Shown here piece after piece: positions 1 to 64,000 of a stretch of 64,000 nt of DNA (positions within the stretch are counted from its first letter, which is position 1; every line of letters begins with the position of its first letter). The notes beneath the pieces were generated by a model that was given only the letters and a program-made list of their open reading frames with translations, was not told the origin of the DNA and made no database searches. Source of the DNA: a virus; the IMG/VR virus record IMGVR_UViG_3300027759_000085, positions 1-64,000 of that record; one strand, given 5' to 3'. A program made the translations under genes and the position numbers.

Positions 1-125
1 TTACTTGAGCCTCGAAGCTGGATTAGATGGGGTTATTTTTGTTAGCTCCCACCTGATATTCACCTGTTCTACATCTCCTGTACAGGTAATAGCATAGGCT
101 CGGAAGAGCAATCAAAAGCTAGGGA
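1..125 (-). ncRNA. structured RNA candidate, copy A (cut by window edge)
   Basis: No credible coding sequence. Read on the minus strand, positions 118-91 match 14665-14692 on the plus strand at 24 of 28 bases, including shared blocks TTTTGATTGCTCT and AGCCTATGCT. In both copies this block is followed closely by a 6-bp hairpin: here ACCTGT/ACAGGT, there CCCAGT/ACTGGG. The stem sequences differ while pairing is kept, which suggests a folded RNA rather than a protein-binding site. Any downstream part lies outside the window. Function is unknown. Confidence 0.4.
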
Positions 126-156
126 GTATAAATAAAATGTTATTAGCAAACATCTA

Positions 157-351
157 TTATCTAAAACCAACACAGTGTGGGCAACGATTGCTCGACCCAC
201 GACAGCAGGAGGATGATAGTTTGGAAGGCATAAAACTAAGATCATAGTTCCGTGGTCTTATACCTGTTATATCAGGTGCTGGGGTGTCCTTTAAATATAA
301 CAGTGATTGACTAGTAGTAACCTTACTAACTTCACCAACTAAGCTCGACAT
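157..351 (-). CDS. small hypothetical protein with C-terminal CPHC motif
   Basis: A 64-aa reading frame that I do not recognise. The start is preceded by AGCAGGAACA, a plausible ribosome site, which is the main reason to keep it. The C-terminus has CC and CPHC cysteines that could bind a metal. It lies leftward between structured RNA candidate A and the divergent HNH gene. It could still be a chance frame in a noncoding region that is rich in short hairpins. Confidence 0.35.
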   Translation of the reverse strand: MSSLVGEVSKVTTSQSLLYLKDTPAPDITGIRPRNYDLSFMPSKLSSSCCRGSSNRCPHCVGFR

Positions 352-391
352 TGTTCCTGCTGGGTAATAGCAGAGCTATAGACAAAACAAT

Positions 392-820
392 ATGAAACTA
401 AAGGAATGTAGTCAATGTCACCAGATGGTATACCTATGGAAGAGTAATCCTAAGTTATGCAAGGCTTGTGCTACATCAACAAGCAAACGACCTATTTTAA
501 GCCTCTCTAAGCAACGATCTCCGAGTGAGCCTATAGTCAGTAAGGTCAAGATTAAAAGTGTCTCACAGAGGAGATTATTAGCTCTAAGGGAATATAGGGT
601 GGTGAGGGATGCTTATATGAGGGATCACAAGATATGTGAGCATCCAGAGTGCAATAGTCCTAGTACGGAGTTGCATCATTCAAAGGGAAGGATAGGTAAG
701 CTATTAACTGACCCATTATACTTCAAGGCATTGTGTCATGCTCACCACGAATGGACAGAAAAAAACCCAATCCTCGCTAAAGAATTGGGTCTAAGTGTAG
801 ATAGGTTGAGCAAGGATTAA
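392..820 (+). CDS. HNH endonuclease with N-terminal zinc ribbon
   Basis: 142 aa. The N-terminus has two CxxC pairs (residues 6-9 and 23-26), a zinc ribbon. The C-terminal half has an HNH core: paired cysteines at 82 and 87, HisHis at 95-96 and CHAHH at 115-119. Such nucleases either home into phage genomes or assist packaging and recombination; the sequence does not decide which. It is a lone rightward gene at the left edge, next to structured noncoding DNA, so a homing role is possible. Its last codons contain a perfect inverted repeat that also serves as a terminator for the opposite strand. Confidence 0.75.
   Translation: MKLKECSQCHQMVYLWKSNPKLCKACATSTSKRPILSLSKQRSPSEPIVSKVKIKSVSQRRLLALREYRVVRDAYMRDHKICEHPECNSPSTELHHSKGRIGKLLTDPLYFKALCHAHHEWTEKNPILAKELGLSVDRLSKD
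759..790 (-). terminator. rho-independent terminator of the leftward block
   Basis: On the minus strand ACCCAAT (790-784) pairs with ATTGGGT (771-765) around a 12-nt loop and is followed by a run of seven T. It sits just past the last leftward gene (stop at 817) and inside the 3' end of the convergent HNH gene, so the same bases encode protein on the other strand. Confidence 0.8.
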
Positions 821-1065
821 TCTCCCCATAGCTCATTCAAAATAGTTTCAATATCATTTTTTAGATTTAACAGATCACCTCCTATGTTTTTTTCTAATAT
901 TCTAAAAGCATTGCGTGATGAACCTTTAAGTTTCATTAGCTTGTCATTTAGTTGTCCATATTCAGGATCATATTTCATCTCTAACCTGGCAATCTCCAGG
1001 TTCTCTATTAGTAACTGAGATAGCACGTAACTCAGTCCTAGTGCTTTTGTTTTTGGATCGTTCAT
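817..1065 (-). CDS. hypothetical helical protein
   Basis: 82 aa, unrecognised, predicted mostly helical with many Leu, Lys and Glu. It is the last gene of the leftward block: its start overlaps the stop of the upstream micro-gene in an ATGA arrangement and a terminator follows its stop. Probably translated by coupling to the upstream gene. Confidence 0.6.
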   Translation of the reverse strand: MNDPKTKALGLSYVLSQLLIENLEIARLEMKYDPEYGQLNDKLMKLKGSSRNAFRILEKNIGGDLLNLKNDIETILNELWGD

Positions 1066-1139
1066 TTATAATTTTTAAATTTTAATACTGCTTTCATTAC
1101 CACTACGTATAACACAAAGCTAACTATTATTGTTCTCAT
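1062..1139 (-). CDS. 25-aa membrane micro-protein
   Basis: A very short frame (begins MRTIIVSF, ends KFKNYK) forming one membrane segment with a basic tail. Support comes from tight ATGA overlaps at both ends, with the glucosaminidase stop upstream and the 817-1065 start downstream. Its place beside a lysin suggests a role in membrane disruption or its control, but it could be only a coupling element. Confidence 0.4.
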   Translation of the reverse strand: MRTIIVSFVLYVVVMKAVLKFKNYK

Positions 1140-1576
1140 AACTGTTGTTTAATCATTGTAAGGTAATTACCATTCTCTGCATAGTTTCTTCCTATGTAAC
1201 TGAGATACTTCCTGCGTGATTTGTTTTTAATCAATACCTTGCTCTGCCATATCTTATAGTCAGCTACGGACTGTTGCCAACTAGTATACTGGGCATGGCC
1301 ACGATTAGAACCTATTGCAGTAGTACCTCTTCTCTCTGGTAACTTCATACCAAACAAGTTGTTGTTATGTATAAATATCTTTGAGGTGTACCATCCTGTC
1401 TCAATCCTAGACTGAGCCACCATGATGTCTATATACTTGATCCCCAGAGACTTGGCTAGATGTATCATCCTGCTCTCCGAAAACTTAGTTTGGATATGTG
1501 AGTTGATGTCTATCTGACCTATCTCTAAGGAGCAAAGTATAAGAGCTATAAATATTATTATCTTTTTTATAACCAT
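1136..1576 (-). CDS. glucosaminidase-family lysin with N-terminal membrane segment
   Basis: 146 aa, a bacterial endo-beta-N-acetylglucosaminidase fold (Glucosaminidase/FlgJ-type) that hydrolyses peptidoglycan glycan strands. Visible landmarks: the RIETGW motif with likely catalytic Glu59, NNNLFGMK at 71-78, and a late Tyr-rich segment usual in the family. Residues 3-18 are hydrophobic after basic residues, so a signal peptide or signal-arrest-release anchor is likely, allowing export without a classical holin. It follows a 55-aa membrane protein and is coupled to a 25-aa one, forming a compact lysis-like cassette. A second, unrelated M15 lysin lies at 12890 on the other strand. Alternative role: local wall opening at entry. 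Confidence 0.8.
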   Translation of the reverse strand: MVIKKIIIFIALILCSLEIGQIDINSHIQTKFSESRMIHLAKSLGIKYIDIMVAQSRIETGWYTSKIFIHNNNLFGMKLPERRGTTAIGSNRGHAQYTSWQQSVADYKIWQSKVLIKNKSRRKYLSYIGRNYAENGNYLTMIKQQL

Positions 1577-1583
1577 ATATAGT

Positions 1584-1751
1584 TTATTTTATTGATCTGA
1601 ATTCGTAAATAAATTTGTTTAGTAATAGGCTGAACATGGTTATAACCATTGCTCCAGACAGATAAGGAGATGATAGTTCTTCTCCATACGATACGGTAGC
1701 CATTACAAGCAACACCAATGTAATCATTAAATACCTTTGTAGTTCCTTCAT
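1584..1751 (-). CDS. small membrane protein, holin-like
   Basis: 55 aa read directly from the minus strand (begins MKELQRYLMITLVLL). Two hydrophobic stretches, about residues 7-23 and 33-50, flank a short polar loop, with a basic C-terminus. ATGA overlap with the upstream gene supports the start. Its position immediately before the glucosaminidase suggests a holin or pinholin, by context only. Confidence 0.5.
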   Translation of the reverse strand: MKELQRYLMITLVLLVMATVSYGEELSSPYLSGAMVITMFSLLLNKFIYEFRSIK

Positions 1752-1981
1752 CCTCTGTTTATTTTAAAATCGTTAAATAAGACCTTAGGAGCTACCATTT
1801 TAATCTCCATGCGTGAATAATACTCGCTAATAAAATCCATTGCCGTATGCCTATCTATATCAGCTACAGAGCATAATACATTTATTGCTAGTCTGTACTT
1901 GCTTTCAGAAGATACTAACTTACTGAAACCTTTGATGCTTTGTGCATACCTGACTAGCTCCTCATATCTGATCTGATCCAT
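1748..1981 (-). CDS. hypothetical protein
   Basis: 77 aa, unrecognised and mostly helical. The stop overlaps the next membrane gene (ATGA) and the start overlaps the end of the gene at 1962-2156, so it belongs to one tightly packed leftward transcription unit. Confidence 0.6.
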   Translation of the reverse strand: MDQIRYEELVRYAQSIKGFSKLVSSESKYRLAINVLCSVADIDRHTAMDFISEYYSRMEIKMVAPKVLFNDFKINRG

Positions 1982-2156
1982 AATAATCTTCTATAACCGA
2001 GTTTAATGAATTAGTATCTGTTATGCCAAATTCCTCCTTGATAGACTTGAATAGCTTGGCTATAAAACGCTTTTCTCTTTGGTCACCACTGCTAAAATAC
2101 ATTGAAGACATCCATCCTATGGTATAATACAATGCTCCACTTTCATCCTTTTCCAT
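1962..2156 (-). CDS. hypothetical protein
   Basis: 64 aa, unrecognised. Preceded by the AATTAAGATC variant of the start-site box shared by many leftward genes. Overlaps the following gene by 20 bp. Confidence 0.6.
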   Translation of the reverse strand: MEKDESGALYYTIGWMSSMYFSSGDQREKRFIAKLFKSIKEEFGITDTNSLNSVIEDYYGSDQI

Positions 2157-2160
2157 GATC

Positions 2161-2334
2161 TTAATTGCTTAGTATGTTGATTAATAATAATGAACCGATA
2201 ATTACTACGTATGTAAGCAAGATGATTAATACTGCTACTGTAGGTAGTGTATTCTTTTCTTTGCTCACCTCACATGGGTATAATATACACCCATCTGGAT
2301 ATGCCGTGTGGCTTATTTTTATGCTAGTCTTCAT
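2161..2334 (-). CDS. small membrane protein
   Basis: 57 aa if it starts at the internal Met (MKTSIKISH), where it nearly abuts the upstream stop at 2336; longer forms would overlap that gene. A polar N-terminal part with two cysteines is followed by one strong membrane segment near the C-terminus. No function recognised. Confidence 0.5.
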   Translation of the reverse strand: MKTSIKISHTAYPDGCILYPCEVSKEKNTLPTVAVLIILLTYVVIIGSLLLINILSN

Positions 2335-2335
2335 C

Positions 2336-2662
2336 TTATTCTCTATTTTCATCCCATCCACAATTAATACACGATATGTCTCCAGAAGAGTTTTTAATAA
2401 TATTTTTAGAACCACAATTATCGCAAGATGGTTCTTCTATTAATTCAATGTTTCGCCAATCACACTCATCACTGATGGCATAAAATATCTTTTCTATTGT
2501 GGCTTCATTGTTCAATGCCGTGTCAAGAACATTATACGCTTGTTCATCTGTACATTCGTAACGATCTGTTACATCTTGAATAGTCCATAAATTACCTACA
2601 CAATAACCATATTGCTTCAAGATGGCTTTTGCTTGTTCGATTTCTGTTAGTTGATTTTCCAT
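2336..2662 (-). CDS. hypothetical protein with C-terminal zinc ribbon
   Basis: 108 aa. The N-terminal two thirds are acidic and helical. The C-terminus carries CDNCGSKN then CINCGWDE, a classic two-knuckle zinc ribbon. Such ribbons bind DNA, RNA or polymerase subunits, but no specific family is recognised. Confidence 0.65.
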   Translation of the reverse strand: MENQLTEIEQAKAILKQYGYCVGNLWTIQDVTDRYECTDEQAYNVLDTALNNEATIEKIFYAISDECDWRNIELIEEPSCDNCGSKNIIKNSSGDISCINCGWDENRE

Positions 2663-2666
2663 GATT

Positions 2667-2867
2667 TTATTTGTCTTTATGATCTTTTATAATTAATTCT
2701 TTAAGATTAGATAGTTTTTCTTTGATCCTTGCAGTTGCATCTGATACACAAATTCGCTCGTATGCATCTTCGTTCTGCAAATATATGTCTATATCTAGAC
2801 TAATTACCAATGTGCTCATCTCATCTATTAGCTTTAGTTTTTCTTCCATTTGTTTAAGTTTACTCAT
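2667..2867 (-). CDS. hypothetical coiled-coil protein
   Basis: 66 aa, rich in Lys, Leu and Glu with heptad-like spacing. Overlaps the end of the upstream gene by 8 bp. Function unknown. Confidence 0.55.
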   Translation of the reverse strand: MSKLKQMEEKLKLIDEMSTLVISLDIDIYLQNEDAYERICVSDATARIKEKLSNLKELIIKDHKDK

Positions 2868-3078
2868 TAAATAAATCTGTTGATTCTATAACTACAGATA
2901 CACAAGCAGTCCATACATACCAATCATTATCACCATCTACTTCTAGTATATCATTATAAGAATTTATTGCCGATTGTTTTGGATCAGGTGATTCACCTTC
3001 TCTGTAAGTCATCCAATAGTCTTCAAACTTATCGGGTTCTGTTCTGTGTTTTAGCGTAACTGCTACGATGTAATCCAT
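2860..3078 (-). CDS. hypothetical protein
   Basis: 72 aa from the Met at 3078 (MDYIVAVTLKH), preceded by CCTAAAAACATG, matching neighbouring starts; an upstream start at 3141 would overlap the previous gene. Aromatic-rich strands suggest a small beta-containing fold. Not recognised. Confidence 0.6.
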   Translation of the reverse strand: MDYIVAVTLKHRTEPDKFEDYWMTYREGESPDPKQSAINSYNDILEVDGDNDWYVWTACVSVVIESTDLFNE

Positions 3079-3094
3079 GTTTTTAGGTTTAAGG

Positions 3095-3274
3095 TTAATA
3101 ATTAAGATCGGGAAAATCACACGGGTCTGATATAAGACCACAGTCTGGACATTCTATCTTGTCTAAGTTTACTTCTACTTCGTGCAATACTACTGAACCA
3201 CAGTCACCACACGTTACAATGTTAATTCCAGATGATTTTATAATCTCTTGTTGTAATTCTAATTGTGTTTTCAT
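3095..3274 (-). CDS. zinc-ribbon mini-protein
   Basis: 59 aa from the Met at 3274. CGDCGS and CPDCGL provide four cysteines of a zinc ribbon, followed by an acidic tail. It is the second zinc-ribbon mini-protein in this block. Could act on the host transcription or translation machinery; not established. Confidence 0.6.
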   Translation of the reverse strand: MKTQLELQQEIIKSSGINIVTCGDCGSVVLHEVEVNLDKIECPDCGLISDPCDFPDLNY

Positions 3275-3275
3275 A

Positions 3276-3575
3276 TTATTTCTTTTTAAATTGTTCAAAC
3301 CATTCTGGTATATCAGCTAATACAAAATCAGAATACTCAATTAAAGTTGCTTCTATTATCTGTTTAACTTCTTCCTCACTATACATTCTTTTAGCTTGCC
3401 ATTTAGCACCTTGAATAAAGCCAGTTCTATTTTTAGAATATTTATCTGCTAATCCATATATTCTATCAGTAGCTTCTTCAAGTGTTTCTTGCTTAAATTC
3501 TTCATACAATCCTAGATTCTCATCATATCTCATCATGTCAATTAGATTTTGTTTTTGTTCTTCTTTTGGTTTCAT
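3276..3575 (-). CDS. conserved-looking hypothetical protein
   Basis: 99 aa, helical and acidic, with GAKWQAKRMYSEEEV in the middle, a segment I associate with small proteins of Bacteroidota phages of unknown function. No enzyme motif. Confidence 0.65.
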   Translation of the reverse strand: MKPKEEQKQNLIDMMRYDENLGLYEEFKQETLEEATDRIYGLADKYSKNRTGFIQGAKWQAKRMYSEEEVKQIIEATLIEYSDFVLADIPEWFEQFKKK

Positions 3576-3591
3576 TTTCTTTTAGTTTAAA

Positions 3592-3810
3592 TTATCTGTA
3601 AATACCTGCCCAATTTGAGCCTTGATTAGTTATAAGCACTACTTGAGCCTTTACTAAACTATCATCCTTTAATTCATTCATAAGGTTTGTTGCTCTATCC
3701 AGAGCCTCATCATAATCCTTAGCATAAACAAAGGTAGTATAATCAATGTTATTTCCTGCTTTATCCTTGAAGAAAGCTTTATATTTCTTTACTCTGCTAA
3801 CAAGTCCCAT
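3592..3810 (-). CDS. hypothetical protein
   Basis: 72 aa with alternating beta and helix character, unrecognised. The start is preceded by TTAAGATCATG, a variant of the shared start-site box, and overlaps the end of the next upstream gene by 22 bp. Confidence 0.6.
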   Translation of the reverse strand: MGLVSRVKKYKAFFKDKAGNNIDYTTFVYAKDYDEALDRATNLMNELKDDSLVKAQVVLITNQGSNWAGIYR

Positions 3811-4073
3811 GATCTTAATTCATTTAGTTTTTTACTATTTAATCCTAATGACTTGATAATAAACTTAGCTAGTCTACTGTTAACCTTTGGCTCTGTAACG
3901 TCATTAGAGCCTATCTGCTGAACGATCTCTGATGGCTCCATACCTAATACTCGCTTACAGAATTTAACGTCTTGTCCGAGGTAAAAAGCCTTAGTACCTT
4001 GACTGGTAGTTACTTCTAGAGTCCAGTTATGATCAAAGCCATAACTTGAATTTATTTTAATTTGTGCTTTCAT
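3789..4073 (-). CDS. hypothetical protein
   Basis: 94 aa, unrecognised. The N-terminal half is strand-rich and the C-terminal half helical. Start preceded by ATAAGAACATG, a clear copy of the start-site box. Confidence 0.6.
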   Translation of the reverse strand: MKAQIKINSSYGFDHNWTLEVTTSQGTKAFYLGQDVKFCKRVLGMEPSEIVQQIGSNDVTEPKVNSRLAKFIIKSLGLNSKKLNELRSWDLLAE

Positions 4074-4077
4074 GTTC

Positions 4078-4173
4078 TTATAAGTTTTGAATTGCAGTTA
4101 ATATTCCGTTAATTATCCATATTAATGTTACTGTGGCTAGTGGCCATTTGATCCATTGTGTTTTAGTTTTCAT
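4078..4173 (-). CDS. 31-aa single-span membrane protein
   Basis: Short frame (MKTKTQWIKWPLATV, ending in QNL). One hydrophobic helix after a basic N-terminus. The AAAGAACATG start box and exact fit between neighbouring genes support it. Confidence 0.5.
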   Translation of the reverse strand: MKTKTQWIKWPLATVTLIWIINGILTAIQNL

Positions 4174-4193
4174 GTTCTTTAATTTTAGTGTGT

Positions 4194-4382
4194 TTAATAA
4201 TTTATCAATAGTCCAATAGCATATTTTATAAAATGTGATACGTCTTTTCCACCAATCAAGTAATTGCCCTCACTATTATAAATATAGGCTCTGAATTTTT
4301 CGGTAGTCGTGTTGGTTAATTGAAATTCATTTTCATGCTCAAAAATGAAGTCTGTAATTGCTCTTTTAAGTTCTGTTCTCAT
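4194..4382 (-). CDS. hypothetical protein
   Basis: 62 aa, starting at MRTELKRAI because CTAAGAACATG precedes that Met; a longer frame upstream would overlap the neighbouring membrane gene. Function unknown. Confidence 0.6.
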   Translation of the reverse strand: MRTELKRAITDFIFEHENEFQLTNTTTEKFRAYIYNSEGNYLIGGKDVSHFIKYAIGLLINY

Positions 4383-4386
4383 GTTC

Positions 4387-4500
4387 TTAGTTTTTTTTAC
4401 GGTTAATAATGTACTGTGCAATAGACCCAACTATCATTGCTGGTGCTATAATGGCAGTAAAGATTACTGCGATGCTGATAAGATACTCTGTGTTTTCCAT
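4387..4500 (-). CDS. 37-aa membrane micro-protein
   Basis: Begins MENTEYLISIAVIF and ends NRKKN: a short acidic head, one long hydrophobic helix and a basic cytoplasmic tail. It fits exactly between its neighbours, and the hairpin at 4516-4536 lies just upstream. Confidence 0.5.
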   Translation of the reverse strand: MENTEYLISIAVIFTAIIAPAMIVGSIAQYIINRKKN

Positions 4501-4515
4501 GTTTGATTTAAATTA

Positions 4516-4536
4516 ATGGGAGTTATTAGCTCCCAT
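4516..4536 (-). terminator. hairpin between leftward genes
   Basis: ATGGGAG and CTCCCAT form a perfect 7-bp stem with a 7-nt loop in the gap after the 4551-4916 gene. On the minus strand an AT-rich tract follows but no long T run, so it may be a weak terminator or an mRNA processing or stability element. Confidence 0.45.
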
Positions 4537-4550
4537 ATAAGTGTGAATGA

Positions 4551-4916
4551 TTATAAGTCTATTGCTTCGCCTAAGTTACAGTCATAATAAGCTAACTGCT
4601 CATTATCTCGAGCGTATAAGATAGCTTCTGATCTGCTCTCTATATGAATAGATACATCTAATACTAGATCATTACCATCGACCCATGCACCTAAAAAAAG
4701 CTCCTGATTTTCACCTGATATAATCAAGTCTGCTTTTATCTTTATGTAATCAGCAATAGTATACTGCAGATTGTTTGGATTATACTCTGATCTAGATTCA
4801 TGATCTCTGATCGAAACCATAAAACCATAGTCAGGATTAAATTCACCCGTCAATAGATTGTAACTTGCACCACCAGTATTGATGATTGCATTTTTGAAAT
4901 TGATTAAATTGCTCAT
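4551..4916 (-). CDS. hypothetical protein
   Basis: 121 aa, beta-rich, acidic, unrecognised. Start box CTTAAGAACATG. It reads like a single-domain globular protein and resembles phage accessory proteins of unknown function. Confidence 0.65.
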   Translation of the reverse strand: MSNLINFKNAIINTGGASYNLLTGEFNPDYGFMVSIRDHESRSEYNPNNLQYTIADYIKIKADLIISGENQELFLGAWVDGNDLVLDVSIHIESRSEAILYARDNEQLAYYDCNLGEAIDL

Positions 4917-4927
4917 GTTCTTAAGGT

Positions 4928-5170
4928 TTAAAAATTAGTGACTAATAAATGATTAATATTGATTTGACTTTTAGTTTCAGTGAAATTTATATGGACTTTA
5001 AAGTCATTATTTTTCTTGCTGAATTTAGTGTATAGCCTACACTGTAATGCATTGATCACCTCATGCTTATCTTTGTTATGAAATAAACAAAGTGAAATAA
5101 AACTTGACTGCTTGCACAAGTCTGCATTGAATAAGTTAACGGCAATATGGTATTTTCTGCTCTTTGTCAT
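4928..5170 (-). CDS. hypothetical protein
   Basis: 80 aa, basic, with two cysteines near the N-terminus. Not recognised. Preceded by the usual AT-rich leader rather than a Shine-Dalgarno sequence. Confidence 0.55.
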   Translation of the reverse strand: MTKSRKYHIAVNLFNADLCKQSSFISLCLFHNKDKHEVINALQCRLYTKFSKKNNDFKVHINFTETKSQININHLLVTNF

Positions 5171-5205
5171 AAGATTAAAGATTAAATTGTTTATGATTTG
5201 ATTAA

Positions 5206-5784
5206 TTAAAAATTACTTTGTACGCTAGCCCATATAATAGCCTGATACTCGAAGCCCTTAAGCCCTAATTTCTTTGCTTTGCTTATTGTAAGGCGTTCTA
5301 ACTGATCGTATGCTAAATGGCCTAATGATTGTATGGTTTGATTAAAACAAGCCCTAATATGCCATACATCTACTGTTATTCGATCTTCATCTAAGCTACC
5401 TACATTACATACAAAAGAGTAAGTTTTTCTAGATTCATTAGTAATTTTAACAGTACCTAATGCAATAGCAAACGCCTTAAATTTATTGGTGTGAAACGTG
5501 CTCACTTTAATATCCGTAGGGCTTAATCCGTTCTTTACTGCATTCAATACAGTGACCGTATCTTTTAAATTTGTAGCCCATTTATTGCGAGGGCTTAAGG
5601 CAGAAACTACAGAGGCAATAACATCTGATCCAATACCGAAAATCTGTTCCTGATCCTTGCAAAATTGATTTGCATTTTTGTACCAATCAAGCCCGCTTTT
5701 GATCTGCTCATTTGTAGCTAGATTAAAGTAATGATCTAGATTTTTAGATACTTTTGCTAACTGGTTTTTAGTTAATTTTTTCAT
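5206..5784 (-). CDS. hypothetical protein, possibly DNA-glycosylase-like helical fold
   Basis: 192 aa, the largest gene of this sub-block, with start box AATTAAGAACATG. Recognisable landmarks are VVSALSPRNKWATN near residue 65, a middle segment with VDVWHIRACF near 145 and KGFEYQAIIWASV at the C-terminus. The all-helical layout and the Asp in the VDVWH segment remind me of the helix-hairpin-helix glycosylase-type fold found in phage base-modification families, but I cannot confirm it. If correct it would act on DNA bases; otherwise the function is unknown. Confidence 0.6.
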   Translation of the reverse strand: MKKLTKNQLAKVSKNLDHYFNLATNEQIKSGLDWYKNANQFCKDQEQIFGIGSDVIASVVSALSPRNKWATNLKDTVTVLNAVKNGLSPTDIKVSTFHTNKFKAFAIALGTVKITNESRKTYSFVCNVGSLDEDRITVDVWHIRACFNQTIQSLGHLAYDQLERLTISKAKKLGLKGFEYQAIIWASVQSNF

Positions 5785-5788
5785 GTTC

Positions 5789-5944
5789 TTAATTTTTTAA
5801 ATAGTTAATAATTAAGGTTTTTAATCTCTTTAAATTGGTTTCTGTAAATTGCTGGTTTCCGTAGCTTTCCGCTCTATATATATTTTGAATAAAATAAATT
5901 CCGAAACCTTTATATTTAGCAAAAAATTTTATGTTTTTTTTCAT
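5789..5944 (-). CDS. 51-aa basic hypothetical protein
   Basis: Begins MKKNIKFFAKYKGFG. Lys- and Tyr-rich, predicted helical C-terminus. Start box CTAAGAACATG and the exact fit between neighbours support it. Unrecognised. Confidence 0.5.
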   Translation of the reverse strand: MKKNIKFFAKYKGFGIYFIQNIYRAESYGNQQFTETNLKRLKTLIINYLKN

Positions 5945-5968
5945 GTTCTTAGATTTAAAGATTAATAA

Positions 5969-6193
5969 TTAATAGCTCCACAAAATTAGATCGTTTAAAT
6001 TGCACCACCTACGGCAATCATTTTCAATTTTGTGCGTCTCATTACAGTAAGTAGTTAATTCTGTAGGTTGAAAATCATCTGTTACGTCATAATAACGCAA
6101 AGTGATTTTTTTATAATCTGCTGGATCGCTCAAAGCAATACCTAAAACTGTAGTTTGGCCTGATTTGTCAGTGAATAAAAATACTTTTTTCAT
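5969..6193 (-). CDS. hypothetical protein
   Basis: 74 aa, strand-rich with two cysteines near the C-terminus (YCNETH, RRWCNL). Not recognised. Confidence 0.55.
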   Translation of the reverse strand: MKKVFLFTDKSGQTTVLGIALSDPADYKKITLRYYDVTDDFQPTELTTYCNETHKIENDCRRWCNLNDLILWSY

Positions 6194-6252
6194 GATTGTT
6201 TAAATTTTTATGGTTAAGACGCTTCACAGCGTTTCGGATATTTAATCCATCA

Positions 6253-6495
6253 TCAGTTAACCTTAAATTGTATTATACCATTCCAATCAGGATGACTAAA
6301 TAATTGAGGGCAGAAATAATTATCGAAACCATGCTCTTCTAAATCATCAATAAAGTCAGCATATAAATCAGCCTTCATTAAATGTACCGTTCCTTTGTTA
6401 TAAATCTCTACGTGATAATTAGTTTCCATATCGGCATTCCAGCTACCATTTACATAAATTTCAATTAGATTATTCATAATGTTTACTTTTTTCAT
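6253..6495 (-). CDS. hypothetical protein
   Basis: 80 aa, aromatic and acidic, likely a small alpha/beta fold. The start is preceded by CCTAAAAACATG, near-identical to the shared start box. An internal Met at residue 7 is an alternative start. Confidence 0.55.
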   Translation of the reverse strand: MKKVNIMNNLIEIYVNGSWNADMETNYHVEIYNKGTVHLMKADLYADFIDDLEEHGFDNYFCPQLFSHPDWNGIIQFKVN

Positions 6496-6505
6496 GTTTT
6501 TAGGT

Positions 6506-6646
6506 TTAAAGATTAAAATATGTTATTAATTCATTTTCTTGTTTATCAGTTAACAATAAATTGCCGTCTCTGTATAAACTTAATATTTCTGCATCTGTTG
6601 GATTATATCCGTATATTTTTTTATGATTTGCTTTAATTTTTTTCAT
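6506..6646 (-). CDS. 46-aa hypothetical protein
   Basis: Begins MKKIKANHKKIYGYN and ends with an acidic helical tail. Preceded by CCTAAGAAA, a variant of the start box. No function recognised. Confidence 0.45.
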   Translation of the reverse strand: MKKIKANHKKIYGYNPTDAEILSLYRDGNLLLTDKQENELITYFNL

Positions 6647-6672
6647 TTTCTTAGGTTTTTAGGTTTATAGTT

Positions 6673-6906
6673 TTAAATGCAAGTATTTGATAGATCAATA
6701 TCTATATCTTTATAATTTACAGATAGGTATTTATGTAATTGATTTAAATTTCTAAATGCTCTGATAGTTTCTTTATCGCTCCAACACGTAGAAAAATGAT
6801 ACTCTTTAATAATGGCAATATAATTACCTTTGAATACTTTGCCTTTGTCTGCTACCAATAATACATTATCGGTTAGCACGTTTTCTTTTAAAATAAATTG
6901 AGTCAT
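6673..6906 (-). CDS. hypothetical protein, first gene of a leftward sub-block
   Basis: 77 aa, unrecognised. Start box CTTAAGAACATG. It directly follows the gene-poor region, and a TAAATTTG promoter box on the minus strand (6982-6975) lies about 70 bp upstream, so it is probably the first gene of a transcript running to 817. Confidence 0.6.
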   Translation of the reverse strand: MTQFILKENVLTDNVLLVADKGKVFKGNYIAIIKEYHFSTCWSDKETIRAFRNLNQLHKYLSVNYKDIDIDLSNTCI

Positions 6907-6974
6907 GTTCTTAAGTTTTTAAAATTGTTAACTGATTTGATGATACAATAGTAAGGACAAAGAATAATACAATC

Positions 6975-6982
6975 CAAATTTA
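6975..6982 (-). promoter_or_regulatory. TAnnTTTG promoter box for the leftward sub-block
   Basis: TAAATTTG on the minus strand matches the Bacteroidota -7 consensus and would place the transcript start about 60 nt upstream of the 6906 start codon. No clear TTTG lies 20 bp further upstream, so confidence is moderate. Confidence 0.4.
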
Positions 6983-7497
6983 TTTGCAGTTTATAATGAT
7001 TCTAAATAAGGAAACTGATTCTGGAGCATGGAAACAAAGATTAAGCACGTAGTTTATAGAGATTCTAAATAGTGTATATATATAAATGCTCCTCATATAG
7101 TAAAGAAACATAAACAGAAAACAATATAATAGATAGTATAAAGAGTATACATATATATAAGAGACAAAGCAAAGTAGTAAACTAGATAGGTAAAAAATGA
7201 GATAGTAATATAGTTAACTGGTTTTTAGATGCATTCAAGGTACTTAATAAGCTACGTTTAATGATCATTTGAATAACAAAGGGTAAAAATAAGACTGTTA
7301 GACTGTAGTTATTCCATCTTAACAAGCATAAACATACACTAACCAACAAAAACACAAACCAGCCTTTAAAGTACATTAAACCAACATAGCCAATACCTTA
7401 GTGTATTTTACTATAAAACTTAGCAAACTTAAAAACCGTGTTTAAACATACGTGAATACACCTTTGCACACGGTGGAGACAAAGACTTAGTGTACTT

Positions 7498-7677
7498 TGC
7501 TAAGGATCTTAGTATATAGGATGCATTACCTTACACGTGTAAAGAAAAAAGAGATACATATCTGCCAGTATACTATATAACGCAACAGGCAAGAGATCAA
7601 AGGATCAGAAGGCATTCCTTTATCTGCTGGATGCTAAGAAAGTTAGCAATCTGGATGACGATGCTAAGATCGTTAGC
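7498..7677. repeat. GCTAA-N5-TTAG(C/T) inverted repeats
   Basis: Two exact copies of GCTAA-N5-TTAGC lie at 7633-7647 and 7663-7677, spaced precisely 30 bp and embedded in a longer direct repeat ATGCTAAGA..GTTAGCAA. A related copy with TTAGT lies near 7499. The 30-bp phase, close to three helical turns, fits cooperative binding of a dimeric protein. Confidence 0.6.
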
Positions 7678-8010
7678 AAGGGTGCTGGGTCTGGTGATTC
7701 GGGTTATTGAGGGGTATGGGGGTACTGTATTGTATGGTATAACCCCTAGAGAACACACTCACATCATCCAGGATGTACCCTATACATTTTACGGTACTAA
7801 ACCCTATTAAATAAAAGAAAGTGTCTTAGAGAGCTTGTATTTAGGTCCTATATATACAATTAAAAATAACAACATATCTCTTAAGCTCTACACGACTGCT
7901 TGTACTCCTATAGTTTATATACTAGATGATTCAATCTATTAAACTAGTGTATCTAGGTCAAGTTCTCCTAGTTTTGTGTCGTATTTAAAGAGACGTATGT
8001 TGTATTGTAT

Positions 8011-8220
8011 TTAATTGTTAGGTCCTAGGAACCATATTAGATTGTTTAGTTTATCTATCTCATATATGTAGCAGAGGAAGTCTTTATCTCCTGTAGATTC
8101 TTTGAATATGGAGAGCTTTTGTTCTTTTATATCGAAGCAGTAGTCATAGATACCATGGTAGTATAGATCACCACCTAGGTTTCTAAAGTCATTAGCTTCT
8201 AGTTGAGCTTGTGTGATCAT
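8011..8220 (-). CDS. hypothetical protein
   Basis: 69 aa, acidic and aromatic, unrecognised. Start overlaps the stop of the upstream gene (ATGA type), so it is part of the 11391-8011 leftward operon and its last gene. Confidence 0.6.
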   Translation of the reverse strand: MITQAQLEANDFRNLGGDLYYHGIYDYCFDIKEQKLSIFKESTGDKDFLCYIYEIDKLNNLIWFLGPNN

Positions 8221-8567
8221 AGTTGATTAGGTATAGCAGAACGATACCATTCTTTTTTTATTGCAAGATCTAACATTTCTAATAGCTCACTTACAAGATC
8301 ATCGGTTAATATTGACCATATTTCCTGGAATTTCTCTTCATCCTTTTTCTTTAATCTTTTATTATCCCATCTCTTTAAGAACTTATAGAACTTACCAAAT
8401 ATAAAATCATCGTTGTCCCAACATAGATCTTGCTCAGGGTATGAAGGGTCCTTTAAATTATTGAATTCTATCCATGATCCTGAATCAGAATCAAAATCAT
8501 AATCATATATTATTCTAACTAACTTAATGTTACCTCTGTTGTTCTCTATTGCTTCTGTATGTATCAT
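8217..8567 (-). CDS. hypothetical protein
   Basis: 116 aa. An acidic N-terminal region rich in Asp and Trp is followed by helical basic and Leu-rich segments. Resembles accessory proteins of unknown function. Coupled to the downstream gene by a 4-bp overlap. Confidence 0.6.
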   Translation of the reverse strand: MIHTEAIENNRGNIKLVRIIYDYDFDSDSGSWIEFNNLKDPSYPEQDLCWDNDDFIFGKFYKFLKRWDNKRLKKKDEEKFQEIWSILTDDLVSELLEMLDLAIKKEWYRSAIPNQL

Positions 8568-8581
8568 AATGATTTATTTGT

Positions 8582-9028
8582 TTAGTACCACCAGTATCTC
8601 ATGCCATAAGTCTTTCTGTGCCTGCCTTTTTCTCCAGCTAAGAGCACAAATAGTCTTCTCCATTCTTTTTCTTCTAGTTCAGTAGCCTTATCAAATATTT
8701 TTGATTCGTGTCCACTTAAGTCAACTAGTCTATATCCACCATTTTCTTCTTTAAATACAGATGATGATGTAAATTCTAGTTTAAGAGCCACCCTGGCTTT
8801 TTCTACATAGTCACCTTCTTCTATGGACTGCATAATGTCTATGGTTTCGTTTATGTTTTTTGTTATATTTTTATAATGAAACGATTCATTTTTAACATTT
8901 TGTTCTATACACTGTTTTAATCCCTGTAGAGACCTTCTAAGAATGATTAAAGAGAACATATAGTCAAAGTTTCTGTGGTTCCATAGCTCTTTCCTAAAGA
9001 ACCAGATGTTTTTAATTAAGTTTATCAT
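8582..9028 (-). CDS. conserved phage protein of unknown function
   Basis: 148 aa. The segment FRKELWNHRNFDYMFSL near the N-terminus followed by paired Arg and Leu residues is a pattern I associate with a widespread phage protein that has no assigned role. A long helical middle part and basic C-terminus are visible. The start overlaps the stop of the adjacent glycosyltransferase gene. Confidence 0.65.
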   Translation of the reverse strand: MINLIKNIWFFRKELWNHRNFDYMFSLIILRRSLQGLKQCIEQNVKNESFHYKNITKNINETIDIMQSIEEGDYVEKARVALKLEFTSSSVFKEENGGYRLVDLSGHESKIFDKATELEEKEWRRLFVLLAGEKGRHRKTYGMRYWWY

Positions 9029-9681
9029 ATTATTTGATTTATTAGTGTCATGTCTGTAGCTCCATTGCCGTGTATAAAGACAGGAGTTGTATTAGTTTTT
9101 AAGTTTATTAGTCTACCATCCTTGTAATCAAAATCATCATCTGCTATATGTGAGTAAGATTGAAATAAGATACAATTAAAATCTCTAATAATATGATAAT
9201 CATAATTATTTCTTAAATATCTTCTAGTAAACCATTCTTGATCGTCATCCTCGTAATTTGGTGGTGAGCTTTCAAATAAATTAATGAATGAATTCCTATT
9301 ACTATAATATAATCCAGAATTAATGTATTTCCAATCTCCATGATTATTTGATGGGTAGGCTACGGCTAATTCTGCTACTGGCCAACAAGCTTTTTCACAA
9401 GAAACTACAATTGATGGAGAAAATGGAAGGTTATCATTAAACTCTTCTGGAGATCCAAGGACAACCACATCGTGAGCATCTACAAACACAAAGCTTTCTA
9501 TCTGGGGATTGTTAATTAAAAAACTATGGGTCTGTATTAACTTAGTACCAAAACCTTTCCACTCTGAATCTATGATATATACTTCCCATCCAAACCTCTC
9601 TGCAGACTTAGTTAGTCGTTCAACTCCTGGGTGATTAGGTTTATTAGTTACAGTTATTATGGTATTTGTTTTCATAATCAT
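9025..9681 (-). CDS. PLOD-type glycosyltransferase
   Basis: 218 aa with the fold signature of the glycosyltransferase domain of procollagen lysyl hydroxylase/glycosyltransferases. Visible: FVDAHD at 66-71 as metal-binding DxxD-type motif, YINSGLYYS at 119-127, DDDQEWFTRRYL at 145-156, DFNCILFQ at 167-174 and a C-terminal HGNG at 204-207, in the family order. It would transfer a sugar from a UDP-sugar with Mn. It lacks the hydroxylase domain of the animal enzymes. It is tandem with a GT2 enzyme whose start region it overlaps. Likely substrates are a phage protein, DNA or host glycan; not determined. An alternative start is the Met at residue 3. Confidence 0.75.
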   Translation of the reverse strand: MIMKTNTIITVTNKPNHPGVERLTKSAERFGWEVYIIDSEWKGFGTKLIQTHSFLINNPQIESFVFVDAHDVVVLGSPEEFNDNLPFSPSIVVSCEKACWPVAELAVAYPSNNHGDWKYINSGLYYSNRNSFINLFESSPPNYEDDDQEWFTRRYLRNNYDYHIIRDFNCILFQSYSHIADDDFDYKDGRLINLKTNTTPVFIHGNGATDMTLINQII

Positions 9682-10472
9682 TACTCTATTGGTGTAAATA
9701 ACTCTCTTGTTCCTGATTTATAGTCGTTTATTAGTTGATGTAACTCACCAAACTTAGTAGAAACATAGTCAGACTTAAACTTAAGATACTCAGTATTCTC
9801 TCCTGTGTCTATGTGATCTATCTCTATGTGGTTTAAAAAAGCATTACAGAACCCAGCTATCTGTGACTTAGCAGATGCAATGGTGTCATCTAAGCCATAG
9901 ATACCACCTAACTGCTCTAATCCACCTATCTTATCTATTAGCTTGTGGTGATACATCTGACAGGTACCCATACAATGGTTTATGATCTCTACTGTATGCC
10001 AACTTTCTCCTATGTTATGAGGTATCTGCATTAATTGAGATTGATATCCATCGGTTCTGTATGGTGACTCAATAAGATCCTTTCTTTTTAATCCTAAGAT
10101 ACCTATTGGTGGGGTGAGCCTATCTCCTATATTTAATACCTCTTCCATGTCATCAACCCAACCTTTTTTATAAACAACTACATCATTGTCCATCTTAATT
10201 AGATGCTCACCTGGATTTCTGTGGGACCAAGCTTGATTAATAGCTTTTGCTGTACCTACGTTTTCTTTATTTGTAATTATTGTTAACCAATACCAATTAT
10301 TGTATTCCGCTAATACTTCTTTTGTTTCTTTACATGAATCATTGTCAACAACTATTAATCTATGCTTATCAAAATCTACATTACCATTAAAAAGATTATC
10401 TAATGTTCTTTTTGTGTATTTTGTACGATCATTTTCTACCGTATCATAAATTGCCATTGCTATTAAAGCCAT
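9681..10472 (-). CDS. family 2 glycosyltransferase (GT-A fold)
   Basis: 263 aa. Nucleotide-sugar binding landmarks are VVDNDS at 41-46, NKENVGTAKAIN at 68-79 and the metal-binding MDNDV at 94-98, as expected of GT2 enzymes. The stop overlaps the start of the PLOD-type enzyme by one base, so the pair is translationally coupled and may act in sequence on one acceptor. No membrane segment, so it is cytoplasmic. Confidence 0.85.
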   Translation of the reverse strand: MALIAMAIYDTVENDRTKYTKRTLDNLFNGNVDFDKHRLIVVDNDSCKETKEVLAEYNNWYWLTIITNKENVGTAKAINQAWSHRNPGEHLIKMDNDVVVYKKGWVDDMEEVLNIGDRLTPPIGILGLKRKDLIESPYRTDGYQSQLMQIPHNIGESWHTVEIINHCMGTCQMYHHKLIDKIGGLEQLGGIYGLDDTIASAKSQIAGFCNAFLNHIEIDHIDTGENTEYLKFKSDYVSTKFGELHQLINDYKSGTRELFTPIE

Positions 10473-10473
10473 T

Positions 10474-10668
10474 TTATAAACTAAATAATATATAAGCTAA
10501 TGACAATATAATCAGAGTATACATTAACCAGCTAATAACCCTAGATTTAATACTATTACACCCAGTAAGATAAGTGATATTATCCTCTATCATGTGATTA
10601 AATACACCATAATAGTTTGAGTTCTTTAATAGATCATGCTTAATCTGCTTAGGCTTTCTTGTTTTCAT
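10474..10668 (-). CDS. small membrane protein
   Basis: 64 aa. Basic N-terminus (MKTRKPKQIKHD), then a C-terminal membrane helix from about residue 45. Start overlaps the stop of the upstream coiled-coil gene. Could anchor a partner at the membrane; function unknown. Confidence 0.55.
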   Translation of the reverse strand: MKTRKPKQIKHDLLKNSNYYGVFNHMIEDNITYLTGCNSIKSRVISWLMYTLIILSLAYILFSL

Positions 10669-10799
10669 CGCTGTATAAGTTTTCTTAGTTCCATTTCTAT
10701 TTCCTTAAGCTCTTGTTCTTTTCTTTTTTTTAAGTCCATTAGTAACTTAATCGTTTTCTGTTGCTTTGCTTGTTCTTCCAAAATTTCTAGTATTGCCAT
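10665..10799 (-). CDS. 44-aa coiled-coil protein
   Basis: Begins MAILEILEEQAKQQ and ends RKLIQR; almost entirely charged heptad-like helix. ATGA overlap with the next gene supports it. Likely forms a dimeric coiled coil. Confidence 0.55.
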   Translation of the reverse strand: MAILEILEEQAKQQKTIKLLMDLKKRKEQELKEIEMELRKLIQR

Positions 10800-10816
10800 G
10801 TTATTATTAGTTATTA

Positions 10817-11011
10817 TTATTTTTTAAATATCCAAAATAAGAACGCTATAAGACTAAATATTACTAATACTGGTAAACACCACATAAATATTAATATTAA
10901 AGCTAAAACTCTCCCAAGTACAGGCGTTTTCATTATAAAGTCTATGGGCCTAACTGCCAGATCATATCCAAAGCTCTGGATAATCTCAAATATAAATTTA
11001 TTCGTTCTCAT
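10817..11011 (-). CDS. small membrane protein
   Basis: 64 aa with a C-terminal hydrophobic region from about residue 33 that could form one long or two short membrane helices. Overlaps the upstream gene by 14 bp. Function unknown. Confidence 0.55.
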   Translation of the reverse strand: MRTNKFIFEIIQSFGYDLAVRPIDFIMKTPVLGRVLALILIFMWCLPVLVIFSLIAFLFWIFKK

Positions 11012-11198
11012 CGCCTATTATGTCTTTAAGGTGTTGTATACAAAGTATAAAAGACAGTATTTGTCCGTTTAAGCTATCTTTTACTCTTTCACCTGGAGAT
11101 AGATCTCTTTTAGTTCTTATATTAAGTACCTCATCCTCAAGGGCTTCTATAGCATCCTGTAATGATGTTTTATTGTATTGTTTATTTTCCATAATCAA
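10998..11198 (-). CDS. hypothetical helical protein
   Basis: 66 aa, mostly helical and charged (LQDAIEALEDEV). Two close Met codons (11198 or 11192) could start it. Unrecognised. Confidence 0.55.
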   Translation of the reverse strand: MIMENKQYNKTSLQDAIEALEDEVLNIRTKRDLSPGERVKDSLNGQILSFILCIQHLKDIIGDENE

Positions 11199-11391
11199 TT
11201 TTATTATTTGCTGTCATTTCTAACGCATCACAGAGTATGTTTATATCTGCTTTTAATTTGTAAGATCTACCATCAACCATTTCAATAGTATAATGATCAG
11301 TATTGAAAAATTGAAATATAGATATAATATATTTAGGGTTTATGCAAACCTCACTTCCATGTATGTCTATAAACCTATAAAACCTTGTCAT
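11182..11391 (-). CDS. small protein resembling FlbD-type fold
   Basis: 69 aa from the Met at 11391. Longer frames would run through the divergent promoter region. The pattern of a strand with a CINPKYI segment followed by TIEMVDGRSYKL and a final helix resembles small FlbD-like proteins, but only weakly. First gene of the leftward operon ending at 8011. Confidence 0.5.
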   Translation of the reverse strand: MTRFYRFIDIHGSEVCINPKYIISIFQFFNTDHYTIEMVDGRSYKLKADINILCDALEMTANNKIDYGK

Positions 11392-11435
11392 AACGTAAAG
11401 GTATGGTATTGTTTTTATATATGGAAATTTTTTTA

Positions 11436-11443
11436 TACATTTG
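11436..11443 (+). promoter_or_regulatory. TACATTTG promoter box
   Basis: Matches the Bacteroidota -7 element in the divergent gap between 11391 and 11465; a TTG lies 24 bp upstream, slightly longer than ideal. It supports the 11465 start rather than 11441. Confidence 0.45.
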
Positions 11444-11464
11444 CTTAATCTTTTTTTGAAAAAA

Positions 11465-11734
11465 ATGAATATAAAACAAAATAGTAAATACATTTTAGAT
11501 CATCCATATACCAAACAAGCTATAAAAGAGTACAATGATGGTAATCAAAGTATGTTAGAGCATCTATTGTTTGAGATACAGTTTCACACCTTTGATATGA
11601 CAACATTACTGTGCTCTAAAGCTATCGGTATCCATAAATGGAATAATATTGGAGCAATCAAAGGTATTATAAGACATATTGAACCACCAACTAACTTATC
11701 TATATTACTTAACATACCCAGTAAAAAATCTTGA
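11465..11734 (+). CDS. hypothetical protein
   Basis: 89 aa, starting at MNIKQNSKYI because a promoter box at 11436-11443 places transcription after the upstream Met at 11441. Helical, unrecognised. The stop overlaps the start of the next gene by 4 bp. Confidence 0.6.
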   Translation: MNIKQNSKYILDHPYTKQAIKEYNDGNQSMLEHLLFEIQFHTFDMTTLLCSKAIGIHKWNNIGAIKGIIRHIEPPTNLSILLNIPSKKS

Positions 11735-11943
11735 GTAAACATCAGTATGTAATATCTAATGAATTCTTTTCCTTAACAAAGGATCAAATACAAGACGATA
11801 TAGATGACTTTTTTATTTATTATGTAGAATCTATCGGTGGATATCATAATTTTGGTTTAAAACATTCAAACAGAAGTAAAGAACTGTATATGAGTAGTTG
11901 GATAGAGTATAAAGATAAAAATGTTAACTTTGAAGATAACTAA
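11731..11943 (+). CDS. hypothetical protein
   Basis: 70 aa, acidic and Tyr/Ser-rich, unrecognised. The start may be a non-ATG codon (TTG) since the overlapping junction reads TCTTGAGT. A strong terminator follows directly. Confidence 0.5.
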   Translation: MSKHQYVISNEFFSLTKDQIQDDIDDFFIYYVESIGGYHNFGLKHSNRSKELYMSSWIEYKDKNVNFEDN

Positions 11944-11948
11944 CAGAT

Positions 11949-11978
11949 AGCTCACCTTAAAAAGTGGGCTTTTTTTTA
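11949..11978 (+). terminator. rho-independent terminator
   Basis: AGCTCAC pairs with GTGGGCT (7 bp, one wobble) over an A-rich loop, followed by eight or more T. It ends the 11465-11943 two-gene unit. Confidence 0.85.
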
Positions 11979-11995
11979 TTTATTTTTGTCCTATT

Positions 11996-12142
11996 ATGAA
12001 AAAATCATCTGTATCTAAAAAAGTATTGGCTCCAGTGAAGCACGGTGCTAATAAAAGCAATGTTCCATCAAAGAACACAATGCCTCAACCTAAAAACCCA
12101 TATACTAAAGCTACTGGCTTTGGTCTTAAGAGTTGTAAATAA
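11996..12142 (+). CDS. 48-aa basic micro-protein
   Basis: Begins MKKSSVSKKVLAPVKHG. Very rich in Lys, Ser, Pro and Asn, no hydrophobic core, so probably disordered and nucleic-acid or membrane-surface binding. A TATTTTTG promoter box at 11981-11988 lies only 8 bp upstream, suggesting a nearly leaderless transcript. First of a cluster of basic mini-genes. Confidence 0.55.
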   Translation: MKKSSVSKKVLAPVKHGANKSNVPSKNTMPQPKNPYTKATGFGLKSCK

Positions 12143-12144
12143 GA

Positions 12145-12285
12145 ATGGCAAAGCTTAAGGAGTCTGTATCTAAAAAACTTGATAAAAAGAAAGTATCAAG
12201 GCCAGGTAGACATTCTAAAAAGAAATCAAGTAGCTTGAAGTCTTCTAAGAACTATTTAAAAAAATACAGGAGCCAAGGTAAGTAA
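12145..12285 (+). CDS. 46-aa basic micro-protein
   Basis: Begins MAKLKESVSKKLDKK, with a middle RPGRHSKKKSS and C-terminal NYLKKYRSQGK. About half of the residues are Lys, Arg or Ser. I associate this pattern with short proteins of Bacteroidota phages of unknown function. Likely binds DNA or RNA. Confidence 0.6.
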   Translation: MAKLKESVSKKLDKKKVSRPGRHSKKKSSSLKSSKNYLKKYRSQGK

Positions 12286-12288
12286 TTT

Positions 12289-12684
12289 ATGATCACACAA
12301 GAGGAACGTAATGAAAAGATTGCAGAAACTCTAGCAGCAACTCAATCTAAAAACGGGTTAGTTGAAAAGTTAGTTTTTACGTTATTGCCTATTTGTGTAT
12401 CTGCTATTGGTTGGTTACTTACTCAGGTAAGCACTTTAAATAATCAGATAACTGTTTTAAATAACAAGATTGCAGTTGTGGTAACTGCTGAAAATAAAGC
12501 TATTCCACCACAAGGAACAACGATTGAAATGGAAGCAATCAGGGCAGCAGCAGCACAATCAAGAGCAGATATGAAAATGGAAATCATTGAGAAAATGACT
12601 AACATAAAAGAATCAGCTGCAACTGAAAGAGCAGAGATTAGGCAGCGTTTAGCAGTATTGGAATTTAAAAATAAATTAAAATGA
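12289..12684 (+). CDS. membrane-anchored coiled-coil protein, lysis cassette
   Basis: 131 aa. One membrane helix at about residues 25-46 (TLLPICVSAIGWLL) is followed by a long charged coiled coil, a layout common among holin-associated or spanin-like phage proteins. Its stop overlaps the start of the 70-aa membrane protein, which in turn overlaps the M15 peptidase, giving a three-gene cassette. Confidence 0.65.
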   Translation: MITQEERNEKIAETLAATQSKNGLVEKLVFTLLPICVSAIGWLLTQVSTLNNQITVLNNKIAVVVTAENKAIPPQGTTIEMEAIRAAAAQSRADMKMEIIEKMTNIKESAATERAEIRQRLAVLEFKNKLK

Positions 12685-12893
12685 AACAGTTTTTTTGTGA
12701 TGAGAACGGAAGTCTAAGCATGAAGCGTTTATGTGGATTGTTATGTGTTATTGCTCTATGCGTTACTATGTATCATAATAGTTTTAGCGAAGAGCATACT
12801 GCACCTGCTGCAATATTAGTTGAATCAGTAGCGTTGTTGGCATTCGGTTGTCTTTCATTAACTAGCGCAGATAAAATACTTAAAAAGAAATGA
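12681..12893 (+). CDS. putative holin
   Basis: 70 aa with two membrane helices (about 16-31 and 43-62), a short polar loop and a basic KILKKK tail, typical of small holins. ATGA overlaps with genes on both sides; the downstream gene is a peptidoglycan peptidase. Assignment rests on topology and context. Confidence 0.65.
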   Translation: MKQFFCDENGSLSMKRLCGLLCVIALCVTMYHNSFSEEHTAPAAILVESVALLAFGCLSLTSADKILKKK

Positions 12894-13351
12894 AATTATC
12901 TGCACATTTAGATTTATCAGAGGTAACTAGGTCAGACTCTGCTAAGCGTAACGGTATTAGTAATATGCCAACTCCAGAGCACATAGCAAACTTTAAGTTG
13001 TTAGCTGAGAATGTATTTGAACCTATAAGAGAACATTTTGGTGTTCCTATACGTATTAGTTCTGGTTATAGAAGCAAAGAGCTTAATGACAAGACTAAGG
13101 GAGCTTCTAAGACCTCTGATCATTGTTTTGGTAGAGCTATAGACATAGACAACGATGGTACATCTATAACCAATAAACAGATATTTAATTTTATTAAGGA
13201 TAACTTAAAGTATAAGCAGTTAATTTTTGAATTTGGTACAGATGAAAATCCTGCATGGGTTCATGTTTCTTATGATCCTAATAACTTAAAGAATGAAACA
13301 TTAAAGGCAGTTAAAGTAAACAATGTAACTAAATATATTAAATACATATAA
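12890..13351 (+). CDS. M15-family peptidoglycan peptidase (endolysin)
   Basis: 153 aa, Peptidase_M15_3 type. Zinc ligands appear as His78 and Asp85 in SDHCFGRAID and His125 in WVHVSYD, with the SGYRS segment at 58-62 expected of the family. It would cleave the peptide stems or crosslinks of host peptidoglycan at lysis. No signal peptide, so release depends on the upstream putative holin. No wall-binding domain, as usual for phages of Gram-negative hosts. Confidence 0.9.
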   Translation: MKLSAHLDLSEVTRSDSAKRNGISNMPTPEHIANFKLLAENVFEPIREHFGVPIRISSGYRSKELNDKTKGASKTSDHCFGRAIDIDNDGTSITNKQIFNFIKDNLKYKQLIFEFGTDENPAWVHVSYDPNNLKNETLKAVKVNNVTKYIKYI

Positions 13352-13353
13352 AA

Positions 13354-13629
13354 ATGAAAAAGGTAAATAAAGTAAAAGTTGTAGAACCAAAACCAATTAG
13401 AAGAGTAATGCTACCTGAAGTAAAGGTAGTAGCTCCAAGAATACGTAAGATTATTGAAGAAAAAGTAGGACTATCCCCTAAGGGTATGGCTTCTAAGCGT
13501 TCTGTAGATAGTTTAAAAAGAGTTGGTTTTAGTAAGGCTATTGGTGAGCCAATTAAGATTAAAGGTCAAATTTCTACTTACGGTCCAGCTGCAAGTGATG
13601 TTATCAAGAAGAAGTTAAAAGGTAAATAA
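13354..13629 (+). CDS. 91-aa basic protein
   Basis: Lys-, Val- and Pro-rich, low complexity in the first half (KVKVVEPKP), a C-terminal half with repeated Lys-Gly. Predicted pI is very high. Possibly a nucleic-acid-binding or virion-packaged protein. Directly follows the endolysin gene. Confidence 0.55.
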   Translation: MKKVNKVKVVEPKPIRRVMLPEVKVVAPRIRKIIEEKVGLSPKGMASKRSVDSLKRVGFSKAIGEPIKIKGQISTYGPAASDVIKKKLKGK

Positions 13630-13633
13630 CATT

Positions 13634-13771
13634 ATGGAAAAGAATTCACTTTGGAACAACATCAGGGAAAAAGCCAAGCAGAATAAAATGACAGGAGCTA
13701 AACCTAAGAAGCCTACTGCTGCTATGTTAAAGCAGGAAGCTAAGATTAATGCTAAAACTCCAAAGAAATAA
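13634..13771 (+). CDS. 45-aa basic micro-protein
   Basis: Begins MEKNSLWNNIREKAKQN and continues with Lys/Pro/Ala-rich sequence. The SLWNNIREK opening is a pattern I associate with short Bacteroidota-phage proteins. Unknown function. Confidence 0.55.
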   Translation: MEKNSLWNNIREKAKQNKMTGAKPKKPTAAMLKQEAKINAKTPKK

Positions 13772-13777
13772 AATGTA

Positions 13778-13999
13778 ATGATGATTTACGAGCCAACTAA
13801 TAGGCTTGAAGTAAGTACTCCTAAAGGTGATGGTGTAGTTTTTTATTTGATTGACTACGGTCATGAATCAGATACTATCTACACCATTATCATTAACGAT
13901 ACTGGGGAGCTTTGGCAATTTACCAATCGTGACATTATAGTAAAACCTAATATAACATTTAGAAGATATGGCAAAGACACCAGCATGGACAAGATCTGA
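13778..13999 (+). CDS. hypothetical protein
   Basis: 73 aa (Met at 13778 or 13781), strand-rich with FYLIDYG and TGELWQF segments, resembling a small beta barrel. Its 3' end overlaps the next gene by 32 bp in another frame. Not recognised. Confidence 0.55.
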   Translation: MMIYEPTNRLEVSTPKGDGVVFYLIDYGHESDTIYTIIINDTGELWQFTNRDIIVKPNITFRRYGKDTSMDKI

Positions 14000-14240
14000 G
14001 GGCAAGGATCCAAAAGGAGGGCTCAATAAAAAAGGAGTCGCTTCATATCGTAAGGCTAATCCAGGAAGTAAGCTTAAAATGGCTGTAACTACTCCTCCTT
14101 CTAAACTTAAAGCAGGTAGTAAGGATGCTAATAGACGTAAGAGCTTCTGTGCTAGAATGTCTGGTGTTAAAGGCCCTGCTACCAAACCAAATGGTGAGCC
14201 TACAAGAAAAACTCTTGCTCTCCGTAAGTGGAACTGTTAA
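13968..14240 (+). CDS. DUF6321-like small protein
   Basis: 90 aa. The order TPAWTRSEGKDPKGGLN, SFCARMSGVKG and LALRKWNC matches a conserved family of short phage and bacterial proteins (I believe DUF6321) with no assigned function. Basic, with two Cys. Last gene of the rightward unit before two leftward genes. Confidence 0.65.
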   Translation: MAKTPAWTRSEGKDPKGGLNKKGVASYRKANPGSKLKMAVTTPPSKLKAGSKDANRRKSFCARMSGVKGPATKPNGEPTRKTLALRKWNC

Positions 14241-14426
14241 TTATGCCCAACAGTAAACTATATAAGAGTTAATAGAACTTCTTCTTTTTTTATTGAGCAT
14301 ACGTTTTACATTCCTAGTTATATTTCTATTTTTTTTTTGTCTTTTTACACCCTTACATTGTTTACATCTACACACTATTACTTTGCTAGGTTCAGAGTCT
14401 TCTTCTATTTGTTTATAATACTTCAT
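14241..14426 (-). CDS. small basic Cys-containing protein
   Basis: 61 aa. CRCKQCKG around residues 19-26 followed by a strongly basic run (NVKRMLNKKRR) suggests a metal-bound or RNA-binding mini-protein. Convergent with the 13968 gene, their stops abutting. Confidence 0.55.
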   Translation of the reverse strand: MKYYKQIEEDSEPSKVIVCRCKQCKGVKRQKKNRNITRNVKRMLNKKRRSSINSYIVYCWA

Positions 14427-14427
14427 C

Positions 14428-14577
14428 TTACTTAGATTGTATACCTACTCTAATCCCAGCAGTTCTATTAGACTCCCAAGTTCCTACATTTAAGTAGTTG
14501 ATATTAATTAGTGCGTACCCCAGAACTGAATTAATCAGACAAGCCCATCTATCAAACTTGTTTTCGTACCACCCCAT
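14428..14577 (-). CDS. hypothetical protein
   Basis: 49 aa from MGWYENKFD; the frame could extend to 14628. Aromatic-rich, unrecognised. Lies just left of structured RNA candidate B and divergent from it. Confidence 0.4.
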   Translation of the reverse strand: MGWYENKFDRWACLINSVLGYALININYLNVGTWESNRTAGIRVGIQSK

Positions 14578-14639
14578 TATTGTCTGCCTGCTGGTCAAGA
14601 GATTGATGTAGAATCCAATTGCTCTCACTTTGACTAATG

Positions 14640-14830
14640 GTTTATTAATACCTTTATACTCATGTTTTTGATTGCTCTCACAAGCCTATGCTCTTCCCAG
14701 TAATAGAGTTCTGAACTGGGTAAGACCTAAAAAACCCTCTCCTGACGGTTGAGATTAAATAGGATGGTTGCAAGTTCTTATTTAAGGATTATAGATGTCA
14801 GTGAGAGGGTAATATCTTTATGACTATAAT
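14640..14830 (+). ncRNA. structured RNA candidate, copy B
   Basis: About 190 nt without a gene. From 5' to 3': block 14665-14692, matching 118-91 on the opposite strand (24/28); hairpin 14693-14724 (CCCAGT/ACTGGG, extendable by CTT/AAG with one bulge); then a long-range stem in which CCCTCTCCTGAC (14735-14746) pairs with 14797-14809 as 12 bp with a single bulged U, enclosing about 50 nt. Conserved block plus compensating hairpin differences suggest a functional RNA or leader. No known riboswitch or intron core was recognised. Confidence 0.5.
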
Positions 14831-14906
14831 CGATATAAAAACTTGCACAACAAATGTACGGATAATATTTAACAATTTCAATACCCAATAACTATTTTTA
14901 AATATA

Positions 14907-14938
14907 TTTGTTATTGTCGTTCTATATACCTATATTTG
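14907..14938 (+). promoter_or_regulatory. consensus Bacteroidota promoter
   Basis: TTTG (14907-14910), 20 bp spacer, TATATTTG (14931-14938). It drives the gene starting at 14971 with a leader of about 25 nt. Confidence 0.85.
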
Positions 14939-14970
14939 AATTGTATTTTAAAAATAACATATATAAAAAA

Positions 14971-15315
14971 ATGGAAATTAAAGGAAGAGTATTCGCTGTA
15001 GGAAACACAGAAACAGTAAGCGAAAAGTTTAAAAAAAGAGAATTAATTCTTGAGTATGCAGAAAACCCAGAGTACATTGAGTACATTAAGTTAGAGGCTA
15101 CACAAAACAAAACAGATCTATTAGACACAGTTAGAGAAGGAGATGAAGTTGAGATTTCATTTAACCTTAGAGGTAGAGGCTGGAAGGATAAGACTGGAAA
15201 ACAAAACTATACTAATAACCTGGTTATCTGGAAAGTAATCAAGTCTACTGGAGCTTATGCTAATCAGTTAGTTGAGGTTAATCATTCACACGAAGACTCT
15301 GGTCTACCGTTTTAA
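14971..15315 (+). CDS. DUF3127-like single-strand-binding-type protein
   Basis: 114 aa. Starting at MEIKGRVFAVGN because the consensus promoter at 14907-14938 excludes the upstream Met at 14908. Sequence fits DUF3127, an OB-fold-like family mostly of Bacteroidota and their phages: opening MEIKGR, then EYIKLEATQ, GDEVEISFNLRGRGWKD and NLVIWKV; the tail DSGLPF is acidic and hydrophobic like that of SSB proteins. Probably binds single-stranded DNA and recruits replication partners; this is inference from family and tail. Its own promoter and strong terminator suggest high early expression. Confidence 0.75.
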   Translation: MEIKGRVFAVGNTETVSEKFKKRELILEYAENPEYIEYIKLEATQNKTDLLDTVREGDEVEISFNLRGRGWKDKTGKQNYTNNLVIWKVIKSTGAYANQLVEVNHSHEDSGLPF

Positions 15316-15356
15316 ATTTCAAATCCTGTAATCAATATAATAACTTGCGTGTAAAC

Positions 15357-15395
15357 AAAAAGGTGGGGAGTATACGGGCTTCTCGCCTTTTTTGT
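15357..15395 (+). terminator. strong rho-independent terminator
   Basis: A stem of about 14 bp (AAAAAGGTGGGGAG with CTTCTCGCCTTTTT, two G-U pairs) and 8-nt loop, followed by T-rich sequence. Ends the DUF3127-like gene. Confidence 0.85.
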
Positions 15396-15412
15396 TTTTA
15401 AATTTAAAAATT

Positions 15413-15652
15413 ATGAAGAACTTAAAAAGATCTGTAAAATTAAAGCAGGTTAAAGATGGCCAGAAACTGGTTAAAGAAATAAATGAGATTGTAAGGACTG
15501 CTGCAAACAACTATGGGTTCCTAACGAGCTTGTTAGTTGAAGGAGATGCAGAAGCTACATACCATAATATAATGGACTACAGAGAGAGTGTAGATAAGAT
15601 GATACAAGAGTTTAGTGATTTAAATGAAAATAAAAAAGGACCTACTAATTAA
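15413..15652 (+). CDS. hypothetical helical protein
   Basis: 79 aa from the ATG at 15413. Helical and charged, unrecognised. Just after the terminator, so it probably depends on readthrough or a weak promoter. Its end overlaps a bidirectional hairpin terminator. Confidence 0.6.
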   Translation: MKNLKRSVKLKQVKDGQKLVKEINEIVRTAANNYGFLTSLLVEGDAEATYHNIMDYRESVDKMIQEFSDLNENKKGPTN

Positions 15653-15665
15653 GCAGATCCTTTTT
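15633..15665. terminator. bidirectional terminator
   Basis: AAAAAGGA pairs with TCCTTTTT (8 bp), with A tract and T tract on the two sides, between convergent genes ending at 15652 and 15690. Confidence 0.8.
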
Positions 15666-15689
15666 CTTGTTTTTAAACTCAGTTGGTTA

Positions 15690-15941
15690 TTAAACCAATG
15701 CAGCGTTAGAAGCAGTAACAACAGCAGCAGGAGTAGCACTAGCCAAAATAGTTTTGCTTTGGAATAGGTTACCTACATTGTAGCTGTAGTCAATAGCTGA
15801 TTGAACTCCAGAAGTTACAGTGTTAGCTACAACTCCTTGAATTCTGCTTACGCTGATTACTTCAGCAGCAGAAGTATAAACACCTGCTTCGTTAGGATCT
15901 TCAGACTGGGTAAAAACATTTAAAGAAATAAGATTTGCCAT
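15690..15941 (-). CDS. small Ala/Val/Thr/Ser-rich protein, possible virion decoration
   Basis: 83 aa, rich in Ala, Val, Thr and Ser, no Cys, no membrane helix; the composition resembles a capsid decoration or head-fibre subunit more than an enzyme. It is the only leftward gene inside the large rightward block and has its own promoter box TACTTTTG on the minus strand (15988-15981). No family recognised. Confidence 0.6.
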   Translation of the reverse strand: MANLISLNVFTQSEDPNEAGVYTSAAEVISVSRIQGVVANTVTSGVQSAIDYSYNVGNLFQSKTILASATPAAVVTASNAALV

Positions 15942-15980
15942 CTTTTTTTAGATTTAAGGTTAATAAATAAATGAATGATA

Positions 15981-15988
15981 CAAAAGTA
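15981..15988 (-). promoter_or_regulatory. promoter box for the 15941 gene
   Basis: TACTTTTG on the minus strand matches TAnnTTTG and lies 40 bp before the start codon. It sits 9 bp from the start of the divergent glycosyltransferase gene, so the two units may interfere. Confidence 0.5.
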
Positions 15989-15996
15989 CATATTAT

Positions 15997-17001
15997 ATGA
16001 TTAAGATTTTAACGTATGCTCCAGCTATAGGAGATGGTACAAGTTTCTATAGACTTGCAGGAGTTATGCCATATTTAGAGCAAGAATACAGTGATATTAA
16101 AGTAACTGATATATCAAATAATAAGTTTATTGATTGGTATATTCTTATTGGTGCAGATATATTATTATTTCAGAGACCATTTAACGAACAGCACTTTGCT
16201 GCTATTAAGATGGCTAGGAATATGAATATAAAGGTAGTTATTGACTATGACGATGATTTGTTTAATATACCTCAAGATAATCCAGTTCATTTAAGTTTTG
16301 AGCCTCACAAGGAAACAATGAAGCTTATATGTCAGGTTGTAGATGAAATATGGGTATCAACAGATTCAATTAAAAGAACCGTTTCTTTTTGGAATAAGAA
16401 TGTAACCATTATACCCAATGCTCTCAATGATTATGTATTACCAGTAAATAAAAAGAAAGAATTTAACTTAGAAACAAAAAAGGTAGCATACAGGGGTGGT
16501 ACAACTCATGAGGTAGATGTTTACTCAAAGATAGATCAATGGTCGAGTATCATAAATAATAATAAAGACTTTGAGTTTTATTTTCTTGGTGCCAGATTCT
16601 TATTCTTAGAGTCACTATGTGGAGATAATTATAATGCCATGGTAGGTATGCATATTATAGATTACTTTAAATTTTTTTCTGAGCTCAACCCAAACATATT
16701 TATATACACATTAAAAGATACACCATTCAATAGAGCTAAGAGCAATATATCATGGATAGAGGCAACTTATGCAGGTGCATCGGTAATTGCTCCAGAGTTT
16801 CTTCCTGAGTTTGCAACTATGCCAGGTGTTATAACATACAATGAATTAATGGATAGTGTATTTGAAAATGTAAAAGATCTTAATAAAGGTCTGGCAATAA
16901 CAAATGATTTATCCTGGAAATATATAAGACAAAACCTTTTATTGTCTCAAGTAAACAACCAAAGATATCAATCACTACTAGCGTTAAAAAAAAGTAAATA
17001 A
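15997..17001 (+). CDS. GT-B glycosyltransferase (GT4-like)
   Basis: 334 aa. N-terminal Rossmann half begins MIKILTYAPAIGDGTSFYRL; DYDDDLF at about 88 and STDSIKRTV then VTIIPNALN in the linker; the C-terminal half has SNISWIEATYAGASVIAP, the acidic EX-type nucleotide-sugar motif of GT4 enzymes. Retaining transferase of unknown donor. It lies upstream of the packaging genes and opposite a possible decoration protein, so a virion protein or the DNA could be the acceptor. Confidence 0.8.
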   Translation: MIKILTYAPAIGDGTSFYRLAGVMPYLEQEYSDIKVTDISNNKFIDWYILIGADILLFQRPFNEQHFAAIKMARNMNIKVVIDYDDDLFNIPQDNPVHLSFEPHKETMKLICQVVDEIWVSTDSIKRTVSFWNKNVTIIPNALNDYVLPVNKKKEFNLETKKVAYRGGTTHEVDVYSKIDQWSSIINNNKDFEFYFLGARFLFLESLCGDNYNAMVGMHIIDYFKFFSELNPNIFIYTLKDTPFNRAKSNISWIEATYAGASVIAPEFLPEFATMPGVITYNELMDSVFENVKDLNKGLAITNDLSWKYIRQNLLLSQVNNQRYQSLLALKKSK

Positions 17002-17008
17002 ATGTATG

Positions 17009-17016
17009 TATATTTG
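17009..17016 (+). promoter_or_regulatory. TATATTTG promoter box
   Basis: Exact TAnnTTTG match about 28 bp upstream of the 17044 start. No good TTTG 20 bp upstream. Likely drives the 17044-onward unit leading into the terminase genes. Confidence 0.5.
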
Positions 17017-17043
17017 TATGTACACTAACAAAGAAAACAATTA

Positions 17044-17253
17044 ATGAAACATTCGACAGTAAAAAACAACGTATCTGCAATGTATCCAATACGTTTAAAG
17101 TATGTTGAGCGAAAGAAAATAGAAATAGTTGCCGCAGACAAGGGAAGAAAAGTATCTGAGCATCTACATTGGCTTATTGCTCAATCTATACGAAACTATG
17201 AATCTACGTTTGGAGAAATAGAGCTAACTATACAAGAAAGGACAGGGAAATGA
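17044..17253 (+). CDS. ribbon-helix-helix-like DNA-binding protein
   Basis: 69 aa. Pattern: N-terminal strand (AMYPIRL), then two helices with a Gly-Arg turn (DKGRKVSEHLHWLIAQSI), as in Arc/CopG regulators. A likely small repressor or activator of the late block. Stop overlaps the next start by 4 bp. Confidence 0.55.
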   Translation: MKHSTVKNNVSAMYPIRLKYVERKKIEIVAADKGRKVSEHLHWLIAQSIRNYESTFGEIELTIQERTGK

Positions 17254-17810
17254 AGACATACGGGGATCAGTTTATAATTAAATACGACATCGGATCAATT
17301 AGGAAGGTTGAGGTCGGTGGAACCATTATCGAGATTGCAGCGGAATGCAATATGGATATTAGGGGTAACTCTGACCAGATTGGCGTTATTGAATCAGCAC
17401 CAGAAGGTCATGATTTTTTTAAAAAGGGGGATACGGTATTAACTCATTACTTGGCATCGGGAAGTGACAGGTCATTTGAGTACGAAGGAATCACATATCA
17501 CCGTGTCCCCCTTAACATGATTTTCTTAAGAATAAACGAAGATAAAACCTTTGACTTAAACGACAAGATATACATCTGTGAAGAGATTGTTGTAGAGGCA
17601 CCAAAGAGCCCCTCAGGGATACTTTTAACTCCGTTTGATGATAAGCGTGAGCCGATGAAATTGCGTGCCTTACACGTGCCTAAATATAGCCATGGCATAC
17701 TCGTAGGAGATTACCTTATATCACAAGATGATTACCAGTATACTTTCAACTACGACAAGAAGAAGTATATCCAAATTAACTACGATCACATACTAGCAAC
17801 TTATGAGTAA
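17250..17810 (+). CDS. tandem GroES-like protein
   Basis: 186 aa that reads as two GroES-type barrels. First half: VGGTIIEI at the mobile-loop position, IGVIESAPEG, KKGDTVL, FEYEGITYHRVPLNMIFLRI. Second half, from about residue 108: SGILLTP at the loop position, then HGILVGDYLIS, YDKKKYIQINYDHILATYE. Phage GroES homologues such as T4 gp31 cap the host GroEL chamber for capsid folding; here the location directly before terminase and capsid genes fits. The tandem arrangement is unusual. Call rests on pattern matching only. Confidence 0.6.
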   Translation: MKTYGDQFIIKYDIGSIRKVEVGGTIIEIAAECNMDIRGNSDQIGVIESAPEGHDFFKKGDTVLTHYLASGSDRSFEYEGITYHRVPLNMIFLRINEDKTFDLNDKIYICEEIVVEAPKSPSGILLTPFDDKREPMKLRALHVPKYSHGILVGDYLISQDDYQYTFNYDKKKYIQINYDHILATYE

Positions 17811-18165
17811 GATAGATAAAAAAGGACTTACCAAGAATCAGCTAGAGTACATTACTAAGATAGAAGAAGAGTTAGATTTATTTAAGAACGATGGAGCTAA
17901 AAGACTATTGTCTGAGTTGTCTGGTATAGCTGGAGACTTTGCCGATGATATAGTTAAAATAAGAAGCGGAGAAGGTGTTGGTGTTTACATTAATGAGAAC
18001 GCCAACGACAAAATGATAGACAAGGTAATGAAGCTTGTAGATAAGATGGATAAGTTTAAGTTACTTGCTCAACTAAGCTCTCCTGAAGAAGAAGTAAAAG
18101 AAATTAAAAAAAGTATTAGAAGACCAGAGGACTTAGCATTCAATGTCAACAAGGATAGATCATAA
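17803..18165 (+). CDS. hypothetical protein, candidate small terminase
   Basis: 120 aa, helical and charged, no recognised family. Overlaps the end of the GroES-like gene by 8 bp and the large terminase start by 23 bp. Size, helical content and position immediately before the large subunit make it a candidate small terminase subunit, by context only. Confidence 0.55.
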   Translation: MSKIDKKGLTKNQLEYITKIEEELDLFKNDGAKRLLSELSGIAGDFADDIVKIRSGEGVGVYINENANDKMIDKVMKLVDKMDKFKLLAQLSSPEEEVKEIKKSIRRPEDLAFNVNKDRS

Positions 18166-20155
18166 GTTAATAGAGGGTGCGTTAGAGAAATTTGAAAGAC
18201 GAAAGATCTGTGGAGAGATAACTGTTGACCTTCCTCAGCCTCCACCATTTAGGACTATTGATAATTACGAAAAGAAAAAGAAGGACCAGAAATTTAACTA
18301 CCTTAATATTCCAGATGATATAGATGACCTAATAGATACATTAGGAGATGACTTTATTGAACGTGAGTACAATAGGATAAGACACGGTTATTGGTTTTTT
18401 AACTACGGTAATCTTGAATACATAACTGGATATCACTACGCATTCCTTAACTATATGTACATAGATGGTGAAAAGCCATTGTTTACAGATGCACAAAGAG
18501 ACTTCTTCTATGCCTGGGATGCTGCAGAGAAAGACCCTACTTGTTATGGACTTTGCTTAACTACTCCCAGACGATGGGGTAAGGGTGAAGTATCTATTAT
18601 TATTGCTTACCTAAGAACTATATTAAATCCATTCTCTCACTGTGGTATACAGTCAAAGACAGCAGATGATGCTAAGGGTCTGTATTCCAAGCTTGTACAA
18701 AGATGGCAACGTATGCCTCAGTACCTTAAACCTATTGATGAGGGTGAATCTAACCCAAAGAGTGCTCTACGTTTCTTTGAGCCAAGCATAAGAAGCACTA
18801 AGATCCAAAGAAAAGAATACAAGAAAGCATTAAACTCCTGGATAGACTTTGCTGCTACAGTAAAGACTGCATATGATGGTCAGAAGTTAAAGACTTATAT
18901 ATATGATGAGATTGCAAAAGCTGAAGGTATTGACGTAAAGGAGTGTTGGGATATTGTTAAGTTCTGTTTAGTTAACGGATCTACTATTATAGGCAAAGCT
19001 CTTTTAACTACAACCGTAGAAGATGGTGACTCATTCGAGTCTTCAATTAAATACAAAGAAATCTGGGAGCAATCAAATCCTAACTCCAAGCTTGAAAGTG
19101 GTAAGACACAGTCTGGGCTATGGAGGTATTTTAATCCTGCGTTTATGGGTTACTATGGGTGTGATGATGTTACTGGTGTTTCATTCATTGATGACTACGG
19201 ATACTCAAGGCAAGAGTTAGCAAAAGAATACATATTAAGACAAAGGATTGGTTTAGATGACAGGTCCTTAGCTTCAATGAAACGTAAACTACCTTTAACA
19301 GTAGAAGAAGCCTTTCAAACAGATGCTAGTCAATGTCACTTCAACGCTATTAACTTATCTGACCAGCTCACCTACTTAAGAGAGTATGCACCTAAGGGAT
19401 TAGTAAACAGAGTTACATTCTACAGGAAGACAGATAACACTGTTACTTGGAGACCAGACCCTAGGGGTAAGTTCCAGATGTGTTGGGATTTCAAAGACCA
19501 AGCTCAATCAAATAAAAATACGTTTGAACATGGATTAAGAAAGCCTAATAATACGGAGTCATTCGCTATTGGAGTCGATCCATTTGCCTCTACTATTATT
19601 ACTGGGGACCAAGGCTCAAATGGAGTAGCTTACGTATATAGAAAGGATGACATAAACGATCCAGAAGATAGTGGACTTGTTGTGTGTAGGTATGCAGATA
19701 GACCGCCACTTAAGTCTATATTTCACGATCAGATTATTATGATGTGTGAATACTATGGATGTAAAGCTAATTACGAAAGTGATGTAGAGGATTACTATGA
19801 ATACTTCATTAATAAAGGATATAAGAACTATGTCATGTGGAGACCTAAGTCTACCATAGATCCCAATAGAAAAAATAAAAAGGTAAAGTACGGTACACCA
19901 TCTAAGGATCCATTTGCCTTACAGAAACATTTTGACACTGTTTTTAATTACGTTGAGCTAAGGTGCGATAAAATATATTTCGAGGAATTAATACTTGACC
20001 TTGTAGCATATAAACACGTTAAAAGAACAAAGTTTGATGATACTGTAGCATTTGGTATGAGTCTTCTTGCAGGAACAGAAAATGTTAAGGCACAAAAGGA
20101 TGATGCTCCATTAGTGTTCATGAAATATGCTCAGCCAATTAAGCTTAACTACTAA
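18143..20155 (+). CDS. large terminase subunit
   Basis: 670 aa ATPase-nuclease that translocates and cuts DNA during packaging. ATPase: TTPRRWGKGEVS at about 139-150 is the Walker A region, YIYDEIAKAEG at about 251-261 Walker B with the catalytic Glu, and LLTTTVEDG a coupling-type motif. Nuclease (RNase H-like) starts near AIGVDPFAS at about 475, with later acidic residues such as ESDVEDYYE and KFDDTVAF. The usual Ser/Thr after the Walker A lysine is Gly here. Followed by the portal gene. Confidence 0.9.
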   Translation: MSTRIDHKLIEGALEKFERRKICGEITVDLPQPPPFRTIDNYEKKKKDQKFNYLNIPDDIDDLIDTLGDDFIEREYNRIRHGYWFFNYGNLEYITGYHYAFLNYMYIDGEKPLFTDAQRDFFYAWDAAEKDPTCYGLCLTTPRRWGKGEVSIIIAYLRTILNPFSHCGIQSKTADDAKGLYSKLVQRWQRMPQYLKPIDEGESNPKSALRFFEPSIRSTKIQRKEYKKALNSWIDFAATVKTAYDGQKLKTYIYDEIAKAEGIDVKECWDIVKFCLVNGSTIIGKALLTTTVEDGDSFESSIKYKEIWEQSNPNSKLESGKTQSGLWRYFNPAFMGYYGCDDVTGVSFIDDYGYSRQELAKEYILRQRIGLDDRSLASMKRKLPLTVEEAFQTDASQCHFNAINLSDQLTYLREYAPKGLVNRVTFYRKTDNTVTWRPDPRGKFQMCWDFKDQAQSNKNTFEHGLRKPNNTESFAIGVDPFASTIITGDQGSNGVAYVYRKDDINDPEDSGLVVCRYADRPPLKSIFHDQIIMMCEYYGCKANYESDVEDYYEYFINKGYKNYVMWRPKSTIDPNRKNKKVKYGTPSKDPFALQKHFDTVFNYVELRCDKIYFEELILDLVAYKHVKRTKFDDTVAFGMSLLAGTENVKAQKDDAPLVFMKYAQPIKLNY

Positions 20156-20176
20156 AAAACAATACTTTAAATTAAT

Positions 20177-20184
20177 TAACTTTG
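20177..20184 (+). promoter_or_regulatory. TAACTTTG promoter box before portal gene
   Basis: Exact TAnnTTTG match 24 bp upstream of the portal start, in a 50-bp intergenic gap. No clear upstream TTTG element. Confidence 0.5.
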
Positions 20185-20207
20185 TAACTGAATTTACATT
20201 AACATAA

Positions 20208-22661
20208 ATGTCGCAATCAACATTATACGGATTTCCATCCCCATTACTTCCCGATCAAACAAAGAATAGTCCAGAGTATGGATTAAAACTTATGAAAAGT
20301 GCATATGGGCAATGGATTAATGGATATGGTGGTTTTAGCCAAAAGCAAAGACAAACCAGATTTGATTACAATAAAGCTTATGCTCAGGGTATGCAGCCAA
20401 TGCAGGAGTTCCTTGACTATTTAGATATTAATGGTCAACAGCCATATTCTAATATAGACTTTACTCCACTACCTATAGCTATACCTTTATTACAAAGAAT
20501 CAAAGACAGGTTCAATCAAAGAATTGAAAAGATAAGATGTAACTCTATTGACCCAGTTAGTATATCTAAAAAGAATAAAGAAAAAATGGATGCTAAGTTC
20601 CGTATGGAATTTAAAGATCAAATTGCTCAGATAGAACAACAGTCAGGAGTTCAGTTAGAGGATCCAGATGCTTTTACTCCAGAGGATACTGAAGAGTTAG
20701 ATGTTCACTTTGGCTTTACGTATAAACAACGTGAAGAGGTGATGATGGAGCAGGGTATTGATCTTGTTTTATATGATAACCAATGGACTGAAACTAAGAA
20801 CTCTATTCTTGATGATTTATTGATTTATGGTTTTGCTGGAACAAGAACAGACATAGATAACAATGGCCGTATTAAGGTCCGTAAAATAAATCCATATAAC
20901 CTGATTGTTTCTTATAGTGAAAGAAGCGATATGAATGACCTTGAATGGGTAGGTGAAGTTTTCTATATGTCAATCACTGACGTTAGACAGCAGTATCCAG
21001 GAAAGATTAGTGAAGAGGAACTGTTTAACCTATCAAAGAGTATGGTAGGTAAGTTTAATAATCCTGCATCATTTACATTCACGTGGAACTACCAGTATGC
21101 AAATGCTATAGCAAGACCATACGATGCATTTAAAGTACCTGTTCTTCAGTTGTCATTAAAAACACTTTATAACATTACTTACGAAAAGAATGAAGATAGG
21201 TTTGGTAAAACTATATTAGATAAAACAACTAAGTTTAAAGATGGTAAGGAATACGTTAAATCTAAGCCATTCTATGTAGAATACGAGGGTGCATGGATCT
21301 GTGATACAAACTACCTGCTTCATTGGGGTATAGCCAATAACATGGCCAAGCCAAATGATAACTTACAGGAATGTATTCTTCCGTACACTATCTATATGTA
21401 CAACAATAATAGGATGACTAATAAGCCAGTCATTGAAACTATTATTCCTTCTATTAAACAAATGCAGTTAGCTCACCTACAGATTCAAAAGATTGTTTCT
21501 CAGGCAGCTCCAGATGGTTATACTGTAGATATTGCAGGTATGGCTGATGTAGATTTAGGTAATGGTAAGGGTGCATTACAACCAATGGAGTTAATTCGTA
21601 TCTATAAACAAACGGGTGTTATATTCTATAAGGGCCAAGTTGATGATACAGAAGGTAATTCAAGACCTCCTATTACTCCATTAAATGTTCCATTCACAGC
21701 TAAACTAGAATCATTTATTAACCTATACAATTTTGAACTAAACAAGTTAGAAAGAATGCTAGGATCTAATTCGTTAGACCAAGGTATTATATCTAATCAA
21801 GCTGTAGGTAAAGGAGTACTAGATTCTGCTAGACAGATTGGTGAGAACTCTATTAACTATGTATACAACTCATATCTAAATATATTAGAAAGAACTGCAA
21901 AGCTAACTCAAATGAGATTGTGGGATATCCTAGTATTTGGTAAAAAAGGATATGAAGGATATAAGTATGCATTGGGTAGCGATAGAGTAGACTACATCAA
22001 ACTAGAAGCAGATAGTGAATTTGAAAAGACAAACTTTGATGTTAAGATAGAAGCAACTATTGATGATAATGCAAAGCAAATGTTAGAAAATAATATTCAG
22101 CAAGCATTGGCTCAACAAAGTATCGAACTAGAGGATGCTATACAAATAAGACTATTAGATAATCCAAAGGCGGCTAATTACTATTTAGTTTCGGCTCAAA
22201 AGAAGAGACGTAAACAAAAAATGGATGATGCCAGGTCAAACAGTGAGATGCAAATGCAACAAGCCGTACAGGCAGCTCAAGCTAAATCACAAGGAGAACT
22301 TCAACTAGAACAAGCTAAGGCTCAGTTTAAGCTTCAACAATACGAAGAAGAGTTAGAAAATGATAAAGAGAGAGAGACACTTAAATACTTTAATATTCTT
22401 AGAGTTAAAACGCTTGAAAAACTATTGGAGCAAGGCACGAGTATTGATGAAATGCCTTCGTTTATATTTGATGGTATTGACGCTGTTGTTAAAACTCAGA
22501 AACAGATTATACTGGAAGAACTGCAAGATCAAGCAGAGCAACAACAAGCTAAAGAACAACAGATAGCTGCTCAACAGGAACAACAAATGCAACAGGAAGA
22601 GCAAGGTGTTCCTATGGAAGAAGAAGAAATTCCAGAAGAGGCACAGCAACCAATGATGTAA
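20208..22661 (+). CDS. portal protein
   Basis: 817 aa. Between terminase and scaffold/capsid genes, the canonical portal position, with a portal-like body: helical N-terminal region, central domain (residues about 180-560) and helical stem. It forms the dodecameric DNA channel at one vertex. The last about 130 residues are a Gln- and Glu-rich coiled coil (about 675-817), perhaps reaching into the capsid. It is longer than most portals but within the range of crAss-like phages. Assignment rests on order and general character. Confidence 0.8.
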   Translation: MSQSTLYGFPSPLLPDQTKNSPEYGLKLMKSAYGQWINGYGGFSQKQRQTRFDYNKAYAQGMQPMQEFLDYLDINGQQPYSNIDFTPLPIAIPLLQRIKDRFNQRIEKIRCNSIDPVSISKKNKEKMDAKFRMEFKDQIAQIEQQSGVQLEDPDAFTPEDTEELDVHFGFTYKQREEVMMEQGIDLVLYDNQWTETKNSILDDLLIYGFAGTRTDIDNNGRIKVRKINPYNLIVSYSERSDMNDLEWVGEVFYMSITDVRQQYPGKISEEELFNLSKSMVGKFNNPASFTFTWNYQYANAIARPYDAFKVPVLQLSLKTLYNITYEKNEDRFGKTILDKTTKFKDGKEYVKSKPFYVEYEGAWICDTNYLLHWGIANNMAKPNDNLQECILPYTIYMYNNNRMTNKPVIETIIPSIKQMQLAHLQIQKIVSQAAPDGYTVDIAGMADVDLGNGKGALQPMELIRIYKQTGVIFYKGQVDDTEGNSRPPITPLNVPFTAKLESFINLYNFELNKLERMLGSNSLDQGIISNQAVGKGVLDSARQIGENSINYVYNSYLNILERTAKLTQMRLWDILVFGKKGYEGYKYALGSDRVDYIKLEADSEFEKTNFDVKIEATIDDNAKQMLENNIQQALAQQSIELEDAIQIRLLDNPKAANYYLVSAQKKRRKQKMDDARSNSEMQMQQAVQAAQAKSQGELQLEQAKAQFKLQQYEEELENDKERETLKYFNILRVKTLEKLLEQGTSIDEMPSFIFDGIDAVVKTQKQIILEELQDQAEQQQAKEQQIAAQQEQQMQQEEQGVPMEEEEIPEEAQQPMM

Positions 22662-22681
22662 AAACTAATTATAATTATAGT

Positions 22682-22689
22682 TAATTTTG
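22682..22689 (+). promoter_or_regulatory. TAATTTTG promoter box
   Basis: TAnnTTTG match 49 bp upstream of the scaffold-like gene. Confidence 0.45.
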
Positions 22690-22737
22690 TAAATAAGGAA
22701 TAAACACACACACAAAGAATAAAAGGAAGAATATTTT

Positions 22738-23814
22738 ATGGAAGAAAATGTAAACAGGGCCACATCTTGGGAGGATGTCCTGAACAATAACTTTAATGCT
22801 TCAGCTCCAGTAGAGGAGATTGTAGAGAATGTTGAAGTTAATGAAGAACAAGTAGCAGTCGATGCTGCAGGAGAAGTGGTTAACGAGGAAGTAATAACTC
22901 CTACACAACCAACTGTAGTTGCTCAAGAAGTAAGTCAGGTATCTGATCTAGATCCAAACAAGCAAGCTCTAATAGATGCTATACTTGATGGTAAGGAAGA
23001 TTTAGTTTACGACTACTTTAGACAAAAGAATACAGACTATAATCAGTTTAGTGATATTGATGTCATTAAGACTAAGATAGCAAATGAAAATCCTGCATGG
23101 GATGCTGATGATATTGAACTAGAGATTGAATCAAAATATGGCTCATCTCTTCTTAGTGAAAAGATAGATATCAGTGAAATAGACAAAGACATTTATCCAG
23201 ATGAGTATAAAGATGCTCTTAAGATAAATAAAGAAATTGATAAAGCAGAAAAGCTTTTAAAGAGAGATGCAAAGGAAACAAGAGTTATCCTGGAAGATCT
23301 AAAAAATAACATTTCCCTACCAGTTTCCGAAAGGAGATTAGTAGAAAAAGATACAGTAAGTACAGAGAACGTAGAAGCCTCTGCAGAATATACCCAGGAA
23401 GAATTAAAACAAATTCAGGCTGATTGGATTTCTGCAGTAGAAAAAGGTGTACCAGAAGTGAGTGAGTTTAAGTTTAAATTAGGAGACGAGGATGTATCCT
23501 ATAAGATAACTGAAGATGAACAAAAACAACTTGTAGACAAGATGAAAGGTTTTAACGCAGAAAGTTATTTACTGGAACGTGGATGGCTAAACCAAGATGG
23601 TTCTCCTAACATAAAGAAGATTACCGAGGATGTGTATATTCTTGAAAATAACGAGAAGATTTTTAGGTCAGGTTGGACACAAGCAAAAGAGAAGGCAAAG
23701 ATGGATATCATTAGTAAAGATATTAAGAATATTAATCTAAACCAATCTACTAACACTGTTGATGCTCAAGGCTCAAATCAATATAGCTTTGGAGATTACG
23801 TGCTAGGACTATAA
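22738..23814 (+). CDS. scaffold-like acidic protein
   Basis: 358 aa, strongly acidic, with a disordered Val/Glu/Ala/Thr-rich N-terminus and a helical Lys/Glu middle. No enzyme motif. Position between portal and major capsid protein and composition fit a capsid assembly scaffold. Homology was not recognised. Confidence 0.65.
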   Translation: MEENVNRATSWEDVLNNNFNASAPVEEIVENVEVNEEQVAVDAAGEVVNEEVITPTQPTVVAQEVSQVSDLDPNKQALIDAILDGKEDLVYDYFRQKNTDYNQFSDIDVIKTKIANENPAWDADDIELEIESKYGSSLLSEKIDISEIDKDIYPDEYKDALKINKEIDKAEKLLKRDAKETRVILEDLKNNISLPVSERRLVEKDTVSTENVEASAEYTQEELKQIQADWISAVEKGVPEVSEFKFKLGDEDVSYKITEDEQKQLVDKMKGFNAESYLLERGWLNQDGSPNIKKITEDVYILENNEKIFRSGWTQAKEKAKMDIISKDIKNINLNQSTNTVDAQGSNQYSFGDYVLGL

Positions 23815-23851
23815 AAATTTTACACACATTTAAAAACAAAACAAAAAGACT

Positions 23852-25198
23852 ATGTCAACTATACCTAGTGCTTATAGCACCGCATCCGCAACCAGAGCAG
23901 GAACCCTGATCTCTGAGTTGAACATCGTTGTACCACGTGCATATCGTGAGTTCATCGATAAATTCCAGTTTGTTCCTTACGTAATGTTGAACGAACTTGC
24001 TGGTAACACATTAGCTTCTGATAACAAGTTATTCTATCACTACGAATCAAAAGGTCGTCAAATGTCATTTGTACGTGCTTCTGCTACCGTTTCAGGTGCT
24101 GCAGGTGCTTCAATTACATTCACTATCGATTCTGCTGATTACTTTGCATCTGGTACTAAGTCTCTTCCAGAAGTTGGATTGATTCTTTACAATGCACGTA
24201 CAGGAGTTGAAAACCGTGTTACAGCTGTTAACAAAACTACTCCATCTGCTCACACAGTTACTATTGCTCCAGTTATTGCTACTGAAAATGCAAGTGTTGT
24301 TGCTGGTGACGAACTTCAAGGTCGTGGTTACAAGTATGTAGGTGAAGCATCTGACTACACTACTACTACTATCCAGGGTATTGATAAGTACACTAACTAC
24401 GTAACTCAAATTCGTATCGACTCTAAATTCACAGATTTGAACTTAGCAGAAGCGATTGACTTTGAATACGATGGTCAGCGTTACTACAAATACAAGCAAT
24501 TGGCTGATGACAACAAGAAATTCTTGTTACAGCGTGAGTTAATGCTTATGGACTCTAACTTGACTGACAACTTAGGATACAATGAAACTGGTTCTGCAGG
24601 TGTTATCCAGCAAACTCAAGCTAATGGCTTGAACATTGGATACTCTACTTTCAGTGCTCAGAATACATTTGCTTCTATTGAGCGTCAATTAGACTCTCAA
24701 GGTGCTCCACAAGAATACGATTGGTTGTGTGATGTTAAGCAACACATTGCTATTCAGAATTCTTTGGGTGCTGATTTCAATAACGGTGCTATTCTTTACA
24801 ATCAAGGCAATGAGTCTGGATTGAATGGAAACTTAGATTTAGCTTTCGGGTTTAAGTCTTTTGCTCCTTACCAACGTAAGTTCAACTTCACTCGTTACTT
24901 ACCATTCTCTGAGCAAGCGTTCTACGGATCATCCGCAAATGGAACCACTCGTGAGAACTTCGGATTGTTGATTCCAAAAGGATCTTCTTCTGATGCAGTA
25001 ACTCGTAATGTTGTACCTCGTTTCAATGTTCGTTTCCAGGATATCCTTGGTAACGGTCAAAAAGTTCAAATTGCTGAGACTGGTGGTCTAGCTAAAGTTC
25101 CAACCTCTGCCAAAATGGAATTGGTTGTTTCTCAAGTAGCTTACTATGGTGTTCAAGTAATGGGTGCTAATCAATATGCTATTGTAAAAGGTAGCTAA
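23852..25198 (+). CDS. major capsid protein
   Basis: 448 aa, HK97-fold major capsid protein by position and composition: abundant Ala, Thr and Gly with balanced strands, a central SADYF...LILYN beta-domain and LNNEL-type helices. Codon use differs from neighbours (many CGT, GGT, AAC, TTC codons), a sign of selection for high expression. A strong terminator follows immediately. No obvious cleavage site for a maturation protease was recognised and no protease gene is nearby. Confidence 0.85.
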   Translation: MSTIPSAYSTASATRAGTLISELNIVVPRAYREFIDKFQFVPYVMLNELAGNTLASDNKLFYHYESKGRQMSFVRASATVSGAAGASITFTIDSADYFASGTKSLPEVGLILYNARTGVENRVTAVNKTTPSAHTVTIAPVIATENASVVAGDELQGRGYKYVGEASDYTTTTIQGIDKYTNYVTQIRIDSKFTDLNLAEAIDFEYDGQRYYKYKQLADDNKKFLLQRELMLMDSNLTDNLGYNETGSAGVIQQTQANGLNIGYSTFSAQNTFASIERQLDSQGAPQEYDWLCDVKQHIAIQNSLGADFNNGAILYNQGNESGLNGNLDLAFGFKSFAPYQRKFNFTRYLPFSEQAFYGSSANGTTRENFGLLIPKGSSSDAVTRNVVPRFNVRFQDILGNGQKVQIAETGGLAKVPTSAKMELVVSQVAYYGVQVMGANQYAIVKGS

Positions 25199-25204
25199 TA
25201 ATAT

Positions 25205-25234
25205 AAGGGGAGGGTTCGCTCTCCCCTTTATTTG
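25205..25234 (+). terminator. strong terminator after the major capsid gene
   Basis: AAGGGGAG pairs with CTCCCCTT (8 bp, GC-rich core) around GGTTCGCT, followed by TTAT-rich sequence. Seven bases after the capsid stop codon. Confidence 0.9.
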
Positions 25235-25294
25235 TTAAATCTAGGAAGAAGAAGAAAACAAAAAATAATACAAACATACACACATAAAAAGAAA

Positions 25295-26173
25295 ATGGAA
25301 GAACAATTAGTAATTAAAAAAAGGGGAAATCCAAACTTTGGTAAAAAAGAAGAATTATCACAAGACTTTTTGGATTTAGATAAAACATATCATTTCGTGT
25401 TAACTAAAACATGGGAAGGATATAAGCCAAGAGATAAAGAGGGTGGTCATATTAGTTCAAACCCATATCCTCCAATTTTCTCTTTGCCAAATGAAGGTAT
25501 CACAATTGATGATGCAACAGGTAAGAATAGACGCTGGAGATGCCTAAGAGGTATTGATACTATCTGGGTTGATGAGCAAGAGGGTGTAGAGCCACAAAGT
25601 TTTGAAGACTATGAAGATATTATCTTCTCTACTGGTCATTTAACTGTTAAGGGTTATGAGAGAAATAAGCTTGCTGCTTTATTAGCTCACGATACTTATG
25701 AAGGTAAAAAATATAGAAAGGCAAATATAAAGCCTGAGTATAGATTAATTGATAGAGACGCAGATACTAAACGTGCTCTTGATTCATTAGATGTAGAATA
25801 CGAAGCTCTTAAGTTAGCTAAGGAATGTTCTGATGATGAGATGCTACCGTTTGCATATGTACTAGGTATTAATCTAAGTCAAACATCTAATAGTATTCGT
25901 AAGGATTTTATTATGAGAGCTAAGAGTAACCCAGCTTACTTTATTAAGCACTTTGTAGATCCTAAAAACAATATTGTATTCAAGGTTAAAGAAGCCTTGG
26001 AGGATGATATTATAAGTTCATCAGTACTAGAAAATAAACTAGTATGGGCTGAAAGTAGAAAGTTTATCACAGATGTTCCTAAAGGTTCTGACGTTCCTCA
26101 ATTGGTAGCCAAACTTGTTCTTCAAGGAGACAAGGATGTTGTAGCTGCTTATGAGCAACTGAAGAAGATGTAA
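25295..26173 (+). CDS. hypothetical head-tail region protein
   Basis: 292 aa from the ATG at 25295 (MEEQLVIKKRGN); a longer frame would begin with TTG near the terminator. N-terminus with NPNFGKKEE and a compact domain with WRCLRGIDTIWVDEQ. Helical C-terminal half. Lies between capsid and adaptor genes; probably a virion assembly protein, function unknown. Confidence 0.65.
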   Translation: MEEQLVIKKRGNPNFGKKEELSQDFLDLDKTYHFVLTKTWEGYKPRDKEGGHISSNPYPPIFSLPNEGITIDDATGKNRRWRCLRGIDTIWVDEQEGVEPQSFEDYEDIIFSTGHLTVKGYERNKLAALLAHDTYEGKKYRKANIKPEYRLIDRDADTKRALDSLDVEYEALKLAKECSDDEMLPFAYVLGINLSQTSNSIRKDFIMRAKSNPAYFIKHFVDPKNNIVFKVKEALEDDIISSSVLENKLVWAESRKFITDVPKGSDVPQLVAKLVLQGDKDVVAAYEQLKKM

Positions 26174-26205
26174 GAACTTCCCTGATTCCTTTCTTTTGTG
26201 TAGTT

Positions 26206-26240
26206 AGCTCCCATCCTTAATTGGTTGGGGGCTTTCTTGT
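26206..26240 (+). terminator. rho-independent terminator
   Basis: AGCTCCCA pairs with TGGGGGCT (8 bp, one wobble) around a 12-nt loop, then TTCTTGTT. After the 25295-26173 gene. Confidence 0.8.
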
Positions 26241-26271
26241 TAGAGCTTAAAAAACGCTTTTAAATATTGAT

Positions 26272-26279
26272 TATCTTTG
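26272..26279 (+). promoter_or_regulatory. TATCTTTG promoter box
   Basis: Exact TAnnTTTG match only 8 bp before the 26287 start, so the transcript would have almost no leader. Confidence 0.5.
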
Positions 26280-26286
26280 TATCATC

Positions 26287-26967
26287 ATGACTATAGACGA
26301 AGTACATACATTCATTGATTTCATAGCAAAGAAGAGTAATGCAGGTGGTTATATAACTCCAGCAGAACAAGATTTGTTATTAAATAGGGCTCAAATCCAA
26401 TACTTTAATAAGTTATACGGTAATCAAAATGATTATAGATATGACAGACCAGTACCTAAAATATCGTATGCTATAACAGAAAAAATAAGCAATAGTTTGT
26501 CACCATTTTTATCGGATCCTACAGCACTTGTTATTGATGGTAATGGGCTTGTTAATACCCCTGGTGATTTATTTCAAACGGTATCTATCACGCACACAGT
26601 TTCTGGTCTTGACTATGAAATAACAAGAGTAGAACAAGACAGGGTATCAAACAATCTAACTTCTTCAATAGAAGCCCCAGATGCTAAGTACCCAATATAC
26701 ACACAGTTAAGAACTAAGCTACAGTTTTATCCTAAGAATTTAGCTACGGCAACTATTATATATCTTAAAGAACCAACCGATATGGTATGGGGATATACTA
26801 CTGTTAATGGAAGACCAGTGTATGATTCTGGGACTAGTGTTCAGCCATTATGGAAAGATATGGACATGAATGAAATTATTTATTTAGCACTAAGTTATAT
26901 CGGTGTAAACTTGAAGGACCCAGAAGTTTCTCAGTTTGCTAATGTTAAAACTCAAACGGGATTATAA
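26287..26967 (+). CDS. head-tail adaptor / ring protein 1
   Basis: 226 aa. Helical N-terminus (TIDEVHTFIDFIAKKSN) then strand-rich body. Size, position after the capsid gene and helical-then-beta order match tail adaptor or ring proteins of podoviruses that attach below the portal. No family recognised with certainty. Adjacent (2 bp) to the next ring-size gene. Confidence 0.65.
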   Translation: MTIDEVHTFIDFIAKKSNAGGYITPAEQDLLLNRAQIQYFNKLYGNQNDYRYDRPVPKISYAITEKISNSLSPFLSDPTALVIDGNGLVNTPGDLFQTVSITHTVSGLDYEITRVEQDRVSNNLTSSIEAPDAKYPIYTQLRTKLQFYPKNLATATIIYLKEPTDMVWGYTTVNGRPVYDSGTSVQPLWKDMDMNEIIYLALSYIGVNLKDPEVSQFANVKTQTGL

Positions 26968-26969
26968 AA

Positions 26970-27614
26970 ATGGCAGTTACAACTTACGGATATCTTGCTG
27001 AACAAATACTTTCAACCTATTACAAGGGTGTAAGAAGTGATGATAGTTCTTATTCATTAAAATACATTGCATCCATGTTGGCACAGGAAGTTGCTTTCAT
27101 GGCCAGAAAGAATGCATTTGAGAATGGGAACAATGGTGACATTACTTATATCAATGATACATTCATTAGTACGTTTAAGAGCTTGGCTGTGGCTACAGAT
27201 AATATTAGTTTGGAAAAGTACATCGTGCTACCATCTATGCCAACAGCTTTACCTAATAACCAAGAGATTGTATCGGTATCATTAAATAGGAAAACAAATA
27301 AAACATTTATCCCAATGAAGAACAAGGATAGATTTGCTCAGGCATTTCTTCCATCTATAAGAGGAGTTGTTTTTTATTACATAGAAGATGGTAAATTATA
27401 TTTTGATAATCCAGAAAACTTTATATTCACTTCAATTACATTAAAGATGGCAGGTGCTCTACCAAGTGGTGATATATTGGATGCTCAACTTAATATACCT
27501 AAAAACTATGAGACCGAGATTATAGATAAGGTATTAAATAGATTACTTTCTGTTAACAGATTAGGAAGAGATTTGACTAATGATGGTGACGATATAAATA
27601 ATAACATTCAATAA
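26970..27614 (+). CDS. head-tail adaptor / ring protein 2
   Basis: 214 aa, similar size and character to its two neighbours, starting with helices and continuing with strands (KYIVLPSMPTALP). Stop overlaps the next start. Probably part of the short-tail collar. Confidence 0.65.
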   Translation: MAVTTYGYLAEQILSTYYKGVRSDDSSYSLKYIASMLAQEVAFMARKNAFENGNNGDITYINDTFISTFKSLAVATDNISLEKYIVLPSMPTALPNNQEIVSVSLNRKTNKTFIPMKNKDRFAQAFLPSIRGVVFYYIEDGKLYFDNPENFIFTSITLKMAGALPSGDILDAQLNIPKNYETEIIDKVLNRLLSVNRLGRDLTNDGDDINNNIQ

Positions 27615-28387
27615 TGAGTAGAATTGGACTTAAACAAATTATTGCTGAACTTATAGACAGCAAGGATTCTAGCTCACATGAGTTTAGAAGAATGTATAAT
27701 ATAGGTGTAAGAGGTGTTCGTGAATTTAACACTGACATTGTAGGAAACTTCTCTACTAAACTATTAGATGTTAATGCTAATAAAACAGCAGACCTTCCAG
27801 AAGATTATGTATCCTATTCTAAAATGGGAGTTATTAATGAAAAGGGAGAGATTGTTACACTTAGATCTAATCCTCAATTAAGTAATTATAATATTGGACA
27901 CTCACTTAACCCTGATAGATTCGAAGGAGTCCCAGGTATTGGAGCTGTATCATATCCTGCTATACCATATAACTATCCATATATATACTATAACTTTTTT
28001 GTATCTAACCAGTCTTTCAATTTATTTGGTCTTGCTGGTGGTGGACAAGATATAGGTCAATACAAAGTAGATGAGGAGTGTGGAATAATTATCTTTGGTC
28101 CTTACTTTAAGTACGAAAAGATTTTACTTGAATATCTTGGTGATGGAATGGATAGAGATTGTGATGACTATATGATAGACAGTCGTGCCGCTGAAGCTAT
28201 GTTAGCTTACATCAGATGGAAGACAGCCCTTGATAACCCTAAGAAGTATGGACAAGGGATTATGAGGGATTACAAGCAAGAATATAAGTCTGAGAGACTA
28301 AAGGCTAAGATGCGTATAAATAAAATTGTTGTGTCTGAATTTGAAGATATACAAAGAATTACCAATAAATTAGCACCAAGATCATAA
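27614..28387 (+). CDS. head-tail adaptor / ring protein 3
   Basis: 257 aa. N-terminal helical IGLKQIIAELIDSKDSS, then a segment DLPEDYVSYSKMGVINEKGE, a pattern of gp4/gp11-like adaptors. Overlaps the following tail gene by one base. Together with the two preceding genes it forms the likely connector set. Confidence 0.65.
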   Translation: MSRIGLKQIIAELIDSKDSSSHEFRRMYNIGVRGVREFNTDIVGNFSTKLLDVNANKTADLPEDYVSYSKMGVINEKGEIVTLRSNPQLSNYNIGHSLNPDRFEGVPGIGAVSYPAIPYNYPYIYYNFFVSNQSFNLFGLAGGGQDIGQYKVDEECGIIIFGPYFKYEKILLEYLGDGMDRDCDDYMIDSRAAEAMLAYIRWKTALDNPKKYGQGIMRDYKQEYKSERLKAKMRINKIVVSEFEDIQRITNKLAPRS

Positions 28388-31300
28388 TGATAGAAAGTAA
28401 AGTATTCGCAGGTGGAGGTCTTAATCAAGATGTTGATAATAACTTTTTAAAACCTAATGATTGGAAGGATGCTTTAAATATTAGGGTTACTGATAGACTT
28501 AACAATACAGATAATATTATTTCTAATATAAAAGGAAATACATCTGTAAGTTATGCTCTCCCTGCAGGAACTAATAAATGTATTGGTGAGTACGCTAATG
28601 AAAAGGCTGGAAAATTTTATTCATTTATATGGAACAGTAATAATGATCACTCTATAACCGAATACGATCCTACATTAAATACGATAACAAAAGTCCTGCA
28701 GGCTAGTTATCTTAATTTTCAGGAGTACCAATTAATTAATGGAATAGGAATAGTTGATGATAATCTATTGTACTGGACCGATGGGTTTAATCCTCCTCGT
28801 GGTATAATGATAGATAGGGCCAAGGAAACTAGTCCTCCATATTATACTAATTCAGTAAGTATATCGTTAGCTAAACCACCACCATCTGTATTAGTTACTC
28901 CATCTTATGCAAATGATCCAAATTACCCAGCTACACCTGTAGCAGTAAACAGATTAAAGGGTCAACTATTTCAATTTAGATATATATATATTTATGAGGA
29001 TGGATCTAGAAGTGCATGGAGTTCATGTAGTACGGTTCCATATCCAACACTAGAGGTTAATAGTACCGTATCTAGTGAGGCATTTAGAAATAATAATATA
29101 GTTTTAAATTTTGATGTAGGTACAAAATATGTTAAATCAATAGAAGTAGCTGCACTAGTTAAAGGTATTGCATCAACTGGTACTACCCAAGATTGGTTTG
29201 TGATTTTAGCTAAAAGTAGAGCTGCTTTAATTGCTGATACAGGATCATATAATTCATTAACAAATGCTTATGAGTATAGATTCTTTAATGATGGTTTATA
29301 TCAATCTGCTGATGTTGTAGAAACTGATTTACCTTATGATTATGTACCATTAACATCTAAGTGTTTAGATATAATAAATGGAAATGTTCTTATATTAGCA
29401 AATAATAAAGAAGGATATGATAACATAACTACAGATGTAACTTTAGGTGTAACATATGTTGCTCCTGATATTGGGGCAAGAATGACTGTTTATCATCCAT
29501 TAGTAACAACTAATTATTTTTTTTCTGGTGTTCCCGTAACTGGAGATGTAATTAATTATGATCTTGATTATTGGGAAGGAGGAGCAGGTCCACCAGATCC
29601 ACCAACTGGTAATATAACTGGTACATATACTGTTACTGGATTGCAATCTGGAAATTTAAATTTAACTGTAAATGGTTTAAGTAGTCAAATTGCATTTGAT
29701 ACTGGCATGGATGTAATAGGTACAGTAACTGTACAGCCAAATGGTTCAATTTTATTAAGTTTTGCTTCATCTCCTGAAGAAGTTGTTTTTGGTGATGAAT
29801 TCTCTATGACAGTAACATTGGCAGCCTCATCATTAACAGCATCTTTGTCAACCTATAAAACAAATTCAAGATACCAATTTGGATTAGTTTATTATGATGA
29901 TTTTAATAGAAGTACATATGTACAAACTTCTGATAATTTTATAGTTTCAACAGATTCATTTGGCGAGGTAGAAGGAGATAATCCAGTAATATCTTGGCAA
30001 ATAGATCATGCAGCTCCATCATGGGCAACTACATATCAATGGGTTAGAACAGAGCAACTTACACATAGTAAATTTTTATTTTGGTTGGCTACAGCAATAG
30101 CTGCTCCAGCAGGTAAAAATTATTATGAACTTAATATTAGTTCGTTAATTACATATAGTGCAACAAACCCTGACAGTATATTAAACTATGAATATACTCC
30201 TGGTGATAGATGTACTATACATAAGATTGGAGCTACATGGCAATCTTCATTTGATGTAGCCATTGTTGGTGAAGAAGTTACCTCTTCGGTACATAAGATT
30301 TGGATAGAAAAAGGTATTTCGCTCACACCAGGTACAACAGACGTTCTTATTGAAATATATACTCCTAAGACAAGGTCTAATCAACCTACCGAACAATTCT
30401 TTTATGAATTTGGTGAAGTATATAGCTGTACTTCTGGAACACACACAGTACTTACTGGAGATTTTACACTAGGCGATGTATTTTATAGAGGAAGATTATT
30501 TTCTGCTGGAGTTACAACGAATGTAGAAGATCCAAACTTTAGTGATTTTTATATTAGTAGCTTTAGCTCCAATGGTAGGGCTAATATATTCTCACCACAA
30601 GCCAAACAGCTCACTCTGCCGACAGATGTAAGGTTCAGTGATACCTATGTACCAAATACAAATATAAATGGCTTGAGCAGGTTCTATGGAGACGCATTTG
30701 AGACATACGACAGGGTAAACGGATCTATACAGAAAACAACTGTAAGGGATAACTACTTAATATTATTCCAAGAGTTAAAGATAGGTTATGTTCCAATAAT
30801 GCAAAGCATACTTGAGGACCAAGGTTCTGGTAATGCAGCTAACGTAGCAATCTCAAATAAACTATTAAACAAGGTTAGATACTTTGCTGGAGACTTTGGT
30901 ATTGGTTTAGTTCCAGAATCTATGGCCAGGTTTGCTGGTGTTATATACTTTGTAGATTCTAACAGAGGTCAGGTAGTTAAGTTATCTGATGGTTTACAAC
31001 CTATAAGTACTGCTGGTATGGATAGTTATTTCACAAGTAAATTAACATCTATCAAAAGCTCACCTAATGTAAAAGTTATAGGATCATATGATCCATATAA
31101 CGATGAGTATATAGTAAGCTTTAAGATAGCTACTGCATCAAACGCTGGAGATGCTACTTTAGCATTTAGTGAAATGATAAACAGGTGGACATCATTCTAT
31201 TCATTCATACCTGATTCTGGTGGTTATATATTTAATCAATACATAACACATAAAGCTGGGGTATTATACACACATAACAACAATAGTTCTTATGGTACGT

Positions 31301-31650
31301 TTTATGGTACCAACACTGAATCTTATGTTGATATTGTATTTAACAATTCACCAACTCTAATTAAAACATTCTTAGGGTTCATAGAGCAATCAAATACAAA
31401 ATGGACTCCAACTGTTATCTCAACAAGCAATGCTCAAGCATCTTCATTAAATGATACTGATTTATTTGAAAAGGAAGATGTATTCTTTGCTAGTTTCTTA
31501 AGGGACTCAAACTCACCTAATGGATTAATAAATGGAGATGATCTAAAGGGTAACTGGATTAGGTTAAAGCTTACTGAAAGCAATGTAACTAAGTCTACAT
31601 TATTCTCTGTAGATTTAAGATCTATACCATCTTATCAAGGTATAAAATAA
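28387..31650 (+). CDS. large tail (nozzle/muzzle-type) protein
   Basis: 1087 aa, beta-rich. Begins MIESKVFAGGGLNQDVDNNFLKPNDWKD; this opening (a glycine-rich turn, then DxDxxxxxLxPxxyxdAlNir) is typical of tail nozzle/stabilisation proteins in short-tailed phages. Repeated immunoglobulin-like or beta-propeller-like segments follow. Probably forms the tail tube end through which DNA leaves. No catalytic motif. Confidence 0.7.
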   Translation: MIESKVFAGGGLNQDVDNNFLKPNDWKDALNIRVTDRLNNTDNIISNIKGNTSVSYALPAGTNKCIGEYANEKAGKFYSFIWNSNNDHSITEYDPTLNTITKVLQASYLNFQEYQLINGIGIVDDNLLYWTDGFNPPRGIMIDRAKETSPPYYTNSVSISLAKPPPSVLVTPSYANDPNYPATPVAVNRLKGQLFQFRYIYIYEDGSRSAWSSCSTVPYPTLEVNSTVSSEAFRNNNIVLNFDVGTKYVKSIEVAALVKGIASTGTTQDWFVILAKSRAALIADTGSYNSLTNAYEYRFFNDGLYQSADVVETDLPYDYVPLTSKCLDIINGNVLILANNKEGYDNITTDVTLGVTYVAPDIGARMTVYHPLVTTNYFFSGVPVTGDVINYDLDYWEGGAGPPDPPTGNITGTYTVTGLQSGNLNLTVNGLSSQIAFDTGMDVIGTVTVQPNGSILLSFASSPEEVVFGDEFSMTVTLAASSLTASLSTYKTNSRYQFGLVYYDDFNRSTYVQTSDNFIVSTDSFGEVEGDNPVISWQIDHAAPSWATTYQWVRTEQLTHSKFLFWLATAIAAPAGKNYYELNISSLITYSATNPDSILNYEYTPGDRCTIHKIGATWQSSFDVAIVGEEVTSSVHKIWIEKGISLTPGTTDVLIEIYTPKTRSNQPTEQFFYEFGEVYSCTSGTHTVLTGDFTLGDVFYRGRLFSAGVTTNVEDPNFSDFYISSFSSNGRANIFSPQAKQLTLPTDVRFSDTYVPNTNINGLSRFYGDAFETYDRVNGSIQKTTVRDNYLILFQELKIGYVPIMQSILEDQGSGNAANVAISNKLLNKVRYFAGDFGIGLVPESMARFAGVIYFVDSNRGQVVKLSDGLQPISTAGMDSYFTSKLTSIKSSPNVKVIGSYDPYNDEYIVSFKIATASNAGDATLAFSEMINRWTSFYSFIPDSGGYIFNQYITHKAGVLYTHNNNSSYGTFYGTNTESYVDIVFNNSPTLIKTFLGFIEQSNTKWTPTVISTSNAQASSLNDTDLFEKEDVFFASFLRDSNSPNGLINGDDLKGNWIRLKLTESNVTKSTLFSVDLRSIPSYQGIK

Positions 31651-31666
31651 ATTCATATTTTTTAGT

Positions 31667-31674
31667 TAAATTTG
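31667..31674 (+). promoter_or_regulatory. TAAATTTG promoter box
   Basis: Exact TAnnTTTG match 23 bp upstream of the 31698 start. Confidence 0.5.
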
Positions 31675-31697
31675 TAAATAAAATAAAAATCAATATT

Positions 31698-32321
31698 ATG
31701 GCAGGAGGATTTCCACTTGGCTCATTTGCTAAATCTTTAGGCTCGGTAGCATCTGCTGGAGCTAGTGCTACTCCATTGGGTATGGGTATAGCAGCAGGAG
31801 CTGGACTATTAAAGGCAGGCTTAGGTTTTCTTCAGCAAGCCAAGGGTAAGAAAATGCTTAAGAATACTGTTGATCCAGGTTATGTTATACCTAAAGGTTA
31901 CGAACAGAATTTAGGTCAGGCTGAACAAATGGCCAAGGGTGGTATACCATCTCAGGAGTATAACCTAGCTAGTACAAATATACAAAGAGGCACACAAGCA
32001 GGATTGCGTCAACTTAGTAGAATGTCTAATCCTTTTGCAGCTATATCTGGATTGGCAAGAAGTCAATCTGATTCATTTTCTAAACTAGACGCATCTAATG
32101 CATCAGCCAAGAGACAAAATATCTTACAGGCTATGGGTGCAAGACGTGAGATGGCAGGACAGCAGTTAGCTCAACAGCAATACTCTCAAAATAGATACTT
32201 TGATAAAGTAAATGAGGCTAATGCTAGAATTGGTGCAGGCACTCAGAATATGTTTGGTGGATTAGGTGACATAGGAACTGCTGGGATATATGGGTCAATG
32301 GGTGGTAAAAAGAATGCTTAA
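31698..32321 (+). CDS. internal virion-type protein
   Basis: 207 aa. Gly/Ala-rich hydrophobic N-terminal 45 residues (LGMGIAAGAGLLKAG), then Gln/Asn-rich helical part and Gly-rich tail. Composition resembles ejected internal virion proteins that enter the host envelope. First of four such genes. Confidence 0.6.
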   Translation: MAGGFPLGSFAKSLGSVASAGASATPLGMGIAAGAGLLKAGLGFLQQAKGKKMLKNTVDPGYVIPKGYEQNLGQAEQMAKGGIPSQEYNLASTNIQRGTQAGLRQLSRMSNPFAAISGLARSQSDSFSKLDASNASAKRQNILQAMGARREMAGQQLAQQQYSQNRYFDKVNEANARIGAGTQNMFGGLGDIGTAGIYGSMGGKKNA

Positions 32322-32362
32322 TATCTATTGCTAATATAAACAATAATTTGTAAATTTAAATA

Positions 32363-33721
32363 ATGGCAATTAAAACAGGAATAGGTGTAGGTGCAGCTCA
32401 AGTATTTGATACTAGCGGTATTATGAATGCTTATGGTAGACAGATAGCTCAACAACAGAGAGCAGAAGCAGCTCAAGCACAGAGAGAATATCTTAGTGCA
32501 GAAAAAGAAAAAGAAAGAGCAGAAAGAGAAGCAGCTAGATTTGATGAAAATATAGCAGATATAATGGCTAGTGCTAAAACTTCTGGTGCTAGAGATGTTG
32601 ACGTTCCAGATATTACTAAGTCATATAATGATATAAAAGACTTCTATTCAAAGTCTGGTTCATTAAAAGATTCCGATAAGCCATTGTTTAGAGCAGAGCT
32701 AAGAAATAGAATTAACTCACTTAATGAGTATGCTCAGCGTTCAGAAAAACTGTCTAAGGATGCATTGGCTATATCTTCAGAGATTGCTAGAAATGAGTGG
32801 GATTATGATCCTGCATCAGTAGCAGATATAAACGACATATTAAAAACTCCATTAAGTAAACTTGGAGATAGAGCAAACTTAGATCCTCAGAGGTATAAAA
32901 GGCTACCTAACTTTGGATTGATAGATACTATTATAGACTCTACATACGAAAAAGGTAATGAGAACGCTAAGTTTGCTGGAGAGGTATTTGATAAGGGTAA
33001 AAGATTTAATGTAAAAAGAATTGAGCCAGCTTTTATTCAGAATAATTTAGTACAGCGTTTCACAAGCTCACCAGAAGCATTAAAAGCTATTAGTAGTCTA
33101 TATGTAAGAGAACTTGGTAAACAACCAACAAACGAAGAACTTATCAATTATATAATGGATAAGTATAAGACCAAGCACAAGTTTGATTATATTGGTGAAG
33201 CAAGGGACCTTAAGGAACCAAAGAGTGGAACTGACGAACAAGATAAATACACTTATAGACAACAGATAATTACTGGAGCACTTGAAAATGATCCAGGTTC
33301 TATAAATAAAATAAAGGCTGCATTGCCTCCAGGAAGTAAAATTATTCCATATAAGTCACTTAGCACAGGCAAATCAAAAGGTGGTTATAATTCATTAAAA
33401 ATAACTATACCAGGAGGTGAGGTGGACTCTAAAGGTAATCCTATATTACCATTAGAACAAATAATTGAATCGTCTAGAGGAGAGGGTGTTATTAAACTAA
33501 ACAGAATATTAAATACCTATACTGGAGAAAACATATCTGATAGTAAATTAGGTATTAAAGGTGGAAAGCCTGCTGGTCAGCAAATAGAAGTTAATATACC
33601 TAAACCAAATGCGTCTACTCCTAGTATACCTACTGCTACAAGAGCTGAATGGAAATCGGCTGGATGGAGTGATTCAGAGATTAATGAAGGAATTAAACAA
33701 AAAGTTATAAAAGTTAAATAA
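32363..33721 (+). CDS. internal virion-type protein
   Basis: 452 aa. Gln/Ala/Glu/Arg-rich helical N-terminus (AQQQRAEAAQ, EKERAEREAARF), then mixed domain, and a C-terminal SNRP-rich linker before a short helical tail. Probably an ejection protein; stop overlaps the start of the 1814-aa gene by one base. Confidence 0.6.
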   Translation: MAIKTGIGVGAAQVFDTSGIMNAYGRQIAQQQRAEAAQAQREYLSAEKEKERAEREAARFDENIADIMASAKTSGARDVDVPDITKSYNDIKDFYSKSGSLKDSDKPLFRAELRNRINSLNEYAQRSEKLSKDALAISSEIARNEWDYDPASVADINDILKTPLSKLGDRANLDPQRYKRLPNFGLIDTIIDSTYEKGNENAKFAGEVFDKGKRFNVKRIEPAFIQNNLVQRFTSSPEALKAISSLYVRELGKQPTNEELINYIMDKYKTKHKFDYIGEARDLKEPKSGTDEQDKYTYRQQIITGALENDPGSINKIKAALPPGSKIIPYKSLSTGKSKGGYNSLKITIPGGEVDSKGNPILPLEQIIESSRGEGVIKLNRILNTYTGENISDSKLGIKGGKPAGQQIEVNIPKPNASTPSIPTATRAEWKSAGWSDSEINEGIKQKVIKVK

Positions 33722-36700
33722 TGGCTGATTTACCAAAACCAAGTGATTTATTGAAAAAAGGATTGCCTAAACCACAAGACTTATTGGAAAAAAAAAATCC
33801 TATTCAGAACGGTTCTGGTATTGGTACGCAGACTTCATTCTCTGGCTCAAAGCCTTTCCAAACCCAAGTAGATACTAAAATACCCTCTGTATTAACAGAG
33901 CAAGGTAAGGTAGGTTATGAGCAAGAAATTCAGAAAAAAGCTCAACAAAAACAAAAACTTTCAGAACAATTAAAGAGTGCAAAAGATGTTTATTATCAAG
34001 CTCAAGGAGATGCATCGTCATTTTCTTTGTATGATGGATATCAGTCTTCTATAAAAAATATAGATGATGAGATTTCTAAAAACTATCCAGATGAAGCTAC
34101 CGTTTCACGAACAGTTTCTGGTCAAGAAAGTTTTCAAAAATATAAAGCCAAAAGAGATCAACTTATTTCTGATAGAGAAATATTGAGTCAAGAGTCAAAA
34201 AATGCATTAAGATATATAAATCCAAAAATTGAATCTGATATAAATTTAGATTTTGAAAAAAATGGGTTAGATAAATTCACAAGAGATGTAGATGGTTTTA
34301 AAGTTGCCGATGAATATAAAATAGATGATTATGCTAAACAATACGCAGAAAAATCTGGTTTATCTGATGATGGTACATTTAAAAAACTTGTTTATGATAA
34401 ATTAAAATCATCTGTTTCATTTAAAATAAGTGAACCTGAAATTAAAAAAGAGTTTGACAAATTATACAAAAGTAAAACTGGAGTAACTCCAGATGAAGCT
34501 ATTGAAAAAGATTTTTTAAATAATTTTATTGAAGGTAAAAAAATACAATCTAATTTAATTCTTCAAGTTGAATCATTAAACAAAGAAATAAAAACAAAGA
34601 TTAATGATTCAGCCAAGTCCTTATCGATTGAGTATAAGCCAATACTTGAATCTATTAATACTAATTATAAAGTTGAAACAGATGAAATAAAATCTAAAAT
34701 TGAACAACTTAATCAATCTTATAAATCAGGCCTTATTTCAAGACAAGATTATGAATTAGCATTTACTAACACTAAAGCTCAGTTTGATTTAGCAGATGAA
34801 CAATATAGACAACTATTTGACGCTGAATCAAAAAAGTATCTTAATAATCAGAATGAGCTATTTTCTAAATACAACAAAAGATTTAATAGACAAGTTTCTG
34901 AATTTAAAAGCATGGCAGATCAACAACTGTCTGATGCATCAAGTAAATACGGTAAGTCGTATAAAATGTCACCAGAGGTAAAGAACCAATATGAATCTCT
35001 TTGGGGTCAAGCTACTAAAAACTATCTATCAAAAGAAGAGGCTGTTAAATATGAATTAGACAGGTCTTCTTTAATGGGTAATATCGGTGGACAATTTGCT
35101 AAAAATCTGTTTATGGGTATTGGTGGTGGTATTAAAAGTATATCGTCAATGTATGATTTTGATGCTGGATATGTTTTGGGAGATTATTTGGAAAACTCAT
35201 TTACTTCATCAAGCCCAGAAATAAAATCTGGATGGGATTTACTTGATCCTATTAAACTACAAACATCTACGGGTAAAATGATTGGTGGTATGGCTCCAAT
35301 ATTAGGAGCTTCAGCTTTAACAGCTGCTGCAACAAAAAGTGCACCTACTGCTTTGAGATTATTAACTACTGGTCTTGGTAACTATCTTATAGAGACTGCT
35401 CAGATTGGTGGTGGAGTTAAGGATCAAGTTTTTCAAAATACTGGAAACATTGCAGATGCCAATAAAGCTGCTAAAAAAGTTATGGATGCAAACTTGTATT
35501 TGCTACCACTATACGCTTTAGATGGGTTACCATTTCTTGGTAATGTTACATTGGGTATTGGTAATACTTTTGCTAGGGCTGGAGCTAAGGCTGCTCTAGA
35601 AGTAGTTACTGAACTCCCACAAGAATATTTTCAAGGAATATTTGAAGATTTAGCAGTTGCTGATAAACCTATATCGGACACATTTAAAACTATGACTCTT
35701 GATAAATTCGAGAACACAGCATTAAATGTTATACCCACATCAGTTTTATTGGGTGGTGGTGGGACAGCTATTCAGGGCGTTAGAGAAAATATTTCTAAAA
35801 TGCAAGGTCGTTCACTTGCTGCAAAAGTTGATTTATCTAACCTTACAGAAACCACTAAAAAACAATTTATTTATGATACGGTTTTAAGAAGGGGAGATGT
35901 TTTCTCTAAGGCATATGTTTCTTCTTTGTTTAACTCTGGCAATATAAATGAACAAGAGATGGAGTCGTTTAGTAAAATGATTGACGACTCGGCTAATATA
36001 ATGACAGAATCTAAAAAAATTGGATTAAATAAAGCTCAATCAAAAGTTTATGCTGCATTAAGATTTGATTATTTACAATCTAAAAATGAATTTGATTCAG
36101 AGCAGGATGAAGTATCAAAGAAAGTATATAAAGCCAAAATGGATTCAGCAGAAAAGTCTCTAAATACTTATCTTTCTGGTGGCAAACCAGATGCGGTTCT
36201 TTTGACACTACCAAATAATGAGCAATACATATATAGTTTTGAAACACTAAATTCAATTATTAATGAGGGTGGTGAAATATTAAATCAAATTATAAGTGGA
36301 GAAGTTTCTATAGGTTTACTTTCTGATAAATCAAACCCGAAAGCAAAAGAATTATCCGATAAATTAACTAAATTAAAACAAGATGCCGTTCAAGTCAAAA
36401 CAGCAGGTCAAGTTCCTGTACAGCCAGAAGCCACAATTGGCGAAGAAGTGGAGCAAGGAAAACCCAAATCAGAAGCTGAAGTCGTTACCGAAGAAGGTGT
36501 CAAGGCAGAAGAAGTAGGTAGTAATGTAGGGGAAGATTTGAAAATAACAGGAGATGTAGGTATTGATAAATCAAACATTCCTCTTGATAAAACAAGTCAG
36601 CCAGTTAATTTAGGGTCAATATTAGCAACAAATGGTGATAAATTAGATATATCCGCAGAAGAAATAAATTTAAGTTATCCTGGTAAAAAGAAATACGTTA

Positions 36701-39165
36701 GGAAAATAACAGCGACCAAAGGAGATGAAAAGGCAATAATATCATTTTGGGAGAATAATAATAAATTAATAATACTTCACGTAGAAAGCACTAAAAAAGG
36801 TGCTGGATACGGAACAGATTTAATTAATAAAGTTATTAAAGAGGCAAAAGACGCTGGAATAGAAGAGATAGTAGCAGATAACGTAGAAAGTCTTTCATCA
36901 GAAAAATATTGGGAGAAGCAAGGATTTATTCAAGACCCTAATTCCCGTAGTAATAGAATTTTACCGTTATCTACTGCTCAAGAACAAACCCCTGGAAAAC
37001 AAGTAGAACAACTAAGAGCAGAAGAACAAGCTGAACTAAAAGCCGCAATACCTAACGCAGAACAATACCTAACAGATGGTAAGGTTGATAAGGCTAAACT
37101 AACTGATACTAAAGATAAAAAAGCCTTTAAGAAAATCTACGATAAGTACGATAAGCTCATTACTCCTTTGTTGCCTAAGAAAGAAGCTAAAGTAGAAGAG
37201 GCAGCAACCTATAGTGGAGTAAATAAATTATTTAAATCTAATTTTGAACTTTCTAATATAGGAACACCTGAACAATACTCTAAATATTTAGGCACTATAT
37301 TCCCCGAAAGTAAAGTAAAAGGCATTGTTTATCATGGAAGTAAGACTAAAAAACCTACTCAGATTTTTGTAGAAACTTTTATTGGTAAAAACAATAAAAT
37401 ACTTGGTGCAGGAAATGGATTCTATTTCACTTCTGATATTAATTATAGCAAGGTTTATGGAGAAACTACTTTAAGTATAATTGATATTAAAAATCCAATT
37501 GATTTTAATTCAGATAATTATGATTCATTAGAAGACTTAAAAAAAGCTGCTAGAGAATTATCTAATAAAGGAGATGGAGTAATTGATTCAAGAGAAAATA
37601 ACTATTATCCACAAGGCGAAGAAAAACTTAAATTATCATCAAGTCCTGATTATATTGTTTTTAAACCAAGTCAAATACATATATTAGGAAGTAACCAAGA
37701 TATAGAAGGGTTTAAAAATTTTGTTAGTAAAAAAGAAGCCAAAGCTGATGCTGTTATAACACCAGACAATTCTTCTAATTATGCAAATATGACAGAGGAT
37801 GATAAAGGCAACTTTGTTTTTTTCCATGTGGGTAAAAAAGGATATAAAAAAATAAAAAAATCATCTGGTGCAACTACGGCTACATCTAAAGAAGAAGCTT
37901 CTGCATTATCTAAGGTTGGTGGAGTTGCTATGTATTATACATCTCCTTCTGACTCTGAAACAATGGTTACTGGAGAGGGTAAGTATGCAGTTGCTGTACC
38001 AAAAGAAAAAGTATATGACTTTAATACAGATAAATTAAATTTTATTGAAGAAGCTAAGGCTAGACATGAATCTGAAAATCCAGGAAAGGCATTTGATTTA
38101 AATTCTCAGCTCGCCTATGTAACTAAGATAGCAGGTGAGAATGGTTTTGACATGGTTGTTGCTCAATGGGATGGAAAAACAAGAGCTCAAACAACAAAAG
38201 AATTTATACCATCAGATATTCAAGAATCAGAAGGTAATGTTGTTAAGAAGAAATTCACCGAGGATTACGAATCTAATAAGAAAAAAGGATTTGAACCAGT
38301 AATACCAGTTTCAAAATCTAAAAAACTAGCTGATCTTTATAATAAGATTAATGAGATAAGGAATAAAGAAAAAAAGTATGATGATCTATATAGTTTATAC
38401 GCAGATAGCAGTAAATTACAACAAGAAGACATAACAAAACTTATAGAAGAATCTAATCTTCCACAAGAGATCAAGGATGAGTATAAAGATATTATTGAGT
38501 CTAAAGAGGAATCTAGGAGATCAAAAAATATAGCAGGTAAAAAGGTAAAGGTTAAAAATGCTCCAGAAGGCAATCATTTAAATATAGGCCTAAATGAAGG
38601 TAGAACAAAGAAAAAAATGTCAATTGATGACGTTTTATCTAAATTACCTAAAGATGTAAAAGTTATTTCTTATTCAGAAATTGATGTAGCTAGCGGTGAG
38701 CCAACTCTTGTTATAGAAACAGATAGACCACTTACTGCATTAGAAATAATCAAGTTGCTTGATGATACTAAACAACAGGCTATACCTCAATTATCTAACG
38801 GAGAAGGTGTTTTATATGACACTGAAAGAGGTACTGAAAATGGTTGGGGTGAATTTGATCCAAATCTTTTTATTTTACAAGATGGTAAAAGTTTAAGCCA
38901 ATACACAAAAACTAAAGTTCCTAAACTAAACGAATCAAATGTAGAAAATGCGATTGAGTTACTAGATGATATTAGGGATAACAAAAGAAAAGCTGAACGT
39001 GCAAGTAGTAGAAAAAAAGCTGATCTTGAACAGAAAATAACAGAAGCTGAAACTGAATTAGATAAAATACCAGATGAAACTAAAATAGTTAGGGTTATTA
39101 ATGATAACTTTGATAAGATTAAAAAAGACTTAAAAGAACAAGGACTACTAAACGTAAAATGTTAA
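33721..39165 (+). CDS. 1814-aa polyvalent virion protein with GNAT and two ADP-ribosyltransferase-like domains
   Basis: Order: Lys/Pro-rich N-terminus (PKPSDLLKKGLPKPQ); long charged coiled-coil region to about residue 440; Gly/Ala-rich hydrophobic part (about 460-680) suited to membrane insertion; Glu/Lys linkers; a GNAT-like acetyltransferase domain (about 965-1085: GAGYGTDLINKVIKEA, EKYWEKQGF); a first ART-like domain (about 1195-1335: VYHGSK, GNGFYFTSD, IKNPIDF, FKPSQIHIL) as in ART-PolyVal families; a second (about 1360-1500: FFHVGKKG, MYYTSP, TKEFIPSD). Such polyvalent proteins are injected with DNA to modify host targets. Domain calls are from motifs. Confidence 0.75.
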   Translation: MADLPKPSDLLKKGLPKPQDLLEKKNPIQNGSGIGTQTSFSGSKPFQTQVDTKIPSVLTEQGKVGYEQEIQKKAQQKQKLSEQLKSAKDVYYQAQGDASSFSLYDGYQSSIKNIDDEISKNYPDEATVSRTVSGQESFQKYKAKRDQLISDREILSQESKNALRYINPKIESDINLDFEKNGLDKFTRDVDGFKVADEYKIDDYAKQYAEKSGLSDDGTFKKLVYDKLKSSVSFKISEPEIKKEFDKLYKSKTGVTPDEAIEKDFLNNFIEGKKIQSNLILQVESLNKEIKTKINDSAKSLSIEYKPILESINTNYKVETDEIKSKIEQLNQSYKSGLISRQDYELAFTNTKAQFDLADEQYRQLFDAESKKYLNNQNELFSKYNKRFNRQVSEFKSMADQQLSDASSKYGKSYKMSPEVKNQYESLWGQATKNYLSKEEAVKYELDRSSLMGNIGGQFAKNLFMGIGGGIKSISSMYDFDAGYVLGDYLENSFTSSSPEIKSGWDLLDPIKLQTSTGKMIGGMAPILGASALTAAATKSAPTALRLLTTGLGNYLIETAQIGGGVKDQVFQNTGNIADANKAAKKVMDANLYLLPLYALDGLPFLGNVTLGIGNTFARAGAKAALEVVTELPQEYFQGIFEDLAVADKPISDTFKTMTLDKFENTALNVIPTSVLLGGGGTAIQGVRENISKMQGRSLAAKVDLSNLTETTKKQFIYDTVLRRGDVFSKAYVSSLFNSGNINEQEMESFSKMIDDSANIMTESKKIGLNKAQSKVYAALRFDYLQSKNEFDSEQDEVSKKVYKAKMDSAEKSLNTYLSGGKPDAVLLTLPNNEQYIYSFETLNSIINEGGEILNQIISGEVSIGLLSDKSNPKAKELSDKLTKLKQDAVQVKTAGQVPVQPEATIGEEVEQGKPKSEAEVVTEEGVKAEEVGSNVGEDLKITGDVGIDKSNIPLDKTSQPVNLGSILATNGDKLDISAEEINLSYPGKKKYVRKITATKGDEKAIISFWENNNKLIILHVESTKKGAGYGTDLINKVIKEAKDAGIEEIVADNVESLSSEKYWEKQGFIQDPNSRSNRILPLSTAQEQTPGKQVEQLRAEEQAELKAAIPNAEQYLTDGKVDKAKLTDTKDKKAFKKIYDKYDKLITPLLPKKEAKVEEAATYSGVNKLFKSNFELSNIGTPEQYSKYLGTIFPESKVKGIVYHGSKTKKPTQIFVETFIGKNNKILGAGNGFYFTSDINYSKVYGETTLSIIDIKNPIDFNSDNYDSLEDLKKAARELSNKGDGVIDSRENNYYPQGEEKLKLSSSPDYIVFKPSQIHILGSNQDIEGFKNFVSKKEAKADAVITPDNSSNYANMTEDDKGNFVFFHVGKKGYKKIKKSSGATTATSKEEASALSKVGGVAMYYTSPSDSETMVTGEGKYAVAVPKEKVYDFNTDKLNFIEEAKARHESENPGKAFDLNSQLAYVTKIAGENGFDMVVAQWDGKTRAQTTKEFIPSDIQESEGNVVKKKFTEDYESNKKKGFEPVIPVSKSKKLADLYNKINEIRNKEKKYDDLYSLYADSSKLQQEDITKLIEESNLPQEIKDEYKDIIESKEESRRSKNIAGKKVKVKNAPEGNHLNIGLNEGRTKKKMSIDDVLSKLPKDVKVISYSEIDVASGEPTLVIETDRPLTALEIIKLLDDTKQQAIPQLSNGEGVLYDTERGTENGWGEFDPNLFILQDGKSLSQYTKTKVPKLNESNVENAIELLDDIRDNKRKAERASSRKKADLEQKITEAETELDKIPDETKIVRVINDNFDKIKKDLKEQGLLNVKC

Positions 39166-39168
39166 ACC

Positions 39169-39663
39169 ATGAAACAAAAAATATTATCTGAAAAGATAGA
39201 ATCTAAACTAAATGAATTAATAGGTCAAGAACTATATGCTATGTATGCGTATAAGGCTATTGCTAACTGGTGTCAAGATGCTGGGTTCTTAAGAGCACAT
39301 CCATTCTTTATTGAGGAAAGCTCAGATGAGAAACTACACGCTGAAATATTGGAGCAGTATATATTAGATATGGGAGGAGTTCCTGACCTAAAAAATATAG
39401 ATAAGCCAGAGGAGTCATTTAAGAGCCTTACAGACGTAGTTTATGCTTCGTATGATATGGAGGTAGCATTAGGAGAGAAGTACGCTGAGTTCGCCTTAGA
39501 ATGCGTTACAGAAGATGCTATTACTTTGACTAAGATACAAGAGTTTATCAAGATACAGACTGAATCTATCGGATTTTATGGCGATATTTGTTCTGCAGCA
39601 AAAGGATTGTCTACAAGCAAGTTTGAGCAGTTAATGTTAGAGAAGATTTTAGTTAAAGGATAA
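39169..39663 (+). CDS. ferritin (non-haem, FtnA-like)
   Basis: 164 aa four-helix-bundle iron storage protein. The di-iron ferroxidase ligands can be placed: Glu21, Glu54 and His57 (in DEKLHAE), Glu98 and Gln130, with Glu132 close by, so it should oxidise Fe(II) and store it as mineral in a 24-mer. No haem-binding Met pattern of bacterioferritin. It lies three bases after the polyvalent ejection protein and ten before another large one, in the same strand and operon, so it is expressed late with virion proteins. Whether it is packaged, protects virions from oxidative damage, or buffers host iron at lysis is unknown. Confidence 0.9.
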   Translation: MKQKILSEKIESKLNELIGQELYAMYAYKAIANWCQDAGFLRAHPFFIEESSDEKLHAEILEQYILDMGGVPDLKNIDKPEESFKSLTDVVYASYDMEVALGEKYAEFALECVTEDAITLTKIQEFIKIQTESIGFYGDICSAAKGLSTSKFEQLMLEKILVKG

Positions 39664-39672
39664 TAATTAATT

Positions 39673-42600
39673 ATGAGTAACTGTAAGTTTACATTAAGAG
39701 ATGAAAATGGTAATATTATCGTTGATGGTGTTAGCGAGCAAGAGTTTAAAAAGTATTTAGCTTTAAATGCTTCTACTGCTCAAAAGTTACTTGGTGAATC
39801 TCGCATCATTGGTGAAGCAATAGAGCCAGAAGTTTTTTCTGAGTTTGAAGATGTTTCAGATGAGGATGCAATGGCTATGCTTAAGAATAGCATAGAAACT
39901 CCATTTAGAAATAAAGAAAAGCTAGAAAAGACTTCAAAGAGTATATTCTCAAGATTCATGACAGCTCTTGTTGACTCTCAATATAATGTAATAGATAAGT
40001 TATTAAAAGATTTTGGTTACGTTGGTAAAATAGCTGTAGCTGCATTAAAAAACAGAAAAGGATATACTGGCATATCTTCATTAAGAAGTAGGTTATTCAA
40101 TAAAGAAATATTTGATGACTTAGGGGTATTCCCCAATGTAGATATTGATGGAGTAAAAGTTTCTGAAAAGGATCTGTTTGATGTGTTTCTAAATCTTAAT
40201 CGTATAATAAAAATCGATGAAAGAATTAGGGACAAGTTTTATAATTTTATGTCATTGCGTGACAAGTTAAAAAACGATGATAGTTTGACAGATGATCAAA
40301 AGATTGAAATTAAAAATGAAATAGATAATCTTAGGGATTATTTAGTAAAGAGGGATGCTATAGATGTAAAGAATGGTGAATACGTTCAGAAACAATATAG
40401 GCATACTGGCAATAAAACAGCTGCTACTGCTAGAGCTGAATTAAGGTCAATTAAAAAATCAACCCCTGAATTATACAAGAAATTTGAAAAGAAGGGCCAG
40501 TCTTATTATGATGCATACAAGGCATTGTTATATGATCAGTATAAAAACAATATGATTAGCAAGAGTGTTTATGATGAACTTATTGCATATGATTATATAC
40601 CAACAAGATACATTCAGCATATTATTGAAAGTGAACTTGCTGAATCTGGCTCTAAAGCTGCATCTAAACTATCTACATCTATAAAGAACTTAACTGGTGG
40701 TAGTGATGCCGATGTTATGACTAACTTTCAGGCTATACTTGAGATATATACTAATCATACATATAAACAAATATTTGAAAATACATCGGCATTATCTCTT
40801 GCAAAAGCTATTATAAAAAAACCAGTAACTAAATCAGAATCAAAAGAATTAATTAAAGCATCTGATGCTAAATTAAACCCAGCTGGAGTTCAAAATATTA
40901 ATCTTGAAATGTATGTTGATGAACCAACTGGATTTGATAAGTTTGGTAATCCAACATATGGAGATATACCTGTAGGTATGGATGTTATTTACTTCTATAG
41001 GGATAATGGTAAGAAGGAAAGAATTGTAGCACCAAAGGATTTTGTAGATATATATTATGATCGTAACGGTTTAACATCACCAAAGGGTGAAGATATACTT
41101 AATAGGACTAGTAAGTGGACAGGTATTAATATATTTAAATCTTTAATAACAAAAAATAATCCTGCGTTTGGTATTTACCAGTTAACCATGGATGCTCCAC
41201 AAGCTATAATAGCAACTAATGCTTATCCAGATTTCTTTTTAGGAAGTTTCATGTTAGCAAGTGATTATGCATCTGTATCAAAAGACATTGTTGACTTTAT
41301 TCGTGCAGATAAGTTAAGTCCATTATTTAAGGAAGCTATTAATGCAGGTATATTCTCTGACTTTATATCTACAGAAACTGATTTACTTAAATTCTCTCCA
41401 TTAACAAATATTAAAGGTGAAACAAATTTTTTAACTACTGTTAAATTTTTAAAATACAAATCTGGTAAAGCTGCTCAAACAGCATTAGATGGTATAGCTA
41501 AATTAAATGAAGGTATAGAATATGCAACTAGATTAGCTGTATATAAGCGAGTTAAAGAAAATACAACTAAACAATTTTTAAAAGAAAATAATGGTAAGCC
41601 ACTTAGCTCAGAACAAGAGTTTGAGGTTAGAATGCTAGCTGCTGAGCAAGCTAGAAATGTAGTTGACTTTTCAAGATCTGGAACACTTGGTAAACCATTA
41701 AATAAACTGTTTGCATATTTAAACGCTGGTATTCAAGCATTTTATTCATCATCAAGATCATTAAAGGATAACCCTACCAAGGCTGCTGTTCTTTTAGGTG
41801 AGATTGGTTTGGGTACTACGATGTTATTAGCTTATTCTCTTGGAGATTTCGGTGGTGATGATGAGGAAAAGAAGAAAAGATTAGATGAATATATGTCACT
41901 TCCTGATTACCAAAGATCAAACTACTTTAATATATACAATCCTTTTAGTGAAGAAGGATCTTCTTATAGATTTATAAGATTATATAAACCACAATTATTT
42001 AGAGGTTTTTTAAATATGGTGGAGCAAGGTTATCTTAAGATGGCTAAGAAGCAAGATATCGATCAGTCTCAAATAGTTGGAGCATTTATGAATGATTTAC
42101 CAGTAGACCCATCTGGATTAAATATATTAACCAGGAATCCATTAGTAAATGGTATGATTAAATACAATTGGAACTATGATGCATTCAGAAAACAATATGT
42201 AGTAAGGAATGAGGAGAAGATAGAAAACTGGGCAGAATATGATAAGAATACTGGTGATATATATAAAAAGGCAGGTAAACTTACAGAAGGTATTTTTGGT
42301 ACCGAGGGTATATCTCCTAAGAGAGCTCAGGCACTTGTTGAATCTCTTATTGGAGACCCAAGTAAAAACACTACTACTGCTCTACTTGATAAAGCTGGTC
42401 GTGTAATGTACTATGGTGTAACTGCCAATTCAGAAGGTCTTAATAAAGAACTACCAGCACCTGGTGAAGAAGCAGATTGGTTATTTAAACTATCTGGATT
42501 AAAGGGTAGAATATTTACTAAAACACCAGAAATAGATTACGAGTTTGCAGATAAACTTAAAAAAGAAGAAAGAAAGCAGTATACTCAAAACAAGTTTATT

Positions 42601-42960
42601 AAAGAACAAGTTGATCAGATATTTGCTGAAAGTAAAGATAAAAAAGAAGCATTGCTTACCTCGACAATCATGTTAGATGAGTTAATTAAGAATGGTGATA
42701 TAACTAGAGATGACAAGAATAGAATACTTAAGATACAACAAAAGAGAGATTTTATAAAGGATAAGCCTAGGTTCTATGGTGACTTATTATATTCTAGCTC
42801 AAATGATTCTAAGGTTACTATATTAGATTACGAGACTGAGTCATTAGATGATAAAAAGTTTAATGATATATTATATGATCTAAGATTAAATAACATAATC
42901 AGTAAGGATGTATTATTCAAGGTTCAATCAAATAGATATGCAAGAGCAAAAAAGAAATAA
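39673..42960 (+). CDS. 1095-aa LPD38-like polyvalent/ejection protein
   Basis: Large helical protein. The segment NPAFGIYQLTMDAPQAII at about residue 495 and the later EQARNVVDFSRSGTLGKPLNKLFAYLNAGIQAFYSS at about 660-695 fit the LPD38 domain of large polyvalent proteins. A hydrophobic stretch near 710-722 (LGTTMLLAYSL) could insert in a membrane. Probably ejected with the DNA. C-terminus very basic. Confidence 0.65.
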   Translation: MSNCKFTLRDENGNIIVDGVSEQEFKKYLALNASTAQKLLGESRIIGEAIEPEVFSEFEDVSDEDAMAMLKNSIETPFRNKEKLEKTSKSIFSRFMTALVDSQYNVIDKLLKDFGYVGKIAVAALKNRKGYTGISSLRSRLFNKEIFDDLGVFPNVDIDGVKVSEKDLFDVFLNLNRIIKIDERIRDKFYNFMSLRDKLKNDDSLTDDQKIEIKNEIDNLRDYLVKRDAIDVKNGEYVQKQYRHTGNKTAATARAELRSIKKSTPELYKKFEKKGQSYYDAYKALLYDQYKNNMISKSVYDELIAYDYIPTRYIQHIIESELAESGSKAASKLSTSIKNLTGGSDADVMTNFQAILEIYTNHTYKQIFENTSALSLAKAIIKKPVTKSESKELIKASDAKLNPAGVQNINLEMYVDEPTGFDKFGNPTYGDIPVGMDVIYFYRDNGKKERIVAPKDFVDIYYDRNGLTSPKGEDILNRTSKWTGINIFKSLITKNNPAFGIYQLTMDAPQAIIATNAYPDFFLGSFMLASDYASVSKDIVDFIRADKLSPLFKEAINAGIFSDFISTETDLLKFSPLTNIKGETNFLTTVKFLKYKSGKAAQTALDGIAKLNEGIEYATRLAVYKRVKENTTKQFLKENNGKPLSSEQEFEVRMLAAEQARNVVDFSRSGTLGKPLNKLFAYLNAGIQAFYSSSRSLKDNPTKAAVLLGEIGLGTTMLLAYSLGDFGGDDEEKKKRLDEYMSLPDYQRSNYFNIYNPFSEEGSSYRFIRLYKPQLFRGFLNMVEQGYLKMAKKQDIDQSQIVGAFMNDLPVDPSGLNILTRNPLVNGMIKYNWNYDAFRKQYVVRNEEKIENWAEYDKNTGDIYKKAGKLTEGIFGTEGISPKRAQALVESLIGDPSKNTTTALLDKAGRVMYYGVTANSEGLNKELPAPGEEADWLFKLSGLKGRIFTKTPEIDYEFADKLKKEERKQYTQNKFIKEQVDQIFAESKDKKEALLTSTIMLDELIKNGDITRDDKNRILKIQQKRDFIKDKPRFYGDLLYSSSNDSKVTILDYETESLDDKKFNDILYDLRLNNIISKDVLFKVQSNRYARAKKK

Positions 42961-43222
42961 GTTAGCTGGGAAGCACCCCTCTTATGATAGTTTGAATATG
43001 TCAGAAGATAGACGTAAGAAGAAGATTGCATACGATAAAAAGTATTCAGCTACAGAGGTACGTAAGAACTATAGGGTAGAGCTAAACAAGGCTAACAAGT
43101 CTATGGGTAAGAAGGGAGATGGTAAAGACGTTTCTCATTCTAAAAGTGGTAAGCTCACCCTAGAAGTCTCTAAGTCAAACAGATCTAGAAATGGGGCTAA
43201 CGGCAAAAGTTCTAAGAAATAA
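42938..43222 (+). CDS. small basic conserved-looking protein
   Basis: 94 aa from MQEQKRNKLAG (an earlier Met at 42908 adds ten residues); overlaps the end of the previous gene. Strongly basic; KDVSHSKSGKLTLE then NRSRNGANGKSSKK is a motif pair I associate with short Bacteroidota-phage proteins downstream of virion genes. Role unknown; perhaps DNA or capsid binding. Confidence 0.6.
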   Translation: MQEQKRNKLAGKHPSYDSLNMSEDRRKKKIAYDKKYSATEVRKNYRVELNKANKSMGKKGDGKDVSHSKSGKLTLEVSKSNRSRNGANGKSSKK

Positions 43223-43245
43223 TATGCCTGATAAAAAGTAAAAGC

Positions 43246-43262
43246 TATATTTGGTATCTTTG
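43246..43262 (+). promoter_or_regulatory. tandem promoter boxes
   Basis: TATATTTG (43246-43253) and TATCTTTG (43255-43262), both TAnnTTTG matches, in the gap upstream of the fibre block, giving two possible transcript starts. Confidence 0.6.
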
Positions 43263-43295
43263 CCTAAATCAATATTCTAAATTCAGATATAAGAT

Positions 43296-43823
43296 ATGGC
43301 AACATTTGCATCAACCCAGGAATTCACAGTAGCCCAAAGTGCAGATTGCACCACATATACGCTTACTGATACATCCAATTATACTTCAAACGATGAAGGT
43401 TATACTATTAACTCATTTAGTAATAGAAGTTTCCTTATTTACGATAGTACCAATACATTAATAAGTACTATTAATCTAGGTCTAAACCTAACTGCTACCT
43501 ATACTCTTACTCAAGATGAGATGCTCATTATAGTACTTTCATGTACTCCAACAAGCACAGGTGTAGCAATAACTAAATCACATAGTGTATTATCTACTTG
43601 CTTTCTAGAATTAGCATTTGCTGAGATTGTATCTGAGACTGAGTGTGGTTGTGGATGTAGTGGAGGTAATTCATGTACCTGTGACTCAACGTCTAGTAAT
43701 ACGATTACATTGCTTCAGTATATCAGAGCAGCTGAAATATTTGCTGAGTACTCTAATCCTGTAGCTGCACAAAAGCAATTAGACGCAGGAACTGCATTAG
43801 TTCAGGCTAACTTAAATAATTAA
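43296..43823 (+). CDS. hypothetical virion protein with Cys cluster
   Basis: 175 aa. Beta-rich Ser/Thr/Tyr body, then a Cys cluster [14 protein letters not shown] near 117-129, then a helical tail ([14 protein letters not shown]). Located directly before the fibre genes. Probably a tail accessory or fibre attachment protein; family unrecognised. Confidence 0.6.
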
Positions 43824-43839
43824 TATTTTTATATATATA

Positions 43840-45555
43840 ATGTTAACTCCACAGGAACTATTATATAGAATTCAAAATGGTGAGCAATTCTTTGCTTTAC
43901 TAATGGATGAATATGTCGATGAGACAGAGGAGTTAGAACCAGTAGATAGTGAATTAAAGCAAAGGATAAACTGTATATTTCTAATTCTAGAGGCTATAAG
44001 CTTCCTATACTATAGAGGTATCTATACTAACGATCCTGTATGCATGGCCTTGTACAAGAGGTTAATGAACTGCTTAGGTATATTTGCTGGATCTCCACTA
44101 TTTATACTAGACCCATCTATAATATTTCCTGGTATTATACTACCTCCTATATTCCAAGGACCTCAGGGATTACAAGGTCCTCAAGGGCCACAAGGTCCAC
44201 GAGGCTTTCAAGGATTTCAAGGTGTTCAAGGATTTCAAGGTGTACAGGGTGCAGTTGGACCACAGGGTACTCAAGGAACACAAGGCTTCCAAGGCTTTCA
44301 AGGAGTACAAGGTTTCCAGGGTTTAACGGGTCCACAAGGCTTCCAGGGTGTACAGGGTACACAAGGGCCAAGGGGTTTCCAAGGTTTTCAAGGAACACAG
44401 GGTGCTCAGGGAGTACAAGGAAATAATGGAACAAGTGTTGTCTTAAAAGGTTCGGTAGCTACTGTAGGTAATTTACCATCGGTAGGTAATACTGTTGGTG
44501 ATCTATATATTGTACTGGCTAGTGGTGATGGATATGTTTGGGATGGAAGTGCATGGAATAATGTAGGACCTATTGTGGGTCCACAGGGTGCTCAAGGGAC
44601 TCAAGGATTTACTGGTACACAGGGTGTTCAAGGATCTACGGGTCCCCAAGGTATTACTGGTGCCCAGGGATTCCAAGGTGTACAAGGTACACAAGGACCT
44701 ATAGGGACTCAAGGTTTTCAAGGTACTCAAGGACCTACGGGTCCACAAGGCTCTACGGGTGCACAGGGAGTGCAAGGATTCCAAGGTCCTACTGGTCCAC
44801 AAGGTCTTACTGGACCTCAAGGTTTTCAGGGATTTCAAGGATTTCAAGGAGCAACTGGTAGTCAAGGCTTTCAGGGTCCTACGGGACCTCAAGGTGCTAC
44901 AGGTGCTCAGGGGCCAACAGGACCTCAAGGTGCTACGGGTCCTCAAGGTCTTACTGGCCCACAAGGACCAGGTGGACCTCAGGGATTTACAGGACCACAG
45001 GGACCAAATGGACCCCAAGGACCTCAGGGTTTTACTGGACCTCAAGGACCTACTGGACCGCAAGGGTTTACAGGTCCTCAAGGAGCTCAGGGTGTACAAG
45101 GACCTACAGGATTTATTGGTAGTTTAACTACATCTGGATCATCAGGTGCAGCTACATTAGTTGGCTCAACCTTAAATGTACCAATATATAGTGATGCTCT
45201 TGGTGGTTATCTACCATTGAGTGGTGGAACATTGACTGGTGCTCTAGGAGGTACATCTGCTTCATTTAGTAGTAGTGTGACTGCATCAGCATTCTTTGAA
45301 AGTTCTTCTATTAGAGGTAAAAACATTATAGCTACTAATCCATTACTTTCACTTAACATTGATGTAATAAAATACACTCGTAAAACTGATGTAAATAAGG
45401 ATATAAGATATGGTTATTCTGCTGAGCAGATACATTCATTAATGCCTGAACTAACAGACAGGGATGTAACCTCAGTTAAGTATTTAGATGTACACACCAT
45501 ATTGATTGCTCAGTTACAGCAAGAGATAAGGGAATTAAAAGATAGGTTAAAATAA
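43840..45555 (+). CDS. collagen-like tail fibre 1 with C-terminal intramolecular chaperone
   Basis: 571 aa. Residues 1-100: globular anchor with LMDEYVDE and YKRL..CL. Residues about 106-196 and 246-424: Gly-X-Y repeats dominated by GPQ, GFQ, GVQ and GTQ, forming a collagen-like triple helix, interrupted by a small beta domain ([17 protein letters not shown]). Then a short beta stretch and an S74-type chaperone remnant beginning SSIRGKNI near 489 with C-terminal trimeric coiled coil. Binds the host surface. Shares its anchor with fibre 2. Confidence 0.9.
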
Positions 45556-45556
45556 T

Positions 45557-46336
45557 ATGAGTTGGGCAGGAATAGCAGCTAATCAGGGGGTATCACGTAA
45601 TAATCTACAGGATGCTGTAAATACCTCTGTGTTTACTCTAAAGAATACTATACCTGCAGGTTTAAAACAAATAACAAAGGTAGAAGCTGGATTTTATGTT
45701 AATATAGATCAAGGGTATGCTCCCTATGCAGGAAAGGCAAGTAATCAATTGGTAGTTAAATCTAACCTAATTGCTTGTACTGCATTATCTTACTCATATA
45801 CGCTTTACTACTTTTATACTGATGGGCCTGCTTTTTATGCAGGGTATACAACTTCAGGTGCTGCCTGTGCGGCTACAACACCTAGTATTACTGTTTATTC
45901 AAGCTCAAGTACAATAACGGTAGGAGCTGTTTTATATGTAGACCCATGTGGTTATGATCCATTCTTTGGAAATTCTTACTCTGGTGGTTATCCATATTTT
46001 AAGATAGGTAGTAATTATATAACCTTTGAGGAGTATAGTCCAGGTAATCCATCGGTAGGTAATGTGGTTAGAACCGTAGGCAGTTGTGGACCAGTATATT
46101 ACACTTATGTAGTAAGACCTAGTAATAATTTAGGAACTATATGTACAGACCCTAGTTATACAGTTTACTCAAGTAGTATATTGTTAACGGCAGGAGATTT
46201 TATATTTTATGATACTGCTCTTACGAATCCAGTGACAGGTTTTGACTATGTAGTACGTGTATCAGGTTCACCAGATATTTACTATATGAACCCAGGAACA
46301 GGAGAATTAACTTCTGATACAGGTTCTGATTGTTAA
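45557..46336 (+). CDS. tail/fibre accessory protein
   Basis: 259 aa, beta-rich, Ser/Thr/Tyr/Gly-rich. Opening MSWAGIAANQGVSRNNLQDAVN is a pattern I associate with Bacteroidota phage/prophage surface proteins. Contains two similar repeats, each with YSSSxxLTVGxxxxxD then a Tyr-rich segment (about 107-170 and 200-250). Between two fibre genes, so probably a tail-tip or receptor-binding component. Confidence 0.6.
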   Translation: MSWAGIAANQGVSRNNLQDAVNTSVFTLKNTIPAGLKQITKVEAGFYVNIDQGYAPYAGKASNQLVVKSNLIACTALSYSYTLYYFYTDGPAFYAGYTTSGAACAATTPSITVYSSSSTITVGAVLYVDPCGYDPFFGNSYSGGYPYFKIGSNYITFEEYSPGNPSVGNVVRTVGSCGPVYYTYVVRPSNNLGTICTDPSYTVYSSSILLTAGDFIFYDTALTNPVTGFDYVVRVSGSPDIYYMNPGTGELTSDTGSDC

Positions 46337-46369
46337 TTATGATTATAATAATAAATAAAAAATAAAAGA

Positions 46370-49300
46370 ATGGCAATTACTAATGAAGATCTAATCATTA
46401 AATTACAGCAAGGCAACTTATATTTTGCTAACTTGATGGATGAGTATGTCGATGATTCTGTTTATTCATTAGATGTTAACTATGAGTTATTTAATAGAGC
46501 TACCTGTGTATTCTTATTATTAACTGGTTTTCAATTTCAACTTGACAAGGGTCTTGGTGGTGATAATCCAGTTACTTTAGCTATATATAAACGATTAAAT
46601 TGTCTTATACCTATAAATAATCAACCGATTGAGTTTGATTTAACATTAATATTTCCTAATGTAGAGAATGCAATTATTGTACAAGGACCACAAGGACCTC
46701 AGGGATCTACGGGTCCCCAAGGATTCCAGGGTACTCAAGGATCTACTGGAGCACAGGGAGTACAAGGAGCTACAGGACCACAAGGATTAACTGGAGCTCA
46801 AGGTCCTACTGGTCCTCAAGGTACGCAAGGATATACTGGCCCTCAGGGTATTACTGGAGCTCAAGGTCCTATTGGTCCTCAAGGAGCTCAAGGGGCTCAA
46901 GGATTTCAAGGTAACCAAGGCACTACAGGTGATCAGGGATTTCAGGGTGCTCAAGGTAGTCAGGGATTCCAAGGAGCACAGGGTACTGCAGGTCCACAGG
47001 GCGTTCAAGGTATACAGGGTCCTGTAGGTCCACAAGGAGTACAAGGATTTCAAGGTACCACTGGAGCTCAAGGTGTTCAGGGTATTCAAGGACCTATAGG
47101 CCCACAAGGTTTTCAAGGTACGCAGGGCTTCCAAGGAGTGCAAGGCTTTCAAGGTGATGCAGGTCCACAAGGTGTGCAAGGAGTGCAAGGACCTCAAGGA
47201 TTCCAGGGATTTCAGGGTGTACAAGGATTTCAAGGAGTTCAAGGAACACAAGGACCGCAAGGTAATCAAGGACCAACAGGTATTAATTCTGGACTGATTT
47301 ATTATTTCAATGAGTCACAGAGCTCACCTATAGCTGGTTATAAGGTACTATCTATTATACCATCTGGAGCTGCCGAGCAAACTGTTGTAGCAACTACTAA
47401 TGGAACTACACCTGTATTGGTTAGTGACTTTATATCCGATGAGATAGATCAACCATTGATCCCATATGGTACACAAAGATTCCATATACACTTTTTAAAG
47501 GCTAATTCAGGTAATAGTATTGAGGCATATGCTGAGTTACAATTAGCTAATTCAGCTGGTACTTTAATAGGTTCTACTTTTACAACAAATGTGGTATTGA
47601 TTGGATATATAGACGCTGTAACTCCAATTGAAACATACTTTGATGTTGTACTGCCTAGTATTGTTATAGATCCTACCGACAGGATGGTTGTTAGGTTGTA
47701 TGTTAAGGAACAATCTGGTGGCTCAAGTCACAATGTTACATTCTATACTGAGGGTGCATCTAATTATTCATATGTAGTTACTAGTTTATCTGCTCCAGCT
47801 GGAGATCAGGGTCCACAAGGTCCTCAGGGTCCTCAAGGTGTGCAGGGTATACAGGGTACTAATGGTACTCAGGGTGTTCAGGGAGTACAGGGTCCACAGG
47901 GATTCCAAGGCTTTCAGGGTAATCAGGGCGATACTGGACCTCAGGGGTTCCAAGGATTCCAAGGTTTTCAGGGAGCACAGGGAACGCAAGGTTTCCAAGG
48001 TCCAGCTGGTGACCAAGGAGCTACGGGTGCTCAAGGTCCACAAGGTGTTCAGGGAGCTGCTGGTGCTCAAGGATTTCAAGGGCCTACGGGACCTCAAGGC
48101 TTTCAAGGGGCTCAAGGTAACCAAGGTGATGCAGGACCTCAAGGATTTCAAGGACCGCAGGGACCTCAGGGTGTTCAGGGTACACAGGGTTCTACTGCTG
48201 CAAGAAGCGAACAAACATTTACAGCAACTGCAGGACAAACAGTGTTCTCAATGGTTTACACAGTAGGTCAGTTAGATGTTTATTATAATGGTTCAAAGCT
48301 ATCTCCTGCTGAGTTTACAGCTACAAATGGTACATCATTTACATTAGCAACTGCTTGTCAATTAAATGACATAGTTAACGCTGTAGCTTATATAACAACT
48401 GCAGGTGTAGGTGGTGGTGGAACAATAAATACTATTCCTAAGTTTACAGGTTCAACAACAACAATAGGAGATAGTGCTATTACTGATGATGGAACTACTG
48501 TTACATTGGTGAGCAGAGCATTATTAGGAACAACTGCTAACTTTACAGGTCAGCTTACCTTAGGCTCAACCATAACCAATGGAACTTATACGTATACTTT
48601 CCCAGGAGCTACGGGTACTTTGGCTCTAACAAGTCAATTACACGATGCAGTAACCTTATCTGCTATTGGTTCAACGCCTAATGCTAATGCAGCAACATTA
48701 ACAGGTCAAGTTTTAAATCTACAACCTGCTGATGCAAGTTTTGGAGGTGTTGTTACTACAGGAACGCAGACTTTTGCGGGTGCAAAGACACTTACAGGAG
48801 CATTAAGTGGTACAAGTGCTACGTTTAGTGGTGATTTAACTGCTGCTAATATTAATGTTACAGGCTCTGCAATTCCTGCAAACGGAATGTATTTAAGTAC
48901 AGCCAATACGTTAAACTTTGCAACTAATAGTGGTAGTAGAATGTACATTGGTTCAACAGGCTCAGTGTTCATGACAAGCACGTTAAGTCTTGGTAATTAC
49001 TTACAACTAACTTCTGCCAATACATTCATCTATGGAGGTACAACAGTAGGTAGTATTCAATACGGAAATAGCACATCTTCAACACATTTAAAAACGTATG
49101 GTGCAACTCACGCAACTCTTGCAAACGTAATTCAACTAACAAACAATAGTGTTGTTTCATTAACATTATCAGCCACAGGAGCAGCAACATTCACAGGTGC
49201 ATTAACAGGTACTACTGCAAACTTCACAGGTCAGCTTACTTTAGGTTCAACAATAACAAACGGAACATACACCTATACGCTACCATCAGCCACAGGTACT

Positions 49301-50248
49301 TTAGCTTTGACATCTGCTTTGAGTGGTTACTTACCATTGACAGGAGGTACGCTTACAGGTAGTTTGACAGGAACAAGTGCCACGTTTAGTGGAACGGTAT
49401 CAGCTAATGCAGGAAATCAAGTAAGGTTTTACAGACCTGATAGTTCTTATCCAAGTGCATCTTGGTTTTGGCAAGTCAATATGGATGCGAGCAACAATCT
49501 TGATTTTGGAGTAAACGCTGGGGCTTATAAATTTAGAATAGAATCCACAGGAGCAGCTACGTTTAATTCAACACTAACGGCAGGTAGTCAGATTATTTCT
49601 GAATTATCAACTGCAAATGATATAAGATTATTAATTAATCCAACTGCTACTGCGGTTAAAATATCTGCTACTTATAATACAACGGGAAGTTATCAGCCAC
49701 TTACATTTTTAACATCCGATACCGAACGTATGCGTATCACATCAGGTGGTAACGTACTAATCGGAAGTTCAACAGATGCAGGTTACAAGCTAGATGTTAA
49801 TGGGGAGATTCGTACTTTTGGTTCTGGTGCTGGTTTGACTTATGCAGACAGAAGTAGCGGAAGCTATGTATTTTATGCAACAGGTGGGGCTACATATTTT
49901 TATAATGGAGCTAATATTGCTCAAATAAATATGACAACAGGTATTTACACACCGTTATCAAACATAAATAAAAAGAAAGATTTTGAACTATCAGAAATTG
50001 GTTTAAATGCTATTTTAGGATTAAAGCCTACTTTATACAGAATGAAATCAGATGAATCTGATAATGAAAAAGAATTAGGTTTTATTGCACAAGAAGTAAA
50101 AGAATTTATACCACAGGCATACGTAGAAAGTGGCGAAGATGAAGATAAATTTATAGGTTTAAATTATAATGCAATAGTAGCAGCATTAGTAAAGGGTATG
50201 CAAGAACAACAAGCACAAATAGAAAAACTAAAACTATTAATTAAATAA
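46370..50248 (+). CDS. collagen-like tail fibre 2 with S74-type C-terminal chaperone
   Basis: 1292 aa. Anchor domain 1-100 (LMDEYVDD, YKRLNCL), paralogous to fibre 1. Collagen repeats about 105-304 and 478-608, with a beta domain between them (jelly-roll-like, FHIHFLKANSG). Then a domain around 610-680 (FTATAGQTVFSM, a phage tail motif), beta repeats with LPLTGGTLTG and C-terminal S74 intramolecular chaperone from about 1195 (SNINKKKDF, then LGFIAQEVKEFIPQ). The chaperone is expected to cleave itself off after trimerisation. The repeats share DNA with fibre 3. Confidence 0.9.
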   Translation: MAITNEDLIIKLQQGNLYFANLMDEYVDDSVYSLDVNYELFNRATCVFLLLTGFQFQLDKGLGGDNPVTLAIYKRLNCLIPINNQPIEFDLTLIFPNVENAIIVQGPQGPQGSTGPQGFQGTQGSTGAQGVQGATGPQGLTGAQGPTGPQGTQGYTGPQGITGAQGPIGPQGAQGAQGFQGNQGTTGDQGFQGAQGSQGFQGAQGTAGPQGVQGIQGPVGPQGVQGFQGTTGAQGVQGIQGPIGPQGFQGTQGFQGVQGFQGDAGPQGVQGVQGPQGFQGFQGVQGFQGVQGTQGPQGNQGPTGINSGLIYYFNESQSSPIAGYKVLSIIPSGAAEQTVVATTNGTTPVLVSDFISDEIDQPLIPYGTQRFHIHFLKANSGNSIEAYAELQLANSAGTLIGSTFTTNVVLIGYIDAVTPIETYFDVVLPSIVIDPTDRMVVRLYVKEQSGGSSHNVTFYTEGASNYSYVVTSLSAPAGDQGPQGPQGPQGVQGIQGTNGTQGVQGVQGPQGFQGFQGNQGDTGPQGFQGFQGFQGAQGTQGFQGPAGDQGATGAQGPQGVQGAAGAQGFQGPTGPQGFQGAQGNQGDAGPQGFQGPQGPQGVQGTQGSTAARSEQTFTATAGQTVFSMVYTVGQLDVYYNGSKLSPAEFTATNGTSFTLATACQLNDIVNAVAYITTAGVGGGGTINTIPKFTGSTTTIGDSAITDDGTTVTLVSRALLGTTANFTGQLTLGSTITNGTYTYTFPGATGTLALTSQLHDAVTLSAIGSTPNANAATLTGQVLNLQPADASFGGVVTTGTQTFAGAKTLTGALSGTSATFSGDLTAANINVTGSAIPANGMYLSTANTLNFATNSGSRMYIGSTGSVFMTSTLSLGNYLQLTSANTFIYGGTTVGSIQYGNSTSSTHLKTYGATHATLANVIQLTNNSVVSLTLSATGAATFTGALTGTTANFTGQLTLGSTITNGTYTYTLPSATGTLALTSALSGYLPLTGGTLTGSLTGTSATFSGTVSANAGNQVRFYRPDSSYPSASWFWQVNMDASNNLDFGVNAGAYKFRIESTGAATFNSTLTAGSQIISELSTANDIRLLINPTATAVKISATYNTTGSYQPLTFLTSDTERMRITSGGNVLIGSSTDAGYKLDVNGEIRTFGSGAGLTYADRSSGSYVFYATGGATYFYNGANIAQINMTTGIYTPLSNINKKKDFELSEIGLNAILGLKPTLYRMKSDESDNEKELGFIAQEVKEFIPQAYVESGEDEDKFIGLNYNAIVAALVKGMQEQQAQIEKLKLLIK

Positions 50249-51036
50249 CATGGGCTTACCACAGAATTTAGGAAGATTATCCGCAGCATTAACCTCTGAT
50301 GCATCATTAAACATTGGTGTAGGTGTAAATCCTAGTGGTTCATTTAAATTTGAGGTGGGTACAACAAGTAAGTTTACAGGAGTAGCTACCTTTGGATCTA
50401 CTTTGTCTAATGGTACTTACTCTTATACTTTACCAGGAGCTACAGGTACATTTGCATTAGTAGGTGGAGCAGGTGTAGGAACTGTTACAAGCGTTGCTGC
50501 TCTTACTTTAGGCACTACAGGAACTGACTTATCATCTACAGTAGCAAATGGCACTACAACGCCTGTAATTACGTTAAACGTACCTGATGCAAGTGCAACT
50601 GCAAGAGGTGTGGTTACTACAGGAGCGCAAACCTTTGCAGGAGCTAAAACTTTTAATAATGGTATTTCAGCAAGTAATAGCACAGGAAATACAATAGCAT
50701 CTACTTGTTCAGCTACAGGTGGACTTGCTTTTTATGGTCAATCGTCTGGTGGCATAGGCGCTCAATTTGAATCAAGCGCATCAGGAGAAGCAGCATTAAT
50801 TGCAAAGCATACTAGTACAGGTCCATTACAATATTGGATGACCACATCGGGAGTAGTTGCTACTATGTCAAATGCAGGTGGCTTAACTCTTGCAGGTCAG
50901 CTTACTTTAAGTTCTACCATAACCAATGGAACATATACCTATACGCTACCATCAGCTACAGGTACATTAGCTTTGACATCTGCTTTGAGTGGTTACTTAC
51001 CATTGACAGGGGGTACGCTTACAGGAGCATTAAGTG
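49215..51036 (+). repeat. long direct DNA repeat shared by fibres 2 and 3
   Basis: About 140 bp around 49230-49365 recurs around 50895-51030 with roughly nine of ten bases identical (CAGGTCAGCTTACTTTA start, then ACGCTACCATCAGC, then GGTACGCTTACAGG). A shorter, more diverged version occurs near 48550. It encodes the TLPSATGTLALTSALSGY module. Could recombine to swap or delete fibre segments. Confidence 0.8.
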
Positions 51037-52856
51037 GTACAAGTGCAAGTTTTAGTCAAGGTATTTCTGCTGATGTTGGTTCGGCTACTTCTTCAATACA
51101 AGTTAGAAATGCAAGTACAGATGCCCCATTTATTGGATTTTTTCGTGGTGGAACATTAAGAAATACATTGCAATTACTTACAGATGGTTCTTTTAAACTT
51201 ACTGATGCCTCCTTAGTAGCCAATGCAGGTCTTACAATGGGAGCATTAAGTGGTACAAGTGCTACGTTTAGTACTGCAAGTAATGACCAACTAATTATTA
51301 ATTCAACTAATTCAACAGGTGCAAAAGAACAAGATATTAAGTTTACTAATCAATCTGTAAATAAAGCATTAATAAGAAATGTTGCAGGTGGAAATATCTT
51401 TGATTTCTATTCTTATGAATATGGTTTCTATCCTTTACGCATAGCATCCACAGGAGCAGCTACGTTTAGTTCATCGGTTACTGCGACAAGTTTTTCAAAT
51501 GCAGGTTTACAATCAGGAGAAGTATTTAATGGTACTAAATCAAATGCAGGATATTTTGTAGGGTATTTACAAAACACATCAGCAACAGGGTTAGGATTAT
51601 ATATTCAAAATGGAAATGATGCAAATGATGCTTTAAGAATTGGGAATGCAGCAGGAAGTGCTAATAATATACAGTTATTTGGTAGTGGTAAAGCGTATTT
51701 TGCTGGTAACGTAGGTATAGGAACAACAAGTCCAACTGCTAAATTACAAATAACATCAACATCAGCAGGTGCAGCAAGTGTTGCATTATTTTTAAATAAT
51801 AATAGTGCCACATCAAGTACTGAAACAAGAATAGCATTTGCAGCTAATACTAATGATGATATTTCAACTAATAGATATTCATATATATCAGCTTTAAATA
51901 CAAGTGGAAGTAATGGTCAAGCATTAATTTTTGCTACCAATGAAACAGGTAATGCAGCAGTTGAACGTTTAAGAATAGCATCCACAGGAGCAGCTACGTT
52001 TAGTTCATCGGTTACTGCATCAGCTTTCATTCCAAGCGGTTCATCTGTACCAACAAACGGAATGTATTTATCGGCTGCCAATACTTTAAACTTTGCGACA
52101 AATACTACAAATAGGTTAAGTATATCAAGTACAGGCGAAACTTCATTTAAAGGAGTTGTAGGTGGTAGCTTATCTGCACTTCCACAATTCTATATAAATA
52201 GCACAGGAGCTAACTATGGATTACTACAAAATTTAAATTCTACAACTTGGTCAATAGGTTACGGAACTTCTGTATCTGCACTAGGCACTTCTCTAATAAG
52301 TTGGAATACATCAGGTAGAGTAGGCATAAATACATCAACCCCCACTGCTAAACTTGAAGTACAAAGTGGGACAGGTAATTTAACTACAGGATTATTTTAC
52401 AATTATACAGGTGACCAAACTGCCACAAATTTAATATCAACATCAGGCAGAGCCGATGTTTTTTATCATTTTCAAGCATTTAGTAGTAATACAACTGAAG
52501 TTTTTAGAATTGAATCAAATGGTAATGCAAAAAATACAAATGGTAGTTATGGTTCATTGTCTGATATAAAAATAAAAGAAAATATTTCAGATGCTACACA
52601 TAAACTTGAAGATTTATTAAAAGTTAGAATTAGAAATTATAATATAATTGGACAAGAAACAAAACAAATAGGTGTAATTGCTCAAGAATTAGAAGAAATA
52701 TTTCCATCTATGGTTGATGAAAATCAGGATAGAGATGATGAAGGAAATTTATTGGAAACTACAACAAAAGGAGTTAAATATTCAGTATTTGTACCAATGC
52801 TAATCAAGGCAATACAAGAATTATCAGAAAAAATAACACAATTAGAAAACAAATAA
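50250..52856 (+). CDS. tail fibre 3 with S74-type chaperone
   Basis: 868 aa. No collagen segment and no anchor like fibres 1 and 2. Composed of beta repeats ([45 protein letters not shown]) and C-terminal S74 chaperone starting at SDIKIKENISD near residue 770 with IGVIAQELEEIFPSM. Probably the distal receptor-binding part. High Ala/Thr/Gly/Ser; distinct repeats resembling metagenomic fibre modules. Strong sequence sharing with fibre 2 suggests shuffling. Confidence 0.85.
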   Translation: MGLPQNLGRLSAALTSDASLNIGVGVNPSGSFKFEVGTTSKFTGVATFGSTLSNGTYSYTLPGATGTFALVGGAGVGTVTSVAALTLGTTGTDLSSTVANGTTTPVITLNVPDASATARGVVTTGAQTFAGAKTFNNGISASNSTGNTIASTCSATGGLAFYGQSSGGIGAQFESSASGEAALIAKHTSTGPLQYWMTTSGVVATMSNAGGLTLAGQLTLSSTITNGTYTYTLPSATGTLALTSALSGYLPLTGGTLTGALSGTSASFSQGISADVGSATSSIQVRNASTDAPFIGFFRGGTLRNTLQLLTDGSFKLTDASLVANAGLTMGALSGTSATFSTASNDQLIINSTNSTGAKEQDIKFTNQSVNKALIRNVAGGNIFDFYSYEYGFYPLRIASTGAATFSSSVTATSFSNAGLQSGEVFNGTKSNAGYFVGYLQNTSATGLGLYIQNGNDANDALRIGNAAGSANNIQLFGSGKAYFAGNVGIGTTSPTAKLQITSTSAGAASVALFLNNNSATSSTETRIAFAANTNDDISTNRYSYISALNTSGSNGQALIFATNETGNAAVERLRIASTGAATFSSSVTASAFIPSGSSVPTNGMYLSAANTLNFATNTTNRLSISSTGETSFKGVVGGSLSALPQFYINSTGANYGLLQNLNSTTWSIGYGTSVSALGTSLISWNTSGRVGINTSTPTAKLEVQSGTGNLTTGLFYNYTGDQTATNLISTSGRADVFYHFQAFSSNTTEVFRIESNGNAKNTNGSYGSLSDIKIKENISDATHKLEDLLKVRIRNYNIIGQETKQIGVIAQELEEIFPSMVDENQDRDDEGNLLETTTKGVKYSVFVPMLIKAIQELSEKITQLENK

Positions 52857-52859
52857 AAT

Positions 52860-53189
52860 ATGAAAAACATAACACCTATCTCTATATGGGATAATGGCAC
52901 AGTCCAAGAAGCAACAGTATTAAATACCTATGCTATTAATGTTCAACTAAATAATTCAGCTACCTTTTATTGGGGATTATATAGCACAATTGAGGGTAAT
53001 GTAGCTAATCAGCTATCGCAAGGCAATCTAACAATGTCAGGTGAGGCTTATACTGAATGGACAATAGATGAATATGCATGGGATTGGGTAGCAGAACAAC
53101 TTAATTTAACTATTACAGGAGATTACGTTCCTCCTGTTCCTGAGCCTATGTTAAAACCTATTGTTGAACCTATTGTAGAAGAAAATTAA
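52860..53189 (+). CDS. hypothetical protein, fibre region
   Basis: 109 aa. Beta-rich Asn/Thr-rich body (ISIWDNGTVQEATVLNTY) and Pro/Val/Glu tail (VPEPMLKPIVEPIVEE). The pattern of Bacteroidota-phage proteins following fibres; possible tail chaperone or accessory. Unknown. Confidence 0.6.
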   Translation: MKNITPISIWDNGTVQEATVLNTYAINVQLNNSATFYWGLYSTIEGNVANQLSQGNLTMSGEAYTEWTIDEYAWDWVAEQLNLTITGDYVPPVPEPMLKPIVEPIVEEN

Positions 53190-53202
53190 AACCAAATAAA
53201 TT

Positions 53203-53802
53203 ATGAAAAAGATATTAATCGGATTAGCTGTAGCAGCAGTAGTAATCATAGCAACTGTAATTATATTAACTCAAGACAAACCAGACTCAGGTGCAGACAA
53301 AGCATTAGTCTTAGTAGATGGCAAGTTTGCTTTCTGTGGAGCATCAGGAGCTGAGTTGACTGGTCGTACAATAGTAGTACAAGGTAAAACCTTTTTAGAG
53401 GGCAAATCAATCTGTCCTGTATTGGATGGTATTTCAATAGCTAACACTATGCTAGTAGGTAATCCTTCAGTTACTCCAGATAGTACAGACAATACAGTAT
53501 GGTCTTACTTCTGGTACTTTGATAGCGTTCCTCAGGCACCTACATGGGACTTATTACCTACTGTAAACAGATCATTTGTAGTAACTAAAACTCAGGGCAT
53601 GAGCAATATGTTCTGTATGCCTTGTAAGGTCTTAGAAGATAAAGTCAATGGTGTTACCTTAGCAGAATGTTTTGGTCCTATCAACGAAGCCGCAGTGCCT
53701 TTACGTAGGTCACTAAGAGTAGTTGAGGGTGAAACATCTATAACTCAAGCTCCAGAGGGTGCAAGTTATCCTGTAGGAACCATTATACCTGTAAATAAAT
53801 AA
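53203..53802 (+). CDS. membrane-anchored or exported protein
   Basis: 199 aa. N-terminal membrane or signal segment (residues 3-23, LIGLAVAAVVIIATVIIL), then an extracytoplasmic domain with Cys at about 46, 70, 144 and 147 (CMPC at 144-147, a thioredoxin-like CxxC spacing) and 157. Could be a superinfection-exclusion or host envelope protein; not recognised. Confidence 0.6.
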   Translation: MKKILIGLAVAAVVIIATVIILTQDKPDSGADKALVLVDGKFAFCGASGAELTGRTIVVQGKTFLEGKSICPVLDGISIANTMLVGNPSVTPDSTDNTVWSYFWYFDSVPQAPTWDLLPTVNRSFVVTKTQGMSNMFCMPCKVLEDKVNGVTLAECFGPINEAAVPLRRSLRVVEGETSITQAPEGASYPVGTIIPVNK

Positions 53803-53808
53803 AACTGA

Positions 53809-53840
53809 TTTGCAAGTGTACGTATATTATTGTATATTTG
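53809..53840 (+). promoter_or_regulatory. consensus Bacteroidota promoter
   Basis: TTTG (53809-53812), 20-bp spacer, TATATTTG (53833-53840); about 24 bp before the 53865 start. Confidence 0.85.
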
Positions 53841-53864
53841 ATTTTTAAAAACAAAAATATATAT

Positions 53865-54284
53865 ATGAAAGTAAAATTAACACTAGGTGAAATCCTTAAT
53901 TTAGATATTGAATTATCTGGATACGTTAACCCAGAAAATGGTGAGCAAATATTGAGCGGTCTTTTTTCTCAACAACTATCATTAGTTACTAAGTTTAAAC
54001 TGTCTGAGCTGAGAGACTTGATTGCTCCACTTAAAAAGAACGTAGAAGACCTTAAGAATGATATCATTAAGTCTAAGGGTGAGGAGAAGGATGGTACTGT
54101 ATCTATACCTATGATGATTGACGATGTAGTGAACCCAGTATTTCTTGAGTTTCAAGAAGAATACAATAAGCTTATTTCAGAAGAAAAAGAATTGGAGATC
54201 TCTGAATTTAAAATAGAGGACTTTGATATTGTAACTAACGAAAGTTATAACACATTCTTTAAGATAATAAAAGCTCAACAATAA
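53865..54284 (+). CDS. hypothetical helical protein
   Basis: 139 aa from the ATG at 53865, downstream of a consensus promoter. Mostly helical and acidic (LRDLIAPLKKNVEDLKNDI), then a short C-terminal domain. Function unknown. Leads into the glycosyltransferase. Confidence 0.6.
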   Translation: MKVKLTLGEILNLDIELSGYVNPENGEQILSGLFSQQLSLVTKFKLSELRDLIAPLKKNVEDLKNDIIKSKGEEKDGTVSIPMMIDDVVNPVFLEFQEEYNKLISEEKELEISEFKIEDFDIVTNESYNTFFKIIKAQQ

Positions 54285-54299
54285 TACAGGGGATATACA

Positions 54300-56099
54300 A
54301 TGTTGTTTCATGTAATTACTAGGTGTACTAGACCAGAGAATTTAAAAAAAATATATAACTCTTTCAACGGATACGATAAGCTTAAGTGGACTGTCGTATT
54401 CGATGGAAGTTTTTTAGCTGAAATAGACTTAGAGCTACTTGGTTGGTTAACTAAGGTAGGTGCAAACTATAGATTATTTTATAGTACAAAGGGTTCCTAT
54501 CTATACCCTCAGATCAATGACATTGTAAGCTCAAATAAGGGCTTGTGGAACATCCTTATTGACGATGACAATATAGTTCACCCAGATTATTTTAGTTCGT
54601 TAGAGAGCTTAATACAGGGCAACACGAGCTCAAGTGTATTCATATACAATCAGGTACTAGAGGATGACTCTATTAGGCTGTGCTCACCAGAGAATACGGT
54701 AGTTGGAAGTATAGACTTAGCTCAGTTTACATTCAATACTGATGTAATGGGTCTTGCTTCTTTTGGAGCAGGTTACTGTGGTGATGGTGAGTTTATAGAG
54801 GAGCTATACAAGAGAGTCCCAGAAGACTTTAGGTTTATAGATAAGAATCTATGTTACTATAATTACCTTACTAGACCAGATCAGGTAGTAAAAAAAAACT
54901 CTAGTTCACCCTCGGTACCAAAAGTTCTTTGTCTAGGTAAAACTAATTTAAAGGAACTAAATTCTATAGCTCATCTAGGGTACGAGGATACCTCACTAAA
55001 GTTAGTAGACTCCATACACGATGATCCAGACTCTATTGTAACGGTAGGTAATAAGAAGGATACTTACTATAGTGATCTGTGCTCTAAGCCATTAGAGTTA
55101 AGGAAGAGGTGGATACACTTAGATAATAACAATAAGAACCTAGGTGAGATAGCTTACAATGTAGCGATGAATGCTATATTGGATGTACACAGACCAACGG
55201 TTTCTTACTTCACATCTGCCTACAAGACAAAGGATAAGATTTGGATTGCATACAATTCTTTATATAATCAAACATCACATGACTGGGAATGGGTTATAGT
55301 TAACGACTCTCCTAACTGTGCAGTAACAAGAAACATTCTTAATGAGATATCTGCATTAGACTACAGGGTTAAGGTTCATGAGTTTAATAAGAAGTCTGGT
55401 GGTATTATAGGTGAGGCTAAGTATAGGGCGGCATCGTTGTGTTCTGGAGAGATCTTGGCTGAGCTTGATCATGACGATGAGCTAAACATAAACTGTACAG
55501 ACTATTTAATACAGGCATCTATTGCTCACCCACGTGCAGGATTCTTTTACACTGACTGCTTAGAGACAGATGATTACGGTAATTCAATGACCTATGTAGA
55601 TGGGTTCTCTTTTGGTTACGGTAAGTATGAAACTCAGTTACATAATGGAAGGGAGGTAAGTGTAGCCATTGCATCTCCTATTAATCCTAAGACTATACGT
55701 CACATTGTTGGAGTACCTAATCACGTTAGGGCATGGAGGAGATCCTTTTACCATAGTATAGGAGGTCACAACAGAAGGTTAGCTATAGCTGATGACTACG
55801 AGTTAGTTGTACGTTCATTTTTAAATACAGAATTTTGTCACATAAAAGCATTAGGTTATGATCAAAAAATATACAATAATCAATCTGGCCAGAATACTCA
55901 TAACGCTACCAGGGGAGATATTCAACGTAGGGTTCGCACTATTATGGGCTTCTATAACGACCAGATAGCATCTAGGTTTAAGGCTGTAGGTTATAGTGAC
56001 TGGGCATACAATTCTAATAAGAATAATCCGTTAATGGTAGAAAGTATTTTTGATGGGTATAACTATTCAAAGGAGTTTATACCTGTAAATAATGTATAA
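54300..56099 (+). CDS. two-domain glycosyltransferase
   Basis: 599 aa. N-terminal GT-A domain with WTVVFDGSF at about 31-39 and IDDDN metal motif near 80; C-terminal GT2 domain with SYFTSAYK, WVIVNDSP near 342-349, ELDHDDEL near 390-397 and DDYELVVR near 500. Both have the metal-binding acidic motif, so it may make a disaccharide or act as a chain polymerase. It directly follows the fibres, suggesting the fibre or another virion protein as acceptor. Confidence 0.8.
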   Translation: MLFHVITRCTRPENLKKIYNSFNGYDKLKWTVVFDGSFLAEIDLELLGWLTKVGANYRLFYSTKGSYLYPQINDIVSSNKGLWNILIDDDNIVHPDYFSSLESLIQGNTSSSVFIYNQVLEDDSIRLCSPENTVVGSIDLAQFTFNTDVMGLASFGAGYCGDGEFIEELYKRVPEDFRFIDKNLCYYNYLTRPDQVVKKNSSSPSVPKVLCLGKTNLKELNSIAHLGYEDTSLKLVDSIHDDPDSIVTVGNKKDTYYSDLCSKPLELRKRWIHLDNNNKNLGEIAYNVAMNAILDVHRPTVSYFTSAYKTKDKIWIAYNSLYNQTSHDWEWVIVNDSPNCAVTRNILNEISALDYRVKVHEFNKKSGGIIGEAKYRAASLCSGEILAELDHDDELNINCTDYLIQASIAHPRAGFFYTDCLETDDYGNSMTYVDGFSFGYGKYETQLHNGREVSVAIASPINPKTIRHIVGVPNHVRAWRRSFYHSIGGHNRRLAIADDYELVVRSFLNTEFCHIKALGYDQKIYNNQSGQNTHNATRGDIQRRVRTIMGFYNDQIASRFKAVGYSDWAYNSNKNNPLMVESIFDGYNYSKEFIPVNNV

Positions 56100-56108
56100 T
56101 ATTATTTA

Positions 56109-56116
56109 TACTTTTG
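56109..56116 (+). promoter_or_regulatory. TACTTTTG promoter box
   Basis: TAnnTTTG match 22 bp before the 56139 start. Confidence 0.5.
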
Positions 56117-56138
56117 TAATATAAACTATAATCATTTT

Positions 56139-56435
56139 ATGAGCTCTGATATATTAATACAGGCAGTTATTTTAGTAGTATCCAATGCAGCAACGGCTTG
56201 GTTTACTAACTCGGCAACTAAAAAGAAGCACTCAGCAGAGGCTGCAAGTTATATTTCAGACGCATATAAAACACTAGTGGAAGACTTACAAGAACAAATA
56301 ACTATAATGAAGAGCGAGATTGAAGACCTCAGGTCTAAATTGTCGGCTATGGCTGTAAGGGAGGTTGATCTTTCATTAAAAGTTAAGAAACTAGAGACTG
56401 AAAACTTAGTCCTAAAGCGAGATAAATCAATTTAA
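56139..56435 (+). CDS. membrane-anchored coiled-coil protein (spanin-like)
   Basis: 98 aa. N-terminal membrane helix (ILIQAVILVVSNAATAWF), then a long coiled coil to the C-terminus (LQEQITIMKSEIEDLRSKL). Topology resembles an inner-membrane spanin subunit or small holin. Followed by a second such gene. A lysis or entry role is inferred from topology only. Confidence 0.55.
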   Translation: MSSDILIQAVILVVSNAATAWFTNSATKKKHSAEAASYISDAYKTLVEDLQEQITIMKSEIEDLRSKLSAMAVREVDLSLKVKKLETENLVLKRDKSI

Positions 56436-56492
56436 ATTTGGTTTTATAGAAACTACTCCATACCTTAGCTTCAATTTAAAACATATAATACT

Positions 56493-57122
56493 ATGAAACA
56501 GTGGCTATACTGGATTGGAGGTGCATTATTATTTTCCTTAATAGTAATTTATATTAGCTCCCCATCTAAAAAAGACTTATCTAACAAATCAGAATTAGAT
56601 CTATTCTACGATCTACAAGATACCATTAAATACTACAAGAATAAGGATGGTTCTAGCACAGCTCAAATAAAGCTCTTAGAGGCAGACAAGAAGTCTTTAG
56701 GTAAGGTATTAGCACTCAAGAACAAAAGTCTCTCAGATCTTCTTAAAAGTGGCTCTACGTCAGCGACAGTGTTTGAGACCCTAACTGTTTACGATACTAT
56801 TACTAAGGTAAGGGTAGACACAGTTAATTCTAAGCCTAGCTTTAAGGATTATACTAAAGATAGGTGGATTGAGATTGACATTGAGTTAAAGAACGATAGC
56901 TTAAGAAAGTCTATAATCTTACGTGATTCAGTTAGTGTATCATTCAAAAAGGTTTCACAGGGGTTCCTTAAGAGAAAGAAGTCTGTTGTTGAGGTTAAGA
57001 ATTATAATCCTTATGTAAAAATAAATAACCTTCAATCATTTGACGTTACAGAAAAAAGAGTTAACCTATTATTCCCTGGTATAGCTATTGGGGTAGCAGG
57101 TACATTGATTCTTTTAAAGTAA
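56493..57122 (+). CDS. two-ended membrane coiled-coil protein
   Basis: 209 aa. N-terminal membrane helix (WIGGALLFSLIVIYI), central coiled coil and beta part, C-terminal membrane helix (FPGIAIGVAGTLILL). Unusual in having anchors at both ends. Partner of the 56139 gene; possible u-spanin or envelope protein. Not recognised. Confidence 0.55.
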   Translation: MKQWLYWIGGALLFSLIVIYISSPSKKDLSNKSELDLFYDLQDTIKYYKNKDGSSTAQIKLLEADKKSLGKVLALKNKSLSDLLKSGSTSATVFETLTVYDTITKVRVDTVNSKPSFKDYTKDRWIEIDIELKNDSLRKSIILRDSVSVSFKKVSQGFLKRKKSVVEVKNYNPYVKINNLQSFDVTEKRVNLLFPGIAIGVAGTLILLK

Positions 57123-57123
57123 T

Positions 57124-57546
57124 ATGGCTAAAATAATAAGAAGAAAGAAGAAAGTTCTCAAAAAGAAAACTTTTAGGTCTGGCTTAGAAGACACTACAGC
57201 TCTTCAAATTAAAAGCAAGGGAGCCAAGCTTTTATATGAAACCTCTAAAATAAAGTACACTATCCCAGAAAGTGATCACGTCTATACTCCAGACTTCATA
57301 CTTCCTAATGGTATCATCGTAGAGACCAAGGGTAGGTTTATGATTGAAGACAGAAAGAAGCACTTACTAATACGTGCTCAACACCCAGAGAAAGATATTC
57401 GTTTTGTGTTTACTAGGTCGGCAACTAAGCTATATAAGGGTGCTCGGACTACGTATGCTGACTGGTGTGTTAAGTATAGCTTTAAGTTTGCAGATAAAAA
57501 GATACCTGATTCTTGGTTCAATGAGCAACAGAAGGAAACTACCTAA
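57124..57546 (+). CDS. endonuclease I (T7-type Holliday junction resolvase)
   Basis: 140 aa. PD-(D/E)XK catalytic residues can be placed: Glu22 (SGLED), Asp57 (TPDF), Glu67 and Lys69 (VETKG). T7 endonuclease I cuts four-way junctions and branched DNA before packaging. The N-terminus is very basic (RRKKKVLKKK), longer than in T7. In the same cluster as replication and recombination genes. Confidence 0.9.
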   Translation: MAKIIRRKKKVLKKKTFRSGLEDTTALQIKSKGAKLLYETSKIKYTIPESDHVYTPDFILPNGIIVETKGRFMIEDRKKHLLIRAQHPEKDIRFVFTRSATKLYKGARTTYADWCVKYSFKFADKKIPDSWFNEQQKETT

Positions 57547-57748
57547 GTATAGAGTCCCTAAGGATGATGATTTAAGTCATTCAGTATATCTAAATGCTAA
57601 TGGAGACCTTATGCACCTGTTATTTGTTAATCTACCTGTAGCTGGAGTATTTGAGTGGGAAGACAGTGATGGCCCTCAACAAGATTTTTTTGTAGAATTT
57701 AAATGGGAAGAGGATGATAATGATGATGACGATGAATACTTTTATTAA
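57521..57748 (+). CDS. acidic small protein
   Basis: 75 aa from MSNRRKLPKYRV; earlier frame would lie inside the resolvase gene. Overlaps it by 26 bp. Ends in a strongly acidic run of Asp (EEDDNDDDDEYF). DNA-mimic character is possible. Unknown. Confidence 0.55.
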   Translation: MSNRRKLPKYRVPKDDDLSHSVYLNANGDLMHLLFVNLPVAGVFEWEDSDGPQQDFFVEFKWEEDDNDDDDEYFY

Positions 57749-57764
57749 CTAAATAAAAAGAAAT

Positions 57765-59021
57765 ATGCAAGAATTTAATACTGAAAAAGCTTTAGCGTAT
57801 TATTCGCAAGAGCAAAACATTACCGATGCTTGTAGAAGGCATTGTTCTGAACTGGGTATAGATTACTCTGAGAAGTATAGACACAGGCTCAGTAGGCTAA
57901 TAAGTAGTGGTAGGGTTGACTCATACATTGAGAATGATACTGTTACAGAAAGTAATAACTACTCTAACGATAAAGAAAAGATTCATAATGGGTTTAATGC
58001 TATAGGTGACGATGGTCAGCTCATGAACATAGAGGCTTACTGTAAACACTACGGATTAGATGTAAGTAAGATTAGAAGCTATAAGTTAATCAGCCACTCT
58101 GGCATACCTTTTTACAATATAGTTTTCTATGAAGAAGTAGTTGAATCATTAGTTACAGAAGAGGAGCTTAAACAAATTATATCAGAAGGATTTAAGGATA
58201 TAAAATACACTGAAATAAAAAAAGAAAGCAAAAATAAAGTAGGTATAGCTAAAATAGCTGATTTACACTTAGGTAGCTATGTTGATAATTTAATTAGAAC
58301 AAAGAATTTTTCTATTGATATATTGGCTAATAAGCTTTTAGAGGCTGTAAATGATATTAACGATAGGAATTATTCAATCGTTCATGTGCACATACTAGGT
58401 GATTTAATAGAATCGTTTACAGGACTTTCTCATAAAAATACATGGAAGGGTTTAGATAAAGCCATGGTAGGATCAGAAGCTGTTAAATTAGTTGTAAAGA
58501 TACTACACGATAACTTCTTGTCTAAGATTGTAAACTTAGGAGATGTTAAAGTTGTTGCTGGTAACCATGATAGAGTTACATCCGATAATAAAGAAGATGT
58601 TCAAGGAGGAGCAGCAAGTCTTGTTTGTTGGGGATTGGAACTAATAGGTTACAATATTGAATTTAATCCATTGGTCATTACTCATACCGTAGGAAAAATT
58701 ACTCATATACTTACTCATGGACACCACGCATTGAGTAAAAAATCAACTAAACAAATATGTTGGGATTATGGTGTTCAAGGTAATTATAATTTAATTTGTG
58801 AAGGGCACTTACATAGTATAATACAAAAGCTAAATATTAATCAAAGAGATACTTATCAAACAATTAAAGATGATGCTGTTGATCATAGAAGAATGAATTG
58901 CCCTAGTTTCTTTACTGGTAATTTTTTTAGCGAATCACTTGGCTACACATCAGAGAGTGGGTTTGTAATTACAGAAGATAATGGTAAGGGAGTTCCTAAT
59001 GTATTTTATTACGCTATTTAA
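57765..59021 (+). CDS. calcineurin-like metallophosphoesterase
   Basis: 418 aa. N-terminal helical region (about 1-150) possibly DNA-binding, then a metallophosphatase core with all usual motifs in order: ADLHLG near 164, GDLIES near 211, GNHDR near 265, THGHHA near 316 and GHLHS near 347. In crAss-like and other phages similar enzymes occur with replication genes and may act as nucleases (SbcD-like). Substrate unknown. Confidence 0.85.
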   Translation: MQEFNTEKALAYYSQEQNITDACRRHCSELGIDYSEKYRHRLSRLISSGRVDSYIENDTVTESNNYSNDKEKIHNGFNAIGDDGQLMNIEAYCKHYGLDVSKIRSYKLISHSGIPFYNIVFYEEVVESLVTEEELKQIISEGFKDIKYTEIKKESKNKVGIAKIADLHLGSYVDNLIRTKNFSIDILANKLLEAVNDINDRNYSIVHVHILGDLIESFTGLSHKNTWKGLDKAMVGSEAVKLVVKILHDNFLSKIVNLGDVKVVAGNHDRVTSDNKEDVQGGAASLVCWGLELIGYNIEFNPLVITHTVGKITHILTHGHHALSKKSTKQICWDYGVQGNYNLICEGHLHSIIQKLNINQRDTYQTIKDDAVDHRRMNCPSFFTGNFFSESLGYTSESGFVITEDNGKGVPNVFYYAI

Positions 59022-59029
59022 TAATTAAT

Positions 59030-59590
59030 ATGAATAATTTAAAATTTTGTAGGTCTTGCGAAAAAGATAAAAGCATATATGAGTTTTATAAAAAAGGAGA
59101 ATATGCAGACGGAAGATACCCAAGGTGTATAGAATGTGTAAAAAGAAAAATATATTTACCAGAAAAAACTTTAATTATTAATAACAAAAAGCAATGTACT
59201 AAATGTAATGAATTTAAGGATTTAAGTTTTTTTAGTAAAAGAATTAATAGAAAATCTGGAGTCCAATCTTCTTGCAAGAAGTGCAAAAATAAACGTGTTA
59301 AGAGAGACCCTAAAAAAACTAGAGAGATTAGCCTATATAAATCTTATAATATATCATCATTAGATTTTGAAAATATTCTAGCATCTCAAAATAATAAATG
59401 TGCTATATGTGGTATAGACCAAAACTCATTAAAAGATGGTAAGAAAAAATATCTATGTGTTGACCATTGTCATATAACTGGCAGTATTAGAGGTTTATTA
59501 TGCGATAAATGCAATAGAGGTATAGGATTATTAAGTGATAATATAGATAATCTTTTTAATGCTATAGCTTATTTAAAAAAATATAAGTGA
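59030..59590 (+). CDS. endonuclease VII-family nuclease
   Basis: 186 aa. Two N-terminal CxxC zinc pairs (residues 7-10 and 33-36, then 56-59 and 82-85) precede an endonuclease VII core: CAIC 124-127, VDHCHITG 144-151, RGLLCDKCN 154-162. T4 gp49 resolves junctions; many phages carry this type as homing or HNH-like nuclease. Different codon use (very AT-rich, AAA runs) from neighbours hints at later arrival. Confidence 0.85.
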   Translation: MNNLKFCRSCEKDKSIYEFYKKGEYADGRYPRCIECVKRKIYLPEKTLIINNKKQCTKCNEFKDLSFFSKRINRKSGVQSSCKKCKNKRVKRDPKKTREISLYKSYNISSLDFENILASQNNKCAICGIDQNSLKDGKKKYLCVDHCHITGSIRGLLCDKCNRGIGLLSDNIDNLFNAIAYLKKYK

Positions 59591-59690
59591 TACTACTTAG
59601 AATCATTCTAAATTGTAAATAAATTTTGTAGTGTCAATTACATTATAGATATTTACCGATGTAAATTTTTCATGTTCTTTAGTTAATAAT

Positions 59691-59735
59691 GGGCGAGTAT
59701 GTTTGGTGGTTCTTACTGCTCGCCCTTATTTTCTA
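59691..59735 (+). terminator. terminator/attenuator before 59756 gene
   Basis: GGGCGAG (59691-59697) pairs with CTCGCCC (59719-59725), 7 bp extendable by TA/TA, then TTATTTTC. It ends the unit from endonuclease VII and lies 20 bp before the next start, so it could attenuate it. Confidence 0.7.
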
Positions 59736-59755
59736 ACCTAACCCAACAAACCTTT

Positions 59756-60121
59756 ATGAAAAAACTTTTGATTTTTAAAACAGATGGTAAAAACAGAGTA
59801 TTTGAAACTGGTAGTCAAAGAGATAATGACACCAACAAGTCATTGCCTAATCACCTAGATGCCTATGTACGTATGAGGTATGGTTACCTGCTCAGGCATG
59901 GAGCTAATCATTACGATAAGGGTAACTGGAGAAAGGGTCAACCTACCGAGGCAGCAATTGAAAGTCTTCATAGACACCTAGCTAAGTTTGAGATCAATCA
60001 AGATCTTGGTTTGCCACAGGATGAGGATCATCTGTCTGCTATTATATTTAATGTTCAGCTAATTATGAAGAACGAACAGAGAGAAGGTGTTAAGGTTGAT
60101 CAGTATTACATTCCTATTTAG
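59756..60121 (+). CDS. DUF5664-like dATP/dGTP diphosphohydrolase-type protein
   Basis: 121 aa from MKKLLIFKTDG; an upstream Met would overlap the terminator. YGYLLRHGANHYDKGNWRKG then HLHRHLAKFEI (an H-rich helical pair) and a late DEDHLSAIIFNVQLI match the all-alpha nucleotide diphosphohydrolase family (DUF5664, MazG-like relatives). Would cleave dNTPs to dNMP plus pyrophosphate and so shape phage nucleotide pools; enzymatic call is inferred. Confidence 0.7.
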   Translation: MKKLLIFKTDGKNRVFETGSQRDNDTNKSLPNHLDAYVRMRYGYLLRHGANHYDKGNWRKGQPTEAAIESLHRHLAKFEINQDLGLPQDEDHLSAIIFNVQLIMKNEQREGVKVDQYYIPI

Positions 60122-60403
60122 TTTTTTAAGTAAAACGCTTATTATTTGTGTAAAACACTTAAATGCACCCATTATTTATGTAAAACGCTTATTTTTGTCA
60201 CATATTTAATTAGTATTTGGGACTAAAATTCAAATTAATGTGCATTATATTACACTTTATATTAAACAATATTAAATAATGGCAGGTGATTTTTTTTATT
60301 ACAAACTATTGTGCAATATTTTGCACTTTATGATGTATATTATCATCAAAATAAGAAGAAATGAAGAAAATATTCACCATTGCTAAACTAAGAAATAATT
60401 ACT
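60122..60403. promoter_or_regulatory. replication-module control region
   Basis: 282 bp without a gene. Contains three TAAAAC(G/A)CTT iterons (60131, 60151, 60181), the second and third in 20-bp units ATTATTTGTG/ATTATTTATG plus TAAAAC..CTT; then two 21-bp related elements GTGCA..TATTTTGCACTTTAT-type (60240-60260 and 60311-60331), the second a perfect inverted repeat GTGCAA-TATT-TTGCAC. Likely binding sites controlling or initiating replication. Confidence 0.65.
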
Positions 60404-60778
60404 ATGGCAAAAATAACTAATGTACAAATAGATTTACTTAAAGCATTCGTTAAAAGATTTGATCTTGATTTTGTTGATGGTGGTAAGTCTATTAGTTTTG
60501 AGAATGCTATCAGAATATTTGATGGTGAGAGTCCAGTACATAAGACTAGGGATGAACGAAGAAATGAATTCATTAGCTCACTGTCTCCATACCTACTAAC
60601 CTATGGATCTAAGATGCTTAATGATTTTTACAGGTACTGGGCAAGAGATGATGGAGCTAAGATGAGGTTTGAGAACCAGAAGAGTTGGAACGTAGAGCTC
60701 AGGCTTGCCAAGTGGAAGTCTAATCAGGATGAGTATGAACGCAATAATTATATACAACAATTAACTAAAAGGATATGA
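60404..60778 (+). CDS. replication-associated protein (initiator-like C-terminal motif)
   Basis: 124 aa. The C-terminal segment LNDFYRYWARDDGAKMRFENQKSWNVELRLAKW is a pattern I associate with phage replisome-organiser or helicase-loader-like proteins of Bacteroidota. N-terminal half is unrecognised, basic. It starts the cluster that continues with helicase and exonuclease, just after the iteron region. Confidence 0.6.
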   Translation: MAKITNVQIDLLKAFVKRFDLDFVDGGKSISFENAIRIFDGESPVHKTRDERRNEFISSLSPYLLTYGSKMLNDFYRYWARDDGAKMRFENQKSWNVELRLAKWKSNQDEYERNNYIQQLTKRI

Positions 60779-61008
60779 CAATTACACCACAAGAAAAAGC
60801 AAAGAGCTTGATTAGTATAAACTCACTCACTATTCTTAGTGTAGTGGGCAATAAGTTAACTATGAGTGAAGTGAAAGAGATAGCTAAAGAATTTACATTG
60901 TTGGAAGTTGATGAGATACTAAGTACCCTATATGATTATCATTATGATTCTGGAAGTGGAGCTTATGAATACTATACAGAAGTTAAACAGGAATTAGAGA
61001 GCCTATAA
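60775..61008 (+). CDS. hypothetical protein
   Basis: 77 aa, helical, acidic at the C-terminus, possible winged-helix-like order. Overlaps both neighbours by a few bases (ATGA-type) between the initiator-like and helicase genes, so it is probably a replication accessory factor. Confidence 0.55.
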   Translation: MTITPQEKAKSLISINSLTILSVVGNKLTMSEVKEIAKEFTLLEVDEILSTLYDYHYDSGSGAYEYYTEVKQELESL

Positions 61009-62063
61009 TGATTAAAAAATACAGTAGAGCCAATGAGTTTACGCAAGACATCATTGACTCTCAGCATACTACATTTGATAAGGGGTGGAGTTGTGGTTGG
61101 AATATAGGTGATGAAAATATAAGTTTTAAAAGAGGTTACACTTCTTATATTTATAGTCACCCAGGTCAGGGCAAGACTGTATTTGTTACTGAGTCTCTAC
61201 TTTGTTTAGCTAAGAACGATAATCTTAATGTGTGTATCTATTCACCTGAGACTGGAGGTAGGAGTGAGATAGTTTGGAATCTTATACAGGTTTATACTGG
61301 GAAGAGATTGTACGGTAAGAATGCTCACAAGATAAGTAAGGATGAGATCGAGAAGGCTATTGAGTTTATTGATAAGCACTTCATTATACTGGAGCATAAC
61401 CCATTCTCTGGTAAGGGCAACGAGAGGTTTACAGTAAAGGATATATTTAATCAGGTACACATGGCTGAGAAGGAATACGATATGAAGGTAGATGTACTAT
61501 GTATTGATCCATTCAATCTATTGGACAGGGAGCTAGAGGATGATCGTAAGGCTATACAGGACTATGTTCTTAGCACCCTTGGTTTTATTAACTCAGCATC
61601 TAAGAAAATGAATCTACATACCATATTAGTTGCTCACCTTGCAGGAGATGAATTAATAGTAGACAAGGATACAGGTATAGAGTATAGTCCTAAGCCACAC
61701 CCTAGTAAGCTAGCAGGTGGCCAGAGTTTCTGGAGAGCAGGGTTCCAAATGATAGGTATCTGGAGACTTCCCTACGGTTGTTTAGATAAGCAGGGGTTCG
61801 CTTATAAAGAGAACTCTATGTGGATTATGACCCAGAAGGTAAAGCCTATAGGTACAGGAAGGCTCGGTCACTTTGAATTGTATTACGATACCAATACTCA
61901 TACACTATATGAGACATTCGGAGACAAGAGATTTAGGTGTGGAGAGATGAACAATAACTTTAGCTTATATGTAGACGCTGGGTTCTCAAAGATGGAGTCT
62001 TCCATAAAACCTAATACACTATTTGACAGTAAGTCTGAACCAGATTTAACTAACCCATTCTAA
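61008..62063 (+). CDS. DnaB-family replicative helicase (RecA core only)
   Basis: 351 aa. Walker A HPGQGKT at 51-57, Walker B-type VLCIDPFNLL near 165-174, later HTILVAHLAGDE (motif H3/H4-like) and a C-terminal GRLGHFELYYD segment typical of DnaB-like helicases. It lacks the N-terminal DnaG-interacting domain of bacterial DnaB, so primase interaction would need another protein. Unwinds DNA at phage forks. Confidence 0.85.
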   Translation: MIKKYSRANEFTQDIIDSQHTTFDKGWSCGWNIGDENISFKRGYTSYIYSHPGQGKTVFVTESLLCLAKNDNLNVCIYSPETGGRSEIVWNLIQVYTGKRLYGKNAHKISKDEIEKAIEFIDKHFIILEHNPFSGKGNERFTVKDIFNQVHMAEKEYDMKVDVLCIDPFNLLDRELEDDRKAIQDYVLSTLGFINSASKKMNLHTILVAHLAGDELIVDKDTGIEYSPKPHPSKLAGGQSFWRAGFQMIGIWRLPYGCLDKQGFAYKENSMWIMTQKVKPIGTGRLGHFELYYDTNTHTLYETFGDKRFRCGEMNNNFSLYVDAGFSKMESSIKPNTLFDSKSEPDLTNPF

Positions 62064-62065
62064 TT

Positions 62066-62410
62066 ATGTCAGCATATAAAGAGTACGCCAAGAGGATAGA
62101 AGATAAGCTCCAAGCTTATGATTATTTTCAAAATAAAACATTGGATATGTTAAAGATCTCCATTGACCTAGGCATTTCTTATGGTGACCTATATATTGTA
62201 TCTAGAAATACTGAGGATGAGGATCTTAAGAAAACATTAACTCATTCATTAAAGACCTTAAATAAAGCCAGAGATGGTTATGATCAGATGTACGCACAGT
62301 ATGTTCACGCAGTTACTGGTTTCTGGGAACTAAGGGAGCAGGTATTGATCATGAGTAAGATTATAGTAGAACACGAAGAGTTACAGGAATCACTTAAAAG
62401 AGAAATATAA
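62066..62410 (+). CDS. hypothetical helical protein
   Basis: 114 aa, helical and charged, unrecognised. Between helicase and exonuclease genes, in the same operon. Possibly a replication or recombination accessory factor. Confidence 0.55.
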   Translation: MSAYKEYAKRIEDKLQAYDYFQNKTLDMLKISIDLGISYGDLYIVSRNTEDEDLKKTLTHSLKTLNKARDGYDQMYAQYVHAVTGFWELREQVLIMSKIIVEHEELQESLKREI

Positions 62411-62418
62411 ATAACAAC

Positions 62419-63465
62419 ATGGGAAACATACACAAAATAAATTGGACTGGATCTTCTCACGAAGAATGGTTAGCTCAGCGTAAAGCTACAGAGGGCATTG
62501 GTAACTTAGATGTTACACGTATTGGTGCATCAGATGTATCGGTAATTACTGGGTCTAATAAGTGGAAGTGCAAGAGGAGACTCTTCTATCACCTGATAGG
62601 GTTATATAGCTCTGAGTGGAGAACTAATAAGTCTGTCGCTGGTCATCTACTGGAGCCAGTGGTGGCCGCTAACTGGGAGGCTTGGAATGAGTCTGAGGAT
62701 CAATTTCTGTTTAACCTTGAGAGGGGTGTTAAGGTAAGGAACACTAAGAGAGCAGATTACTTTTTATTGAACGATAAGTACGAGAATCTGTTTGTTAGTA
62801 TAGATAGACTTCACGATGGTGATGTATACTCTCCGTGGACTGGTGAACTATATCCTGAGCTCACCCCGATAGAATTAAAGACTACAGAGGATAGCTACTA
62901 TAGACTATGGACAGATGGTATAACTGCCTCATACATGGATCAGGTGCAGGCTCAGATGATGATATCTGAAACTAAGGTGGCCGTGTTCTGCGTACTAGTG
63001 AATGGAACTTATTTTCACGTAAGGGAGGTAGAGTATGATAGTTTTCTTGCTGAGCAGATAGACTCTAAAACAAAAGAGTTTGCTGTTGTTGTAAAGGCAG
63101 GTAAGCAGATACTTGATCTAATGAACTCAGCTAAGACTGAGAAGGAAAGAGAAGAGTACGAGGCTATGCTTGAGGAGATTACTCCAGATCCATTAGAATT
63201 AAGTGATGAGCAGGATCTAAACAAGGAGAGATTTGGATCCTCGCTAGGCTCTGTTATAGGCGATGAGAGAGACTTTAAATTCCTAGAGGACTACCAGTCA
63301 GCTCACGATGGAATAAAGGCTCTGGAGGAAGCTAAACAGCTCGCAAAGAACAATCTGACTACTAAGATGAAGGATGCTGAGGAGTTGAAGTATGAGGGAG
63401 GTAAGGTTACATGGAGGAGGTCACCAGATAAGCGTGATTTCTTTAGTATAAAGCTATTCAAATAA
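62419..63465 (+). CDS. YqaJ-type exonuclease (lambda Exo fold)
   Basis: 348 aa. PD-(D/E)XK nuclease of the YqaJ/lambda-exonuclease family: IGASDVSVITG near the N-terminus, HLLEPVVAANWE, then the catalytic segment VSIDRLH and IELKTTE, then a Gln helix (YMDQVQAQMM). Degrades the 5' strand of double-stranded ends to give 3' overhangs for an annealing protein, whose gene begins at 63867. Confidence 0.9.
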   Translation: MGNIHKINWTGSSHEEWLAQRKATEGIGNLDVTRIGASDVSVITGSNKWKCKRRLFYHLIGLYSSEWRTNKSVAGHLLEPVVAANWEAWNESEDQFLFNLERGVKVRNTKRADYFLLNDKYENLFVSIDRLHDGDVYSPWTGELYPELTPIELKTTEDSYYRLWTDGITASYMDQVQAQMMISETKVAVFCVLVNGTYFHVREVEYDSFLAEQIDSKTKEFAVVVKAGKQILDLMNSAKTEKEREEYEAMLEEITPDPLELSDEQDLNKERFGSSLGSVIGDERDFKFLEDYQSAHDGIKALEEAKQLAKNNLTTKMKDAEELKYEGGKVTWRRSPDKRDFFSIKLFK

Positions 63466-63490
63466 TATTTTGTATTTATTTTCAAATAGA

Positions 63491-63522
63491 TTTGTTTGGT
63501 AATGTTGAAAAACATATATTTG
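63491..63522 (+). promoter_or_regulatory. consensus promoter for the tRNA-like RNAs
   Basis: TTTG (63491-63494), 20-bp spacer, TATATTTG (63515-63522). The transcript would begin about 63529, right at the first tRNA-like RNA (63532). Confidence 0.8.
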
Positions 63523-63531
63523 TTGAACAAT

Positions 63532-63629
63532 AGTCAGGTGGCGGAATCAGGTAGACGCTAAGTTAACAGACAGAAGGAGATGGAGAGGAATGGCTCGCCT
63601 TCATACAGGTTCAAATCCTGTCCTGACTA
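63532..63629 (+). tRNA. tRNA-Leu-like RNA without a normal anticodon arm
   Basis: Perfect 7-bp acceptor stem (AGTCAGG with CCTGACT), Leu-type D arm (GCG..GACGC) and perfect T arm (ACAGG, loop TTCAAAT, CCTGT). The 46 nt between D and T arms do not form an anticodon stem with a 7-nt loop in any register I tried. They are purine-rich with AAGGAGATGGAGAGGA, a Shine-Dalgarno-like run. Either a tRNA decayed by insertion or a tRNA mimic. Confidence 0.6.
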
Positions 63630-63700
63630 CGCAAAAAACAAATTGGCCGAGTTTCTTTACCCTTAAATGGATGAGTTTTATAAGCCTTAGTTAAGAATAC

Positions 63701-63843
63701 TGTAGGGTGGTGAAATTGGCAGACACGCACCTCTTGTCTCGAGGGCGGGGAATTATCTAATAAAGACAGAATACGGGTTGACCACAAATTGATTTTGTTC
63801 TGTTCCTAAAGACCCTGTGGAGGTTCGAATCCTTCCCCTACAG
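63701..63843 (+). tRNA. tRNA-Leu-like RNA with very long variable region
   Basis: 7-bp acceptor stem TGTAGGG with CCCTACA, Leu-type D arm (GTG..GACAC) and T arm GGAGG with CCTTC (one wobble) around TTCGAAT. An anticodon-like hairpin (CCTC, loop TTGTCTC, GAGG) is possible, reading GTC at the anticodon position, inconsistent with Leu. The variable region is about 70 nt instead of 10-20 and contains ACAGAA/TTCTGT and GGGT/ACCC that interleave as a potential pseudoknot. Likely a special tRNA-like RNA or one with an insertion. Confidence 0.55.
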
Positions 63844-63866
63844 CTAATTAAATAAATAAACGCAAA

Positions 63867-64000
63867 ATGATAAAAACAGGAGAACAATTAAAGGCTGAGC
63901 TATATGCTCCACTACCTTCAGAGGCAATTAAACCTCACCCAACTAAGACCTTCTTATCTACTATTAAGCCTATCTATGTAACAGATAGATTAAATGAGGT
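63867..64000 (+). CDS. probable Rad52-type single-strand annealing protein (start only)
   Basis: Partial: 44 codons to the window end. Begins MIKTGEQLKAELYAP and continues with FLSTIKPIYVTDRLNEV, the start of the Rad52/Sak-type core pattern where a lysine-rich strand leads into a RLNEVFG-type motif. It lies after the YqaJ exonuclease, the expected partner. Confidence is limited by truncation. Confidence 0.55.
   Translation, partial: MIKTGEQLKAELYAPLPSEAIKPHPTKTFLSTIKPIYVTDRLNE

Follow-up and report, generated by a model that had tools for sequence, protein, structure and literature searches.

The 1814-aa product of one gene in the window (here, the whole 64,000-nt stretch analysed, part of a 65,451-base IMG/VR virus record) is probably polyvalent cargo made by a crassvirus-like phage, with a putative multi-enzyme C-terminal half in which one ADP-ribosyltransferase (ART)-fold module, ART2, is conserved and another, ART1, belongs to a cassette family that appears to swap its cores. 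Several effector domains lie in a single polypeptide of a mobile element, the combination by which polyvalent proteins are recognized. Such proteins are described as large, multidomain, and predicted to be virion-borne and injected (Iyer et al. 2017, passages of PMC5512222).

The window phage is crassvirus-like, related to the gut crAssphages, and encodes the muzzle protein (PF25731) used here to recognize Crassvirales-like phages. Its large terminase (TerL), portal, and a head structural protein were identified through PHROG matches. The gene of interest is the third after the muzzle gene, with two probable cargo genes between them and ferritin-like and LPD38 genes downstream:

28387-31650, + strand: crassvirus muzzle protein (context; PF25731, 78.4 bits, cut-off 27)
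31698-32321, + strand: 207-aa protein, probable cargo (context; by position, 69% to sister virus L012)
32363-33721, + strand: 452-aa protein, probable cargo (context; by position, 40% to L012)
33721-39165, + strand: polyvalent probable cargo protein, 1814 aa (ORF call; start overlaps previous stop)
39169-39663, + strand: ferritin-like protein (context; PF00210, 79 bits, cut-off 24.5; 80% to L012)
39673-42960, + strand: LPD38 polyvalent-type protein, 1095 aa (context; PF18857, 40 bits, cut-off 27)

Gene for gene, the sister virus L012 (a 61 kb contig) keeps this order, with identities of 40-80%. A pattern scan of 27 window ORFs for the DxDxD motif of virion RNA polymerases gave two matches, both judged unrelated; passages of PMC7886860 describe Epsilon crassviruses as being without a virion RNA polymerase block.

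In crAss001, the cargo proteins gp45-gp50 have been detected in virions by mass spectrometry (passages of PMC10172136), and the 1814-aa gene lies after the muzzle gene in the corresponding block. In Elemovirus phages of Flavobacterium, the ART2-bearing protein has been deposited as a "structural protein" (a database label). Gene position, this label, and the analogy with crAss001 suggest that the 1814-aa protein is probably virion cargo, and position and the same analogy that it is probably ejected with the DNA. The view taken in the initial annotation, that several activities may be joined in one structural protein, is still the best reading given the cargo-block position and the Elemovirus label, with the protein a probable virion component.

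The reading frame itself is real: a single ORF of 1814 codons without interruption, starting at the last base of the preceding gene's stop codon. Its N-terminal half, for which no relatives were found in viral contigs, contains two regions recognizable from composition:

33721-35040, + strand: charged region, residues 1-440 (composition; a packing or ejection role is predicted)
35239-35838, + strand: hydrophobic block, residues 507-706 (GRAVY 0.21 over 200 aa)

Within the charged region, residues 287-410 gave a very weak apolipoprotein match in the whole-protein Pfam scan (17.1 bits against a cut-off of 90), the one result bearing on the coiled coil suggested in the initial annotation. The proposed hydrophobic character of the N-terminal part was borne out for residues 507-706 as a block, whose GRAVY was reached in 0/1000 shuffles, but not as a single strong membrane segment, given that the best 19-residue window was equalled in 143/200 shuffles. 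Neither the GNAT-ART1-ART2 stretch nor the profiles of ART1 and ART2 gave a relevant match among sequences of solved structures, and a PADLOC search with the protein returned chance-level matches only.

The most widely shared part of the protein in viral contigs is residues 1340-1600, which contain the second ART-like module:

37789-38220, + strand: ART2, residues 1357-1500, with invariant H1369 (37825-37827), Y1406 (37936-37938), and Q1490 (38188-38190) (alignment, model, fold searches)

Searches of viral contigs found 9, 12, and then, with an alignment as query, 43 loci with the ART2 region. Run against 84,980 bacterial and archaeal genomes, that alignment gave no relative. A muzzle gene was present in 31 of the 38 ART2 records (window included) at E<=0.001, 30 of them over the cut-off, and in 0/14 control genomes. 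Where the ORF is complete, most ART2 relatives are giant proteins, about 2,100-3,700 aa long. ART2 and ART-PolyVal occur together in one ORF in 5/38 records, the window among them, where the shared frame of the other four is deduced from equal frame lengths or, for L067, from a frame longer than the locus. H1369, Y1406, R1488, A1489, and Q1490 are invariant in all 35 aligned sequences, these rows having been hand-chosen from the ART2 loci with near-duplicates and the truncated L020 left out. A search with a seven-row alignment (A6) returned 7/38 ART2 records, identical to its own rows and thus no new members. Among 11 close pairs, ART2 dN/dS was 0.03-0.16 (0.14 for the window against L012), indicating purifying selection.

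With the ART2 alignment as input, residues 1336-1814 were modelled at a mean pLDDT of 88.2. H1369, Y1406, and Q1490 fall in model strands 30-36, 67-71, and 151-156, respectively, which by our reading of the model are the first, second, and fifth main strands of the module; the nearby E1494 is not conserved, and an acidic third catalytic residue is absent. By sequence, the fragment 1347-1510 matched no Pfam family at E<=10, no PHROG, and no NCBIfam, with PADLOC again at chance level, and without a PF18760 match ART2 is not an ART-PolyVal domain by profile. By structure, the best solved Foldseek match was 6kyf (probability 0.93, E 0.037), and a second fold search gave 6kyf at Z 6.7 (3.7 A, 119 aligned) and MbcT at Z 5.9, the only rows covering ART2 among the matches listed. 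The second ART module of the initial annotation is thus upheld tentatively as to its ART-like fold, and as to its invariant H and Y, but not as a family recognizable by sequence. We consider ART2 best read as a putative enzyme with an ART fold and an H-Y-Q site, from a family that is apparently phage-specific, the Z scores below 8 leaving room for error.

A different use of the same fold has to be weighed here, in which ART2 would bind or split NAD+ as a glycohydrolase or phosphorylase, depleting or sensing NAD+ with no target modified. The second ART-fold row, MbcT, which we take to be an ART-fold NAD+ phosphorylase, and the Q in place of D/E as third catalytic residue both lend it weight. 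Set against this are the nearest solved fold, AcrIF11 (6kyf), which is a transferase, and the existence of transferases without the acidic residue, such as several human mono-ARTs. We regard NAD+ depletion or sensing as unlikely, though credible enough to be kept in mind, and retain the reading of ART2 as a putative transferase.

Upstream of ART2 lies the first ART module, a cassette with conserved ends and a variable middle:

37216-37722, + strand: ART1 cassette (ART-PolyVal), residues 1166-1334 (PF18760, 32.2 bits, cut-off 31.2; predicted fold; family)
37216-37329, + strand: conserved N-terminal frame of ART1, residues 1166-1203 (mean pairwise identity 0.68 for 1170-1195)
37333-37335, + strand: H1205, predicted catalytic, strand 1 (H in 55/61 non-redundant family members)
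37336-37656, + strand: variable catalytic core of ART1, residues 1206-1312, with Y1235 (37423-37425) and D1310 (37648-37650) (mean identity 0.20 in the family)
37657-37722, + strand: conserved C-terminal frame of ART1, residues 1313-1334 (mean pairwise identity 0.73 for 1321-1334)
37176-37192 (left) and 37728-37744 (right), + strand: 17-nt direct repeat (15/17) flanking the cassette

The repeat at the cassette edges may be due to chance, since similar repeats lie nearby. PF18760 was passed by a margin of 1 bit on the fragment 1184-1346; in a genome search ART1 scored 31.0 bits, or 32.5 with its neighbours, and the family was absent at E<=1 from the whole-protein scan. H1205, Y1235, and D1310 match the family columns and fall in strands 248-252, 279-282, and 355-358 of a model of residues 956-1342 (pLDDT 75, with high values at the ART1 borders and low values in the GNAT part). 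Foldseek placed PARP2 first (E 1.2e-3), which upholds the ART1 part of the suggested structure check, and catalytic domains of PARPs or tankyrases filled all 50 listed rows of the second fold search (best Z 8.1, 2.8 A, 108 aligned). That a family is missing from such a table is not counted as evidence. The first ART module proposed in the initial annotation was therefore recovered as a fragment passing PF18760, with its H-Y-D residues and a PARP-like fold, although not in the whole-protein scan. From the model, we interpret ART1 as a PARP-like H-Y-D ART-PolyVal domain and a putative enzyme. A common origin of ART1 and ART2 within the protein was considered and set aside, given a profile comparison probability of 0.7%; rather than duplicates from a single family, they are modules with different histories (a mobile cassette as opposed to a conserved core).

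Ahead of ART1, we noted a partial match to an acyltransferase family:

36754-36927, + strand: GNAT-like domain, C-terminal half, residues 1012-1069 (PF00583, 24.1 bits, cut-off 20.7, fragment)

The fragment 960-1090 passes the PF00583 cut-off (23.7 bits in a repeat search), but the whole protein scores 18.9 bits, below it, and the match is restricted to profile positions 58-116, the C-terminal half of the family, so the GNAT domain of the initial annotation is only partly upheld. Given this whole-protein score and the unlisted ART-PolyVal family, both matches are real but thin. K-G-A-G-Y-G replaces the motif Q/R-x-x-G-x-G/A, which we take to be the GNAT consensus. AcrVA5, presumably a GNAT anti-CRISPR, was row 5 (E 0.013) of the Foldseek search with the model of residues 956-1342, in which the GNAT part is weak (pLDDT about 50-76). 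The GNAT region had no relative in viral contigs, and among ART2-bearing frames a GNAT match above the cut-off occurs in the window only, one other frame having a match below it.

The homologue in L012 is 1207 aa long and aligns with residues 1086-1171 and 1340-1814, the first of these being a short stretch just ahead of ART1:

36976-37233, + strand: segment common to the sister protein in L012, residues 1086-1171 (51% identity over 107 columns)

Neither GNAT nor ART1 is present in the L012 homologue, and its N-terminal part has no significant similarity to the window protein. The whole ART1 cassette is common to another viral locus, L070, whose core is 78% identical to that of the window. By sequence comparison, GNAT and ART1 are lineage-specific additions, and ART2 is the conserved core of the protein.

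Given the weak GNAT and ART1 family scores, the enzyme-like domains might also be inactive remnants or binding modules in a protein that serves only for packing or ejection. The triad of the ART1 family indeed varies, with H in 55/61 members, Y in 31 and F in 19 of the 61, and D or E in 25/61. Inactivity sits poorly with an ART2 in which H, Y, and Q are invariant in 35/35 rows under purifying selection, and with a window ART1 that retains H-Y-D and shows a dN/dS of 0.24 to L070. We place this explanation only slightly behind NAD+ depletion or sensing, and likewise unlikely, and proceed with the domains as putative enzymes.

The ART1 cassette belongs to a family in which frame and core vary independently. 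An alignment search of viral contigs found 119 relatives, and we retained the top 80; the core alone as query found no relatives in viral contigs, and queries with three different family members found none in 50,697 phage records. We compared frames and cores in 61 of 81 cassette sequences, having dropped 13 incomplete and 7 near-duplicate ones. Mean pairwise identity came to 0.20 in the core, compared to 0.68 for the N-frame and 0.73 for the C-frame, both taken outside the search patterns; those patterns lie at the cassette borders and bias the set toward loci in which the borders are conserved. Over 1830 pairs aligned pairwise, N-frame and core identity were uncorrelated (Spearman -0.006; 0.15 for the C-frame). 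Ten pairs had cores at least 60% identical (core mean 0.83), and their N-frames, at 0.65, were like those of random pairs. Among these similar-core pairs, which are few, the N-frame was less alike than the core in 8/10 (6/1820 of other pairs) and the C-frame in 7/10 (0/1820).

The same pattern was seen at the DNA level. Between L094 and L114, identity rises from 47-62% to 100% inside the N-frame and then falls to 38% past the C-frame; assembly chimeras are conceivable in such comparisons, above all in this 100% case. The pairs L073/L108 and L086/L112 have the same shape of break, less sharply, while L116/L121 and P0001/L070 share the entire cassette between unrelated flanks. The reverse holds for L089 and L146, which share 77% identity across 1651 aa lying outside the cassette and 27% in the core. 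This pattern indicates exchange of cores between frames, as it is not predicted by divergence alone, and on sequence grounds we consider it likely that recombination carries ART1-family cores from one frame to another.

Fast divergence under arms-race selection would be the alternative to swapping, and the average core identity of 20-25% across the measures is what fast-evolving effectors would show. It accounts poorly for N-frames less alike than cores in most similar-core pairs, for DNA identity that breaks at the cassette edge (as in L094/L114), or for cores as different as those of L089 and L146 in otherwise similar proteins, and dN/dS values of 0.21-0.42 in four near pairs show no excess of amino-acid change. 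We therefore find it quite improbable that divergence alone made the cores differ, and keep to exchange as the preferred explanation.

The family is mostly found in the same kind of phage, with a crassvirus muzzle in 33/50 records tested (50 of the 80 kept loci). Across the 80 ORFs, 13 cassettes lie in ORFs of <=400 aa, 27 at <=350 aa from the end, 30 at <=400 aa from the start, and 10 internally, contig and locus ends blurring some of these classes. The stand-alone cassettes of L108, L121, and L132 each stand in a row between two giant genes. A strict GxDFDxDK-type motif is present in the cassette's ORF in 17/80 cases (expected 0 in 20 shuffles), and in L073 and L024 a tblastn search with the motif region brought up crassvirus proteins, some of which carry the annotation RNA polymerase or its catalytic subunit. 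RNA polymerase was not seen in the giant relatives by PDB sequence search or PHROGs. From the motif and these matches, some cassettes appear to sit within crassvirus RNA-polymerase polypeptides. In bacterial and archaeal assemblies, mostly metagenome-assembled, the cassette profile found 18 loci, several of them, from Nomurabacteria among other groups, being ORFs about 200-260 aa long; some of these loci may be misbinned phage contigs, such as one with a 3400-aa open frame.

Much of this architecture has precedents. According to passages of PMC5512222, ART is the commonest modifying domain of polyvalent proteins, GNAT typically adjoins ART in the polypeptide, ART is fused to the phage RNA polymerase in N4-like phages, and polyvalent ARTs carry H in strand 1, Y in strand 2, and D in strand 5. 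Given that injected polyvalent proteins with GNAT beside ART were published in 2017, the protein described here is a variation on a known theme. The GNAT-ART pairs of that study are from gammaproteobacterial (pro)phages, in contrast to the crassvirus-like phage of the window ("crAss" has 0 occurrences in PMC5512222), and its passages on these proteins describe no conserved second ART-fold module and no frame-and-core cassette. ART1 resembles ART-PolyVal (PF18760)/Tox-ART-HYD2 in having H, Y, and D in the order and strands just given, but its subfamily differs from ART-PolyVal at large in having a long conserved helical frame around a variable core.

AcrIF11 (6KYF), an anti-CRISPR that ADP-ribosylates a Cas subunit with the key residues H-F-H-D (passages of PMC12421852), is the nearest solved fold to ART2 and is also a phage-encoded ART. 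Unlike AcrIF11, which is a small free protein, ART2 lies inside a giant one and has H-Y-Q, with D replaced by Q, and AcrIF11 was not listed by the ART2 profile search of PDB sequences. T4 Alt, to which the initial annotation compared the protein, is alike in mode of action as a probable head-packaged, injected ART, but belongs to an unrelated family with an R-S-E active site (passages of PMC5512222) rather than H-Y-D or H-Y-Q. The crAss001 study mentions no ART or GNAT ("ADP-ribos" and "polyvalent" each have 0 occurrences in PMC10172136). In the mostly open-access literature searched, we found neither core swapping nor ARTs in crassvirus cargo described, and likewise no account of the conserved H-Y-Q module of crassvirus-like phages or of a frame-and-core cassette that exchanges its cores.

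On the reading we favour, the phage would produce the protein late, package it in the virion, and eject it by way of the muzzle tail together with the DNA. Its C-terminal half would then act in the host as an enzyme set (a GNAT-like acyltransferase, an H-Y-D ART1, and an H-Y-Q ART2) that early in infection would modify proteins of the host or parts of its defences; virion location, ejection, enzymatic activity, host targets, and a counter-defence role are all inferred. In the ART1 cassette, the variable core sits in the conserved N- and C-terminal frame, and within the family cores would pass between frames by recombination. That the protein instead acts on competitors or superinfecting phages, as a toxin or exclusion factor, is just as improbable as divergence without swapping: similar H-Y-D ARTs do serve as polymorphic toxins (passages of PMC3482391), but the cargo-block position favours action at entry.

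Polymorphic toxins are alike in that an active module is exchanged in a retained carrier and stand-alone cassettes exist. In the passages of PMC3482391, polymorphic toxins swap C-terminal toxin domains together with immunity genes, whereas the phage cassette, internal in the window protein, would swap the middle of one fold between conserved ends of the same domain. More broadly, and tentatively, environmental crassvirus-like phages might keep injected ART effectors diversified by recombination, with a conserved frame in cargo or RNA-polymerase polypeptides taking interchangeable cores, joined in the window by an AcrIF11-like ART2 and a GNAT domain into a multi-enzyme counter-defence payload. 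If so, lineages could change the host target or the disabled defence without rebuilding the carrier. If swapping is confirmed, the cassette family would be an evolvable, virion-carried effector system, polymorphic-toxin-like but inside one fold, and the variety of its cores would suggest a matching variety of host targets or defences. Crassviruses are very abundant, and to our knowledge the host roles of their cargo proteins are largely unknown; ART2, conserved in 43 viral loci, offers a single small domain to assay.

Beyond ART2, the model shows two further elements:

38551-38880, + strand: ferredoxin-like C-terminal domain, residues 1611-1720 (model and fold search; phrog_11722, E 0.0039)
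38926-39138, + strand: C-terminal helices, residues 1736-1806 (model secondary structure)

Elemovirus gp67, suggested by BFVD and phrog_11722 as a stand-alone relative of the ferredoxin-like domain, was rejected at an hhalign probability of 0.8%. PF23780 matched neither this domain nor its relatives, and hhalign of the domain against T3 SAMase, and against a profile built from six SAM lyases, gave a probability of about 0.1%. A SAM-lyase identity for residues 1611-1720 therefore stays a lead: there is no sequence signal and ACT domains match the fold equally well (Z 7.5, compared to Z 7.4 for the phage SAM lyase 6znb), but the fold is suggestive, as is E1660, a Glu invariant in 7/7 rows; a conserved Glu before the third strand is the mark looked for in SAM lyases.

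Residues 888-930 of the 1814-aa polyvalent, probable cargo protein (window 36382-36510) form a short stretch with ~60% identity to relatives at loci L022 and L023; similar stretches were found in other giant proteins, and the segment resembles a mobile linker. Two giant crassvirus-type ORFs were noted to carry a further domain ahead of the ART cassette, the ART1 (ART-PolyVal) family, namely a YbiA/NADAR-like domain at L073 (residues 2303-2446) and a DprA-like domain at L092 (residues 2332-2517). Copies of the cassette were also found in genome assemblies that carry labels such as Nomurabacteria, Nanoarchaeota and Nitrososphaeraceae (L156-L173); they are frequently short ORFs, and they may be genuine or may come from misbinned contigs.

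The predicted ferredoxin-like domain near the C-terminus of the cargo protein (residues 1611-1720) matched phrog_11722 weakly, as did a small protein of the Elemovirus phage:

Elemovirus gp67 (113 residues), encoded on the minus strand at L150:17418-17759

The gp67 protein may be a free relative of this domain. GroEL and GroES genes are annotated in the same phage, elemoA_7-9A (L150:25450-27263 and 33133-33675).

Elsewhere in the window, the cargo block includes a gene for a ferritin-like protein (39169-39663; 79 bits), the product of which shares 80% identity with its counterpart in the sister virus, and two collagen-like repeat proteins, both probably tail fibres, are encoded at:

43840-45555, collagen-like repeat protein (Pfam Collagen, 152 bits)
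46370-50248, collagen-like repeat protein (G-x-x repeats, recognized by eye)

Follow-up and report, generated by a model that had tools for sequence, protein, structure and literature searches.

A phage-encoded ferritin gene between putative ejection-protein genes in an uncultivated relative of crassviruses

INTRODUCTION

Iron genes in phage genomes are usually read as metabolic extras from the host. In gut Bacteroides phages of the 'Gratiaviridae' and 'Flandersviridae', Dps and Mn-catalase have been interpreted as intracellular protection against reactive oxygen species (ROS) (PMC8008677). Proteins that travel with the virion are known from phi-crAss001, in which large cargo proteins (gp45, gp46, and RNA polymerase subunits) are stored in the head and tail and then ejected (PMC10172136), and it has been argued that polyvalent and MuF-linked proteins are packaged and delivered (PMC5512222). 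Our literature searches for "phage-encoded ferritin," and for ferritin tied to phage virions, found no such report.

Here, we analyze a ferritin gene in a 64,000-nucleotide stretch of DNA (the window, meaning the whole stretch) that is part of a 65,451-base virus record, IMG/VR IMGVR_UViG_3300027759_000085. The original prediction, made from the sequence alone, described a probably active ferritin inside an ejection-protein cassette, where it was placed between a polyvalent virion protein and an LPD38-like one, and suggested packaging, protection of DNA, or sequestration of host iron as possible roles.

RESULTS

Judging from its genes, the window phage is crassvirus-like and a relative of the crassviruses. 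Both a crassvirus-type muzzle and a crassvirus-type ring protein scored above the Pfam cutoffs (Table 1). In tblastn searches, the terminase and portal proteins matched marine Flavobacteriia phages of Elemovirus, Pervagoviridae, and Pachyviridae at 23-27%, and few others; these relatives include Flavobacterium elemo phages, Cellulophaga phages phi38:1 (Pervagoviridae), phi13:2, and phi46:3 (both Pachyviridae), Tenacibaculum phage Gundel_1, Maribacter phage Panino, and one assembled genome from Manatee Spring. No named crassvirus was among the tblastn matches listed. Because its terminase and portal are not recognizably those of gut crassviruses, we treat the window phage as a crassvirus relative and do not file it as a member. 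The window, phi38:1, and elemo have a common gene order, exact except for a small ORF, that runs from terminase and portal through head, ring, and muzzle genes to an ORF of about 200 aa, one of about 450 aa, and then one or more giant ORFs. The 207-aa ORF of the window returned no match in family searches; at the same position, phi38:1 and elemo encode virion structural proteins of about 200 aa. The 452-aa ORF matched neither Pfam nor PHROG families. A sigma-70 scan of the cassette gave 52 sites against 53.8 expected.

Elsewhere in the window are two long genes for collagen-like fibers, at 43840-45555 (Pfam Collagen 3.5e-45) and 46370-50248 (2e-52); the latter also encodes a Peptidase_S74 chaperone domain. 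Three glycosyltransferase genes lie at 9025-10472 (minus strand) and 54300-56099 (plus strand). One has a GT_PLOD domain, from a family that takes its name from collagen lysyl hydroxylase, and the other two have GT2 domains. It is conceivable that these enzymes glycosylate the fibers.

Table 1. Positions in the window of the ferritin gene and of the virion and cargo features discussed in the text
Feature	Position	Strand	Evidence
Terminase large subunit	18143..20155	+	phrog_6681 2.7e-89
Portal protein	20208..22661	+	phrog_6547 3.3e-96; 23-27% to cultured flavobacterial phages
Crassvirus-type tail ring protein 2	26970..27614	+	Pfam CrAss_Ring_2 1.2e-6
Crassvirus-type muzzle protein	28387..31650	+	Pfam crAss_MUZ 4.7e-22; phrog_14478 virion structural protein 1.4e-73
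207-aa ORF between muzzle and cargo	31698..32321	+	~70% identical in L001 and L002; gene order
452-aa ORF at start of cargo region	32363..33721	+	72% / 39% identical in L001 / L002
Upstream cargo ORF, 1814 aa, modular	33721..39165	+	Orthologues in L001 and L002
C-terminal segment of upstream cargo ORF, common to other ferritin phages	38833..39165	+	Alignment, HMM
Ferritin, FtnA-type, 164 aa	39169..39663	+	PF00210 4.3e-22; E21, E54, H57, E98, Q130; AlphaFold2; Foldseek
N-terminal segment of downstream cargo ORF, MxxC motif, diverged	39673..39942	+	Alignment, HMM
Downstream cargo ORF, 1095 aa	39673..42960	+	Pfam LPD38 5.9e-10

Most of these relatives have a cargo region that consists of a single giant ORF, with lengths of 1692 (phi38:1), 1990 (phi13:2), 1829 (Panino), 3694 (elemo), and 3859 aa (the Manatee Spring genome); in phi46:3 it is split into two pieces. 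In the window it consists of 1814 and 1095 aa with the ferritin gene at the break, 3 bases downstream of the first ORF, as originally stated, and 9 bases upstream of the second, where a gap of 10 had been given. The 1814-aa ORF corresponds to the N-terminal half of a region that most often forms a single giant ORF; it matches the elemo phage's giant structural ORF at 50% across 144 aa, and its counterpart in the related contig L001 matches the giant ORF of Manatee Spring (2e-59). It was originally described as a polyvalent virion protein, but it has no Pfam domain of its own, and PHROG gives a weak acetyltransferase match alone. The term "polyvalent" therefore rests on homologous cargo ORFs, namely, one with an ART-PolyVal domain in contig L154 and the giant ORFs of elemo and Manatee Spring. 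The 1095-aa ORF does contain the LPD38 domain attributed to it and is homologous to residues 942-1747 of the Panino giant ORF and to phi46:3 gp121. The analysis supports the placement of the ferritin inside an ejection-protein cassette.

The ferritin ORF is complete from ATG to stop and scores 79 bits with the Pfam ferritin model, for which the cutoff is 24.5. A search of the PDB matched 208 distinct sequences, the best 60 of which are all ferritins (one a ferritin chimera), with Campylobacter jejuni 1krq as the top chain (1.7e-12). All five ferroxidase ligands named in the original prediction (Glu21, Glu54, His57, Glu98, and Gln130) are found at the positions given there, and in an alignment of 24 phage and 3 Bacteroidota ferritins these five and Tyr28 are the only invariant columns. 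From that alignment, AlphaFold2 produced a model of the window protein with a mean pLDDT of 93.6 and a pTM of 0.88, in which the helices 8-38, 43-67, 87-115, and 117-144 are followed by a C-terminal helix E (151-163). Foldseek placed the model closest to Vibrio cholerae ferritin 3qz3 (TM 0.93, rmsd 1.3 A) and also aligned it with Escherichia coli FtnA 1eum (TM 0.91), so that the predicted structure keeps the full ferritin fold, fifth helix included. Among the three closest homologues (the window, L001, and L002), NG86 dN/dS values of 0.14, 0.13, and 0.06 show that the gene is under purifying selection and is not a chance reading frame. The window protein is an intact ferritin and, as first proposed, is probably active.

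Assignment to a ferritin class used the ligand numbering of FtnA, Bfr, and Dps. The third iron site (site C) of E. coli FtnA, made up of E49, E126, E129, and E130, is not conserved in the window protein, where two of the four positions differ (I129 for E126 and S133 for E130), leaving a center of the plain two-iron kind. Site C positions vary across the phage ferritin family, and ferritins in general do not need this site. Bacterioferritins are marked by a heme-ligand Met beside the first bridging Glu and by Glu/His ligands at the second site. The window protein has Lys55 after Glu54, and Gln130 and Ser133 in place of Glu/His, so we rejected a bacterioferritin identity. A Dps identity (no helix E, inter-subunit site) was likewise rejected because FtnA structures match best; viral Dps entries in BFVD align with the model at a TM of ~0.66 or less, with an rmsd of at least 3.5 A in most. 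The same BFVD match list contains other entries named Dps and three weak fold matches to longer proteins of uncultured phages that are named as prohead proteases (A0A6J7WIS1, A0A6J7WPK9, and A0A6J7XDU5). These matches could reflect fusions of a ferritin-like domain to a head protein.

The three-gene arrangement of the window recurs in two IMG/VR contigs, L001 and L002. Their ferritins are 87% and 80% identical to that of the window and their LPD38 proteins 77% and 61%; the counterparts of the 452-aa ORF are 72% and 39% identical, so that conservation is highest for the ferritin among the three. The presence of the gene is therefore not isolated to one genome, and its neighbors are conserved with it. 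Ferritin is absent from seven complete related genomes, each searched whole, and from two contigs found through distant LPD38 relatives (L008 and L009); the contig L004 starts within its LPD38 gene and is thus uninformative. A tblastn search of 50,697 phage records with the window ferritin found none at 1e-5 and only weak matches up to an E of 10. Separately, a hypothetical protein of the Caulobacter jumbo phage CcrSC (gp362; L015 5839-6393) has a ferritin match of 20 bits (E 1e-4) that lies below the Pfam cutoff, and phage CcrBL9 has a similar ORF.

Ferritin genes of this kind extend well beyond the close relatives. A ferritin-like probe sequence composed for the search, which served as a search handle only (as did a composed Bacteroides ferritin probe), led to 8 IMG/VR contigs, and an alignment of their ferritins led to 29; the results given here draw on the retrieved records themselves. 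These 29 further contigs carry ferritin homologues 29-37% identical to that of the window, and the cultured-phage collection had no close match to them. Seven residues (E21, E54, H57, E98, Q130, Tyr28, and E50) do not vary among the 28 full-length sequences compared, some of which are near-copies.

In this wider family, cargo or portal genes recur beside the ferritin. In crass-like contigs, most of which have muzzles, the ferritin lies between giant ORFs (L145, L147, L153, L155, L157, L160, L161, L164, and L165, as well as L163, which is truncated on the upstream side). In L153 and L155, the ORF downstream of the ferritin matches phrog_22602, a virion structural protein, and the giant ORF of phi13:2. 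In L154, L158, and L159, the ferritin directly follows a giant ORF, with lysis-type genes on its other side; in L154 this giant ORF is the one with the ART-PolyVal domain, and the next gene is endolysin-like. Six contigs (L166, L168, L170, L172, L173, and L175) belong to phages unrelated to the crass-like ones and have the order terminase, adaptor, Mu-type portal (PF06074), ferritin, and MuF-type protein (PF04233), with overlaps of 1-4 bases; these families were assigned on L166, to whose portal those of the others are homologous. In L171, the ferritin follows an ORF that has a NUDIX domain and weakly matches a portal protein, and it stands 168 bases ahead of a head maturation protease. The exception is L162, in which the ferritin is beside replication genes with a DNA polymerase two genes on. 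The ORF upstream of the ferritin in L147 (4665-9971) contains a ddrB-like ParB domain (PF18763, 1.3e-25), a known polyvalent-protein domain. A domain of ~150 aa from the upstream cargo ORF of the window (37780-38247) and of L154 is found in the downstream ORF of L155 and L157, so cargo domains have been shuffled around the ferritin.

Flanking cargo proteins differ or are unrelated among the crass-like ferritin phages except in their terminal segments. The upstream ORF usually ends in LExKGxxKxxxxCP (LKEQGLLNVKC in the window), and the downstream ORF begins MxxC..Y.GKEY.FEEFATMLHDG, which in the window has diverged to MSNC. This pair was found in the window and in L145, L147, L153, L155, L157, L160, L161, L163, L164, and L165, and HMMs of both segments had no convincing match among the giant ORFs of ferritin-less relatives. 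L155 and L157 carry the same pair at a ferritin-free junction too, which weakens the idea of docking tags for ferritin only; the segments look like tags of cargo junctions, possibly for packaging, ejection, or docking.

To place these proteins among cellular ferritins, we used a maximum-likelihood tree of 72 proteins, for which Bacteroidota were the cellular phylum sampled. All 24 phage ferritins group together with support of 100/100, and within this group those of the window and its two close relatives branch apart from the other 21. A first tree had a very long branch (L114), and the phage clade stayed when the tree was rebuilt without L114 and L137. The single group argues for an old, phage-specific ferritin lineage that is common to several phage groups and separate from the sampled Bacteroidota ferritins. 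Among the matches listed from Bacteroidota genomes, the best reach 23-33% identity; a profile of the phage ferritins matches 219 of 395 Bacteroidota genomes, and no relative was found when bacterial genomes were scanned with the ferritins of the window, L001, and L002.

DISCUSSION

Our best explanation, in which we place moderate confidence, is that the window encodes a competent cage-type ferritin that has long been held in the virion/ejection module and is translated late, packaged, ejected, and iron-binding. The ferritin would be translated late in infection together with the giant cargo proteins, would most likely enter the head alongside them close to the portal, and would be delivered during ejection, at which point it could oxidize and bind Fe2+. 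Binding of Fe2+ may reduce Fenton damage to the DNA and the ejected proteins; alternatively, the benefit may come from withdrawing iron or from weakening a host response that depends on iron or ROS. Gene position makes late co-expression with virion proteins likely, and for packaging and ejection we would put the chances at about even. A broader proposal, that a distinct ferritin clade serves as virion cargo, loaded near the portal and co-ejected with the genome, in crass-like and Mu-portal phages alike, is more tentative and falls a little short of an even chance. If it is true, iron oxidation would be among the first activities that a phage brings into the cell.

Packaging is favored because ferritin is found again and again next to cargo, portal, or MuF genes in phages whose architectures are unrelated. 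We also count for it that crassvirus cargo proteins are virion components (PMC10172136) and that delivery has been argued for polyvalent and MuF-linked proteins (PMC5512222). Against it stand the DNA polymerase near the ferritin of L162, the lysis-type genes of L154, L158, and L159, the seven ferritin-less relatives, and the intracellular role given to phage Dps and catalase (PMC8008677); a late-module position alone is, moreover, no proof of packaging. Ejection faces an objection of its own. A 24-mer ferritin cage is about 12 nm wide, and a folded cage cannot pass through the tail. Because the cage is too wide, an ejected ferritin must travel as subunits or unfolded and then reassemble. Such passage and reassembly have been proposed for the cargo of phi-crAss001 (PMC10172136).

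The same data fit a late role in the cytoplasm, in which the ferritin is a non-virion auxiliary protein that acts inside infected cells, where it would store iron or keep ROS low up to the time of lysis, and its location in the virion module serves late expression only. We regard this as a substantial possibility, though we lean toward doubting it. The conserved active site would suit any iron role, the Dps and Mn-catalase of gut Bacteroides phages offer a precedent in protection from oxidative stress (PMC8008677), and the ferritins of L162 and of the L154 group adjoin replication or lysis-type genes. A cytoplasmic ferritin could, however, reside anywhere in the late region, which leaves its recurrence beside cargo, portal, and MuF genes unexplained.

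A structural role is unlikely. Under this explanation, a ferritin bundle or cage would be an internal head or portal-proximal scaffold that organizes cargo, with iron chemistry secondary; the portal, MuF, and giant cargo neighbors are consistent with it, and docking could occur at the conserved segments that end or begin the flanking ORFs. Those segments also flank the ferritin-free junction of L155 and L157, however, and if shape alone mattered we would not expect all five ferroxidase ligands to be retained in sequences as little as 29% identical. A recent and neutral acquisition of the ferritin gene from a host is highly improbable and was rejected on the low identity to Bacteroidota and on the tree, for although ferritins are common in that phylum, even the best Bacteroidota matches listed are distant, the phage sequences are one clade, the locus is conserved between phages whose neighboring genes have diverged, and dN/dS is well below 1.

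Several groups of uncultivated phages own a ferritin, nearly always between genes for head proteins that are presumed to be ejected. A phage-specific ferritin whose active site is conserved, and which stays near ejection and portal genes in unrelated phages, points away from a metabolic extra and toward iron control during the assembly of virions or the delivery of their genomes. It also flags a function linked to iron in uncultured crassvirus relatives and provides a concrete protein with which to ask whether virions carry or handle iron.

The Dps and Mn-catalase of gut phages are, like the window protein, iron or ROS proteins of the ferritin superfamily in Bacteroidota phages, but they belong to other families, and PMC8008677 describes no ejection cassette for them. 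The phi-crAss001 cargo genes also follow the muzzle and include large ORFs; PMC10172136 mentions no ferritin, however, and the cargo of the window is not recognizably alike by Pfam or PHROG. Polyvalent and MuF-linked delivered proteins share the LPD38 domain, which is a polyvalent-protein domain, and the portal and MuF contexts of the L166 group, whereas ferritin goes unmentioned in PMC5512222 and that of the window is a separate gene and not a fused domain. Two BFVD database entries show the ferritin fold in other phage-encoded proteins: A0A8D9C9X5, a "putative bacterial non-heme ferritin" of an uncultured marine phage, and A0A6J5MFB8 of an uncultured Caudovirales phage, a fragment 33% identical to the window protein. 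The closest likeness in structure is to FtnA-type ferritins (1eum, 3qz3, and 1krq), which have the whole-length fold with a fifth helix (TM 0.91-0.93) and the five ferroxidase ligands; the window protein differs from them in being ~25% identical, in the absence of the third iron site, and in being encoded by a phage within its virion module.
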